A stretch of 43,414 nucleotides of DNA from Clostridia bacterium (GCA_017626145.1 JAGAJK010000046.1:1-43414); one strand, 5' to 3'; positions 1 through 43,414 are shown, counted from the first letter of the stretch. Numbers and translations: made by a program. The notes: generated by a model not told the origin, from the letters alone.

Positions 1-41
1 ATTTCGAGTCACGTCCGTTATGACCACTTCGATACCACTCC
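1..41 (-). tRNA. tRNA-Ser(CGA), 5' part, cut by the window edge
   Basis: Read on the minus strand from 41, the sequence starts GGAGTGG (acceptor strand), continues through a D-arm and reaches the anticodon stem CGTGA with loop CTCGAAA. This gives anticodon CGA, which reads the serine codon UCG. The 3' anticodon strand, long variable arm, T-arm and acceptor 3' strand lie outside the window. The GGAG acceptor start is typical of serine tRNAs. The gene follows tadA by 42 bases on the same strand. The identity is secure from the half that is visible, but the fold cannot be completed here. Confidence 0.88.
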
Positions 42-83
42 GTATATGTTAAATGCTTTTAAAAAGCAAAATAACCTGAATGT

Positions 84-554
84 TTAGTTGTTTATTTCTT
101 TTTTTGCCCGGCGTAGTTTTTTGAAAAAGCTTGTAAGCTGAGACGAGCATTCCTTTTCCAGCACTCCACCTGTTACAGCGGGGTGGTGGTTAAGCTCTTT
201 AGTTTCACAAAGATTCAGAATTGTACCGCAAGCTCCTGCTTTTGGGTCATACGCACCGAAAAAAATGTTATCAATTCTTGCATTGATTGCTGCTCCGCAA
301 CACATCGGGCAAGGTTCTAATGTGACATAAAGGTCACAGCCAATTAAACGCCATGCACCAAGCTTTTTGCAAGCTTTTTTTATTGCAATCATCTCAGCGT
401 GGGAAGTAGCACAACAATCTGTTTCACGTTTATTATATCCACGTGCGATAATCTTCCCGTCCTTGACAACCACAGCTCCAACCGGAACTTCATTTTTGGC
501 TTCGGCTTTTGCGGCAAGCTTTATTGCAGCATTCATAAATTTCAAATTGCTCAT
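84..554 (-). CDS. tadA: tRNA-specific adenosine deaminase TadA
   Basis: TadA deaminates the wobble adenosine of tRNA-Arg(ACG) to inosine in the cytoplasm. The 156-residue length is normal for the family. The zinc-dependent cytidine/deoxycytidylate deaminase fold is marked by HAEM near residue 53 (His ligand and catalytic Glu) and PCPMCCGA near residue 81 (two Cys ligands). The N-terminal PVGAVVV segment is also typical. The family could include a guanine deaminase, but the HAEM/PCPMC spacing and size favour TadA. A promoter of near-consensus form ends about 7 bases before the ATG and no Shine-Dalgarno site is visible, so the transcript may be leaderless. It is followed by tRNA-Ser on the same strand. 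Confidence 0.95.
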   Translation of the reverse strand: MSNLKFMNAAIKLAAKAEAKNEVPVGAVVVKDGKIIARGYNKRETDCCATSHAEMIAIKKACKKLGAWRLIGCDLYVTLEPCPMCCGAAINARIDNIFFGAYDPKAGACGTILNLCETKELNHHPAVTGGVLEKECSSQLTSFFKKLRRAKKEINN

Positions 555-561
555 AGAGTAT

Positions 562-590
562 ATTTTACATTAAAATCCTTAATAAGTCAA
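562..590 (-). promoter_or_regulatory. Sigma-A type promoter of tadA
   Basis: On the minus strand TTGACT (585-590) and TAAAAT (562-567) are separated by exactly 17 bases. Only 7 bases lie between the -10 box and the ATG at 554, which puts the expected transcription start at or next to the start codon. Confidence 0.75.
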
Positions 591-604
591 GTTATTTTTA
601 AAGA

Positions 605-679
605 CTTAAGCAGTTACGTTAATACCTAACCAGTTTTAGAGTCGTGTTTTCACGCTTAAAATACTCGCAACTGCTTAAG
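605..679 (-). terminator. Possible branched terminator at the end of the alkylation repair gene
   Basis: A perfect 11-base inverted repeat (CTTAAGCAGTT at 605-615, AACTGCTTAAG at 669-679) encloses a small CGTG-AAAA-CACG hairpin. Its right arm lies within the last codons of the alkylation repair gene. On the minus strand the structure is followed by TCTTTAAAAAT, only weakly U-rich, so this may be a terminator or another RNA structure between the gene and tadA. Confidence 0.35.
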
Positions 680-1336
680 ATATTCTTTTTGCTCCTTTGT
701 AATTCTGAAGCTTTCAATAGCTTTTTGTATTGTTTTATTGTGTATCCACTTTGAAAGCTGCTTGCTTTCTATAATCTTGACGGTACTGTCATATTGCTTG
801 GCGAGAGCTGTTGCAAGGTACCAGGCAATCATCATTCTTACGTAATATTCATCATTTGAAACTTTACAAACTTTTATTAAATATTTTTCGTCAAAATCCT
901 GATCAAGAAAATGCACCATCAACATCTCTATAGCAAAACGGACAGTAAAAGTACTTTCAGATAAAATCCACCTGTCTATCTCTTCCGTAAGCTTTGATTT
1001 ATTGTTTTTAAAGCATATAGGTCTGATGGAATCACAGGTTGCCCAGTTATCTACAAATGGAAGGAATCTGTTTAGCTGTTTAATCGTTTCATCATATTCT
1101 TTGATTTCGGAAATAAGAAATCCGTGGAGATTATTTTCTTCATAAAAAGCGTGGGGAAGAGGAGAATTTAAAAAATCACTTTTCTCCTGTTTATCAAGCT
1201 TTTTTATAAGAGCACGCAAAACAGGTGTTCTTACTCCTATTATCGTATCGAAATTTATTCCGGGCATAAGTTTTGAATGAAACTCTTTATATTTTTCATC
1301 TCGTATATTAAAAAGCTTTTGTTGTATATCAGTCAT
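656..1336 (-). CDS. DNA alkylation repair enzyme, AlkD-like
   Basis: The protein of about 226 residues matches the all-helical HEAT-repeat DNA glycosylases that remove alkylated bases (AlkC/AlkD superfamily, DNA_alkylation domain). Visible family signatures are the GVRTPVLR segment near residue 34, the DNWATCDS motif around residue 93 and the EMLMVHFL and YYVRMMIAWYLA helices. The DNWATCDS aspartate fits the conserved catalytic region. The ATG at 1336 overlaps the end of the upstream GTPase-nuclease gene (ATGACTGA), implying translational coupling. An in-frame GTG at 1348 is an alternative start. Paralogues in this family without glycosylase activity exist, so the activity is inferred. Confidence 0.85.
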   Translation of the reverse strand: MTDIQQKLFNIRDEKYKEFHSKLMPGINFDTIIGVRTPVLRALIKKLDKQEKSDFLNSPLPHAFYEENNLHGFLISEIKEYDETIKQLNRFLPFVDNWATCDSIRPICFKNNKSKLTEEIDRWILSESTFTVRFAIEMLMVHFLDQDFDEKYLIKVCKVSNDEYYVRMMIAWYLATALAKQYDSTVKIIESKQLSKWIHNKTIQKAIESFRITKEQKEYLKQLRVF

Positions 1337-3944
1337 TTTCTTTTTCACTTAAATCGGAAAATTCCGACAATTTCTCCTCTAAAATTTTATACAGTCCTGA
1401 TGCATTTGTTTCAAGATTATATTTTTCCACTATTCTTTCAACATTTTTCTCGGTTTGAATAACATCAGCTTCGAGATGTCTTGCTGGCATACGTGAAGCA
1501 CCGCTTCCAAAAATTATAAGCTGTTCAAGACCGTCTGAAGTTGCGACAGTTACCTTATAATTTTTTTCAAGCTCTTTGGTTGTTTTTTCAATATAAGCAT
1601 CTGCTGTCTGCGATTCTTTTGTGTATACCACATTAATTCCGTTGACTAATTCCTTTTCTCCGATATTACCTTTTACACGGTACGCATCGAAAACAAGAAT
1701 AATTTCAAAAGGCTTGAATAACTTGTATGCACAAATTCGTTCAATCAGCCTTGTGCGTGCAGATTCAAGATTATCTTCGGCGAGAGCTTTAAGGCTTTCC
1801 CAGGCAAATATAATATTGTAACCGTCAATTAGGAGATATTCCTTTCGGTTGTCTACCTTTTTAGGCTTATAAATAAAGTTATTTTCCTTTTTGGTATGAA
1901 GTTTTTGATCAGGCAGCTTTGTTTCCACCTTACCGTAAGTGCGTTCAAAAATTTCAAGAAGCTCGTCATCACTTACCTGAAATTTGTTATTTTTAGTCTG
2001 AACAACTGTAGTTTCATTGTCTTTTTTAGGCTTTAATATACTTGGTAAATGCATATAATCTTTTACTTCATTCCATTTAACGGTAAAACCGGCACCATGA
2101 GAACAAAAAACAGAATCAGCGGTGTTTTCAACATCACCGTCAAAATCGTATCCTATAGAGTCAATTACCTCATCAGAATTATTACAAATATCGTATCCGC
2201 TGAAAACACAGTTAAGCTTTCCTTTGCCGTGAGTGTAGCCAATCAGCTCTTTGTGATAGCTGTGTATAGTACCGGCTGCAACATTGCCTGAAATTTTCGT
2301 CACGTCACCGTGAATTTGCGGCACAGAAAATGTTGCACCCATACGGTCTAAATCTGTCATAGCCTTTCCGACATTTTCACTTGGAATCTCAAGAACAAAA
2401 TCATAATACGGTTCGAGCAAAATACTTTCCGCACATTTTAATCCGTGTCTGACAGCTCTGTATGTTGCCTGACGGAAGTCGCCTCCTTCGGTATGCTTTA
2501 AGTGTGCTTTCCCTGATTTTAAAGTAATTTTCATATCGGTTATGGGTGAGCCGGTCAAAACGCCGTAATGTGTTTTTTCCATCAGATGTGTCATAATAAG
2601 CCTTTGCCAGTTTTTATCAAGCTCGTCTTCACTGCAGTCGGTTTCAAATTTCAATCCTTCACCACGGGAAAGTGGTTCTAAAAGCAGATGAACCTCTGAG
2701 TAGTGTCTTAAAGGTTCATAATGTCCGACTCCTTCTACAGTATTTTTTATTGTTTCCTTGTAAACAATATTGCCCTCAGAAAATTCAACATCAATGTTAA
2801 ATCTCTTAAGTATCAGTGTTTTTAATACTTCAAGCTGAATTTCACCCATAATACGAAGCTGAATCTCTTTTAAGTGCTCGTTCCATATTACATTAAGCTG
2901 AGTTTCCTCCTGCTGTAACTCTTTAAAGCTTTCTAAAGCCCTTGAAATATCCGTTCCTTTTGGAAGAATAACTCTGTAATTAAATATAGGCTGAGAAATT
3001 AAAGCATCTGAATTGTTTTCAAAACCGAGCCCTTGACCTGCATAAGTATTTTTAAGTCCTGTCAGGGCACAGACGCATCCGCATTCTGCCACGGGGGATA
3101 AAACATATTTATTTCCTGAATAAATACGTATTTCATTGATCTTTTCACCGTCAATCTGGGTTTTAACTTTAAGCTCTCCACCGGTAATTTTCACAAAAGT
3201 AAGTCTCTGATTGTTATCATCGGAGGATATTTTAAATACCTTTGCGCCGAATTTTTCATAATCTGTTTGTTGTATTGTTAATTTTTCGAAAGCGGTTAAA
3301 AATTCCTCAACACCCTCCATTTTCAACGCCGAGCCGCAAAAAACAGGAAATATATTACGTTCCTTTATTGCTTTTGCAATACAAAAATTGTCTATTAATG
3401 AATTTTCCAGATAATATTTCATAATATCTTCATCACAAACAGCTATGTTTTCATTTAGAATATCTGTGTTTTTTTCGGTAAAATCAACAAAATTACCTTT
3501 GAAAGTGTTTTTTAAATCATTAAGAACCTTCTCTTTGTCTGCACCAAGTAAATCTAATTTATTAATAAAAATAAAAACAGGAACATTTTTATTTTTTAAC
3601 ATATTCCACAGGGTAGAAGTGTGGCTTTGAACGCCGTCTGTAGCACTTATAACCAGTATTGCGTAATCAAGCACCTGGAGAGTTCTTTCAGCTTCAGCAG
3701 CAAAATCAATATGCCCCGGAGTATCGATAAGTGTGATAACACTTTCTCCTGTGTTCAATACAGCCTGTTTGGAAAATATGGTAATTCCTCTGTTTTTTTC
3801 TATTTCATCAGTATCAAGAAAGGCATCCTTGTTGTCTACTCTGCCTATTTTGCGTATTTCTCCGGCACAGTACAAAAGACCTTCTGAAAGAGTAGTTTTG
3901 CCGGCATCAACGTGAGCCAGTATTCCCGCAGCAATTCTTTTCAT
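1329..3944 (-). CDS. TetM/EF-G-like translational GTPase fused to a YacP/Rae1-type NYN nuclease domain
   Basis: This 871-residue protein joins two modules. Residues 1 to about 640 are a ribosomal-protection-type translational GTPase: P-loop AHVDAGKTT near residue 10, switch region RGIT, DTPGHIDF near 74, NKLD near 128, then domains II to V as in TetM/TetO. After a linker, residues about 700 to 840 are a NYN/PIN-like domain of the YacP family (LIDGYN, VFDAYR, TADAYIEK, TSDGLEQ). In Bacillus subtilis YacP is Rae1, a ribosome-dependent mRNA endonuclease that cuts in the A site. A role in clearing or cutting mRNA on stalled ribosomes is inferred. It lies 16 bases after deoR. It should not be called a tetracycline resistance gene without tests. 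Confidence 0.85.
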   Translation of the reverse strand: MKRIAAGILAHVDAGKTTLSEGLLYCAGEIRKIGRVDNKDAFLDTDEIEKNRGITIFSKQAVLNTGESVITLIDTPGHIDFAAEAERTLQVLDYAILVISATDGVQSHTSTLWNMLKNKNVPVFIFINKLDLLGADKEKVLNDLKNTFKGNFVDFTEKNTDILNENIAVCDEDIMKYYLENSLIDNFCIAKAIKERNIFPVFCGSALKMEGVEEFLTAFEKLTIQQTDYEKFGAKVFKISSDDNNQRLTFVKITGGELKVKTQIDGEKINEIRIYSGNKYVLSPVAECGCVCALTGLKNTYAGQGLGFENNSDALISQPIFNYRVILPKGTDISRALESFKELQQEETQLNVIWNEHLKEIQLRIMGEIQLEVLKTLILKRFNIDVEFSEGNIVYKETIKNTVEGVGHYEPLRHYSEVHLLLEPLSRGEGLKFETDCSEDELDKNWQRLIMTHLMEKTHYGVLTGSPITDMKITLKSGKAHLKHTEGGDFRQATYRAVRHGLKCAESILLEPYYDFVLEIPSENVGKAMTDLDRMGATFSVPQIHGDVTKISGNVAAGTIHSYHKELIGYTHGKGKLNCVFSGYDICNNSDEVIDSIGYDFDGDVENTADSVFCSHGAGFTVKWNEVKDYMHLPSILKPKKDNETTVVQTKNNKFQVSDDELLEIFERTYGKVETKLPDQKLHTKKENNFIYKPKKVDNRKEYLLIDGYNIIFAWESLKALAEDNLESARTRLIERICAYKLFKPFEIILVFDAYRVKGNIGEKELVNGINVVYTKESQTADAYIEKTTKELEKNYKVTVATSDGLEQLIIFGSGASRMPARHLEADVIQTEKNVERIVEKYNLETNASGLYKILEEKLSEFSDLSEKEND

Positions 3945-3960
3945 AAAATATAAATCCTTT

Positions 3961-4707
3961 CTATATTGTTACAAATTCCGTATCCGGAAATCTGGATTTT
4001 AAAGACTCGTCAACATTTGCGTCGCTTATAAAATAATCAATTTCATCAAGACTGCACTGAACAATTTTAGCGGTTCTGCCGATTTTATCGCTTCCGCATA
4101 AATAAACGTGTTTGTCTGAATTGTCAAGCATGGCACGGTTGTGAATGTAATACCCTTCAGGTTTAATGGTTATAGTTCCGTTGTTATCAATGCCGTCAGT
4201 TGAAAAAAACATAATGTCTGCGTGAAATGAGGCATAGGTTTTTGCAGTTATAATACCTGAAAGTGTTCCGGGAGATTCCGTAAGCAAGCCGCCTGCACAA
4301 TAGACGTCAATTCCGTAATCCTTTATTGAAGAAGCAAGCATCATATTGTTTGTTACGACACATATGCCTTTTTTATCTTCAAGAAAATGACCTATATATT
4401 GAACCGTAGATGAGCCGTCAAGAAAAACAATATCACCGTCATTTATAAGTGATGCGGCATATTTTGCAATTCGGTTTTTCTCGGACTTCATACTGAATTG
4501 ACGGAATTTAAACGGAGTTGCACTTTCCTGATTGATTTCAACTCCGCCGTAGCTTCTTTTGACAAGCCCCTGTTTTTCAAGCAGAGTTAAATCACGCCTT
4601 ATGCTGGCGGGACTGTAGTGAATTTTTTCCACAAGATAGTCTACCGTAGCATAATGTACGGATTTTAAAATATTCATTATTTCGTTCATTCGTTCTTGCT
4701 GATACAT
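3961..4707 (-). CDS. DeoR-family transcriptional regulator
   Basis: The 248-residue protein has an N-terminal winged helix of DeoR type (residues 1-55, with SPASIRRDL as recognition helix and the EKQGLVKRSYGG wing). The C-terminal DeoRC effector domain shows DGSST near residue 94, an ISDANVD-type end and a SGIITAKTYASFHADI segment. These regulators sense sugar phosphates. It is transcribed away from the neighbouring fructose-6-phosphate aldolase/transaldolase gene and may control it from the shared 136-base region, which holds a palindrome at 4806-4815. Downstream it runs with 16 bases spacing into the GTPase-nuclease gene, so all may share a transcript. The start at 4707 is supported by an AAAGGA-type site upstream. 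Confidence 0.9.
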   Translation of the reverse strand: MYQQERMNEIMNILKSVHYATVDYLVEKIHYSPASIRRDLTLLEKQGLVKRSYGGVEINQESATPFKFRQFSMKSEKNRIAKYAASLINDGDIVFLDGSSTVQYIGHFLEDKKGICVVTNNMMLASSIKDYGIDVYCAGGLLTESPGTLSGIITAKTYASFHADIMFFSTDGIDNNGTITIKPEGYYIHNRAMLDNSDKHVYLCGSDKIGRTAKIVQCSLDEIDYFISDANVDESLKSRFPDTEFVTI

Positions 4708-4766
4708 AATATTTCCTTTGATTAAAGTTGATTATTTTTAAAAATTTTCGCCGCTATTGATTTTTG

Positions 4767-4794
4767 TTGATGAAATTGCTATGATTATTATAAT
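4767..4794 (+). promoter_or_regulatory. Promoter of the F6P aldolase/transaldolase gene
   Basis: TTGATG at 4767-4772 and TATAAT at 4789-4794 are spaced by 16 bases, giving a start near 4801 and a 5' leader of about 43 bases. Confidence 0.6.
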
Positions 4795-4801
4795 AATAAA
4801 A

Positions 4802-4820
4802 TTACTTGACGTCAATAGTA
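4802..4820. promoter_or_regulatory. Candidate operator between deoR and the aldolase gene
   Basis: The perfect palindrome TTGACGTCAA (4806-4815) is flanked by TTACT and AGTAA, so the dyad extends to about 20 bases. It lies just downstream of the predicted transcription start, the classic place for a repressor. The divergent DeoR protein is the obvious candidate to bind it; this is inference. Confidence 0.45.
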
Positions 4821-4843
4821 AAAACAGAAAAGAGGAATAAAAA

Positions 4844-5497
4844 ATGAAGCTGTTTATAGACACGGCGAATTTAGAAGAAATAAAACAGGCAAATGATATG
4901 GGTATCATATGCGGAGTTACCACTAATCCTTCACTTATAGCCAAAGAGGGAAGAGATTTTGCCACAGTTGTAAAAGAAATAACAGATATAGTAGATGGGC
5001 CGATAAGTGCAGAGGTTATATCTCCTGAAGCTGATGAAATGGTTCGAGAAGCAGAAGAGCTTTATAAAAAAATTAATAACAGTAATCTTGTAATAAAAAT
5101 ACCTATGTGCAGAGAAGGTTTAAAAGCAACTAAACGTTTAAGTGCAAAAGGAATAAAAACAAATGTTACTCTTATTTTTTCGGCACCTCAGGCACTTCTT
5201 GCCGCAAGGGCGGGAGCAACCTATGTCAGTCCCTTTGCAGGAAGACTTGACGATATCGGTTGTGACGGAATGACATTAATTTCGGATATAGCAGAAATTT
5301 TTGATATACACGGAATAAAAAGCGAGATAATAGCCGCGTCAATAAGACATCCTGTTCATGTTATTGAAGCTGCTAAAGCAGGAAGCAATATTGCAACAGT
5401 TCCCTTTAAGGTTTTGGAGCAGATGATAAAGCATCCTTTAACCGATTCGGGCATTGATAAATTTTTAAAGGATTGGGAAAACGTATCACTAAAATAA
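4844..5497 (+). CDS. fsa: Fructose-6-phosphate aldolase / TalC-type transaldolase
   Basis: The 217-residue protein is of the short transaldolase class (TalC/FSA), a TIM barrel that forms a Schiff base between substrate and lysine. Visible signatures are [11 protein letters not shown] at the N-terminus, GVTTNPSL near residue 24, the catalytic lysine in NLVIKIPM near residue 85, TNVTLIFS and the [15 protein letters not shown] segment. Sequence alone does not separate fructose-6-phosphate aldolase from true transaldolase activity in this group. GAGG before the ATG serves as ribosome binding site. It is a single-gene unit ending in a hairpin terminator and is divergent from deoR. Confidence 0.93.
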
Positions 5498-5506
5498 CTG
5501 TATTTA

Positions 5507-5545
5507 AATACCGGCTATTCTCTTAAACGGGATAGTCGGTATTTT
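5507..5545 (+). terminator. Intrinsic terminator after the aldolase gene
   Basis: Arms AATACCGGCTATTC and GGATAGTCGGTATT pair with G-T wobble around a short loop, followed by TT and further A/T-rich sequence. Confidence 0.7.
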
Positions 5546-5574
5546 GAAATTTCAGGGAATTAACAGTAAATATA

Positions 5575-5603
5575 TTGTAAAATTAACATAATTATGATAT
5601 AAT
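5575..5603 (+). promoter_or_regulatory. Promoter of the small leucine-rich repeat gene
   Basis: TTGTAA (5575-5580), 17 bases, then TATAAT (5598-5603). The expected transcription start is about 5610, almost on top of the GTG at 5612, so that GTG is an unlikely translation start. Confidence 0.65.
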
Positions 5604-5611
5604 GTCAGTTT

Positions 5612-6103
5612 GTGAAACAGTTAAATTTAGTTAGTAACGGAGGCTTTTATTTTGAAAAAACGTTTAGTATTTTCCTGTTGATTTGTATATTCTTTTCCGG
5701 TCTTGTTTGTACGCCGGTAAACGCTGAAACAGCTGTAAAGGAAGGCAACTGCGGTGCTGAGGTAACGTGGCACTATGACGGCATCGATACACTTACCATA
5801 AAAGGTACAGGACCGATGTACGATTGTTCAACAAAGGTAAAGCCGTGGCAGGAGTATATTGATTTAATTACTGAAGTTGTAATAGGAGAGGGAATTACAA
5901 GAATAGGAAACCAGAACTTTATGGGAGCTAAAAATCTTAAAACCTTGACACTTCCTGCTACAGTAACATCAGTAGGTAAATATGCGACCTACAAAACCTC
6001 ACTTGATACTGTTTATTACAGCGGTTCAGAGGAAGCGTTTAGTTTAATTACAACAGACAGCTATAATGAACCGTTTAATAATTCAACAGTAAATTATAAG
6101 TAA
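5612..6103 (+). CDS. Small BspA-type leucine-rich repeat secreted protein, signal peptide apparently out of frame
   Basis: The reading frame is open from a GTG at 5612 (163 residues). It holds a hydrophobic segment (IFLLICIFFSGL, cleavage likely after NAE), one GAEVTWHYDG..LTIKGTGPMYD module and a single leucine-rich repeat of the BspA kind (EGITRIGNQNF.GAKNLKTLTLP). The same module occurs twice in the large protein at 38201. A strong ribosome binding site (GGAGG, 5639-5643) stands 8 bases before a TTG at 5652 in another frame, which runs only nine codons (MKKRLVFSC, stop). One extra A in the A6 run at 5655-5660 would join this start to the signal peptide as MKKTFSIFLLIC. It is therefore a natural frameshift, a sequence error or an unusual start. 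Confidence 0.6.
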   Translation: MKQLNLVSNGGFYFEKTFSIFLLICIFFSGLVCTPVNAETAVKEGNCGAEVTWHYDGIDTLTIKGTGPMYDCSTKVKPWQEYIDLITEVVIGEGITRIGNQNFMGAKNLKTLTLPATVTSVGKYATYKTSLDTVYYSGSEEAFSLITTDSYNEPFNNSTVNYK

Positions 6104-6110
6104 AAGCAAA

Positions 6111-6143
6111 AATGATACAAGCTAAAAGCTTGTATCATTTTTT
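6111..6143. terminator. Bidirectional terminator
   Basis: AATGATACAAGC, loop TAAAA, GCTTGTATCATT followed by TTTT on the plus strand. On the minus strand the leading AAAA gives a U-tract, so it can serve both converging genes. Confidence 0.85.
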
Positions 6144-7050
6144 ATAACATCTTGATTGCGTTTTCAAAATCATTAAGCTTAGTTGCTTTATGTAAAGCCT
6201 TTTTTACCTTTTTTTCATCGGGAAAGTTTTCGATCATATAAACCCAGACTTCCTTCAGCTTGTGCAGCACATAAATATCCGAGCCCAGAACATCTTTATA
6301 ATTTTTGCTCAGATTTTCGGCAAATTCAAGCAGTTCATTTTTAAGTACAACAGCTCCACCTTTGATTTCACGGAAAAGAGCAGGATTTTTAATTGCTCCT
6401 CTTCCAATCATAACGCTGTCAAGCTTTGGAAAATTTGTTATAATTCTTTTATAATCATCAACAGTGAAAATATCTCCGTTATAGCATAACTTGTTTTTTG
6501 AAATGCTATAAGCTTTCTGAAAGCATTCGATATCAGGATTTCCTTTGTAAAACTGTTCCCTTGTTCTTGGATGTATAATAAGTAGCTCCAAAGGATATTT
6601 GTTATAAATTTCCATAAGCTTTTCCATTTCGTTGCTGTCAGAAAAACCGATTCTTGTTTTTATTGAAATTTTTATATTACTTTTTTCAAATATCTCATAT
6701 AAAAAACTGTCAAGAGCCTCTGTATCTCTTAAAAAAGCAGAACCTTTGTTCTTTTTTACTACCGTTCCCGAAGGACAACCCAGATTTATATTAACCTCGT
6801 CGTAGCCTATTTCCTCAAGCTTTTTCGAAAAGTTAAGGAAAGCCTTTGAACTGTTGGTTAAAACCTGAACCTTAAGCTTTTTATTGTTTTCAGGCAAAAC
6901 CTCTTTAAAAAGCTTGCGTGTCATTTTATCATCTTCACCGGGAGTGATAAATGGTGCGTAATATCCGTCGCAGTAATCAAACATTTTTATATGGGTATTT
7001 CTGTAAACCGGAGTGGTAACCCCCTCCAATGGTGCAAAATAAAGCTTCAT
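6142..7050 (-). CDS. dus: tRNA-dihydrouridine synthase family protein
   Basis: Dus enzymes use FMN and NADPH to reduce uridines in the tRNA D-loop. The 302-residue TIM barrel shows APLEGVTTPVYR at the start, NINLGCPSG with the catalytic cysteine near residue 91, KTRIGF near 151, IHPRTREQFYKG near 162, YNGDI near 193 and MIGRGAIKNP near 214. A C-terminal helical tRNA-binding portion follows. It is slightly shorter than the typical 320-residue DusB. It starts 2 bases after the patatin gene stop and forms an operon with patatin and an AraC regulator on the minus strand. Which uridine it modifies cannot be told from the sequence. Confidence 0.92.
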   Translation of the reverse strand: MKLYFAPLEGVTTPVYRNTHIKMFDYCDGYYAPFITPGEDDKMTRKLFKEVLPENNKKLKVQVLTNSSKAFLNFSKKLEEIGYDEVNINLGCPSGTVVKKNKGSAFLRDTEALDSFLYEIFEKSNIKISIKTRIGFSDSNEMEKLMEIYNKYPLELLIIHPRTREQFYKGNPDIECFQKAYSISKNKLCYNGDIFTVDDYKRIITNFPKLDSVMIGRGAIKNPALFREIKGGAVVLKNELLEFAENLSKNYKDVLGSDIYVLHKLKEVWVYMIENFPDEKKVKKALHKATKLNDFENAIKML

Positions 7051-7052
7051 TT

Positions 7053-7904
7053 TTACCTCTGTTCAAGAAATTCTTTGATTTTTGGAAGCTGTTCTGTAGC
7101 TATTCTCCGACCCTCATTATATACAAGCTTTAATTTTTCCGGATCATTTTCTATTCTTTTAATCGGAAGTGATTCGGAGGGACATATTACCAAAGCATTT
7201 CCTGCATCTTCCTGTTTTTTTATGTAATCTGTTGTTTGATTATAAACAATGTGTCTGTTTTTGATGGCTTCAATAATTTTCGGATATTTTTTCAGAGTCA
7301 TTTTAATAAGCCATAAAGCTTTGTTTGGTTTTTTTACATAATCTTTTGGTTGAGTAAGAATTACGATATTTTTTTCATATCCCATTTTCTGAAACTGCTT
7401 TAACGGAACAGAGTCCGTCATTCCACCGTCAAGGTATTTTCCGCCATCTATTTCAACAATTCTTGATACCAGCGGCATTGAAGCTGAAGCACGAATCCAA
7501 TCAAGGTAATTGTCGTTATTGGTATCCATAAGTGTATATACAGCTTCTCCTGTTTCGATATCCGAGCAAACCGTATAGAATTTCATAGGATTTTTATTAA
7601 AGGCGTCTTTGTCAAAAATATCAAGCTCTTCAGGAATTTCACGGTAGCAAAAATCAGCTCCGTACAAATCCCCTGTAGTAATGAGTGAATAAAAGCTGCA
7701 ATAACGTTTGTCGCGTGAATATTTCAAATTATAACGGATAGCTCTGCCAATTTGCTCTGATTTGTAGTTACAACCAAAACAAGCACCTGCTGAAACGCCA
7801 ATGGCACCGTCAAATTTAATATTGTTTTCCATCATTACGTCCATAACGCCTGCGGAAAATAATCCGCGCATGGCGCCGCCTTCTAAAACAAGTCCTTTTT
7901 TCAT
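7053..7904 (-). CDS. Patatin-like phospholipase, RssA/YlbK type
   Basis: The 283-residue protein has the features of the patatin hydrolase fold with a Ser-Asp dyad: oxyanion loop GGAMRG near residue 9, nucleophile elbow GVSAG near 37 and the catalytic aspartate in YLDGGMTDS near 156. Such cytoplasmic enzymes hydrolyse acyl esters of lipids, but the substrate of this clade is unknown. The ATG at 7904 (MKKGL) is preferred because AGGTGAT stands 5 bases before it. The in-frame ATG at 7946 would overlap the upstream AraC gene. It is the middle gene of the AraC-patatin-dus operon. Confidence 0.88.
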   Translation of the reverse strand: MKKGLVLEGGAMRGLFSAGVMDVMMENNIKFDGAIGVSAGACFGCNYKSEQIGRAIRYNLKYSRDKRYCSFYSLITTGDLYGADFCYREIPEELDIFDKDAFNKNPMKFYTVCSDIETGEAVYTLMDTNNDNYLDWIRASASMPLVSRIVEIDGGKYLDGGMTDSVPLKQFQKMGYEKNIVILTQPKDYVKKPNKALWLIKMTLKKYPKIIEAIKNRHIVYNQTTDYIKKQEDAGNALVICPSESLPIKRIENDPEKLKLVYNEGRRIATEQLPKIKEFLEQR

Positions 7905-7917
7905 ATAATCACCTGAT

Positions 7918-8778
7918 TTAAATTTTGTATTTTCTTCTGTATTCACCGGGAGTTACGCCACAGTACTTTTTAAAATACTTGTAAAAGCGAACATTGTCGT
8001 AATAACCAACACTTCGTCCTATTTCATCAATAGGGAGAAGAGATTCGGTAAGTAATCTGCATCCTTCTTCTATTCTCGCTTTTTGAATAAACTCCGTTAC
8101 AGTCATTCCATAGCAATCTTTGAAAATACGGCTGAAGTATTTAGGCGAATAAAAGCATTTGGTTGCAAGCATTTCCAGTGAAAGTTTTTTATCGAGGTTG
8201 TTTTCTATAAATTTTGATATTCCCGATATAACATTTTCATTAATAGTTTTAATATGAACCATTTTTCGGAAAATAAATGTAAGCAGTACTGAAAGATAGC
8301 CTTTAAGCACGGTATCATATCCGGAATATTTGTCGAGATATTCTGTATACATTTCTTTTATTAAATGCTCAACGTTGAATTTTTCTTTGCCGCTGAAATT
8401 TATAAAAGGGCAGCTTCTGTCCATAGTTCTGAAGTCTTCATATGCCGTAAGCGAAAGAATTTCGAAAGCGTTGTCGGAATTGATAATTTTTTCACTTACT
8501 GCTTCAGGTTTTAACAGTATGTTCATATACATCATAGACGGTGCAGGTTTGAATGAATGAACCTGACCGTAATTTATAAACAGCAAGGAACCCGAAGAAA
8601 CTTCATATTCATGTTCGTCTATGAAGTGCTTTCCTTCACCGGAAAGAATATATACAATTTCTATGAATTCGTGCGTATGAGGTGGCTCTTCGCAGTAGTC
8701 GGTAGTTTTTTGTATAGCAATAGTGCTGTTATCAGAAAAAACATCTTCGTTTGTATACTTGTACATAAACCTCTCCAT
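7918..8778 (-). CDS. AraC-family transcriptional regulator with N-terminal cupin
   Basis: The 286-residue protein has an N-terminal cupin sensor (PPHTHEFIEIVYILSGEG near residue 33, metal-type HTH-E pattern) and a C-terminal double helix-turn-helix of about 100 residues (YSPKYFSRIFKDCYG and SVGYYDNVRFYKYFKKYCGVTPGEYR). The sensor is of the AraC_binding type that responds to sugars or related small molecules. It heads the operon with patatin and dus, a pairing that gives no clear clue to the ligand. GGAGAGG precedes the ATG. An inverted repeat over the promoter -10 box (8783-8802) could be an autoregulatory site. Confidence 0.9.
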   Translation of the reverse strand: MERFMYKYTNEDVFSDNSTIAIQKTTDYCEEPPHTHEFIEIVYILSGEGKHFIDEHEYEVSSGSLLFINYGQVHSFKPAPSMMYMNILLKPEAVSEKIINSDNAFEILSLTAYEDFRTMDRSCPFINFSGKEKFNVEHLIKEMYTEYLDKYSGYDTVLKGYLSVLLTFIFRKMVHIKTINENVISGISKFIENNLDKKLSLEMLATKCFYSPKYFSRIFKDCYGMTVTEFIQKARIEEGCRLLTESLLPIDEIGRSVGYYDNVRFYKYFKKYCGVTPGEYRRKYKI

Positions 8779-8796
8779 TCAGTAAAATATGAAAAT

Positions 8797-8825
8797 ATTT
8801 TATCACATTCCGACAGCAATTTCAA
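8797..8825 (-). promoter_or_regulatory. Promoter of the AraC-patatin-dus operon
   Basis: On the minus strand TTGAAA (8820-8825), 17 bases, TAAAAT (8797-8802). The inverted repeat TAAAATAT / ATATTTTA (8783-8790, 8795-8802) overlaps the -10 box. Confidence 0.65.
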
Positions 8826-8829
8826 GAAA

Positions 8830-8859
8830 AAATCTGCAAACACAGCGGATTGCAGATTT
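8830..8859 (-). terminator. Terminator of ddh
   Basis: On the minus strand AAATCTGCAA, a 10-base loop, TTGCAGATTT followed by TTT. It lies 15 bases after the ddh stop and directly behind the promoter of the next gene. Confidence 0.75.
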
Positions 8860-8874
8860 AATACTAACATAATT

Positions 8875-9858
8875 TTACAGCATCGTCTTTCTTAATTCTT
8901 CAGGTGATTTTGCTGAAAGATATGCAGGTGCAACATCAAAAACAGTTTTACAGCCACTTAAACCATCTTTACTCATCTTATATGCGGCACGTGCGTAAGC
9001 AACAATTACCGACGCAGTAAATTCGGGGTTGGAGTCAAGCTTTAAGCTATATTCAACAATATGCTTGTGTTCTTTGTTAAGTCCTGTAACACCACTTCTT
9101 ATAACAAAGCCACCGTGTGGAATACCGCTATGGTCTCTTTTTAATTCTTCCTCGCTGATGAAATTAACTGTAGTATCGTAATCGGCAAAGTAGTTTGGCA
9201 TTGTCTTAATTTCCTGTTCGATTCTCTGCCTGTCCGCACCATCTTCCACAACAACGAAGCATTCACGAATATGCTTTTCTCTTGTTGAAAGCTCACATAT
9301 TTCACCGTTTCTTACTTTTTCAAGAGCCTCGTCAACAGGTATGGTATATTGACGGGCATCTTTAACACCGTCAATTCTTCTTATAGCATCTGAATGTCCC
9401 TGACTTACACCTTTACCCCAGAAGGTATAATCTTTGCCTTCAGGGAGAATGCAGTCACCGTAAAGTCTGTTAAGAGAAAACATACCCGGATCCCAGCCAA
9501 CGGAAATCATCGCAATATTTCCACCTTTTTTTGCAGCGTCATCAACATTATTAAAATGTTCGGGAATCTTTGCGTGAGTATCAAAACTGTCAATAACATT
9601 AAAATTCTCTGCAAGGGCAGGAGTCTGTACCGGTAAATCGGTAGCACTGCCACCGCAGATAATTACAACATCAAGCTTGTCTTTGTGATTTAAAATGTCA
9701 TCAGAGTGATATACATTAACTCCTGTAAGGGTTTTTACTGTGTCCGGCTCTCTTCTTGTGAAAACACCGTATAATTCCATATCCGGGTTTTGCTTTATAG
9801 CGCATTCAACACCTTTTCCAAGATTACCGTAACCCATAATGCCGATTTTGATTGTCAT
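8875..9858 (-). CDS. ddh: meso-Diaminopimelate D-dehydrogenase
   Basis: The enzyme forms meso-diaminopimelate from L-tetrahydrodipicolinate, ammonia and NADPH in one step, serving lysine and cell-wall synthesis. The 327-residue length fits the family (about 320). The N-terminal Rossmann motif is GIMGYGNLGKG. Downstream are family segments such as FTRREPD, ISVGWDPGMFSLNR near residue 120, FWGKGVSQGHSDA near 148 and a C-terminal SVIVAYARAAYKM helix. The start at 9858 is chosen because AAGGAG stands 8 bases before it; the ATG at 9864 is too close. It is a monocistronic unit with its own promoter and terminator. Confidence 0.95.
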   Translation of the reverse strand: MTIKIGIMGYGNLGKGVECAIKQNPDMELYGVFTRREPDTVKTLTGVNVYHSDDILNHKDKLDVVIICGGSATDLPVQTPALAENFNVIDSFDTHAKIPEHFNNVDDAAKKGGNIAMISVGWDPGMFSLNRLYGDCILPEGKDYTFWGKGVSQGHSDAIRRIDGVKDARQYTIPVDEALEKVRNGEICELSTREKHIRECFVVVEDGADRQRIEQEIKTMPNYFADYDTTVNFISEEELKRDHSGIPHGGFVIRSGVTGLNKEHKHIVEYSLKLDSNPEFTASVIVAYARAAYKMSKDGLSGCKTVFDVAPAYLSAKSPEELRKTML

Positions 9859-9891
9859 ATACATCTCTCCTTATAAATTGATAATGTAATA

Positions 9892-9920
9892 AATATACCA
9901 CTTTTTCACAATAATTTCAA
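9892..9920 (-). promoter_or_regulatory. Promoter of ddh
   Basis: On the minus strand TTGAAA (9915-9920), 17 bases, TATATT (9892-9897). Confidence 0.65.
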
Positions 9921-9937
9921 TAGCATTTGAAAATTAA

Positions 9938-10472
9938 CATCTAAATTATAGTTGTAAAACCTTAACGGATGTGGTATAATGATTTCATCAAAGATGAAAT
10001 CGTCGATATAAATCTCTTGTGAGATTTTCGATATGTCATAAATGACTCGATATGTGCTTTGCACTCGATATGTTGCCTTTCGGCAACGAGATTTATATCA
10101 TATCGAGTTTTGAGCAAAGCGAAAAACATATCGATTTTGCGGAAGCAAAAATATCGAGCAAACGGAGTTTGCATATCGACAAGACAAGGTGCATCTTTTC
10201 TATCACCTAATTATATAATGATTTCATTAAAGATGAAATCAGCGATATAAATTCCTGACGGAATTTGCGATATATCCTTGCGAATGCGATATACCTAAAG
10301 GTGCGATATATTTTTGAATATCCTCGCCACAGGCGAGATATGTCAAAAATGAGAAAAGGAATTTATATTATATCGCAACCGAATAAAATGAGGTTATATC
10401 GCATTTGAACATAGTGAAAAATATATCGCACGAGCGTGAGCGAGTATATCGTCAAAATATTGGCATCTAAAT
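9938..10472. repeat. Two-cassette palindromic hairpin array in the ddh-GH32 intergenic region
   Basis: This gene-free stretch consists of two similar cassettes of about 200-240 bases. Each starts TATAATGATTTCAT(C/T)AAAGATGAAATC (9975 and 10214), where the last part is a 9-base-stem hairpin. Each then has four copies of CGATAT followed by four inverted copies ATATCG, with small perfect hairpins between them (for example GTTGCC-TTTC-GGCAAC at 10072-10087, GCAAAC-GGA-GTTTGC at 10158-10172, CTCGCC-ACA-GGCGAG at 10323-10337). Long arms GATATAAATCTC (10005-10016) and GAGATTTATATC (10088-10099) pair in cassette 1, and GATATAAATTCC (10244) and GGAATTTATAT (10358) in cassette 2. The array is bounded by the 9-base direct repeat CATCTAAAT (9938-9946, 10464-10472). 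Confidence 0.85.
9952..9980 (+). promoter_or_regulatory. Promoter-like element at the left end of the hairpin array
   Basis: TTGTAA (9952-9957), 17 bases, TATAAT (9975-9980), directly before the first hairpin. If used it would transcribe the array as a structured RNA toward the GH32 gene. The TATAAT is repeated at the head of cassette 2 without a good -35 box, so it may only be part of the repeat. Confidence 0.4.
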
Positions 10473-10485
10473 CGTACACGAATTC

Positions 10486-10530
10486 TATAATTATTTAACT
10501 ATGTTCGAAGTTAAGGAGGATAAGCATTTG
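10486..10530 (+). promoter_or_regulatory. -10 box and ribosome binding site fixing the GH32 start
   Basis: TATAAT at 10486-10491 would start transcription near 10498, so an ATG at 10501 has almost no leader. AAGGAGG at 10513-10519 stands 8 bases before the in-frame TTG at 10528, which is therefore the probable start. No good -35 box is visible. Confidence 0.5.
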
Positions 10531-11631
10531 ACCTATCTTGAAAAACTTAAGATTCACTATAAGCCTGAAAAAGGTTGGATTAACGATCCTAACGGACTGG
10601 TTTATTTTGACGAATATTACCATATATTTTATCAGTATTCTCCAAATTATGAAATTCCGTGGAAAGAACCTATGCATTGGGGACATGCAAGAACAAAAGA
10701 TTTTCTTAAGTGGGAAGAATTACCTGTTGCACTTTACCCTGATAAGGACTACGATAACGGCGGTTGTTGGTCAGGCACTGCTATTGTAAAAGACGATACC
10801 TTGTATTTGTTTTATGCGTCAATTCATACGCCTGAAGGAACGGATGAAAAAATTGCAAGTGTCAGCGTGGCATACTCCAAGGACGGAATTAATTTTGAAA
10901 AATACGAAAAAAATCCTGTCATAAAAACATATCCCGAGGATGGAAGCAATGAATTCCGTGACCCGGCACTTGTATGTATTGACGGCAAGTATTATTGCAT
11001 TATGGCAACAGGACATGTTGAAAGCCGGCAGGCGAGATTGCTTAAATACGAAAGTGATGATTTATTTAATTGGGAATACACCGGTATAATGTGTTCGTGG
11101 GATAATTGCAAATATGCAGAATGTCCTTCTTTTATGAACGCAGGTGATAAATATCTTCTTACTTCATCTGTTTTAAAAATGGATGGCTGGCCATATTTTG
11201 ATGTAATGTTCGGCTCATTTAAAGATGGTGTGTATACAATAGAAAAATCAGCAAAGCTTGATTACGGTCCCGATCAGTATGCAGGTCAGGTTTTTAAGGA
11301 CCATAAGGGAAGATGTATTTTAATTACATGGATTCCCAGCTGGAAGTACGCAGGATTTGCTGAAAAAGACGTGGGATGTATGTCAGTACCCCGTGAGATA
11401 TTTATGAAGGATGGCAAAATTTACGGTTATCCCGTAAAAGAGGTACAGCATCTTTTAAAGGACAGTGACCCTGCCGTTAAATTAACGGACAACGGTTTTA
11501 TGATTGAGCGAACCGACAGAGAAAGTGTTGTGCATAACGGAGAGGTTAATGATTTGAAGATAATTCGTGATGAATATATTCTGGAGGTTTTTGTAAACGG
11601 AGGAGAATGTATTTATTCGGTTTTACTGTAG
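10528..11631 (+). CDS. GH32 beta-fructosidase (sucrose-6-phosphate hydrolase type), short C-terminal domain
   Basis: GH32 enzymes hydrolyse beta-fructosides such as sucrose, sucrose-6-phosphate or fructo-oligosaccharides by a retaining mechanism. The five-bladed propeller is complete, with WINDPNG (nucleophile Asp, near residue 17), FRDP (transition-state Asp) and ECPSF (acid/base Glu). There is no signal peptide, so it is cytoplasmic. At about 367 residues it is over 100 shorter than usual. The C-terminal beta-sandwich is reduced to about 60 residues that still end in the family-like strand LEVFVNGGE, suggesting internal loss rather than truncation. No sucrose transporter is adjacent. It precedes the M50 gene by 26 bases. 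Confidence 0.88.
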   Translation: MTYLEKLKIHYKPEKGWINDPNGLVYFDEYYHIFYQYSPNYEIPWKEPMHWGHARTKDFLKWEELPVALYPDKDYDNGGCWSGTAIVKDDTLYLFYASIHTPEGTDEKIASVSVAYSKDGINFEKYEKNPVIKTYPEDGSNEFRDPALVCIDGKYYCIMATGHVESRQARLLKYESDDLFNWEYTGIMCSWDNCKYAECPSFMNAGDKYLLTSSVLKMDGWPYFDVMFGSFKDGVYTIEKSAKLDYGPDQYAGQVFKDHKGRCILITWIPSWKYAGFAEKDVGCMSVPREIFMKDGKIYGYPVKEVQHLLKDSDPAVKLTDNGFMIERTDRESVVHNGEVNDLKIIRDEYILEVFVNGGECIYSVLL

Positions 11632-11657
11632 AAATTTAGCAAAAGGCAGGAACGAAA

Positions 11658-12323
11658 ATGGGGTTTCTTAACAGCATATTTAAAATGAATAATATTTATG
11701 CACTTATTGCACTTGTTTCAGCGGCAATTATTTCTATTACTCTGCACGAAATTGCCCACGGATATGCAGCTTACTTTTTAGGAGATAAAACAGCAAAAAT
11801 TTACGGCAGACTGACTCTTAATCCTTTAAAACATATCGATTGGTTCGGAGCACTTTGTCTTGTCATATTCCATTTCGGATGGGCAAAACCGGTTCCGATT
11901 AATATGGCAAATATTAAAAATAGAAAGCTCGGACTTATTTTAGTCAGCCTTGCAGGACCACTTACTAATTTCATTCTTGCTCTGATTTTTGTGTTTGTGT
12001 ATTATTTGCTTATCGTTACAGATGTTATGAAAATTTTCGTGGTAAGTGAATTTGTGCTTTATATGATTTATCTTAACATAGGCCTGGGAATATTCAATTT
12101 AATTCCTGTTCCGCCACTTGACGGTTCAAAGGTTCTTGCAAGCTTTTTACCTCAAAAAGCGTTTTACAAATATCTTTCTTTTGAACGTTACGGAAGTCTT
12201 GTCTTACTCATCTGTTTTGCAGTTCCTTTTATAAGTAATATTGTATCAGCAGGGCTCAGATATTTAAGACTTGGTGTTTTAAACGGTTTTGAAATGTTTG
12301 TTAGAATGATACTGGGGGTATAA
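11658..12323 (+). CDS. Site-2 protease family (M50) membrane metalloprotease
   Basis: The 221-residue membrane protein has the zinc site HEIAHG near residue 31 in a transmembrane helix and the second metal motif PPLDGSKV (NLIPVPPLDG, near residue 154). Four or more hydrophobic segments are visible. It belongs to the short M50B group without PDZ domain (YwhC/Rip type), which cleaves membrane-embedded substrates. It stands immediately before scpA with one base between stop and ATG, a frequent arrangement in Clostridia. No substrate can be assigned. A GCAGGA-type ribosome binding site lies upstream. Confidence 0.9.
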   Translation: MGFLNSIFKMNNIYALIALVSAAIISITLHEIAHGYAAYFLGDKTAKIYGRLTLNPLKHIDWFGALCLVIFHFGWAKPVPINMANIKNRKLGLILVSLAGPLTNFILALIFVFVYYLLIVTDVMKIFVVSEFVLYMIYLNIGLGIFNLIPVPPLDGSKVLASFLPQKAFYKYLSFERYGSLVLLICFAVPFISNIVSAGLRYLRLGVLNGFEMFVRMILGV

Positions 12324-12324
12324 T

Positions 12325-13047
12325 ATGGAACAGCTTAGCTTAAAGCTTGATGCTTTTGAAGGACCTCTTGATTTACTTCTGCATCTTATCCAGAAAAATA
12401 AAGTAAATATTTATGATATTCCTATTGTTCTTATAACCGATCAGTATATGGAATATATTGAACAGGCGGGTAAAACTGACCTTGAGATTTCAAGTGAGTT
12501 TCTTGTTATGGCTGCAAGACTTTTGTACATAAAATCAAAAATGCTGCTTCCAAAACACGAAGAGCTTGAGGAAGAGGAGGAAGAGGATCCACGTCAGGAG
12601 CTCATCCAGAACCTCATTGAATATAAAAAATATAAAGAGGTATCTGAATTTTTCGGTGACAGAAAAAATATTTGTGATTATATGTACTTTAAAGCACCGG
12701 GTAAGGTTAATGACTTTAAGGTTATAAATAATGCTCAGATGCCTTTTGAAAAGCTTGCGGATGCATTTCAAAGGGTAATGGAAAAATTTGAGGAAAGAAA
12801 TAATCCGTCTAAAGAATCCTTCGAAGGCATTGTAGGAAGAGAACCTGTTCCTGTTAAAGGCAAAATCAAGCAGGTGAAAAGAGTGCTTAATTCCAAAGGT
12901 CAGGTTTCTTTTGTGTCACTTTTCAAAGAAGTAAAGTCAAAAAGCGAAATTGTTGCCATATTTCTTGCTGTCCTGGAGCTCATACGTGACTGTATGGCAA
13001 CAGTTTGTGTAAATAATAACGAGGTGTATATTAATAACTGTGAATAA
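12325..13047 (+). CDS. scpA: Segregation and condensation protein ScpA
   Basis: ScpA is the kleisin that bridges the two SMC heads in the bacterial condensin complex. The 240-residue protein starts with the family signature KLDAFEGPLDLLLHLI, continues with YMEYIEQA and SSEFLVMAARLLYIKSKMLLP, has an acidic linker (EEEEEEDPR, residues 83-92) and ends in a winged-helix domain (VSFVSLFKEVKSKSEIVAIFLAVLEL). The final codons overlap scpB by 8 bases, indicating coupled synthesis of partner proteins. Confidence 0.97.
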   Translation: MEQLSLKLDAFEGPLDLLLHLIQKNKVNIYDIPIVLITDQYMEYIEQAGKTDLEISSEFLVMAARLLYIKSKMLLPKHEELEEEEEEDPRQELIQNLIEYKKYKEVSEFFGDRKNICDYMYFKAPGKVNDFKVINNAQMPFEKLADAFQRVMEKFEERNNPSKESFEGIVGREPVPVKGKIKQVKRVLNSKGQVSFVSLFKEVKSKSEIVAIFLAVLELIRDCMATVCVNNNEVYINNCE

Positions 13048-13651
13048 AGAAGAATTAAGGGAAATAGAAAACGCCATAGAAGCAATACTTTTTGTGGCAG
13101 GAGATGGTGTAGAGGAAGCTCTTCTTGCAGAAATTTTTGAAATGAAGCAGGATAAGTTCCGTGAAATTATGACAGCCTTTGCTGACAAATATAATTTCGA
13201 TGAAAAGCACGGTCTTAAAATTATTGAATACGGTGGTATGTATCAGCTTTCAACCCGTCCGGAATGTGTTGAATATCTTAGCCGTTTTGCAGGTAACAAG
13301 AAGCCTACAAATCTGTCAAATGCAGCTCTTGAGGTTTTATCTATAATTGCTTATAATCAGCCGGTAACACGTTCTACTATTGATAAAATCAGAGGTGTTG
13401 ACAGCTTTGGTCCTCTTGAAAAGCTGATTAACCGTGACATAATTGAAGAAAAAGGACGTCTTGATGCTCCCGGAAGACCTATTTTGTATGGTACTACCAA
13501 GGAGTTTTTGAAGGTTTTTGGCTTAAAGAGTATATTTGACATTCCTGAGCTTGATTCAATGCAGCTTTCCGTTGAGGACTTTGAAAACGGTGAGTTAAAA
13601 ATGCCTGAAGCTGAAGCAGAAGACGAAATTTCACGAGGTGAGGAACAATAA
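13040..13651 (+). CDS. scpB: Segregation and condensation protein ScpB
   Basis: ScpB dimerises through tandem winged helices and binds ScpA in the SMC complex. The 203-residue protein shows the N-terminal EIENAIEAILFVAGDGV segment, the central LSNAALEVLSIIAYNQPVTR motif near residue 94 and the RGVDS..LEKLINRDIIEEKGR wing, followed by GRPILYGTTKEFL. An acidic tail closes it. The start is a GTG inside the end of scpA. Confidence 0.96.
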   Translation: MNKEELREIENAIEAILFVAGDGVEEALLAEIFEMKQDKFREIMTAFADKYNFDEKHGLKIIEYGGMYQLSTRPECVEYLSRFAGNKKPTNLSNAALEVLSIIAYNQPVTRSTIDKIRGVDSFGPLEKLINRDIIEEKGRLDAPGRPILYGTTKEFLKVFGLKSIFDIPELDSMQLSVEDFENGELKMPEAEAEDEISRGEEQ

Positions 13652-14175
13652 TAATATTTTTAATAATTTTATTAATAATAGCTTTGTTGCTTTTTCTCCC
13701 TGTGAAATGTGTTATAAGCTACGGTGAAAATGCATTTATAACTGTAAAAGCAGCAGGTATAGTTATTTATTCTTCCCAAAATCCCAAAAAGAAGAAAATA
13801 AAGGCGGACAAAGAAGAAAAAAGTGGAGACAAGCTTAAAAGTTTGAAAAATAATTCAGGTGAAATTATAAAAATTCTTAAAAGTATATACAGTTCCTCGA
13901 AGAAAGAGCTTACCGTTGAAGCTTTTAACCTGTATTATAAATTCGGACTTGGCGATGCCGCATTGACAGGGATTTTCGCCGGAGGTGTGTATGCGGTTTT
14001 TCACGGTCTCGGAGCATTTATATACAGTAATTTTAAAGTAAAAAAGCAAAGTATTGATATTATTCCTGATTTTGACAATAATATAAATGAGCTTAAGGTT
14101 TTTATAGCCTTGAAGCTAAGAATTATTAATTTAATAAAAACAGCCATCAGACTGGCTTTTAATTTAGTAAAATAA
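13651..14175 (+). CDS. DUF2953 domain protein, probably starting at an ATA codon
   Basis: The protein of about 174 residues has the DUF2953 signature FGLGDAALTGIFAGGVYAVFHGLGA (positions about 100-125) found in a clostridial gene regularly placed between scpB and ytfJ. The function is unknown; an N-terminal membrane helix (IFLIILLIIALLLFLP) anchors it. No ATG, GTG or TTG precedes this helix. AGGTGAGG (13636-13643) is optimally placed for an ATA codon at 13651 or 13648, overlapping the scpB stop. The first conventional start, TTG at 13684, would remove most of the helix. The gene body is certain; the start is inferred. Confidence 0.8.
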   Translation: MIFLIILLIIALLLFLPVKCVISYGENAFITVKAAGIVIYSSQNPKKKKIKADKEEKSGDKLKSLKNNSGEIIKILKSIYSSSKKELTVEAFNLYYKFGLGDAALTGIFAGGVYAVFHGLGAFIYSNFKVKKQSIDIIPDFDNNINELKVFIALKLRIINLIKTAIRLAFNLVK

Positions 14176-14191
14176 AAAGAGGTGTAGTGTA

Positions 14192-14608
14192 ATGTTTGAA
14201 CATCCTATTAACGGTATGATGAACAGTGCAATGGAAAATTTAAAGGAAATGGTAGATGTAAATACTATTGTCGGAGAACCTGTTGTTTCAGGTGACGGAA
14301 CAATGGTTATTCCTGTTTCAAAGGTATCCTTCGGGCTTGCCGCAGGTGGCGGAGAGTATTCTAACAAAGAAATAAAGCCTGAAAATGCCAATCCTTTTGC
14401 AGGCGGTGTAGGTGCAGGTGTTTCTGTAAATCCTATGGCATTTCTTGTTGTAACAAAAACAGATGTTAAATTAATTCCCGTTCAGGGAGAAGAGCCTTAT
14501 TCAAGATTAATTGAAGCAGTGCCTTCAATGGTTAATAAGGTTGCAGCACTTTTTAAAAATAACGACTCCAAAACAGCAACTGCAAGCGAAGAGTCTACAG
14601 AAGAATAA
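14192..14608 (+). CDS. ytfJ: GerW family sporulation protein YtfJ
   Basis: The 138-residue protein matches GerW/YtfJ, needed in Bacillus for normal spore germination. Signatures are the N-terminal HPINGMMNSAMENLKEMV segment, VGEPV..DGTMVIPVSKVSFGLAAGGGEY (residues 29-55) and a glycine-rich middle (FAGGVGAGVSVNPMAFLVV). Its presence points to a spore-forming ancestry. It follows the DUF2953 gene at short distance with AGAGGTG as ribosome binding site and precedes pyk by 15 bases, so all are probably cotranscribed. Confidence 0.93.
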   Translation: MFEHPINGMMNSAMENLKEMVDVNTIVGEPVVSGDGTMVIPVSKVSFGLAAGGGEYSNKEIKPENANPFAGGVGAGVSVNPMAFLVVTKTDVKLIPVQGEEPYSRLIEAVPSMVNKVAALFKNNDSKTATASEESTEE

Positions 14609-14623
14609 TGCTTAGGAGATAGT

Positions 14624-16036
14624 ATGAGAAAGACAAAAATAGTATGCACAATAGGGCCTGCAAGTAACAACGAGGAAGTATTTACAAAAATGTGCCAAAA
14701 TGGTATGAATGTGGCTCGTCTTAACTTTTCTCACGGCTCCCACGATGAGCATAAGAAAAATATTGATTTAATCAAAAAGGTGAGAGAAGCACTTGATATT
14801 CCCGTTGCGATTATGCTTGATACCAAGGGTCCCGAATACAGAATAAAAACCTTTAAAAACGATAAGGTTACTTTAAAGGATGGGGATAAGTTTACCTTTA
14901 CCACCCGTGAAATAGAAGGTGACGAAACAATTGTTTCGGTAAGCTATAAAAACCTTACCGACGATTTAACGGTTGGCGACAGAATATTAGTAAATAACGG
15001 TCTTGTTATTTTTGATGTAGAAGAAATAAAAGGCACAGACGTAATTTGTAACGTGGTAATAGGTGGAGAACTTTCAAACAGAAAGAGTATGAGCTTTCCG
15101 GGAAAGGTTTTAAATCAGGTATATCTGAGCGAGCAGGATAAAAGTGACCTTTTGTTCGGAATAAAGAATGATATTGACTATGTTGCCGCTTCTTTTGTTT
15201 CAACTAAACAGGATATTCTTGATATCAAAAACTTTCTTGCTGAAAATGGTGGAGAAAGTATAGGTATTATAGCTAAAATCGAAAACCGTACGGGTATTGA
15301 CAACATCGAGGAGATATGCTCTGAATGTGACGGAATTATGATTGGCAGAGGGGATTTGGGTGTTGAAGTACCTTATCCCGAGCTTCCTGCTATTCAGAAA
15401 TACCTTATTACCAAATGCAGACTTTTAGGCAAAAGAGTTATAACAGCTACCGAAATGCTTGAGTCTATGATTTATAATCCAAGACCTACACGAGCAGAAA
15501 TTTCCGATGTTGCAAATGCTGTATATGACGGAACAAGTGCAGTTATGCTGTCGGGTGAATCTGCAATGGGCAAATATCCTGCAGAAACTGTAGGTGTTAT
15601 GGCTGAAATAGTTGAAGAAACAGAAAATCATATTCACTATAATAAGCGTTTTCGTACAGGTAATTTTCAGATTCGCAATCAGGTGGATGCGATTTCTCAT
15701 TCCGTTTGCGGTATGGCTGTCGATATCAACGCAAAAGCTATTGTTGTAAATTCTATGTCCGGTCTTACTGTACGTATGGTATCAAGATTCCGCTGTGCTA
15801 TCGATATTATTGGTATGACCACCGATAAAAAGGTTTGGTACAAGCTTGCTCTTTCCTGGGGTGTTTATCCCGTTATGAGTGAAAAATTCAATTCGGCAGA
15901 TGTGATGTTTTACCATTCCCTTCAGACTGCGAAAAAAACACTTAACCTTTCAAACGGTGATTCGGTTGTTATCACCGGTGGTTTAATGAACGGAAACACA
16001 GGAAACACCAATATTATAAAAGTAGAAAACATATAA
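14624..16036 (+). CDS. pyk: Pyruvate kinase
   Basis: Catalyses the last ATP-yielding step of glycolysis (phosphoenolpyruvate to pyruvate). The 470-residue chain begins with KTKIVCTIGPAS, contains MNVARLNFSHG near residue 29, the MLDTKGPE substrate site, the catalytic IIAKIENR lysine near residue 219, MIGRGDLGVE and TATEMLESM. It ends with the regulatory domain and lacks the extra C-terminal PEP-utiliser domain of some Firmicutes. A tyrosine follows DTKGPE where isoleucine is usual, a minor variation. GGAGA before the ATG is the ribosome binding site; a strong terminator follows. Confidence 0.97.
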   Translation: MRKTKIVCTIGPASNNEEVFTKMCQNGMNVARLNFSHGSHDEHKKNIDLIKKVREALDIPVAIMLDTKGPEYRIKTFKNDKVTLKDGDKFTFTTREIEGDETIVSVSYKNLTDDLTVGDRILVNNGLVIFDVEEIKGTDVICNVVIGGELSNRKSMSFPGKVLNQVYLSEQDKSDLLFGIKNDIDYVAASFVSTKQDILDIKNFLAENGGESIGIIAKIENRTGIDNIEEICSECDGIMIGRGDLGVEVPYPELPAIQKYLITKCRLLGKRVITATEMLESMIYNPRPTRAEISDVANAVYDGTSAVMLSGESAMGKYPAETVGVMAEIVEETENHIHYNKRFRTGNFQIRNQVDAISHSVCGMAVDINAKAIVVNSMSGLTVRMVSRFRCAIDIIGMTTDKKVWYKLALSWGVYPVMSEKFNSADVMFYHSLQTAKKTLNLSNGDSVVITGGLMNGNTGNTNIIKVENI

Positions 16037-16040
16037 AAAT

Positions 16041-16075
16041 TGACGGTTATCCATTTGATAACCGTCATATTTTTA
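16041..16075. terminator. Terminator between pyk and the MFS gene
   Basis: TGACGGTTATC, loop CATTT, GATAACCGTCA, followed by TATTTTTATTTT. It ends pyk and, with the A-rich left side, may also serve the converging MFS gene. Confidence 0.85.
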
Positions 16076-17332
16076 TTTTCCGGAAATTTGAAACTGTTTA
16101 TTCTTATCTTTATTTGCCGCATTTATAACAAACATCATAACAACTGCGGCGATTGCCATTAAACCACAGCAAACGTAAATAGAAATATTATATTTGCCTG
16201 TAATGTCATAGCAAAGGTTTGCTATAGGTTCACCGAGAGCGTAGCCCGCTGTGTTAACGGATGCGAAAATACCTAAAATTTTATTGAAGGATATTTCGCC
16301 AAATAATTCTCTGGCGTAGATAGGAAGCATTATAGTTTCCAGCGGAAGAGCAATAGAAGAAACAACAGTATACGCCATTGCAAGTATATTTCCTGTCTTG
16401 GTTGCCGAAATATTAACAAGAAGAATCATTGCAATAACACCTGCAACAAAGCAAAGTGAGGATGTTTTTCTTAGTCCTGCCTTATCGTAAATAAAACCTA
16501 TGCTGAATTTTGAAACTGTCAGGGCGATAGAATGAACACTTAAAACCGTTGCAATGTAACCTTTATCAAGTCCTACATCATTAAGAAGAGGAGTTGAAAT
16601 TCCGGTTACACTCTGAAGAATCATACCTGAAACGAAAATACAGAACAATGCACCGTAAAAGTAGGGTCTTTTAACAGCTTCTGAAAATGAAATTCCCACA
16701 TATGCATTATTTTTAACTTTTTCTGTTTTAGCAATATTTTTTGTCTTTTCAGGGGTGTTTTTAAAGAATACTATGATTATTAACAATACTACAGCTAAAA
16801 TTACCGCAACAAGTCTGTATGCATTTCTGTAACCAAATACGCCGGAGTTGATAATAGGGCTTAAAATTTGTATAGCTATTGCAGCACCAATACCGTTTGA
16901 AGCAAGAATAACGCCCATTATTGTGCCTTTATTTTCTGCACACCATTTGTTTACAACAGAACCAACCATAGTTGTCGTAGTCCACGAAAGTCCCATACCC
17001 AGAAATACACCGCCAAGGTAAAACACAAAAACATTTGTACCAAAGGAATATAAGAGCATCGATATAATTAAACTTATAAAACCTGCACAAATAAGCTTTT
17101 TTGCTCCGAATTTAGCAATTAACGTTCCAAAGAAAATATTAACTATTGAAGTTGTTATGTATCTGCAGCTGCTGTTAATGGAAAAAGCACTTCTTTTTAT
17201 GTTAAGTGCATCGCATATCGGGGTTATAAAAATACCTCTTGACGAACTGCAAAAACCTAAAACAGTCATTACCATAAGTCCACTTAACAGAATTATAACC
17301 CATTTGTAGTCAAATTTACTTTCCTTGTTCAT
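16073..17332 (-). CDS. MFS transporter, OFA (oxalate/formate antiporter-like) type
   Basis: The 419-residue protein has about twelve hydrophobic segments in two halves. Features such as GFCSSSRGIFITPICDAL near the N-terminus, FGTLIAKFGAKK between helices 2 and 3, GVFLGMGLSWTTTTMVG, and KFSIGFIYDKAGLRK in the second half resemble the OFA/monocarboxylate branch, which moves small organic anions. The start at 17332 is chosen because GGAGG lies 5 bases before it; the upstream in-frame ATG at 17344 would place this site inside the coding region. It is divergent from an AraC gene and may supply substrate to the catabolic genes to the right (inference). Confidence 0.85.
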   Translation of the reverse strand: MNKESKFDYKWVIILLSGLMVMTVLGFCSSSRGIFITPICDALNIKRSAFSINSSCRYITTSIVNIFFGTLIAKFGAKKLICAGFISLIISMLLYSFGTNVFVFYLGGVFLGMGLSWTTTTMVGSVVNKWCAENKGTIMGVILASNGIGAAIAIQILSPIINSGVFGYRNAYRLVAVILAVVLLIIIVFFKNTPEKTKNIAKTEKVKNNAYVGISFSEAVKRPYFYGALFCIFVSGMILQSVTGISTPLLNDVGLDKGYIATVLSVHSIALTVSKFSIGFIYDKAGLRKTSSLCFVAGVIAMILLVNISATKTGNILAMAYTVVSSIALPLETIMLPIYARELFGEISFNKILGIFASVNTAGYALGEPIANLCYDITGKYNISIYVCCGLMAIAAVVMMFVINAANKDKNKQFQISGK

Positions 17333-17354
17333 ATTAGCCTCCAAAATATTGTAT

Positions 17355-17383
17355 TTGACAAAACAACGCTAATATAATATAAT
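17355..17383 (+). promoter_or_regulatory. Consensus promoter of the AraC gene at 17453
   Basis: TTGACA (17355-17360), 17 bases, TATAAT (17378-17383), a perfect sigma-A consensus. Confidence 0.8.
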
Positions 17384-17402
17384 AATTTTCAACATAAAAC
17401 AA

Positions 17403-17435
17403 GGTAAAAACATTCAAAAATGGTAAAATCGTTCA
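17403..17435. promoter_or_regulatory. Direct repeat, candidate AraC-type operator
   Basis: GGTAAAAACATTCA (17403-17416) and GGTAAAATCGTTCA (17422-17435) match at 12 of 14 positions with a 19-base offset, close to two helical turns as in AraC half-site pairs. It lies in the leader of the AraC gene, about 70 bases upstream of the MFS start. Confidence 0.45.
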
Positions 17436-17452
17436 TTTATAACGGAGGAATT

Positions 17453-18286
17453 ATGAATATAAACAAAACTGCATTGCAAAATGAAAATTTTAATATGAGT
17501 TATTTAAAAAAAATAGTATATCCCGATACTACAAACAGAATTCATTGTCATCCATATCACGAACTTGTAATAATTGAAAAGGGCTTTGTAAGATATACAA
17601 CAAACAATGAAATTGTTGAAGTAAAAGCACCTTGCGTGGTGTTTATGCCTGCATATACAATTCATAATCCCTTTGTTCAGCAAACTGAAATTTATGAGCG
17701 TCATAAAATTGAGTTTGACTTTGGTTTTACAGATAATTATTTTAAGGATACAAAGTCATTAGGGGTTCTTGTTGAAAAACCGTACATCAAAATGATTTCC
17801 GAATATGATTCTGATGAAATTAACCGACTTGCAAAATCGTTATTTAATTTTAAAAATAAAAATCCGTTTACAAAAACGGATGGTATGTTTGAAGCAATGT
17901 ATTTATGTTTAATTTTACAAAAATGCGGGGAAGCAGTGAGTATCGAAGCTGTAACCGATGAAAACTATATCAGCAAAGTTACAGATATGATAAGAAAGAA
18001 TTTTAACCGTCATCTTACTATTGAAATAATAGCTGATAGTTTTTTTGTAAGTAAGGGTAAGCTCATTTACGATTTTAAAAATTATTGCAATATGAATGTT
18101 TTGGAATATATAACAATGACCAGGTGTGATTTTGCTAAAGAATACTTGAAAAAGGGACTTTCCGTTTCAGAAACTTCCGATAAGTGCGGTTTTTCTTCGC
18201 CAAGCTACTTTATAAAAGTATTTACCCGCATAACAGGCACGACACCTCTTAAATTCAGACAAAAGCATTGTAAAGAAAAAAGTTAA
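17453..18286 (+). CDS. AraC-family transcriptional regulator
   Basis: The 277-residue protein has a cupin sensor (IHCHPYHELVIIEKGFVRY near residue 30) and a C-terminal AraC DNA-binding domain (SKGKLIYDFKNYCNMNVLEYI and CGFSSPSYFIKVFTRITGTTPLKFRQ). GGAGG 5 bases before the ATG at 17453 fixes the start; the upstream ATG at 17420 lacks a site. It is divergent from the MFS gene and tail-to-tail with another AraC gene, overlapping its end by 4 bases. The most economical reading is control of the MFS gene. Confidence 0.9.
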   Translation: MNINKTALQNENFNMSYLKKIVYPDTTNRIHCHPYHELVIIEKGFVRYTTNNEIVEVKAPCVVFMPAYTIHNPFVQQTEIYERHKIEFDFGFTDNYFKDTKSLGVLVEKPYIKMISEYDSDEINRLAKSLFNFKNKNPFTKTDGMFEAMYLCLILQKCGEAVSIEAVTDENYISKVTDMIRKNFNRHLTIEIIADSFFVSKGKLIYDFKNYCNMNVLEYITMTRCDFAKEYLKKGLSVSETSDKCGFSSPSYFIKVFTRITGTTPLKFRQKHCKEKS

Positions 18287-19044
18287 ATCAAATTGTTTCT
18301 GTTACTACGCATATATTCCGAAGGGGTCATTCCTACTTTATCTTTGAATAATCTTGAAAAATGATATTGATTTGAAAAACCGCATTCTTCAGATATAACA
18401 CTTATTTTAAGTATTCCGTCACGAAGCAACTGTTTTGCTTTACCAATACGCAGATTTATAATATACTGCTTGGGAGATGTGTTTAATTTATTTATAAATA
18501 GTTTTCTTAAGTAAACTTCGCTTATGTTGCATTGACTTGCAAGTGTGGCATTGTTGAAATTATTGTTTTGGTAGTTACTTTCTATACATCTTACAGCATT
18601 TTGAAGGATTGGTGTGTTGTCATTTAAGGAATTACTTAATCTGTCTAAAATATCGTAAAAAATGCTCATAACTTTAGCTCTGTTTCTCTCGAAAAGAAAC
18701 AGAGTTTTCATTTGTTCAAAATTCTTTATATAAGAATTCTGATTATCAACAGGTATACATATATGCCGGTTGCATAAGGGCGTGGCCGTTTTGAAATTAA
18801 TAATCGGGAATATTCCGCTTTTATCTCTTTTTAATGTATAGCTTTCACCCTGAGGTAAAATGATGGCACAGCTTTCATTTGAAATATAATTAATCCCTTT
18901 ATGAGTATATGTAATCTGACCGCCTTTACAGAAACAAAGTCCGTAAGAGTAGCGGTTATTTATATGCTCATATTTTCCTGCGACAGATTGAACGGTAAAT
19001 AAGTCGCATATTTCTGTTACAACAATGTTATTTAATATATCCAT
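18283..19044 (-). CDS. AraC-family transcriptional regulator, probable regulator of enzyme set A
   Basis: The 253-residue protein has an atypical N-terminal sensor (YGLCFCKGGQITYTHKGINYI, PQGESYTLKRD) without the histidine pattern of metal cupins, and a complete C-terminal AraC domain (NISEVYLRKLFINKLNTSPKQYI and CGFSNQYHFSRLFKDKVGMTPSEYMR). The sensor closely resembles that of the AraC protein at 26170, which sits in the same position before enzyme set B. It is divergent from the SDR gene at 19183, with 138 bases between that hold the promoter and a TTAGTATCAAA motif shared with the set B promoter. Confidence 0.9.
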   Translation of the reverse strand: MDILNNIVVTEICDLFTVQSVAGKYEHINNRYSYGLCFCKGGQITYTHKGINYISNESCAIILPQGESYTLKRDKSGIFPIINFKTATPLCNRHICIPVDNQNSYIKNFEQMKTLFLFERNRAKVMSIFYDILDRLSNSLNDNTPILQNAVRCIESNYQNNNFNNATLASQCNISEVYLRKLFINKLNTSPKQYIINLRIGKAKQLLRDGILKISVISEECGFSNQYHFSRLFKDKVGMTPSEYMRSNRNNLI

Positions 19045-19093
19045 AATCCAATTATACAGTTTTCATCAAATAAAATCAATATATATTGGTAAA

Positions 19094-19160
19094 TTAGTAT
19101 CAAAAACATCAAAAATTTATTGTTTTACATATTGAATTATGTTGATTTAAAGTGTATATT
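19094..19160 (+). promoter_or_regulatory. Promoter and candidate activator site for enzyme set A
   Basis: Promoter TTGAAT (19132-19137), 17 bases, TATATT (19155-19160). The 11-mer TTAGTATCAAA (19094-19104) recurs at 26999-27009, 26 bases before the -35 box of set B against 28 here. A short direct repeat ATCAAAAA follows it. Confidence 0.55.
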
Positions 19161-19182
19161 AATGATAAAAGGAGTTGAGTGT

Positions 19183-19938
19183 ATGAATTTTGAAAATAAA
19201 ACTGCAATTGTAACAGGTGCCGCATCAGGGATGGGACTTTTGTTTGCACAGAATTTTGCCTCTCTTGGCGGAAATGTAATAATGTGTGATGTTAACGAAG
19301 CTGTTTTAAAAGAAAAAGCAGATGAAATAAACTTAAAAAATAATGGTAAAGCTGTAGGCGTTATTTGCGACGTAAGAGATTATGAAAATGTATGTAATGC
19401 TCGAGATAAGGCAATAGAAATCTTCGGTAGTATTGATTTTGTGCTTAACTTTGCAGGCGGGACGGCAAGAAGAGTATTAAATGTCGGTTGGGATGCTGAT
19501 TTTCCCGATGTACCTATTGATGTTTTTGACTGGGGAATTGATGTGAATTTAAAAGGACCTTTTTATTTTGCACACGCTGTGTTAAAGCAAATGCGTGAAC
19601 AAAAAAGCGGTCTTATAATAAATATTGGCTCAATTACAGGCGCAGAAGGTGATGGGCAGGGGATGGATTATTCTACTGCAAAAGCAGGACTTATGTACGG
19701 ACTTACAAAATCAATAGCCCAGTACGGTTCAAAATATAATATAAGATGCGTTTGTATCTCGCCGGGACCCGTTTTAACAAGAGAAGCTATGGCTAATATG
19801 AAAACCCTTTTAGGAAGAGCTGCCGAGCCTCAGGAAATAATTGACCTTATATTATTCATAATGTCCGACAAGGGACAGTTTATAAACGGAGAAAATATAA
19901 TGATAGATGGCGGAAGAGCGGCAATGGGGAGAGCTTAA
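19183..19938 (+). CDS. SDR-family oxidoreductase
   Basis: The 251-residue protein is a classical short-chain dehydrogenase: TGAASGMG cofactor loop near residue 12, CDVNE after strand 2 (Asp, favouring NAD), NFAGG in place of the usual NNAG, catalytic Ser in IGSITG and YSTAK (Tyr-x-x-x-Lys) near residue 158, and a C-terminal GENIMIDGG. Such enzymes oxidise a secondary alcohol of a sugar, polyol or acid. The ATG at 19183 has GGAG upstream; the longer frame starting at 19120 would include the promoter region. It begins enzyme set A and ends one base before the next gene's ATG. Confidence 0.92.
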   Translation: MNFENKTAIVTGAASGMGLLFAQNFASLGGNVIMCDVNEAVLKEKADEINLKNNGKAVGVICDVRDYENVCNARDKAIEIFGSIDFVLNFAGGTARRVLNVGWDADFPDVPIDVFDWGIDVNLKGPFYFAHAVLKQMREQKSGLIINIGSITGAEGDGQGMDYSTAKAGLMYGLTKSIAQYGSKYNIRCVCISPGPVLTREAMANMKTLLGRAAEPQEIIDLILFIMSDKGQFINGENIMIDGGRAAMGRA

Positions 19939-19939
19939 T

Positions 19940-20701
19940 ATGAATAAAACATTTTTAAAATATGATAAACCTACACTTACAACTATGGTTCAGGCGGATA
20001 ATCCCGACAGAATTAAAGAATTAATAGATAAATCAAATCCTTTGGGTGCTGAAGCTTTTGGTATGCAATTTTGCAGAATGAAGGAAGAATACAGGAATAA
20101 AGAAACATATAAAATGCTGTTTTCTTACGCAGGTGAAAAGCCTGTCTATGTAACAAATTATCGATATGAAAAGAATAACCTGAAAAAAGACCAACAACTC
20201 GCAGATGAATTAGTTGAGTTTGCAGAATGCGGAGCTACTCTTTGTGACGTTATGGGTGATATTTTTGATAAACAGCCCGGCGAACTTACGATGGACGAAA
20301 ATGCAGTTAAAAAACAAATTAAATTAATAGATGAGTTACATAATGCAGGGGCTGAAGTTTTAATGTCATCACACGTTTTCAAGTTTACCCCTGCAGAAAG
20401 AGTTCTGAAAATTGCACTCGAACATCAACGACGCGGTGCAGATATCTGTAAAATCGTAACAGGTGCGGAAACAATGGAACAGCAGATTGAAAATTTAAGA
20501 ATTATTAATATGCTTAAAGAAAATCTTGAAATACCGTTTCTCTTTCTATGTGGCGGTGAATGCAATATATTAAGAAGAATCGGCGGAAATTTAGGCTGTT
20601 GTATGTACTTGTGCGTATACGAATACGATGAATTTTCAACGAACAGTCAGCCAATTCTAAAAGAACTGAAAGCAATCCGTGATAATTTCTTTACTGCATA
20701 A
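19940..20701 (+). CDS. Type I 3-dehydroquinase-like protein (set A)
   Basis: The 253-residue protein aligns by eye with type I 3-dehydroquinate dehydratase (AroD), a TIM barrel that removes water from a ring ketone through a lysine Schiff base. Counterparts of the catalytic His (VLMSSHVFKFTP) and Schiff-base Lys (GADICKIVT) are present. So are an Arg (CNILRRIG), the Gln of the lid (TNSQPI) and the Arg of the TNYRY strand. The usual EWRVD substrate-binding strand reads GMQFCRM, so the ligand probably differs from dehydroquinate. It sits among sugar or polyol dehydrogenases, not shikimate genes. The 3' end overlaps the converging AraC gene by 11 bases. A catabolic dehydratase role is inferred. 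Confidence 0.75.
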   Translation: MNKTFLKYDKPTLTTMVQADNPDRIKELIDKSNPLGAEAFGMQFCRMKEEYRNKETYKMLFSYAGEKPVYVTNYRYEKNNLKKDQQLADELVEFAECGATLCDVMGDIFDKQPGELTMDENAVKKQIKLIDELHNAGAEVLMSSHVFKFTPAERVLKIALEHQRRGADICKIVTGAETMEQQIENLRIINMLKENLEIPFLFLCGGECNILRRIGGNLGCCMYLCVYEYDEFSTNSQPILKELKAIRDNFFTA

Positions 20702-21455
20702 AAGCCTCTTTTCGTATCTGAAGCGGTGTTTTTCCCGTGTGTTTTTTGAATATTTTTCTGAAATAGGATGATGAACTGAACTGCAATTTTGAACTGATTT
20801 CTTCAACCGAAAGGCTTGTTATAGTAAGATATTCTGTAGCCTTTTCACACATAATCTGTTGTTTCATTTCATTTGGAGATTTGTTCAGATTCTGAGAAAA
20901 AACATTGTAAAGTGTAGCCTCACTTACATTACAGTATGAAGCTATATCGCGCACTTGATAGTTTATGTTCAAATACATAAAATCAAGAGCCTTTTCAATT
21001 AAAAGCTCGTTATGAGTTATTTTTCTTTCCATAACAGGAATAACTCTGTCTAAAAATTCATAAAACAGACTTACTGTTTTGCAGTTTGTGGTTCGTTCTT
21101 TTATAAATTCACGAAGCAGGTTTTTATCATCTTCGGTGCATTTGATTTTTTGAAGAGAGTATTTTACTGATTCAGGTAGCGGTAAATTGTCAACGCCTAA
21201 AGATAAAAATTCAATTTCTCCGTTTTTGTCTGTGAACCAATGTGACTGATACAGTTGATTTTTGGGTATAAAGAAAGCATCGTTCTCTTTTGCATTAATT
21301 ACAGAGTTTCGGCTTTTAAGAGTAACCGTGCCTTTAAACATCATTCCGATAAAATATTTAGGAGAACCATTATTTTTAGAGTTATCGGTTATGTAGTTTT
21401 TTGTGTGATGATATATGTTAAAAGAAAACATTTTAGAGAATTCTGTATTATTCAT
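20691..21455 (-). CDS. AraC-family transcriptional regulator
   Basis: The 254-residue protein has a cupin-like sensor (KYFIGMMFKGTVTLKSRN, FFIPKNQLYQSHW) and a C-terminal AraC domain (NVSEATLYNVFSQNLNKSPNEMK and LQFSSSSYFRKIFKKHTGKTPLQIRK). It is placed between the two halves of enzyme set A, divergent from the MDR gene at 21559 and tail-to-tail with the dehydroquinase-like gene. It probably controls the 21559-26127 run. GGAAGGTT precedes the ATG as ribosome binding site. Confidence 0.9.
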   Translation of the reverse strand: MNNTEFSKMFSFNIYHHTKNYITDNSKNNGSPKYFIGMMFKGTVTLKSRNSVINAKENDAFFIPKNQLYQSHWFTDKNGEIEFLSLGVDNLPLPESVKYSLQKIKCTEDDKNLLREFIKERTTNCKTVSLFYEFLDRVIPVMERKITHNELLIEKALDFMYLNINYQVRDIASYCNVSEATLYNVFSQNLNKSPNEMKQQIMCEKATEYLTITSLSVEEISSKLQFSSSSYFRKIFKKHTGKTPLQIRKEAFMQ

Positions 21456-21511
21456 AATAAACCTTCCTGCAATCTTTATAGAATTTTACCTCTTTTTTAT
21501 AGTATAGTATA

Positions 21512-21540
21512 TTGATATATGTTTCGTCAAGAGTTAAAAT
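21512..21540 (+). promoter_or_regulatory. Promoter of the MDR-Gfo-SDR-QOR run in set A
   Basis: TTGATA (21512-21517), 17 bases, TAAAAT (21535-21540), in the divergent region next to an AraC gene. Confidence 0.6.
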
Positions 21541-21558
21541 GAATTTGAGGTGATTTAG

Positions 21559-22578
21559 TTGAAAAGCAGAACAATCGTTTTTACAGAAGCGTATAAAGCT
21601 GAATTAATTGAAAAAGATTTAAGAGAAATGGGCGACGATGATGTTTTAGTAAAAACAATGGTTACATCAATAAGCAGCGGAACAGAAAGGGCAAATTATA
21701 TTGGTGATCCTAATGTAAGTATAACTGACAGCGGCGATGTAGCAATATTCCCAAGAATAGTTGGATACAGTGCTGCAGGTATAGTTGAAAAGATTGGTGA
21801 AAATGTAACTAATGTTAAAGTCGGCGACAGAGTGGCAATAACAGGAAGTATACACAGCGAGTATCTGGTTATGGGCAAAAACGATGTTCATAAAATTGAA
21901 AGTGATAGTATAAGCTTCAGCGAAGCGGCGCTTTGGTATATATCATGTTTTCCTTCTGCGGCAATAAGAAAGTGCCGTCTTGAGTTCGGTGAATCGGCAA
22001 TAGTTATGGGAATGGGTGTACTTGGTATGATAGGAGTAAAGCTTTTATCTGCGGCAGGCGCAGCACCCATAATTGCTGTTGACCCTGATCCGGTTAAAAG
22101 AGAAAAAGCACTTGAAATAGGAGCAGATTTTGCTTTTGACCCATTTGAAAATGATTTTGTCGAAAAAGTAAAAGAAGTAACCGATGGCGGAGTAAATGTT
22201 GCAATAGAAGTAACGGGAAATGGCAAAGCTCTTGACCAGGTTCTTGATTGCATGAAACGTTTTGGCAGAGTTGCACTTTTAGGTTGCACCCGTAACAGCG
22301 ATTTTACAATAGATTATTACCGTAAGGTTCACGGCCCGGGAATTACGTTGATAGGAGCACACACAATGGCTCGTCCTTCAAAAGAATCTTATCCCGGATG
22401 GTGGTGTATTAAAGATGAAATCAAAGGAATCCAGAATTTGACAAGATGTAATAGGCTTAGTTTGTCAGATATGGTTGAAGAACTTCACGATCCTATGGAT
22501 GCTCAAAAGGTTTACACACGACTTGCAAATGAAAAAACATTTCCCATTACTCAGTTTAATTGGGAGGAATTAAAATGA
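21559..22578 (+). CDS. Medium-chain dehydrogenase (Tdh/BchC-like), zinc ligand absent (set A)
   Basis: The 339-residue protein belongs to the medium-chain dehydrogenase superfamily. The catalytic domain has SISSGTER where zinc enzymes have a Cys-Gly-Ser/Thr-Asp motif, and the structural-zinc cysteine loop is missing. The NAD(P)-binding half is intact (GMGVLGMIG near residue 151, VDPDPVKRE with the acidic residue expected for NAD). It resembles the SGTE group of dehydrogenases that includes BchC and bi-domain oxidoreductases, so it likely interconverts a hydroxyl and a ketone. The start is TTG with GAGGTG upstream. Its stop overlaps the next ATG (ATGA). A close paralogue is at 27907. Confidence 0.85.
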   Translation: MKSRTIVFTEAYKAELIEKDLREMGDDDVLVKTMVTSISSGTERANYIGDPNVSITDSGDVAIFPRIVGYSAAGIVEKIGENVTNVKVGDRVAITGSIHSEYLVMGKNDVHKIESDSISFSEAALWYISCFPSAAIRKCRLEFGESAIVMGMGVLGMIGVKLLSAAGAAPIIAVDPDPVKREKALEIGADFAFDPFENDFVEKVKEVTDGGVNVAIEVTGNGKALDQVLDCMKRFGRVALLGCTRNSDFTIDYYRKVHGPGITLIGAHTMARPSKESYPGWWCIKDEIKGIQNLTRCNRLSLSDMVEELHDPMDAQKVYTRLANEKTFPITQFNWEELK

Positions 22579-23579
22579 AAAAAATTAAAATTGCACAAAT
22601 AGGTACAAGTAGAAACAGTCACGGACAAGGCATTTTTGATTCGCTGAAACAAAACGAAGCGGTGTTTGATATAGTAGGTTATACATTGCCTGAAAACGAA
22701 AGAGAAAAATTTCCTGAAATGATGAAAGTATTTGAAGGATACAAGGAAATGACTCTTGATGAAATATTAAATGATCCGGGAATTGAAGCAGTAGCGGTTG
22801 AAACCGAAGAAATATATTTAACTAAATATGCAATTTTAGCGGCTGAACATAAAAAGCATATACATATGGAAAAACCCGGTGGAACAAATCTTGTTGATTT
22901 TGAAAAGCTTATTTCTCTTGTGAAAGAAAATAATCTTGTTTTTCATATAGGATATATGTACAGATATAATCCGTTTGTAATTGATTTACTTGAACAGGTT
23001 AAAAAAGGAGAACTTGGCGAAATTATAAGCGTTGAGGCACAGATGAACTGCAGTCATCCTATCCCGACAAGAAATTGGCTCAAAACGTTCAAAGGCGGAA
23101 TGATGTTTTTCCTTGGATGTCATTTGATTGACTTGATTTTGAAAATACAAGGACAGCCTGAAAGAATTATACCGTTAAACAAATGCTGTAATCTTGATGC
23201 TGATTCAGAAGATTTCGGTATGGCTGTATTTGAATATAAAAACGGAGTATCCTTTGCAAAAGCTTCGGCAAATGAGCTTGGCGGTTTTGCACGACGTCAG
23301 CTCGTGGTTAGCGGTTCTAAAAAGACGGTTGAGTTAAAGCCTCTTGAAATGTATAGCAGACCCGAAGGAAGCACTGTGCTTTATACCGAAAAAATGGAAT
23401 ACACAAAACCCGGCTGGCTTGAATTTGGTGAAGAAAGCAGAAGTGAATGGTTCCATCGTTTTAACTTTATGATGGCAACTTTCGGTAGTATGGTAAGAGG
23501 TGAAATTGAAAATCCAAATACACCTGATTATGAATTGGAACTTTATAAAACAATCTTAAAAGCTTGCGGGGTGGAGTAA
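22575..23579 (+). CDS. Gfo/Idh/MocA family oxidoreductase (set A)
   Basis: The 334-residue protein has an N-terminal Rossmann domain with an unusual cofactor loop (IAQIGTSRNSHGQ), the family EKP motif in HIHMEKPGG near residue 95, and a C-terminal GFO_IDH_MocA domain (GYMYRYNPFVIDLLEQ, then GGMMFFLGCHLIDLIL with the likely catalytic His). Family members oxidise or reduce ring hydroxyls of inositols, sugars and glycosides with NAD(P). It is coupled to the MDR gene by a 4-base overlap. Its paralogue at 28908 has the equivalent loop GIGHNHGEGK. Confidence 0.9.
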   Translation: MKKIKIAQIGTSRNSHGQGIFDSLKQNEAVFDIVGYTLPENEREKFPEMMKVFEGYKEMTLDEILNDPGIEAVAVETEEIYLTKYAILAAEHKKHIHMEKPGGTNLVDFEKLISLVKENNLVFHIGYMYRYNPFVIDLLEQVKKGELGEIISVEAQMNCSHPIPTRNWLKTFKGGMMFFLGCHLIDLILKIQGQPERIIPLNKCCNLDADSEDFGMAVFEYKNGVSFAKASANELGGFARRQLVVSGSKKTVELKPLEMYSRPEGSTVLYTEKMEYTKPGWLEFGEESRSEWFHRFNFMMATFGSMVRGEIENPNTPDYELELYKTILKACGVE

Positions 23580-23580
23580 G

Positions 23581-24531
23581 ATGAGCAGAAAAGTATTACT
23601 TATAGGAGGCGGCGGAACACTTGGAACATATACAGCTGAAGAATTATTGCACCTTGGTTACAGTGTTGACGTAATCTGCCTTGAAGACAAAGTTTCTGAT
23701 AATGAAAATTTAAGATTTTTCAAAGGAAAAGCAACTTTGGAATTTTTAACAGAGTTTCTTTTGAAAAATCATTATGATGGCATAGTTAATTTTATCCATT
23801 ATCCGCTTTTTGAAGAATATAAGCCTGTTCACAAACTTCTTTCCAAAAATACAGAGCATTTAATATTTTTATCTTCATACAGGGTATATGCTGAATCCAA
23901 CGGCCCCATAACAGAAGAAACTCCTCATCTTCTTGATGTAACAACGGATAAAGAATTTCTTGAAAATGAATGGTATGCTTTGTCAAAAGCTAAAGCCGAA
24001 AAATTTATCCGCAATGAATCGGAGACAAACAATTGGACAATAGTTCGTCCTGTTATATCTTTTTCAGCGGATCGTCTTGATGTTGTTACAGTAAGTGGTC
24101 ACATAGTTTATGATTACGCAAAGGAAGGAAAAACTGTATATCTGCCTGATAAAGCTAAAGAAGTTGTTGCAGGTCTTGACTGGGCAGGAAATTCAGGAAA
24201 GCTTATAGCAAACCTTTTGTTCAAAAAAGAGGCATATGGCGAAGCTTATACAATTTCGTCTGCTCAAAGATACACTTGGGGTGAAATTGCCGATATGTAT
24301 ACAGAAATTCTGGGCACAAAGTTCTGCTGGATTGATTCTGATGAGTGGCTGTCAAACGAAGAATATACAGGCAACAATAAATGGGCAGTTTTGTATGACA
24401 GATTCTTTAACAGAGAAATTGATAACAGTAAGGTATTAAAGGTAACAGAACTTACTGAAAAAGATTTTAAGCCAATTAAAGAAGGAATAAAAATTGAAAT
24501 AAACAGATTGAAGGAGAATTATAAAAAATGA
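23581..24531 (+). CDS. Extended SDR / NAD-dependent epimerase-dehydratase family protein (set A)
   Basis: The 316-residue protein is an extended short-chain dehydrogenase: GGGGTLGTY cofactor loop near residue 9, LSSYRVYA with the catalytic-type Ser, and YALSKAKAE (Tyr-x-x-x-Lys) near residue 137. The C-terminal half continues with IVRPV and DWAGNSGKLIANLLF, as in sugar-nucleotide epimerases and related reductases. It starts one base after the stop of the Gfo gene and overlaps the next gene by 4 bases. The substrate is unknown; an epimerase, dehydratase or reductase role would all fit. Confidence 0.85.
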   Translation: MSRKVLLIGGGGTLGTYTAEELLHLGYSVDVICLEDKVSDNENLRFFKGKATLEFLTEFLLKNHYDGIVNFIHYPLFEEYKPVHKLLSKNTEHLIFLSSYRVYAESNGPITEETPHLLDVTTDKEFLENEWYALSKAKAEKFIRNESETNNWTIVRPVISFSADRLDVVTVSGHIVYDYAKEGKTVYLPDKAKEVVAGLDWAGNSGKLIANLLFKKEAYGEAYTISSAQRYTWGEIADMYTEILGTKFCWIDSDEWLSNEEYTGNNKWAVLYDRFFNREIDNSKVLKVTELTEKDFKPIKEGIKIEINRLKENYKK

Positions 24532-25511
24532 AAGCAATACTTGTTAATGATGACAGAAGTTTAAGATGGGACTTTGTTCCTGATCCTGTAATGGGAACAG
24601 AGGACTGTCTTGTTAAAATTGAAGCTGCAGCACTTAACCGTGCAGACTTAATGCAGAGAGAAGGGGATTATCCACCACCTCCGGGATGCCCTGAATGGAT
24701 GGGACTTGAAATTGCAGGAACAATTGTTGAGGTTGGGGAAGAAGCTTCAAAAAAATCAAACTGGAAGGTTGGCGACAAGGTTTGTGCCCTTTTAGGTGGT
24801 GGCGGTTATGCCGAGTACGTTAACGTAAAATATGATATGCTTATGCCGGTTCCCGAAAACTGCTCAATGGTAGAAGCCGCGGCAATTCCTGAAGCTTTTG
24901 CAACAGCTTACCTTAACCTTTTCATCGAAGGCGGTCTTAAAGAGGGTAATACTCTTTTAATGAATGCAGGTGCAAGCGGTCTTGCAAGTGTAATTATTCC
25001 TATGGCTAAAGCATTCGGTGCAAGAGTTATTACAACTGTTCTTTCAGATGAATTAAAAGAATCAATCAAGCACCTGAACGCTGATGTTGTAGTTAACACA
25101 ACAAAAGAAAATATTGCTGATGTATTAAAAAAGGAACTGGAAAACGGTCACGGTGTTGATGTTGCAATTGACTGTCTTGGTGGTGAAATTATGGGTCAGT
25201 GTATCCATTATTTAACTCACGGTGCACGCTGGATTATGATTGCCGCTTTAGCAGGAACAAAAACACAGATAGACCTTAAAAATATCTATGTAAGAAATGT
25301 TCGTATCATCGGAAGTACACTTCGTTCAAGAACTCCCGAAATGAAAGCATTCATTCTTTCAGAGCTTGTTAAAAATGTATTTCCGAAAATTGCTACCGGT
25401 GAAGTTAAACCTACAATTTACAAAACACTTCCTATAACAGAGGCAGAGGCTGCCCACGATATCCTTTATAAGGGTCAGAATGTAGGTAAGGTTGTTTTAA
25501 CACTTGACTGA
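24528..25511 (+). CDS. Quinone oxidoreductase-like MDR, PIG3 type (set A)
   Basis: The 327-residue protein is a zinc-free medium-chain reductase. Signatures are LNRADLMQREGDYPPPPGC near residue 38, LGGGGYAEYV, PEAFATAYLNLF, MNAGASGLASV (cofactor loop near 146) and a C-terminal YKTLPITEAEAAHDIL. PIG3/QOR enzymes reduce quinones or alpha,beta-unsaturated ketones with NADPH. In this cluster it could reduce an enone formed by the dehydroquinase-like protein, which is inference. A strongly similar paralogue is at 32127. Confidence 0.88.
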   Translation: MKAILVNDDRSLRWDFVPDPVMGTEDCLVKIEAAALNRADLMQREGDYPPPPGCPEWMGLEIAGTIVEVGEEASKKSNWKVGDKVCALLGGGGYAEYVNVKYDMLMPVPENCSMVEAAAIPEAFATAYLNLFIEGGLKEGNTLLMNAGASGLASVIIPMAKAFGARVITTVLSDELKESIKHLNADVVVNTTKENIADVLKKELENGHGVDVAIDCLGGEIMGQCIHYLTHGARWIMIAALAGTKTQIDLKNIYVRNVRIIGSTLRSRTPEMKAFILSELVKNVFPKIATGEVKPTIYKTLPITEAEAAHDILYKGQNVGKVVLTLD

Positions 25512-25512
25512 T

Positions 25513-26127
25513 ATGAGTATAGACATAATACCTGTAAAATATGCAGAATCCACACTTCCTGAAAGCATGGTGTTTCAAGGTGGAGCTTCTGATAAAAAAT
25601 ATCCTATCGATTTTATTCTGTATCTATTAAAAACAAAGGAAAAGCTAATCTTAATTGATGCAGGCTGTGATACTTTACCCGGTTTTGTTTTAACTAATTT
25701 CAAAGGCGTTGTAAAAGCACTTGAGGAAACAGGCTTTAAAGTAACGGATATTACAGATGTAATAATTACTCATTCACACCACGACCATATTGAAGGCATA
25801 AAGTATTTTAAAAATGCTTTAATACATATTCAAAAGGACGAATTGTCAGGGAAATATATTAACGATGATTTTAAAGTAAATATATTTGATGATGAATTTA
25901 CTGTTTGCGACGGTGTGAAAATCGTAAAAGTGGGGGGACACAGCAAAGGCTCCTGCATTGTTGAAGTTAACGAAACAAACATATTCGTAGGGGATGAATG
26001 CTATATAAGCGACTGTATTACCGAGAAAAGACCAACAGGCGCATCCGTTTGCCCTGAAAAAAGCAAGGCATTTATCGAAAAATACAGTAATCCCAAATAC
26101 AAACTCTATTTTGCTCACAGTAAATAA
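25513..26127 (+). CDS. MBL-fold metallo-hydrolase, lactonase-like (set A)
   Basis: The 204-residue protein has the metallo-beta-lactamase metal motif HSHHDH (near residue 82), a GGHSKGS segment with the third-site His, the bridging Asp in VGDECY, and a final His in YFAHSK. The arrangement resembles N-acyl homoserine lactonases (AHL lactonase/AiiA group), so hydrolysis of a lactone made by the dehydrogenases is a reasonable guess. The ATG at 25513 is preferred; a TTG at 25504 overlapping the previous stop is possible. It ends set A. Confidence 0.85.
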   Translation: MSIDIIPVKYAESTLPESMVFQGGASDKKYPIDFILYLLKTKEKLILIDAGCDTLPGFVLTNFKGVVKALEETGFKVTDITDVIITHSHHDHIEGIKYFKNALIHIQKDELSGKYINDDFKVNIFDDEFTVCDGVKIVKVGGHSKGSCIVEVNETNIFVGDECYISDCITEKRPTGASVCPEKSKAFIEKYSNPKYKLYFAHSK

Positions 26128-26145
26128 AAAACTATAAAAATATGT

Positions 26146-26186
26146 AAAAACAGCGACATAATCAAGTAATTATGTCGCTGTTTTTT
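26146..26186 (+). terminator. Terminator of enzyme set A
   Basis: AAACAGCGACATAAT, loop CAAGTA, ATTATGTCGCTGTTT followed by TTT. The right arm includes the last codons of the converging AraC gene. Confidence 0.85.
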
Positions 26187-26943
26187 GATATTTTGTGGGT
26201 GAAATACCTGTATGTTTTTTAAACGCTCTTGAAAAATCATAAATGTTCAAATAGCCTAAGGATTCAGCAATATCGGTGACACTTCCGTAATCACTTTTAA
26301 GCATTTCCTTAGCTTTTTTTATACGCAACTTGTGTACATATGAAATGGGAGAAACACCGCAAACCTCTGTAAACAGTTTTCTGAAATATACAGTAGACAT
26401 ACCTGTAAGGTGTGCGAGCTCATCGTTTGTAATGTTTTTATTATAATTTTTGGCAATGTAATCTATTGCAGGATTGATTTTACTAAGTTTTCCGGTAGGC
26501 AAATATGCTTTTTGTGAAGATTGCAACAACATTATCAGGATAGAATATGTATCACGGATGCTTTCTATTTCATACATTTGTTTTTTTATGGTTCTCTTAT
26601 ATTCCAATTCCTTAAAAATCTTTAAAATTTTATCGCTGTTTTTAACAGGAAAACTATAAATGTCATTGCAGACAATTTTACTATCAAATTCGATAATTGA
26701 AAAGTGTCCGGAGTGAGTACAGTGCCATTCATACGAACATCCTTTTGGCAAAATAACAAGATTATGTATATTTGATATAAAGGATTTTCCTTCCGAAACA
26801 TATGTGGTTTCCCCTTCATATTTAACAACAATTGCCCAGCATGGACGGTTATTTCTTTTGGCTTTTGTGTTTTTTTCTGTATATATGGTAGTTGCAGAAT
26901 AAACTTTGGTAATAATCAAATCTGATAAAGATTCACAATTCAA
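26170..26943 (-). CDS. AraC-family transcriptional regulator, probable regulator of enzyme set B
   Basis: The 257-residue protein has an N-terminal sensor of the same kind as the protein at 18283 (CWAIVVKYEGETTYVSEGK, LPKGCSYEW) and a C-terminal AraC domain (GMSTVYFRKLFTEVCGVSPISYV and LGYLNIYDFSRAFKKHTGISPTKYQ). A TTG at 26943 with AAGGTG about 6 bases upstream is the likely start; the frame is open to an ATG at 26994 without a ribosome binding site. It is divergent from the set B operon and faces the inverted repeat at 27007-27030. Confidence 0.88.
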   Translation of the reverse strand: MNCESLSDLIITKVYSATTIYTEKNTKAKRNNRPCWAIVVKYEGETTYVSEGKSFISNIHNLVILPKGCSYEWHCTHSGHFSIIEFDSKIVCNDIYSFPVKNSDKILKIFKELEYKRTIKKQMYEIESIRDTYSILIMLLQSSQKAYLPTGKLSKINPAIDYIAKNYNKNITNDELAHLTGMSTVYFRKLFTEVCGVSPISYVHKLRIKKAKEMLKSDYGSVTDIAESLGYLNIYDFSRAFKKHTGISPTKYQKTAT

Positions 26944-26998
26944 ATATAACACCTTCTTTTGAATAATTATAAATCGAATCGAAAAAAATGTCAATAAT

Positions 26999-27063
26999 TT
27001 AGTATCAAATATGATAAAAATATCATATTTACTATTTAATTTTATTCCAATCTTTTATATAAT
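26999..27063 (+). promoter_or_regulatory. Promoter and inverted-repeat activator site of enzyme set B
   Basis: TTAGTATCAAA (26999-27009, shared with set A) runs into the perfect inverted repeat AAATATGATA-AAAA-TATCATATTT (27007-27030). Five bases later comes a weak -35 (TTTAAT, 27035-27040), 17 bases and TATAAT (27058-27063). A dyad abutting a poor -35 box suits an activator. Confidence 0.6.
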
Positions 27064-27082
27064 AGCAACAAGAGGTGATAAT

Positions 27083-27898
27083 ATGAAAGCATTATCAAAT
27101 TTACAGTCACCGGCTATTGCCGGAGTTATAAGAGAAAAAACTTCAAAATCAGCAATTGCCGAAATTAAGAACTGTATTTATGATGGGGCAGATATGATAG
27201 ATTTACATATGTCGTGCCTTGAAAATAGTGATACGAACACACTTAAAGAAATTATACAATCTTCAAAGTTGCCGATTCTGGCACTTAATTATAACAACAG
27301 ATACGATTGGTCTCCTGCAGGTTTTTCAGAAGAAGAAAGAACGGAAAGCTTTCTTCGTGCGGTAGATGCAGGTGCTGCAGGAATAGATATGCAAGGATAT
27401 ACCTTTCATGCACCGTCAAAACACGGTTTTTGCGGTAATGATAAATATTCTTTTACTAAAGGAAAGCCAAAAGAAATTGTTACAGATGAAGCAATAATTT
27501 CGAAGCAATGTGAGTTTATAGAAAAAATTCATTCTAAAGGTGCAGAGGTTTTACTTTCCTGCCATCCGGGAATACCAATGAACTGTCAGCAGGTTGTTGA
27601 GCTTGCTCTGTTTCTTGAAAAACGTAGTCCCGATATAATAAAAATTGTAACAGCAGCAACTAATGAAGATGAACTTGTTGAAAGCTTTAAAACAATGGTT
27701 GCTCTGAAAAAGGAAGTAAAAACTCCGGTAAGCTATCACGCAAACGGAAAAGAGGGTAGCTTATCAAGAATAATCAATCCCATTTTAGGCGGACAGATAA
27801 TATTTTGTGTTGACAGATTTTCCCAAAGCAGTACAATGGAACAGCTTGATTTGAAAACTGTAAGAACGATAGTTGATAATATAAAAAAAATAATGTGA
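27083..27898 (+). CDS. Type I 3-dehydroquinase-like protein (set B)
   Basis: The 271-residue protein is a distant paralogue of the set A protein at 19940. Counterparts of the AroD catalytic His (LLSCHPG), Schiff-base Lys (DIIKIVTAA), Arg (GSLSRII) and Gln (TMEQLD) are in order, with the strand Arg in NYNNRYDW. The substrate-binding strand EWRVD of AroD reads IDLHMS, and an inserted loop of about 25 residues (near 110-135, AGIDMQGYTFHAPSKHG) is absent from set A. The ligand therefore probably differs. GAGGTG before the ATG at 27083 fixes the start. It opens set B. Confidence 0.72.
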   Translation: MKALSNLQSPAIAGVIREKTSKSAIAEIKNCIYDGADMIDLHMSCLENSDTNTLKEIIQSSKLPILALNYNNRYDWSPAGFSEEERTESFLRAVDAGAAGIDMQGYTFHAPSKHGFCGNDKYSFTKGKPKEIVTDEAIISKQCEFIEKIHSKGAEVLLSCHPGIPMNCQQVVELALFLEKRSPDIIKIVTAATNEDELVESFKTMVALKKEVKTPVSYHANGKEGSLSRIINPILGGQIIFCVDRFSQSSTMEQLDLKTVRTIVDNIKKIM

Positions 27899-27906
27899 GG
27901 TGTGTT

Positions 27907-28908
27907 ATGTTAAATAAACAAATAGTTTTTACAGATATTCATAAGGCGGAGCTTATAGAAAATGACATCGGCAAGGTAAAAGAAAACGAAGTTCTTGCAA
28001 AAATGGAATACACCGTAGTAAGTGGCGGCACTGAAAGAGCCTGTATTTTAGGTATGAACAACACTTCACAAAAATTTCCTATGTCATTGGGCTATTGCGG
28101 TGTGGGATATGTGGAAGAAGTTGGTAAGGATGTAAAAAAAGTGTCGGTAGGCGACAGAGTTTTAATATATCACGGCTGCCATTCTAAATATAATATCCGC
28201 ACCGAAGATGAGATAACAAAGGTCGAAAACGATATCATTTCGTCCCTTGAAGCTGCATTTGTTATCATTGCATCAATGGGGCTTGGCGGAGTAAGAAAGC
28301 TTGAAATAGAGCTTGGTGAGTCTGCTATGGTAATGGGACAAGGGCTACTTGGGATTTTTGCAACGCAGTTTTTAAGACTTTCCGGTGCCAATCCTGTAAT
28401 TGCTGCCGACCTTAATCCTGCAAGACGTGAGCTTGCATTAAAGCTTGGCGCAGATTATGCTTTTGATCCGTCAGACAAAGATTTTGTAGAAAAAGTAAAA
28501 GAAGTTACAAAGGGTAAAGGTGTAAACGGCTGTGTTGAAGTAACAGGCATTGCTCAGGCAATGAATCAGGCACTCCAGTGTGCTTCGTGGATGGGAAGAA
28601 TTTCTTTGTTGGGCTGTACAAGAGTTTCGGACAGTGCAGTTGACTATTATCAACAGGTACATCGTCCCGGAGTTAAACTTATTGGTGCACACAATTTTGT
28701 GAGACCTAAGTATGAATCTTATCCGCACCACTGGACACACCATGACGACTGCAGAGCAATAATTGATATGATAGCGACAAAGCGAATTCAGGTAGAACCA
28801 ATTATTTCCAGAATAGAATCCCCTGTAAACGCACCGCAGATTTATAACGAACTTTGTGATGATAAGAATTTCCCGATAGGAACGGTTTTTGACTGGAGAG
28901 AAATGTAA
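27907..28908 (+). CDS. Medium-chain dehydrogenase, zinc ligand absent (set B)
   Basis: The 333-residue paralogue of the protein at 21559 keeps the SGGTER motif instead of a zinc-binding cysteine, the cofactor loop GQGLLGIF near residue 146 and ADLNPARRE. Long shared segments include LGADYAFDPSDKDFVEKVKEVT and LLGCTR, pointing to a fairly recent duplication. The C-terminal part differs more (ESYPHHWTHHDDCRAI with a histidine cluster), which may reflect a different substrate. GAGGTG stands before the ATG at 27907. Its stop shares one base with the next ATG. Confidence 0.86.
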   Translation: MLNKQIVFTDIHKAELIENDIGKVKENEVLAKMEYTVVSGGTERACILGMNNTSQKFPMSLGYCGVGYVEEVGKDVKKVSVGDRVLIYHGCHSKYNIRTEDEITKVENDIISSLEAAFVIIASMGLGGVRKLEIELGESAMVMGQGLLGIFATQFLRLSGANPVIAADLNPARRELALKLGADYAFDPSDKDFVEKVKEVTKGKGVNGCVEVTGIAQAMNQALQCASWMGRISLLGCTRVSDSAVDYYQQVHRPGVKLIGAHNFVRPKYESYPHHWTHHDDCRAIIDMIATKRIQVEPIISRIESPVNAPQIYNELCDDKNFPIGTVFDWREM

Positions 28909-29921
28909 TGAAAAAAATAAAAATCGGACAACTCGGAATAGGGCATAATCACGGCGAAGGCAAAATGCTTGCAGTACAAAAATTTCCTGAGCTTTTTGAA
29001 GTAGTAGGTTATGCAGAGGGAAATGAAGAGTGGATAAAAAAACGCAGTAGCTTAAAGGGTTACGAGGGATTGAAAAGATATTCAGTTGATGAATTGATTC
29101 AAATGTGTGATGCTTTGCTTATAGAAACAGATGTATGGGATTTAACTGAAACTGCAAAAAAATGTGTGGATGCAGGAAAGCATATACATATGGACAAGCC
29201 TGCAAGCGGCACATTGGAAGAATACAAAAGCTTGTTAGATTCAGCAAAAGCACAAAATCTTATTGTACAGTTAGCATATATGTATCGTTATAATCCGGCG
29301 GTACAGAAATGCTTTGAACTGATAAAAGACGGCAAGATAGGTGAGATTTATTCTATCAATGCTGAAATGAGTACATATCATCCAAAGAATTATAAAAGGT
29401 GGCTCACAAATTTCGGCGGCGGAATTATGTATATATTAGGGTCTCACTTGGTTGACTTAATAGTTTACATCTTGGGAAAACCCGATAAAATAACATCGTT
29501 CCTGAAACACACAAGGTTGGATGACGTTGATTTCCCGGATAATAATCTTGCTGTTCTTGAATACAAAAAAGCATTAGCAAGAGTTTTTGTTTCTTCCGTT
29601 GAGGTTAATGGTTTTGGAAGAAGGCAATTTATGGTATCCGGTAGTAAGGGTACTGTTAATATATGTCCAATTGAGCGCCCGATTACAATGACATATTCCG
29701 ACACATCAATCGCAGACGCAACATATGAGGACAGAAAAATTTTTATTCCTGTTGAAGATGATACTGCCACAGGCAGATATGATGAAATGATGAAAGATTT
29801 TCATGCTTATATCAACGGCACAAAAGAAAACCCTTTTACATACGAGCATGAATTTGCAGTACAAGAGATATTAAGCGAAATAATAGGTGGTGTTAAATTC
29901 TTTGGGAAAAATATTGATTAA
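28908..29921 (+). CDS. Gfo/Idh/MocA family oxidoreductase (set B)
   Basis: The 337-residue paralogue of the protein at 22575 has the cofactor loop GQLGIGHNHGEGK, HIHMDKPASG (Asp replacing Glu of the EKP motif), AYMYRYNPAVQKCFEL and the catalytic-region GGGIMYILGSHLVDLIVYILG. The shared R/YNP and FGRRQ(L/F)(V/M)VSGSK segments tie the two copies together. It probably acts on a ring hydroxyl of the set B substrate. The end overlaps the amidohydrolase gene by about 20 bases, a sign of coupled translation. Confidence 0.9.
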   Translation: MKKIKIGQLGIGHNHGEGKMLAVQKFPELFEVVGYAEGNEEWIKKRSSLKGYEGLKRYSVDELIQMCDALLIETDVWDLTETAKKCVDAGKHIHMDKPASGTLEEYKSLLDSAKAQNLIVQLAYMYRYNPAVQKCFELIKDGKIGEIYSINAEMSTYHPKNYKRWLTNFGGGIMYILGSHLVDLIVYILGKPDKITSFLKHTRLDDVDFPDNNLAVLEYKKALARVFVSSVEVNGFGRRQFMVSGSKGTVNICPIERPITMTYSDTSIADATYEDRKIFIPVEDDTATGRYDEMMKDFHAYINGTKENPFTYEHEFAVQEILSEIIGGVKFFGKNID

Positions 29922-30969
29922 AAATGGAAAAGTATGGGACGGAGAAAGATTTTATTTTGCAGATATTTTAACTGATAACGAAAAAATAAGTAAAATTGCA
30001 GATGATATAGATGAATATGCCGACTTTGTCTATGATGCAACAGATAAAATAGTTTCTCCGGGGCTTGTTGATATTCATGTTCATATGAAAGGTATTGCTT
30101 TGGAAGAATTTGGAATTGAACCTCATATGAGTAGTTTTCCATTCGGTGTTACAGCAGTGAATGATGCAGGAAGCAGTTTGGGAAACAGATTGTTGCTTGA
30201 TTCATTTTCGGTGAAAAATACAGTTTTTGTTTGTGTAGGTATAAGAAACAATCATGCGGATTTTACCGCTACAGAGGAACTATGCAGAAAATACGGAGAT
30301 AAGGCAATAGGAATTAAAGTGTACTTTGATACAACAATTACAGATTGTAGTGATATAACTCCGTTAAGAGAAATTTCGAACTATGCAAAAAAACATAAAT
30401 TAAAAGTTATGGTGCACTGTTCAAATTCGCCTACATCAATGGTGGAAATAGTTGAAGCATTATCAACCGGTGATATACTTACACATATTTATCACGGAGG
30501 TAAGAATTCTTGTACAGAAAACAATTTTGAAGCATTTATGCTTGCAAGGGAAAAGGGGGTTATGCTTGATGCAGGTTTTGCAGGATATGTGCATACTGAT
30601 TTTTTGAATTTTCAAAACTCAATAAATGCAGGCTTTTTGCCTGATACGATAAGTACAGATGTTACACGTTATAGTGCGTATAAACGTGGTGGACGATATG
30701 GTTTGACTATGTGCATGAATATTGCAAAGCATCTCGGTGTAGATGTAGAAGATATATTTCGTTCAGTTACATCAAATCCTGCAAAAGCATTGGGAAAAGA
30801 AAACGAATGGGGACATTTAAAGGTAGGTAGATGTGCTGATATAGCTGTATTTGATTATAAGGATGAAGCTTTTGAGCTGACGGATAATGCAGGACATCAA
30901 ATTATTGGCAACAAAGGATACAGATGTGTGCTTACAGTTGTTGATGGTGAAATAATATACAAAGATTAA
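29902..30969 (+). CDS. Amidohydrolase superfamily metallo-hydrolase, COG3964/dihydroorotase-like (set B)
   Basis: The protein of about 355 residues has the binuclear-metal pattern of the amidohydrolase superfamily. HVHMKG (HxH) lies near residue 56, the carboxylatable lysine in GIKVYFD near 140, His in MVHCSN near 170, His in THIYHGG near 192 and the catalytic Asp in STDVT near 252. The C-terminal beta-strands carry KVGRCADIAVFD. The group includes deacetylases, esterases and dihydroorotase-like enzymes. It takes the place that the MBL hydrolase has in set A. A TTG at 29902 is the likely start; a GTG at 29887 is also in frame, with AGGTGG (29885-29890) upstream of the former. Confidence 0.82.
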   Translation: MGKILIKNGKVWDGERFYFADILTDNEKISKIADDIDEYADFVYDATDKIVSPGLVDIHVHMKGIALEEFGIEPHMSSFPFGVTAVNDAGSSLGNRLLLDSFSVKNTVFVCVGIRNNHADFTATEELCRKYGDKAIGIKVYFDTTITDCSDITPLREISNYAKKHKLKVMVHCSNSPTSMVEIVEALSTGDILTHIYHGGKNSCTENNFEAFMLAREKGVMLDAGFAGYVHTDFLNFQNSINAGFLPDTISTDVTRYSAYKRGGRYGLTMCMNIAKHLGVDVEDIFRSVTSNPAKALGKENEWGHLKVGRCADIAVFDYKDEAFELTDNAGHQIIGNKGYRCVLTVVDGEIIYKD

Positions 30970-30982
30970 AAAGGAGAATAAC

Positions 30983-31021
30983 GTGAAAGGAACTTTCCTG
31001 TTATTGCTTACGGCGTATTAA
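30983..31021 (+). CDS. Possible 12-residue leader peptide in the set B operon
   Basis: AAGGAGA (30971-30976) is well placed before a GTG that opens a 12-codon frame (MKGTFLLLLTAY, stop). Directly after the stop a hairpin with arms CTCTTATC (31023-31030) and GATAAGAG (31045-31052) follows. The arrangement looks like a leader peptide with an RNA structure, but it could be the remnant of a lost gene or chance. No family can be assigned. Confidence 0.3.
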   Translation: MKGTFLLLLTAY

Positions 31022-31022
31022 T

Positions 31023-31052
31023 CTCTTATCATTCGATGTCTGCGGATAAGAG
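31023..31052 (+). other. Intra-operon hairpin before the set B epimerase
   Basis: Arms CTCTTATC and GATAAGAG pair around a 14-base loop; no U-tract follows. It may protect mRNA ends or modulate expression of the two downstream genes. Confidence 0.4.
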
Positions 31053-31101
31053 AATTTAATTAGTATTTGTGCCGACGTATGGCGGCGGAATGGAGATTAA
31101 A

Positions 31102-32109
31102 ATGAGTAAAAATGTATTAGTATTAGGTTCAACAGGCGCTATGGGTCAATATCTTGTACCCTATCTTGCCGATATGGGGTATCGTGTTACAGCAGTATCT
31201 CTTGAAGATGAAAAATCTTATAACAGTAATGTAACTTGTGTAAAAGGAAATGCAAAGGATTTTGTCTTTTTGAATTCTCTGCTTTCGCAGAAGTTTGATG
31301 GTGTCGTAGATTTCATGATATACGGCGGTCATGATTTTGAAAAGTATTACAAATTGTTTTTAGAAAATACAGGGCATTACATCTTCCTTTCATCCTGCCG
31401 TGTTTATGCGAACGAAGAGGTTCCGGTAAAAGAAACATCTCCAAGACTTCTCGATGTGTCAAAAGATAAAGCACTTTTAGCTTCAGATGATTACTGTATT
31501 TATAAAGCAAAGTCCGAAAATTTACTGATGCTGTCCAAATATAATAACTGGACTGTTGTACGTCCTGCGACAACTTTTTCTAAAATGCGTTATCAACTTG
31601 TCACTTTAGAGGCAGCAAATGTTGTGGGCAGAGCAAAAAAAGGAAAAAAAGTGGTTCTTCCGATTCAAGCAAAGAACAAACCTGCAACCCTTTGCTGGGC
31701 AGGTGATGTGTCTAAGATGATTGCTAAGCTCCTCTTTAACGAAGATGCGAAAAGAGAAATTTTTAATGTCTGCTCGTCTGAACACCACACATGGGAAGAA
31801 ATTGCAGAGTACTATCACGATATCGTGGGGCTTGAATATGTTTGGGTGGACAAAGAAGATTATCTTAAAATTATTCACCCCGATGTGGCGGATGGTTGCC
31901 GGTGGCAATTGGATTACGCAAGATTGTTTGATAGAATTACAGATAATTCCAAAGTTTTAAAAGCAACAGGAATGAAGCAAGAAGAACTTATGTCATTATA
32001 TGATTCACTCAAATTGATGGTTGAAGCTGTGCCGGATGGTTACGAGTTTCCGGAAACTGACATCAGCAAACGAATGGATGAATATATAGAGGAAAAGCAT
32101 TTAATTTAG
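31102..32109 (+). CDS. Extended SDR / NAD-dependent epimerase-dehydratase family protein (set B)
   Basis: The 335-residue paralogue of the protein at 23581 shows the cofactor loop LGSTGAMGQY, LSSCRVYA, YCIYKAKSE (Tyr-x-x-x-Lys) near residue 144, VVRPATTF and CWAGDVSKMIAKLLF. The C-terminus is longer than in the set A copy by about 20 residues. GGAG lies before the ATG at 31102. An upstream in-frame GTG at 31069 lacks a site. The gene is separated from the amidohydrolase by 132 bases, the largest gap in this operon. Confidence 0.86.
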   Translation: MSKNVLVLGSTGAMGQYLVPYLADMGYRVTAVSLEDEKSYNSNVTCVKGNAKDFVFLNSLLSQKFDGVVDFMIYGGHDFEKYYKLFLENTGHYIFLSSCRVYANEEVPVKETSPRLLDVSKDKALLASDDYCIYKAKSENLLMLSKYNNWTVVRPATTFSKMRYQLVTLEAANVVGRAKKGKKVVLPIQAKNKPATLCWAGDVSKMIAKLLFNEDAKREIFNVCSSEHHTWEEIAEYYHDIVGLEYVWVDKEDYLKIIHPDVADGCRWQLDYARLFDRITDNSKVLKATGMKQEELMSLYDSLKLMVEAVPDGYEFPETDISKRMDEYIEEKHLI

Positions 32110-32126
32110 AAAGAAGAGGATGCATA

Positions 32127-33113
32127 ATGAAAGCAATGCTTATTAAGGATGAAAAATTAGTTTTATCCGAAGTGGAAAAACCTAATCCCCAAAGCGGAGA
32201 AATATTAATAAAGATATATGCTATAGGCTTAAACAGAGCTGATTTGCTTCAAAAGAAAGGTGCATATCCATCTCCAAAAGGTTGGCCGCAGTGGCCCGGT
32301 CTTGAAGTATCGGGAACTGTTGAAGCTATGGGAGAGGTTGCAAAACAAAAAGGAAGATTTAAAATTGGTGATTCTGTGTGTGCACTTTTAGGTGGAGGCG
32401 GTTATGCCCAGTATGTTTGTGCTCCGGAAGGAATGGTTATGCCAATACCGGAAAACCTGAGCTTTGAACAAGCAGCAACCCTGCCTGAAGCATACGCAAC
32501 CTCATATTTGAATTTATTTTGGGAAGGACACTTAAAGGAGGGACATACTGCTTTTATTCCTGCAGGAGCCAGCGGGCTTGCATCTGTTGCAATTCCAATG
32601 GCGAAAGCTTTTGGCGCAAGGGTAGTCACTTCTGTATTGTCAGATGAAATTGCCGGAAAAATTACACCACTTGGAGCGGATGTGATTATAAATTCCGCTA
32701 AGCAGGATGTTTCGGAAATTTTGAAGCAAGAAGAATTAAATGGTACTCCTGTAAATATGTCAATGGATTGTCTGTGTGGAGAAACACTTGGCAAAAGCCT
32801 TCCATATATGGCAGAAGGCGGATATTGGGTAGTTATTTCAACGCTTGCCGGTACAGAGACAAGCGTTATGTTAAGACCTCTTCTTACTAAAGGTCTTCAT
32901 CTTGTTGGTAGTATGCTTAGAAAACGAACAAGTGAAGAAAAAGCGCTGCTTCTTGCTGAACTTGTAGAAATAGTATGGCCTAAAATTGAAAAAGGCGAAA
33001 TGAAGCCATCAATATATAAGGTTCTGCCTTTGGAAGATGCAAACGAAGCATTGGATATTATAGAAAGAGGAGAAAATATAGGAAAAATTATTTTGCGGGT
33101 ATGCAATGAGTGA
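32127..33113 (+). CDS. Quinone oxidoreductase-like MDR, PIG3 type (set B)
   Basis: The 328-residue paralogue of the protein at 24528 has LNRADLLQKKGAYPSPKG, LGGGGYAQYV, PEAYATSYLNLFWEG, PAGASGLASV and YKVLPLEDANEALDII at corresponding places. No zinc ligands are visible. It is expected to be an NADPH-dependent reductase of an unsaturated ketone or quinone. It is the last gene of set B and is followed by a strong terminator. Confidence 0.88.
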   Translation: MKAMLIKDEKLVLSEVEKPNPQSGEILIKIYAIGLNRADLLQKKGAYPSPKGWPQWPGLEVSGTVEAMGEVAKQKGRFKIGDSVCALLGGGGYAQYVCAPEGMVMPIPENLSFEQAATLPEAYATSYLNLFWEGHLKEGHTAFIPAGASGLASVAIPMAKAFGARVVTSVLSDEIAGKITPLGADVIINSAKQDVSEILKQEELNGTPVNMSMDCLCGETLGKSLPYMAEGGYWVVISTLAGTETSVMLRPLLTKGLHLVGSMLRKRTSEEKALLLAELVEIVWPKIEKGEMKPSIYKVLPLEDANEALDIIERGENIGKIILRVCNE

Positions 33114-33163
33114 TGAGGTAAATCATTTTTTATATTCTAAATGTGTTAATAGTTTGCATAGCA

Positions 33164-33194
33164 ACACCCGAACCGAAATTTTCGGTTCGGGTGT
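33164..33194. terminator. Terminator after enzyme set B
   Basis: ACACCCGAACCGA and TCGGTTCGGGTGT form a near-perfect 31-base palindrome, followed by AATAATTTT. It lies between converging operons and may serve both. Confidence 0.8.
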
Positions 33195-33212
33195 AATAAT
33201 TTTAACCATTCA

Positions 33213-34442
33213 TTATTCAACGTTTTCGTAAGCTTCCATTTCTCTTACGTCCTCTTCTCTTAATGTAAGGTTAACGTTTTCTTTTTTAAGTCCTTTAATG
33301 TTTCTTCCGTAAATTCCCCAGGCAGGTAGAACTCCGAAATTGTGAAATTCAGGATATCTTGTACCCATCTCCGGAACAGGGGTTTTTTCGTATTCGCTGA
33401 CGCCACCTGCCATTTCAACGTCTATATTTGAAATGGTAACATTTTCAACAGGTGCATTTTTTGTTCCCGAAATACATATACAGCTTTTTGCGTTACCCCA
33501 GGCTTCGCCTTTGTAAAATCTGTCATTTGGTCCGTCAACACAGGTTCCTTTTACATTGTCAATAACAACATTTTTAATTGTTGAAGGAATTTCTCTTTTA
33601 CATCCATGATATTCACGAAGTCTTTCACCGTTGGAAATAAATATAGGACCTGTACATTTGTCAAGTGTTACGTTTCTTATTGTAAGGTTATTAAGGTTAC
33701 CGCCGTCAACGGGAATAATTTTAATTGCACAGCCTTTGCAGTTATAGATATATGTGTTTTCAATAACTACATTTTCAAAATCACCAACAGATTCCGTGCC
33801 GACCTTCAACCCTGCCCAGTCTGTGGATAAGGTGCAGTTGTTTACATAAATATCACGGCAGGGCTTGTCAAGGGTAGATTTTAGGCAAATTGCATCGTCA
33901 CCCGAGTCAATAATACAATCTTCAATTCTGCAGTTTCTGCAGGAGTCAATGTCGATGCCGTCGTTATTGGAATTTACCTTACTTTTAATAAATAAATCTT
34001 TTATATAAATATTATCGCTGTCCATTAAATGGATGTTCCAAGCACCGGAATCGTGAACCTGAATTCCTTCAATATGTACATTGTTACAACGTACAATTCT
34101 TATAAGAAACGGACGTCGGTCGGCAGAAAAGACTTTGCCGTTACCATTAATAATTCCATCACCTGTAATTGAAATATTACTTGCATTCTCGGCATAAATT
34201 AAAGCTTTACCACGTTTCCCGTCAACTGCATCCGTAAATACATCTATATCATCTGAATAAGCATCAAAATCATCAACACCTAAAATCATAGCTCCTTTTT
34301 CAAGAATGATTTTACTGTTATCTCTTAAAAAGAGGGTTGCTGTTCTGTAAAGTCCTTTTTTAAAAACAACTTCTTCACCGGTTTTAGCACAGGAGTCAAT
34401 TATTTCCTGAATTTTGTCTGTTTCATTTGGTGTTATAAGCAT
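33213..34442 (-). CDS. Glycoside hydrolase family 28 protein (polygalacturonase-like)
   Basis: The 409-residue protein forms the right-handed beta-helix of GH28, inverting enzymes that cut galacturonan or related pectin chains. The catalytic region shows NNDGID near residue 163 and SGDDAICLKS near 184, matching the NTDGID and GDD motifs with their Asp residues. ADWAGLKVGT takes the GHG place, and IKI follows at about residue 240 (NCKGCAIKI). No signal peptide is present, so it acts in the cytoplasm on imported oligomers. The promoter is a perfect consensus. It is divergent from dacF and converges on enzyme set B. Confidence 0.88.
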   Translation of the reverse strand: MLITPNETDKIQEIIDSCAKTGEEVVFKKGLYRTATLFLRDNSKIILEKGAMILGVDDFDAYSDDIDVFTDAVDGKRGKALIYAENASNISITGDGIINGNGKVFSADRRPFLIRIVRCNNVHIEGIQVHDSGAWNIHLMDSDNIYIKDLFIKSKVNSNNDGIDIDSCRNCRIEDCIIDSGDDAICLKSTLDKPCRDIYVNNCTLSTDWAGLKVGTESVGDFENVVIENTYIYNCKGCAIKIIPVDGGNLNNLTIRNVTLDKCTGPIFISNGERLREYHGCKREIPSTIKNVVIDNVKGTCVDGPNDRFYKGEAWGNAKSCICISGTKNAPVENVTISNIDVEMAGGVSEYEKTPVPEMGTRYPEFHNFGVLPAWGIYGRNIKGLKKENVNLTLREEDVREMEAYENVE

Positions 34443-34465
34443 ACTTAATCACTCCTCTTTGGGTA

Positions 34466-34494
34466 ATTATATCAATTGTAATTTGAATTGTCAA
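34466..34494 (-). promoter_or_regulatory. Consensus promoter of the GH28 gene
   Basis: On the minus strand TTGACA (34489-34494), 17 bases, TATAAT (34466-34471), perfect in both boxes. Confidence 0.8.
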
Positions 34495-34535
34495 GTTAGC
34501 ATATAATTTATAAAACTAATTTTGGAGAGGGTAGT

Positions 34536-35645
34536 TTGAGAAAAATATTTTTAATATTATTTGTTTTTTTACTTTTAATACCGCAACAAGGATTTGCTAT
34601 GGATTTATCTGCTCAAAGTGCTATTCTTGTAGAAGCAGAAACCGGCAGAGTTATCTACAGCAAGAATTGTAGAAACAAAATGGGAATGGCAAGTACAACA
34701 AAGATTATGACTGCACTTGTTGCACTTGATAAATATACTCCCGGTGAGCTTGCAACGGTAAGCGACAAAGCATCACGAACGGAAGGCTCATCGGTTTATC
34801 TGAAAAGCGGAGAAAAAATGACTGTTGAAAATCTTTTGTACGGTCTTATGCTTGCATCGGGAAACGATGCTTCTGTAGTTATTGCCGAGCATTTAGCAGG
34901 AAATGAGTATACCTTTGTAGAATATATGAATAATAAGGCAATAAGTCTTGGACTTAATGATACACATTTTGAAAACCCCAACGGGCTTCCTTGTGACAGA
35001 CATTATACTACTGCATACGACCTTGCGATGATAACAAGAGAAGCTATGAAAAACAAAACCTTCAGAGAAATTGTTTCAACCAAAAATAAAGTACTGAAAT
35101 CATCAAGTGGAGAAAATGACAGATACATAAAAAATCATAACAAGCTTTTGTGGCAATACGAAGGCTGTGTCGGTGTAAAAACAGGCTTTACCAAAAAAGA
35201 CGGAAGATGTCTTGTTTCTGCAGCATATAAAAACGGAATAACACTTATTGCCGTAACATTAAAAGCTCCCGATGACTGGAATGACCATAAAAAGTTATTT
35301 GATTACGGGTTTGACAGACTAAGCGTAAAAAAAGTAATAACCGGGGGAAAAAAGGCAGGAAATGTAGTTGTAAACAATGGGATTTTTAAAAGCAGTGAGT
35401 GTATTTATGCTGAGGATTTTATAATAAGTGTCGAAGAAAACGATATAACGGAAATAAAAGTGTTTCTGCCGAAGTCAATTGATGCTCCTGTGAAAAATGG
35501 GGATACGGCAGGTTATGCAAGGGTTCTGATTAACGGAAAAACGGCAGGTGAGGTTGAAATTATTGTAAATACTGATGTGGATTTGACCGACGAAACCAGA
35601 CTTATACGACAATTTATAAATTTACTTATCAGGCTTATAAGATAA
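34536..35645 (+). CDS. dacF: D-alanyl-D-alanine carboxypeptidase (DacF/PBP5 type)
   Basis: The 369-residue penicillin-binding protein trims the terminal D-Ala from peptidoglycan side chains. A signal peptide (IFLILFVFLLLIPQQGFA) is followed by the serine active site STTK near residue 53 (SxxK), SGN near 107 and KTG in VGVKTGFTKKDG near 213. The C-terminal beta-rich domain and a final hydrophobic stretch that may anchor it to the membrane follow. The start is TTG with GGAGAGG 5 bases upstream. It precedes citrate synthase by 12 bases. Both housekeeping and sporulation paralogues exist; the type cannot be settled here. Confidence 0.92.
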   Translation: MRKIFLILFVFLLLIPQQGFAMDLSAQSAILVEAETGRVIYSKNCRNKMGMASTTKIMTALVALDKYTPGELATVSDKASRTEGSSVYLKSGEKMTVENLLYGLMLASGNDASVVIAEHLAGNEYTFVEYMNNKAISLGLNDTHFENPNGLPCDRHYTTAYDLAMITREAMKNKTFREIVSTKNKVLKSSSGENDRYIKNHNKLLWQYEGCVGVKTGFTKKDGRCLVSAAYKNGITLIAVTLKAPDDWNDHKKLFDYGFDRLSVKKVITGGKKAGNVVVNNGIFKSSECIYAEDFIISVEENDITEIKVFLPKSIDAPVKNGDTAGYARVLINGKTAGEVEIIVNTDVDLTDETRLIRQFINLLIRLIR

Positions 35646-35657
35646 AGGAGGAAAACT

Positions 35658-37022
35658 ATGCCCGACAAAAATTATTCAAAAACAACAGATGAAATGGTGA
35701 GACTCGCTTCATTATGTGTAGAAAACAGCTCTATTGATCCGTCACTCTATTCAGTTCATAACGTAAAAAGAGGTCTGAGAGATTTGGATGGCAAGGGTGT
35801 TGTAACAGGACTTACCGAGATTTCAACAATTAATTCTTCGAAAATAGTTGACGGACAGTCTCAGCCTTGCGAAGGAGAGCTGTTTTACAGAGGAATAAAT
35901 ATTTACGATTTGGTTGACGGCTTTGTGGGTGAAGACCGTTTTGGATATGAAGAAACTGTATATCTTTTACTGTTTGGTAAGCTTCCTGACAAAACAGAGC
36001 TTGATAATTTCACAGCTCTTCTTGCAGAATACAGAACATTGCCGACCAATTTTGTCCGTGATGTAACGATGAAGGCACCTAATGCTGACATAATGAATTC
36101 TCTTGCAAGAAGCGTTCTTACCTTGTATTCATACGACAGTAACGCAAATGATATAAGTATCCCGAATGTACTTCGTCAATGCATACAGCTAATTGCAAAC
36201 TTTCCGTTATTGTCAGTATATGCATATCATGCGTACAGACACTATGTTTTGGACAAAAGTCTTTATATTCACAGACCCGACCCGAAGCTTTCTACGGCTG
36301 AAAACTTGCTCAGAATACTAAGAAAGGACAGACATTATACTGCTCTTGAAGCAAAAATTCTCGACCTTAGTCTTGTACTTCACGCTGAGCACGGCGGCGG
36401 TAACAATTCGACCTTTACAACACATGTAGTTACATCATCAGGTACAGATACTTATTCTTCTGTTGCCGCATCATTATGCTCCCTTAAAGGGCCCAAGCAC
36501 GGTGGAGCAAACATAAAAGTCAAGCATATGTTTGATAATATCAAGCACAATGTTAAAAACTGGAAAGACGACGGTGAAATAAAGGATTATCTTGTTAAAA
36601 TTCTTAATAAAGAGGCTTTTGACAAATCAGGACTTATTTACGGTATGGGCCATGCAGTTTATTCACTTTCTGACCCCAGAGCAGAAATTTTTAAAAGATT
36701 TGCTTTTCAGCTTTCTGAAGAAAAAGGAAAACAAGAGGAATTTGAGCTGTACAATTCGGTTGACCGTCTTGCACGCGAGGTAATAGCTGACAAAAGAAAG
36801 ATTTATAAAGGCGTAAGTCCTAATATAGATTTTTACAGCGGCTTTGCTTATTCAATGCTTAATCTACCGGAAGAACTGTATACTCCGTTATTCGCCGTTG
36901 CAAGAATAGCAGGTTGGAGCGCTCACCGTATTGAGGAACTGATTAACGCAAATAAAATAATAAGACCTGCCTATAAAGCGGTAGCAAAGGAAACAGAATA
37001 TATACCTATCTCAAAAAGATAA
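35658..37022 (+). CDS. gltA: Citrate synthase
   Basis: Condenses acetyl-CoA and oxaloacetate to citrate, probably for glutamate synthesis in an anaerobe with an incomplete cycle. The 454-residue protein has the family motif LHAEHGGGNNSTFTTHVV near residue 240 (catalytic His), GPKHGGAN near 278 with the second His, and GMGHAVYSLSDPRA near 331 followed by the catalytic Asp region NIDFYSGF. The long N-terminus with RGL.DLDGKGVVTGLT is the form common in Clostridia. A 2-methylcitrate synthase is an alternative. A strong AAAGGAGG site precedes the ATG. Confidence 0.94.
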   Translation: MPDKNYSKTTDEMVRLASLCVENSSIDPSLYSVHNVKRGLRDLDGKGVVTGLTEISTINSSKIVDGQSQPCEGELFYRGINIYDLVDGFVGEDRFGYEETVYLLLFGKLPDKTELDNFTALLAEYRTLPTNFVRDVTMKAPNADIMNSLARSVLTLYSYDSNANDISIPNVLRQCIQLIANFPLLSVYAYHAYRHYVLDKSLYIHRPDPKLSTAENLLRILRKDRHYTALEAKILDLSLVLHAEHGGGNNSTFTTHVVTSSGTDTYSSVAASLCSLKGPKHGGANIKVKHMFDNIKHNVKNWKDDGEIKDYLVKILNKEAFDKSGLIYGMGHAVYSLSDPRAEIFKRFAFQLSEEKGKQEEFELYNSVDRLAREVIADKRKIYKGVSPNIDFYSGFAYSMLNLPEELYTPLFAVARIAGWSAHRIEELINANKIIRPAYKAVAKETEYIPISKR

Positions 37023-37077
37023 AGTAAAATAGGATGTAAAAAAGTTCATCGTTGAAACATTTTTTCTATCCACGAAG

Positions 37078-37117
37078 AAAGGCTGTAAAAAAATCATCGA
37101 TTTTTTTACAGCCTTTT
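37078..37117. terminator. Bidirectional terminator
   Basis: AAAGGCTGTAAAAAAATC, loop ATC, GATTTTTTTACAGCCTTTT, between the converging citrate synthase and lipid kinase genes. Confidence 0.85.
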
Positions 37118-37118
37118 A

Positions 37119-38024
37119 CTATTTAATAAGATTGCTGTTTTGTCCTGCAAAATTTATTGCAGAGGCAATATTTTTTATTGTTACACATTGTGAGCCTTCC
37201 TGAAATTCCCCATCCAGAGACCAGGGAATGGCTTCCTCCATATTAAAGGTAATTTGCTTTGCGTGAAGGAAAGTGAACATTTCATTTTCAAAATCCGAAG
37301 CGGAAACAGAAACAAGAAGCTTGTGGAAATCTGCGATTGAACGTGGATTCTTTATAAGTAAAATTTCAAATAATCCGTCACGCATATCAACATAATCTGC
37401 TTTAAGACGCATAATTCCACCTACCGATGTTGAATTTGCCACTGCTCCGAAAATATACTCATCCTCGAAAATTTCACCATCTGCATTAACGGTAATGCGG
37501 TATGGTTTGACATTGGCAATATCCTTAAGTGCTTCAAGAACGTAAGCAAGGTATCCTAATGTGTTTTTGGTGCTTTGAGGCACGGAGTAGGAGGAAGAGG
37601 TAAAAAGTCCGAAGGATGCAATATAATTAAAATATCTTTCGGTATTAAACAAGCCTACATCAAGTGATCTTACAGGAAATTTTATTATATTGTTTATTGC
37701 ATCTACAGGTTTTACTGAAAGACCTAAGCTTGATGCAAAATCGTTGGTACTCCCTGTAGGAATGTAACCAATAGGAGTTTCGGCATTTGAAATCATACAT
37801 CCTGCTACAACCTCGTTGACAGTTCCGTCACCGCCGCAACACACAATAAGACTGTATTTTTTAGCACCCTGCCGTGCTATTTGTGTTGCGTGACCTTTGT
37901 GAGCGGTGATTCTTACAGTAGTTTCGTATCCGTTTTTGTCAAGAGTATCAATAACGTCAAAAACAATACTCTTGGCTTTCATTTTTCCGGATACAGGATT
38001 GATGATAAGTAATGCTTTTTTCAT
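37119..38024 (-). CDS. Diacylglycerol/lipid kinase, YegS/BmrU family
   Basis: The 301-residue protein has the DAGK catalytic domain: INPVSGKMK at the start, VCCGGDGTVNEVVAG near residue 61 (nucleotide-binding GGDGT), GYIPTGSTNDFA near 86. The C-terminal half has FNYIASFGLFTSSSYS and a DGLFEILL motif with the phospholipid-kinase fold. Such enzymes phosphorylate diacylglycerol or related lipids at the inner membrane. It is monocistronic and divergent from the large leucine-rich repeat gene. Confidence 0.9.
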   Translation of the reverse strand: MKKALLIINPVSGKMKAKSIVFDVIDTLDKNGYETTVRITAHKGHATQIARQGAKKYSLIVCCGGDGTVNEVVAGCMISNAETPIGYIPTGSTNDFASSLGLSVKPVDAINNIIKFPVRSLDVGLFNTERYFNYIASFGLFTSSSYSVPQSTKNTLGYLAYVLEALKDIANVKPYRITVNADGEIFEDEYIFGAVANSTSVGGIMRLKADYVDMRDGLFEILLIKNPRSIADFHKLLVSVSASDFENEMFTFLHAKQITFNMEEAIPWSLDGEFQEGSQCVTIKNIASAINFAGQNSNLIK

Positions 38025-38118
38025 ATACGGACAACCTCGCTGATATAATTATACGAATCCATAAATTAATAGTTAAATTCGAATATTTTCTTAATAATAT
38101 AATATTAATCCAAATGAT

Positions 38119-38148
38119 ATTAATTGTCAATAATTATTGACAATTAAT
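38119..38148. promoter_or_regulatory. 30-base palindrome over the -35 box of the leucine-rich repeat gene
   Basis: ATTAATTGTCAATAA is followed at once by its reverse complement TTATTGACAATTAAT, a perfect dyad with no loop. It contains the TTGACA box, so a bound dimer would block or modulate the polymerase. Confidence 0.6.
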
Positions 38149-38165
38149 TTGATTAATGATATAAT
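38137..38165 (+). promoter_or_regulatory. Consensus promoter of the large leucine-rich repeat gene
   Basis: TTGACA (38137-38142), 17 bases, TATAAT (38160-38165), perfect in both boxes. Confidence 0.8.
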
Positions 38166-38200
38166 TACGTTGATTTTTATGCTAAAAAAGGATGGGTATT

Positions 38201-40165
38201 ATGGGAAAGATACAAAAGCTTTTGATAACTATAATTACAGCACTTTGCATATTGACATCATGTGTGGCAGTATCTGCTGCAGATGTTGAGACAGGAAGTG
38301 CGGGTGCCGGCATTACCTGGAACTATGATAAAAATGCAAAAATTTTAACTATTTCAGGTTCAGGTGCTATGGATAATTTCTCCGGCTCAGGTGCTCCGTG
38401 GAGTGCTTATTCCGCAGAAATTGAAACTGTTATATTAAGTGAGGGCATTACAAGTATTGGTAATAATGCTTTTGCAGGTTGCAAATTTATTGAAACAGTT
38501 ACAGTACCGGGCACGGTTACATCTATAGGCTCAGGTGTTTTTGAAGGATGTCAGAATATTGTAAGTGTTACAATTCCGAAATCTGTAACCTCTATTAATT
38601 CTACTGCCTTCGGTCATACAACACCTAAGGTGTATTGTGCTCCGGGAAGCGAAGCATCAATTTTTGCTTCAAATCTTGGACTTGAAATTTCTGAAATAAA
38701 AAACGGTGAAGTTTATTCAGGAGCATGTGGTAATACAGTTACCTGGTCAATTGACGAAGCATCGGGTGTTATGACTGTTTACGGAGACGGCGAAATGAGC
38801 AATTTCCCTGACCGTGCAAGTGTCCCATGGCATATGTACAGAACTATGATAAAGGTAGTTAAATTCGACGGTAACATTACCAGCATAGGAAATAACGCTT
38901 TTGCAAATTCACAGAATTTAACTGCAGTTACATTACCTGAAACTCTTAAAACAATTGGAAATAATGCTTTTGAAAACTGTGTTGCCATTAAAAGAATAGC
39001 AATCCCTGCGTCAACAACTGCGATTGGCGATAATGCTTTCGATAATTGTGCTTCCCTTTCTGAATTTATAGCATCGGAAGACAATAAAAACTTCAAGTCG
39101 GAAAATGGTGTTCTGTTCAATAAGAATAAAACTAACATTATTATTTATCCTACCGCAAAAGCATTGGAGGAATATGTTGTTCCTGATACTGTTACAACAA
39201 TCAATAAAGGTGCGTTTGCTTATATCTCATCACTTAAAAAACTTGATTTGGGCAAAGGAGTAAAAACTATAGGAAGAGAAGCATTTTTTAAAGTTAAGTC
39301 CTTAGTTTCTGTAACAGGTAAAAGTAATATTGAATTGATTGAACAGGATGCATTCAGGGAATGTACTGCATTGGAAAGCTTTGATGCAGGTAATGTTAAA
39401 AAAATAGATACTAATGCATTTTCGTATTGTCAGAAGCTTAAAAATGTTAAGCTTGGTTCTGTTGAAGAAATATGTCAGAGAGCATTTTATCTCTGTTCAT
39501 CTCTTGAAAAGCTTGAATTTCCTGCAACACTTAAAATCTTTGACGGAAGTGCCTTTAACAACTGCTCTAAGCTTGGTGAAATTACAGTAGATGCTTCAAA
39601 TAAGTATTTTACAGTCGAAGACGGAGTTGTTTACAATAAGAATAAAACAAAGCTTGTATATGCACCTGAAGGCTCATCAAAAAAATCTTACGATGTGCCG
39701 GGCAGTGTAAAGGAAATCGGAATATGTGCATTCTATAACACTAAGGCAGACAGCGTGAAGCTGTCATCAGGTCTTGAAAAAATAGACGATTCTGCATTCT
39801 ATAATTCAGCACTTACGAAGATTGTAATTCCTGATAGTGTAAAAGAGATAGGTGAATATGCGTTTGCCTTCAGCAGTAAGCTTAAAAATCTTGAAATCGG
39901 AGATTCGGTAACAAAGATAGGCAAAGCCTCGTTTTCCAACTGTGCTTTACTTGAAGCAATAACAATTCCCGATAGCGTTGAGGTTGTCGGAGATTATGCA
40001 TTTGAGCATTGTAAGTCAGCGAAAACACTTAAAATGAGCAAAAATATAACAAAAATCGGAATATATGCTTTCTATAAGTGCGAAAATATTACACCGCTTA
40101 AACTTTCAAGTAAGGTTGATGTGGGTACATTTGCATTTAAAGGCTGCAAAGAAACAACGAAATAA
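38201..40165 (+). CDS. Large secreted BspA-family leucine-rich repeat protein
   Basis: The 654-residue protein starts with a signal peptide (LLITIITALCILTSCVAVSAA). It carries two copies of a GxxITW..D..A.VLTISG.G.M module (residues about 29-65 and 170-205). About fifteen repeats of the Treponema pallidum/BspA leucine-rich type follow, with IGNNAF.NC..L..V.IP as unit. No sortase motif, SLH domain or dockerin is visible, so it may be released or held by other means. Related proteins mediate adhesion or binding in gut and oral bacteria. The ATG at 38201 has AAAGGA upstream; ATG 38192 is too close to it. The small gene at 5612 shares its module. Confidence 0.88.
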   Translation: MGKIQKLLITIITALCILTSCVAVSAADVETGSAGAGITWNYDKNAKILTISGSGAMDNFSGSGAPWSAYSAEIETVILSEGITSIGNNAFAGCKFIETVTVPGTVTSIGSGVFEGCQNIVSVTIPKSVTSINSTAFGHTTPKVYCAPGSEASIFASNLGLEISEIKNGEVYSGACGNTVTWSIDEASGVMTVYGDGEMSNFPDRASVPWHMYRTMIKVVKFDGNITSIGNNAFANSQNLTAVTLPETLKTIGNNAFENCVAIKRIAIPASTTAIGDNAFDNCASLSEFIASEDNKNFKSENGVLFNKNKTNIIIYPTAKALEEYVVPDTVTTINKGAFAYISSLKKLDLGKGVKTIGREAFFKVKSLVSVTGKSNIELIEQDAFRECTALESFDAGNVKKIDTNAFSYCQKLKNVKLGSVEEICQRAFYLCSSLEKLEFPATLKIFDGSAFNNCSKLGEITVDASNKYFTVEDGVVYNKNKTKLVYAPEGSSKKSYDVPGSVKEIGICAFYNTKADSVKLSSGLEKIDDSAFYNSALTKIVIPDSVKEIGEYAFAFSSKLKNLEIGDSVTKIGKASFSNCALLEAITIPDSVEVVGDYAFEHCKSAKTLKMSKNITKIGIYAFYKCENITPLKLSSKVDVGTFAFKGCKETTK

Positions 40166-40172
40166 ATCAATT

Positions 40173-40204
40173 CCGGAGGCAGACTTCTGCTTCCGGTTGT
40201 GTTT
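40173..40204 (+). terminator. Terminator after the leucine-rich repeat gene
   Basis: CCGGAGGCAGA, loop CT, TCTGCTTCCGG with one G-T pair, then TTGTGTTTT. Confidence 0.7.
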
Positions 40205-40220
40205 TGGAAAGAAGGATTAT

Positions 40221-40919
40221 ATGTACGAACGGGTTTACACATTAAGATACGGAGACCTTGACAGAAAAGGCAATGCAAAGCTTGGAACAATTTTTGATAT
40301 TCTTCAAGATATTTCAACACGGCATTCCGAAGACATAGGCTACGATATGAAAAAACTCTATTCAATGAATATAGCTTTTCTTCTTAAGGGTTGGAGAATC
40401 AGAATTTTAGAACCGTTTAATTACTATTCAGATATAGTTGCAAGAACCGGAATTATGAAAATCCGCCATTTTGAAACTATACGAAAATATGAGTTATGGC
40501 AGGATGGTGTTTTAAAACTCATAGGCACGGGAAACTGGATGCCGGTTAATACTGAAACCAAAAGAATTATGGTTTGTCCCGATGAAATTAAAGAAGCTTA
40601 TGAATGCATTGAAGAAAAGGATAATAACATACCATTTATAAGAGTGAGGGAAGAAGAGAACGCAGAGTGTATAGGAAGTTTTAAAATACAAAAACGTGAT
40701 ATTGATACGAACGGTCATGTTAATAATGTTAAATCTATAGAACTTGCAATGGAAGGAATAGACGATAAATTTGGTTATAGAGAAATTCAGGTTACATATG
40801 TTAAAGAACTAAAGATAAATGAAGAAATATTTTTGTTTGTAAATAACAAGGATGATTCATACCAAACAGAGCTTAAAGATTCGGACGGCAAAGCTTGTGT
40901 TTTAATTAATGTATTGTAA
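40221..40919 (+). CDS. Acyl-ACP thioesterase (FatA/FatB-like)
   Basis: The 232-residue protein is a double hot-dog thioesterase that releases fatty acids from acyl carrier protein. The N-terminal half has YGDLDRKGNAKLGTIFDILQDIS near residue 9 and WRIRI. The second half has the catalytic-region DIDTNGHVNNVKSIELA near residue 165 (Asn and His). AAGAAGG before the ATG at 40221 fixes the start; the frame is open further upstream through the preceding terminator and leucine-rich repeat gene, which is not coding. It is a single-gene unit. Confidence 0.9.
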   Translation: MYERVYTLRYGDLDRKGNAKLGTIFDILQDISTRHSEDIGYDMKKLYSMNIAFLLKGWRIRILEPFNYYSDIVARTGIMKIRHFETIRKYELWQDGVLKLIGTGNWMPVNTETKRIMVCPDEIKEAYECIEEKDNNIPFIRVREEENAECIGSFKIQKRDIDTNGHVNNVKSIELAMEGIDDKFGYREIQVTYVKELKINEEIFLFVNNKDDSYQTELKDSDGKACVLINVL

Positions 40920-40940
40920 AAAGCTTAGAGAAAATTTAAA

Positions 40941-40986
40941 AATACCGGCATCTGCAGATATTGGCTGCGTGTCGGTATTTTTTAAT
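40941..40986. terminator. Terminator between thioesterase and AraC genes
   Basis: AATACCGGCA and TGTCGGTATT (one G-T pair) enclose a 19-base loop and are followed by TTTTTT. It converges on the AraC gene end. Confidence 0.65.
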
Positions 40987-40988
40987 AT

Positions 40989-41729
40989 TTATCTGTGTGT
41001 AAGAAATTCAGATGGAGAAGTATTGTATCTTGCTGAAATTATACGTGAAAAATACTTTTCATCTGAAAAACCGCACATGTGCGCAACTTCCTTTACAGTA
41101 ATATTCGTTGTCATCAATAGATTTATAGCTTTATTAATGCGTTTGTCATTAAGGTATTGTAAAGGAGATATACCCATATATCTGCTGAATTTTCGTCTAA
41201 GGCTTGATTGACTCATAAACCCCTGAGCTGATATTTTTTCGATATTAACATTTGCATTACAGTAGTTATTGTCGATATATGAAAGACATCTTAAAAAATT
41301 TTCATCATTTATATCGTAGAAAATATTTTCGGATATACAGTGTAAAATATTATAAATTGTTGATTTTATCAGATTTACATATCGTGGTTTGCTATAATAG
41401 TAAATCATTTTTTCAAATTCTTTCCTGAAAAAGCTTGTGTTAGGTACGGTTATATTTTCAGGGAATTTGTAGTTGCAGTCGGATAAATGAATAAATATGC
41501 TTTCTCCTTCAGTATAAGAAACTCTATATGGTGTATTTTCCGGAATAAATGTAATATCACCCGGATTAGAGTAAAAATGCTTGGAATTTACGTAAAATTT
41601 CGCATTACCGTTTAATCTTAATGCAATGGCAGCATATGGGCGTGATTTAACATTAAATGTACCTTGAAAATGTATACATTTGCTTACTGAAAGTATTTGA
41701 AATGAAAAATTATCGTAGTTATAAAACAT
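40989..41729 (-). CDS. AraC-family transcriptional regulator
   Basis: The 246-residue protein has a short cupin-like sensor (AIALRLNGNAKFYVNSKHFYSNPGDITFIPENTPY) and a C-terminal AraC domain (FMSQSSLRRKFSRYMGISPLQYL and CGFSDEKYFSRIISARYNTSPSEFL). It is divergent from the GH20-like gene at 41849 with 119 bases between and most likely controls it. It belongs to the same broad group as the regulators of sets A and B. Confidence 0.9.
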   Translation of the reverse strand: MFYNYDNFSFQILSVSKCIHFQGTFNVKSRPYAAIALRLNGNAKFYVNSKHFYSNPGDITFIPENTPYRVSYTEGESIFIHLSDCNYKFPENITVPNTSFFRKEFEKMIYYYSKPRYVNLIKSTIYNILHCISENIFYDINDENFLRCLSYIDNNYCNANVNIEKISAQGFMSQSSLRRKFSRYMGISPLQYLNDKRINKAINLLMTTNITVKEVAHMCGFSDEKYFSRIISARYNTSPSEFLTHR

Positions 41730-41797
41730 AGAATCATCACCGATTATATTTTATCATAAACTGAGCGAAAAATCCACCTTTTTGATTGAAAAACTGG

Positions 41798-41825
41798 TTG
41801 AATATACTGATAATATTGCTATAAT
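41798..41825 (+). promoter_or_regulatory. Promoter of the GH20-like gene
   Basis: TTGAAT (41798-41803), 16 bases, TATAAT (41820-41825). Confidence 0.6.
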
Positions 41826-41848
41826 AGAATAAAAAAAGAGGTGTTATT

Positions 41849-43243
41849 ATGATTTTTAATCCTGAAAATTTAGTGACTAAAGAGGGCACTTTTAAGTTCA
41901 AGGGAAACTTAGAAGTCGAAGCTAACAGATCTGTTAATAAAGATATTTTAAATGAGCTTTGGTTTGGACATACTTTTCACACTTCCAAAATCAGTTTAGT
42001 TCAGACAGAAGAAATGATTTTTAAAACAGGGAAAGCTGATCCAATTTCTTTGGATGGATATCTTTATACATTAAACGTGACTGAAAACGGAATTACTCTT
42101 TGTGCAGAAAATAAAAAAGGTCTTTTAAATGGTTTTATGACTCTTATAGACCGAATAAAAATAAATGAAGACAACGTTCTTTCTATCGATTGCTGTGAAA
42201 TTAAAGAAAAACCGCTTTTTGACAACAGAATGGTTCATTTTTGTGTGTTCCCTGATACAAAATTGTATGAACTTGAAAGATTTGTAAGATTATCCGGAAC
42301 TCTCAGGTATTCACATATAATAATAGAGTTTTGGGGTATGATAAAATATGATTGTTTAAAAGAGTTATCCTGGACACACGGTTTCAGTAAAGAAGAAATC
42401 AAACCGATTATACAGCAGGCTAATGATTTGGGAATTGAAGTGATTCCTATGTTTAATCATTGGGGTCACGCATCTTCGAGCAGATCAATTCATGGTAAGC
42501 ATGTAGTTCTTGATCAGAATCCGTCTTTGCAATACTTATTCAGCGACGATGGGTGGTGCTGGAATATCAAATGTGGAAAAACAAAATCTTTGCTTAAAGA
42601 AATAAGAAGTGAGCTTATTGAGTTATGCGGAAATGGTGAATATTTTCATATTGGTTGCGATGAGGCATACGGATTTGATAAAGCGTATGTTAAAGACGTT
42701 TGTGATTATATAAATGAAATAAATGACGACTTGAATTCTGTTGGAAGAAAAACGATAATGTGGGGAGATATGCTTATTTATAATGATAAAAATTTCAACC
42801 CGGTTAATAAGTATTGTGCACTTGCATCTGACAAAGAATGCGAAAAATTCTTCCTGAACAATATAAGTAAAAATATTATAATTGCAGACTGGCAGTACTG
42901 GGCAAAAGAAGCGCCTGTGGAAACGTCTGTTGTTTTGAAAAATGCAGGCTTTGAAGTTCTGGTTTGTCCTTATGACATCGGATGCAATGAAAGTGATTCA
43001 TGTATTGAAACTATAAAGAAATACAAGCTTAAAGGGCTTATCCACACCACATGGCATACACTTTCAAGCGGTATGCATCATGTTCTAAGAAATGGTGTAG
43101 CATGCTGGGAAAACAATTATAAAGATACAGCGAGTTGTTTATACGTAACCAGAACAGCTTCTGCGCTAAGAAAAGTATACTTTGTAAACGGAGATTATAA
43201 TAAGTCCGGATGGGCTGAATATGAAATTCCTTTAAAAGGATAA
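41849..43243 (+). CDS. Family 20-like glycoside hydrolase (beta-N-acetylhexosaminidase type)
   Basis: The 464-residue protein has a GH20b-like N-terminal domain (about residues 1-125) and a TIM barrel. Its key motif is FHIGCDEAYG near residue 271, the Asp-Glu pair of GH20, where Glu is the general acid and Asp orients the substrate acetamido group. FNHWGHAS near 205 and HTTWHTLSSG near 403 are further active-site strands. The family removes terminal GlcNAc or GalNAc. No signal peptide is seen, so the enzyme is cytoplasmic. AGAGGTG before the ATG is the ribosome binding site. The exact substrate is unknown; the divergent AraC gene points to induction by it. Confidence 0.88.
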   Translation: MIFNPENLVTKEGTFKFKGNLEVEANRSVNKDILNELWFGHTFHTSKISLVQTEEMIFKTGKADPISLDGYLYTLNVTENGITLCAENKKGLLNGFMTLIDRIKINEDNVLSIDCCEIKEKPLFDNRMVHFCVFPDTKLYELERFVRLSGTLRYSHIIIEFWGMIKYDCLKELSWTHGFSKEEIKPIIQQANDLGIEVIPMFNHWGHASSSRSIHGKHVVLDQNPSLQYLFSDDGWCWNIKCGKTKSLLKEIRSELIELCGNGEYFHIGCDEAYGFDKAYVKDVCDYINEINDDLNSVGRKTIMWGDMLIYNDKNFNPVNKYCALASDKECEKFFLNNISKNIIIADWQYWAKEAPVETSVVLKNAGFEVLVCPYDIGCNESDSCIETIKKYKLKGLIHTTWHTLSSGMHHVLRNGVACWENNYKDTASCLYVTRTASALRKVYFVNGDYNKSGWAEYEIPLKG

Positions 43244-43246
43244 ATA

Positions 43247-43277
43247 ATGAGGCATTGCTTTCGCAATGCCTCATTTC
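43247..43277 (+). terminator. Terminator of the GH20-like gene
   Basis: ATGAGGCATTGC, loop TTTC, GCAATGCCTCAT, followed by TT; a perfect 12-base stem. Confidence 0.85.
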
Positions 43278-43376
43278 AGACTGTCGAAAAAGTCGTTCTA
43301 CCGCAAGCAGAATTATTTTTTTGAATTATATTAATTTATAGTTTTAATTATTCAAATTTAATAATACTACTTAAAA

Positions 43377-43408
43377 ATGCCTATAAACATCGAGTTTATA
43401 GGCATTTT
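43377..43408. terminator. Terminator near the window end
   Basis: ATGCCTATAAAC, loop ATCGA, GTTTATAGGCAT followed by TTT, with AAAA on the left side. It probably ends a converging gene outside the window. Between 43278 and 43376 nothing else is visible. Confidence 0.75.
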
Positions 43409-43414
43409 GCTTGC

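Follow-up and report, generated by a model that had tools for sequence, protein, structure and literature searches.

Two adjacent gene sets with dehydroquinase-like lyases in a Clostridia bacterium may represent old lineages of one redox-elimination module

Why would a Clostridia bacterium carry, side by side, two sets of the same ordered oxidoreductase genes, each including a protein that resembles type I dehydroquinase (DHQase)? The question is raised by positions 19183-33113 of the window, i.e., the whole stretch of 43,414 nucleotides that was analyzed. The original prediction described two adjacent sets with a DHQase I-like (DHQ-like) protein, a zinc-less MDR dehydrogenase, a Gfo/Idh/MocA oxidoreductase (Gfo), an extended SDR and a PIG3-type reductase in the same order, and the analysis confirmed that these ten genes are intact open reading frames at the predicted starts, belong to the families assigned to them, and pair as paralogs. 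However, the list left out a classical SDR gene at 19183, which turned out to encode the commonest partner of DHQ-like proteins. Likewise, the claim that each set faces its own AraC gene was correct for set 2, which forms one AraC-headed unit, while set 1 consists of two such units.

The first unit of set 1, SDR1-DHQ1 (19183-20701), is faced by an AraC-family regulator gene on the minus strand (18283-19044; Pfam HTH_18), found in the same place in most related loci. It contains the classical SDR (19183-19938, plus strand; Pfam PF13561; S150/Y163/K167 conserved), the core DHQ-like partner and candidate for the proposed oxidation step, and the putative DHQase I-like lyase DHQ1 (19940-20701, plus strand), in which K171, H145, R212, and Q237 correspond to K170, H143, R213, and Q236 of AroD. 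A second AraC-family gene (20691-21455, minus strand) lies between the units and faces the second one (21559-26127), which runs on the plus strand through MDR1 (21559-22578), Gfo1 (22575-23579), extended SDR 1 (23581-24531), a PIG3-type reductase proposed to reduce an enone (24528-25511), and an MBL-fold hydrolase (25513-26127), whose nearest solved relatives are acylhomoserine lactonases. Set 2 (27083-33113) faces the third AraC-family gene (26170-26994, minus strand) and encodes, on the plus strand, the putative lyase DHQ2 (27083-27898; K187, H161, R229, and Q254 kept, the Arg82 equivalent lost), MDR2 (27907-28908), Gfo2 (28908-29921), a dihydroorotase/amidase-like amidohydrolase (29917-30969), extended SDR 2 (31102-32109), and a second PIG3-type reductase (32127-33113). 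No classical SDR is found in set 2, and its amidohydrolase is placed between Gfo and extended SDR. The two sets thus have different metallo-hydrolases, as predicted, with an intact HxHxDH motif in the MBL-fold protein.

Comparison of set 1 with set 2 gave identities of 51% for PIG3, 44% for MDR, 39% for the extended SDR, 36% for Gfo, and 28% for the DHQ-like proteins, with E-values of 1e-20 to 1e-123, so that by alignment these genes are true paralogs. Only these two genes in the 2.78 Mb genome score strongly as PIG3 type, and only the two DHQ-like genes match PF01487, indicating that their association is not due to chance. A recent tandem duplication was ruled out, because the paired genes are only 28-51% identical and each set is more closely related to genes elsewhere than to the other set. 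Hence, the twin sets are better understood as two lineages of the same module, both old, that lie next to each other. Since DHQ2 lacks the Arg82 equivalent, set 1 and set 2 probably differ in substrate.

The source stretch (contig C15, G+C about 36%) belongs to a genome of 98 contigs that is 95% complete. Mis-binning of the contig was considered, as its pyruvate kinase is 73-75% identical to that of genomes from another family compared to 49% within its own. Because citrate synthase is nearest to the own family (73-74% versus 62-65%), we treat the contig as probably genuine.

The predicted fold of DHQ1 is the type I DHQase barrel. An AlphaFold2 model built with 47 relatives reached a pLDDT of 95.4, and its nearest solved structures were the type I DHQases 4gug and 3m7w (VIA Z up to 27.8, 235 residues, 2.2 A), the first match outside the DHQases following at Z 18.3. 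In solved DHQases, Lys170 and His143 (E. coli AroD numbering, used for all DHQ-like residues below) serve the imine chemistry, Arg213 and Gln236 bind the C1 carboxylate, and Glu46, Arg48, Arg82, and Asp114, the latter via water, read the C4/C5 hydroxyls (PMC9902378). Lys170, His143, Asp114, and Arg213 were conserved in all 103 DHQ-like relatives, Gln236 in 100 and Arg82 in 92 of them. In contrast, Glu46, Arg48, and Glu86, invariant in 31 AroD proteins, were replaced in nearly all 103; the register at Glu46/Arg48 is uncertain by 1-2 residues, yet no placement restores E-x-R in DHQ1 or DHQ2. This pattern suggests that the imine chemistry is unchanged and that the substrate still carries a carboxylate, but displays another pattern of hydroxyls. 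The retained Arg213 and Gln236 would therefore make a quinate-like substrate with a carboxylate more probable than a neutral cyclitol or glucoside, an argument resting on the analogy that both residues keep their DHQase role.

The separation from AroD was equally seen at the family level. PF01487 scores in 293 genomes of the class were either 164-276 bits or at most 60 bits, leaving the gap between them empty, and DHQ1 and DHQ2 scored 38.7 and 38.2 bits on the AroD equivalog TIGR01093, below its cut-off of 139.3. In a midpoint-rooted tree, 31 AroD and 103 DHQ-like proteins formed two separate groups with supports of 1.0 and 0.875. DHQ-like matches, a few of them AroD-like, were present in 29 of 391 sampled genomes of the class. 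When 398 genomes from across the phylum were sampled, clear members (>300 bits) were confined to the source genome and two genomes from one family outside the class, the other matches scoring about 62 bits or less, the level that AroD reaches with that profile. Moreover, the genome encodes a type II dehydroquinase, AroQ (206 bits), elsewhere, so that the DHQ-like lyases are not needed for biosynthesis. Judged from residues, scores, clade, and the presence of AroQ, the DHQ-like proteins are a distinct family and not ordinary AroD, in agreement with the original prediction.

Relatives of the DHQ-like proteins were located at about 250 sites in public genomes, mostly of Clostridia from herbivore guts. 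The loci from named genomes are the best 80 of 254 relatives and, owing to the closer alignment used to collect them, of the DHQ1 type; among these 80, the hosts are almost only goat, sheep, deer, cattle, yak, and buffalo, represented by metagenome bins, and the one named isolate is the human Neglectibacter timonensis (L116), with a compact version, SDR-DHQ-SDR-PIG3-esterase. The recurrent order is a divergent AraC gene followed by SDR, DHQ-like, and, further downstream, PIG3, often together with MDR plus Gfo and a hydrolase. Across 82 distinct DHQ-like operons, where contig ends cut many runs and all counts are lower bounds, an SDR gene was found in 74 (immediately upstream of the DHQ-like gene in 64) and PIG3 in 46 (downstream in 44), the latter being absent from the same run in 36. 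The order SDR, DHQ-like, PIG3 recurs in many genomes; MDR and Gfo were together in 14 of the 82 operons (singly in two), MBL genes in 12, and the extended SDR in 10. Within 7 kb of 105 loci, the recurrent neighbors were the same families and opposite-strand AraC genes, with no recurrent transporter, acid transporters included. Related operons also encode an esterase-type hydrolase, either GDSL or of the class C beta-lactamase fold, and some contain GH2, GH10, GH29, GH30, or GH39 genes.

The split arrangement of set 1 is also present in L074, L083, L097, and L101, and the full set 2 (AraC, DHQ2, MDR2, Gfo2, amidohydrolase, extended SDR 2, and PIG3) at locus L040 of G002, a genome of the same family. 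Along 2.2 kb, the AraC3-DHQ2-MDR2 DNA is 84% identical to a contig (L037) in a genome from another family whose citrate synthase is 52% identical. For L038, identity reaches 88% in the MDR stretch but 70% in the DHQ stretch. These values suggest that parts of the module have been transferred and shuffled between genomes, to be read with caution since these are metagenome bins. Phage carriage was considered, but one single-pattern scan of viral contigs turned up no relative.

Regarding the partner enzymes, N122/S150/Y163/K167 of the SDR and the HxHxDH motif of the MBL-fold hydrolase are conserved among relatives, and the MDRs have S-x-G-T-E where the zinc cysteine would stand. Gfo relatives retain Lys100 and His183, while Gfo1 and Gfo2, as read from their sequences, have Phe and Leu-region residues and no Asp at the usual G-G-x-x-x-D-x-G-x-H motif of the family. 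The best solved match of Gfo1 is DgpA (E 3e-14), closely followed by other Gfo proteins, and extended SDR 1, with a GalE-like fold, is nearest to sugar-nucleotide epimerases. Both PIG3-type proteins exceed the TIGR02824 subfamily cut-off of 296.8 bits (354.9 in set 1 and 333 in set 2). Scores fell well short of the cut-offs on NF058561, the BT_2158-type glycoside 3-dehydrogenase (24.6 and 37.7 bits, cut-off 750), for the MDRs on IolM NF041097 (85.7 and 81.4 bits, cut-off 450), and for the Gfo proteins on IolG TIGR04380 (58.2 and 55 bits, cut-off 355).

We propose, with a probability of about one half, that the sets are two lineages of one catabolic module carried by anaerobic gut Clostridia, in which an AroD-fold lyase has acquired a new substrate and serves redox-elimination on a quinate-like acid. 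A classical or extended SDR would oxidize a ring hydroxyl to a ketone, with which the Lys170 equivalent of the DHQ-like protein would form an imine, and the His143 equivalent would help to eliminate the beta substituent, which may leave as water, an acyl, or an alkoxy group. The PIG3 reductase would reduce the resulting enone, and a dehydrogenase may re-reduce the ketone, giving a net reductive removal of the substituent. MDR and Gfo may form a pair for a second oxidation or an epimerization, and the MBL-fold hydrolase or amidohydrolase may open a lactone or cleave an ester or amide. We infer each reaction, its direction, and its substrate from gene content, order, recurrence, predicted fold, and conserved residues. 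The redox-elimination logic of the original prediction is supported by the catalytic residues kept in SDR, DHQ-like, and MBL proteins and by the recurrent SDR-DHQ-PIG3 order, while the role of MDR and Gfo in it and the hydrolysis are guesses. Whereas the prediction had named cyclitols, quinate-like compounds, and glycosides alike, the substrate is most likely a quinate-like plant acid or an acyl derivative thereof, with its carboxylate placed as in 3-dehydroquinate and other ring hydroxyls, as the conserved anchor for a carboxylate and the herbivorous hosts suggest. The esterase-type hydrolases of related operons are compatible with acylated substrates. Counting against this reading are the 36 operons with no PIG3 in their run, although many runs are truncated by contig ends, and the finding that no acid transporter recurs beside the modules.

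The substrate may instead be a sugar, as suggested by the resemblance of Gfo to DgpA and of the extended SDR to GalE, and by the glycoside hydrolase genes of some operons. Gfo or SDR would then make a 3-keto glycoside from which the DHQ-like protein would expel the aglycone, its lysine imine replacing the Mn-dependent eliminases of puerarin degraders. While elimination from 3-keto glycosides is known chemistry (PMC10628242), neutral glycosides offer no carboxylate to the conserved Arg213 and Gln236, the enone reductase would be superfluous if the glycal were rehydrated, the sets have no DgpB/DgpC or DUF1080 family protein, and glycoside hydrolases are abundant in gut Clostridia anyway, making such neighbors weak evidence. 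In a variant, the substrate would be a 4-keto ulosonic acid glycoside (KDO, sialic acid), where, as in quinate, the leaving group sits on the carbon that bears the carboxylate; ulosonic acids would satisfy the carboxylate and the sugar lines alike. We consider glycoside cleavage doubtful, though a serious contender.

Breakdown of cyclitols along a route related to inositol degradation, in which Gfo and MDR would be the dehydrogenases and the hydrolase would follow, is unlikely: the MDRs do match scyllo-inosose dehydrogenase IolM and the Gfo proteins IolG, but among many families and far under the cut-offs, and neutral cyclitols again leave Arg213 and Gln236 without a carboxylate. The least probable reading makes the DHQ-like proteins ordinary, if divergent, 3-dehydroquinate dehydratases of aromatic amino acid synthesis. 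They do share with AroD (PF01487) the TIM-barrel fold, the catalytic Lys170 and His143, Asp114, and the carboxylate-binding Arg213 with Gln236. However, they differ in the replaced Glu46, Arg48, and Glu86, in their own clade and the score gap, and in occurring here as two copies in redox operons with SDR, MDR, and PIG3 genes in a genome that already has AroQ.

The redox-elimination module on a quinate-like acid, as proposed here, resembles several described systems. Puerarin and other C-glycosides are degraded by oxidation through DgpA and subsequent elimination by the Mn-dependent eliminase DgpBC (PMC10628242). The proposed oxidize-then-eliminate logic is alike and both have a Gfo-family protein, but the lyase here is predicted to be a lysine-imine enzyme of DHQase fold, accompanied by PIG3, MDR, and SDR, and no AP-endonuclease-2-type or DUF6379 match, which DgpB/DgpC would give, was found among the proteins of both sets. 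Bile acid 7-dehydroxylation (bai) achieves net reductive dehydroxylation by SDR oxidation, elimination, and enone reduction; the logic is similar, but the sets contain neither the bai lyase nor its flavin reductase families, and other substrates are expected. Aerobic quinate/shikimate catabolism (qui/qsu) combines a dehydrogenase and a DHQase on a quinate-type acid, whereas here a reductase would take the place of aromatization and the sets contain no protocatechuate pathway, with no member of the dehydroshikimate dehydratase family among their proteins. The Thermotoga-type inositol pathway uses the Gfo and MDR dehydrogenases IolG and IolM with a hydrolase, but has no counterpart of the DHQ-like, SDR, and PIG3 proteins, and the family scores are far too low. 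The original prediction recognized no described pathway with this set, and our literature term searches, which reached few of the subscription papers, likewise found no description of it. We therefore file the pathway logic as of a known kind and the lyase family as new.

More tentatively, and as a possibility that we hold with less confidence than the module itself, this neofunctionalized AroD family would be the lyase of an undescribed anaerobic pathway in which Clostridia of herbivore guts take substituents off plant hydroaromatic acids (quinate/chlorogenate type) by a net reduction, each genome having several variants that differ in specificity. If true, the dehydroquinase fold would have been recruited from biosynthesis into a modular catabolic system of the gut, and several families of "putative oxidoreductases" would obtain a function at once. 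As the module is carried by an isolate of Neglectibacter timonensis, it would be testable in culture, and it could offer a testable genetic basis for the handling of plant polyhydroxy acids or glycosides by gut anaerobes.

Along the second of the two paralogous gene sets, which comprises a DHQase I-like lyase (DHQ2), a zinc-less MDR dehydrogenase (MDR2) and a Gfo/Idh/MocA protein (Gfo2) among others, comparison of window 26180-30970 with the related loci L036, L037 and L038, all from genomes of other families, showed that identity changes abruptly; L036 shares 90% identity with the window in DHQ2 and 94% in MDR2, and then 60% in Gfo2. Because identity to these genomes jumps along the module, the sequences suggest that parts of it have been exchanged as a mosaic. 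In G002, a genome of the same family as the window genome, the DHQ2 relative is split into two frames with internal stops (G002:C53:109591-110402; L004 and L006), reflecting either an assembly error or decay.

Elsewhere on the contig, the pyruvate kinase (14624-16036) is 73-75% identical to its counterparts in another family's genomes and only 49% to those of its own family, a pattern that the citrate synthase of the same contig does not share. A GTPase resembling EF-G and tetracycline-protection proteins, fused to a C-terminal YacP-type NYN domain (1329-3944, minus strand), scored 408 bits on the tet_protect model, below its cut-off of 775, and so was given no resistance-gene annotation.

Set 1 is closely preceded by an MFS transporter of the oxalate/formate-lactate type (16073-17344, minus strand) and its AraC gene (17420-18286, plus strand); a transporter of this type was not recurrent among the compared neighbours of related loci. 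Set 2 is adjoined by a GH28 pectin-type hydrolase (33213-34442, minus strand), and a few related modules (L109, L134 and L146) also have GH28-like genes nearby.

Both window Gfo proteins (22575-23579 and 28908-29921) retain the lysine of the EKP type and, from the Gfo D-x-G-x-H motif, the histidine. The Asp that this motif usually carries is missing from both as read from their sequences, and their chemistry may be other than plain dehydrogenation. At about five related loci, a glycyl radical enzyme gene adjoins the DHQase I-like module (L073:1098-4198, L077:2171-5283, L097:2301-5365, L107:1158-3305 and L123:2905-7550), in most cases accompanied by an activase and a separate AraC gene. Four of these enzymes were scanned with NCBIfam, and their scores fall far short of all characterised families. 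The neighbouring enzyme may contribute a radical dehydration step to the module.
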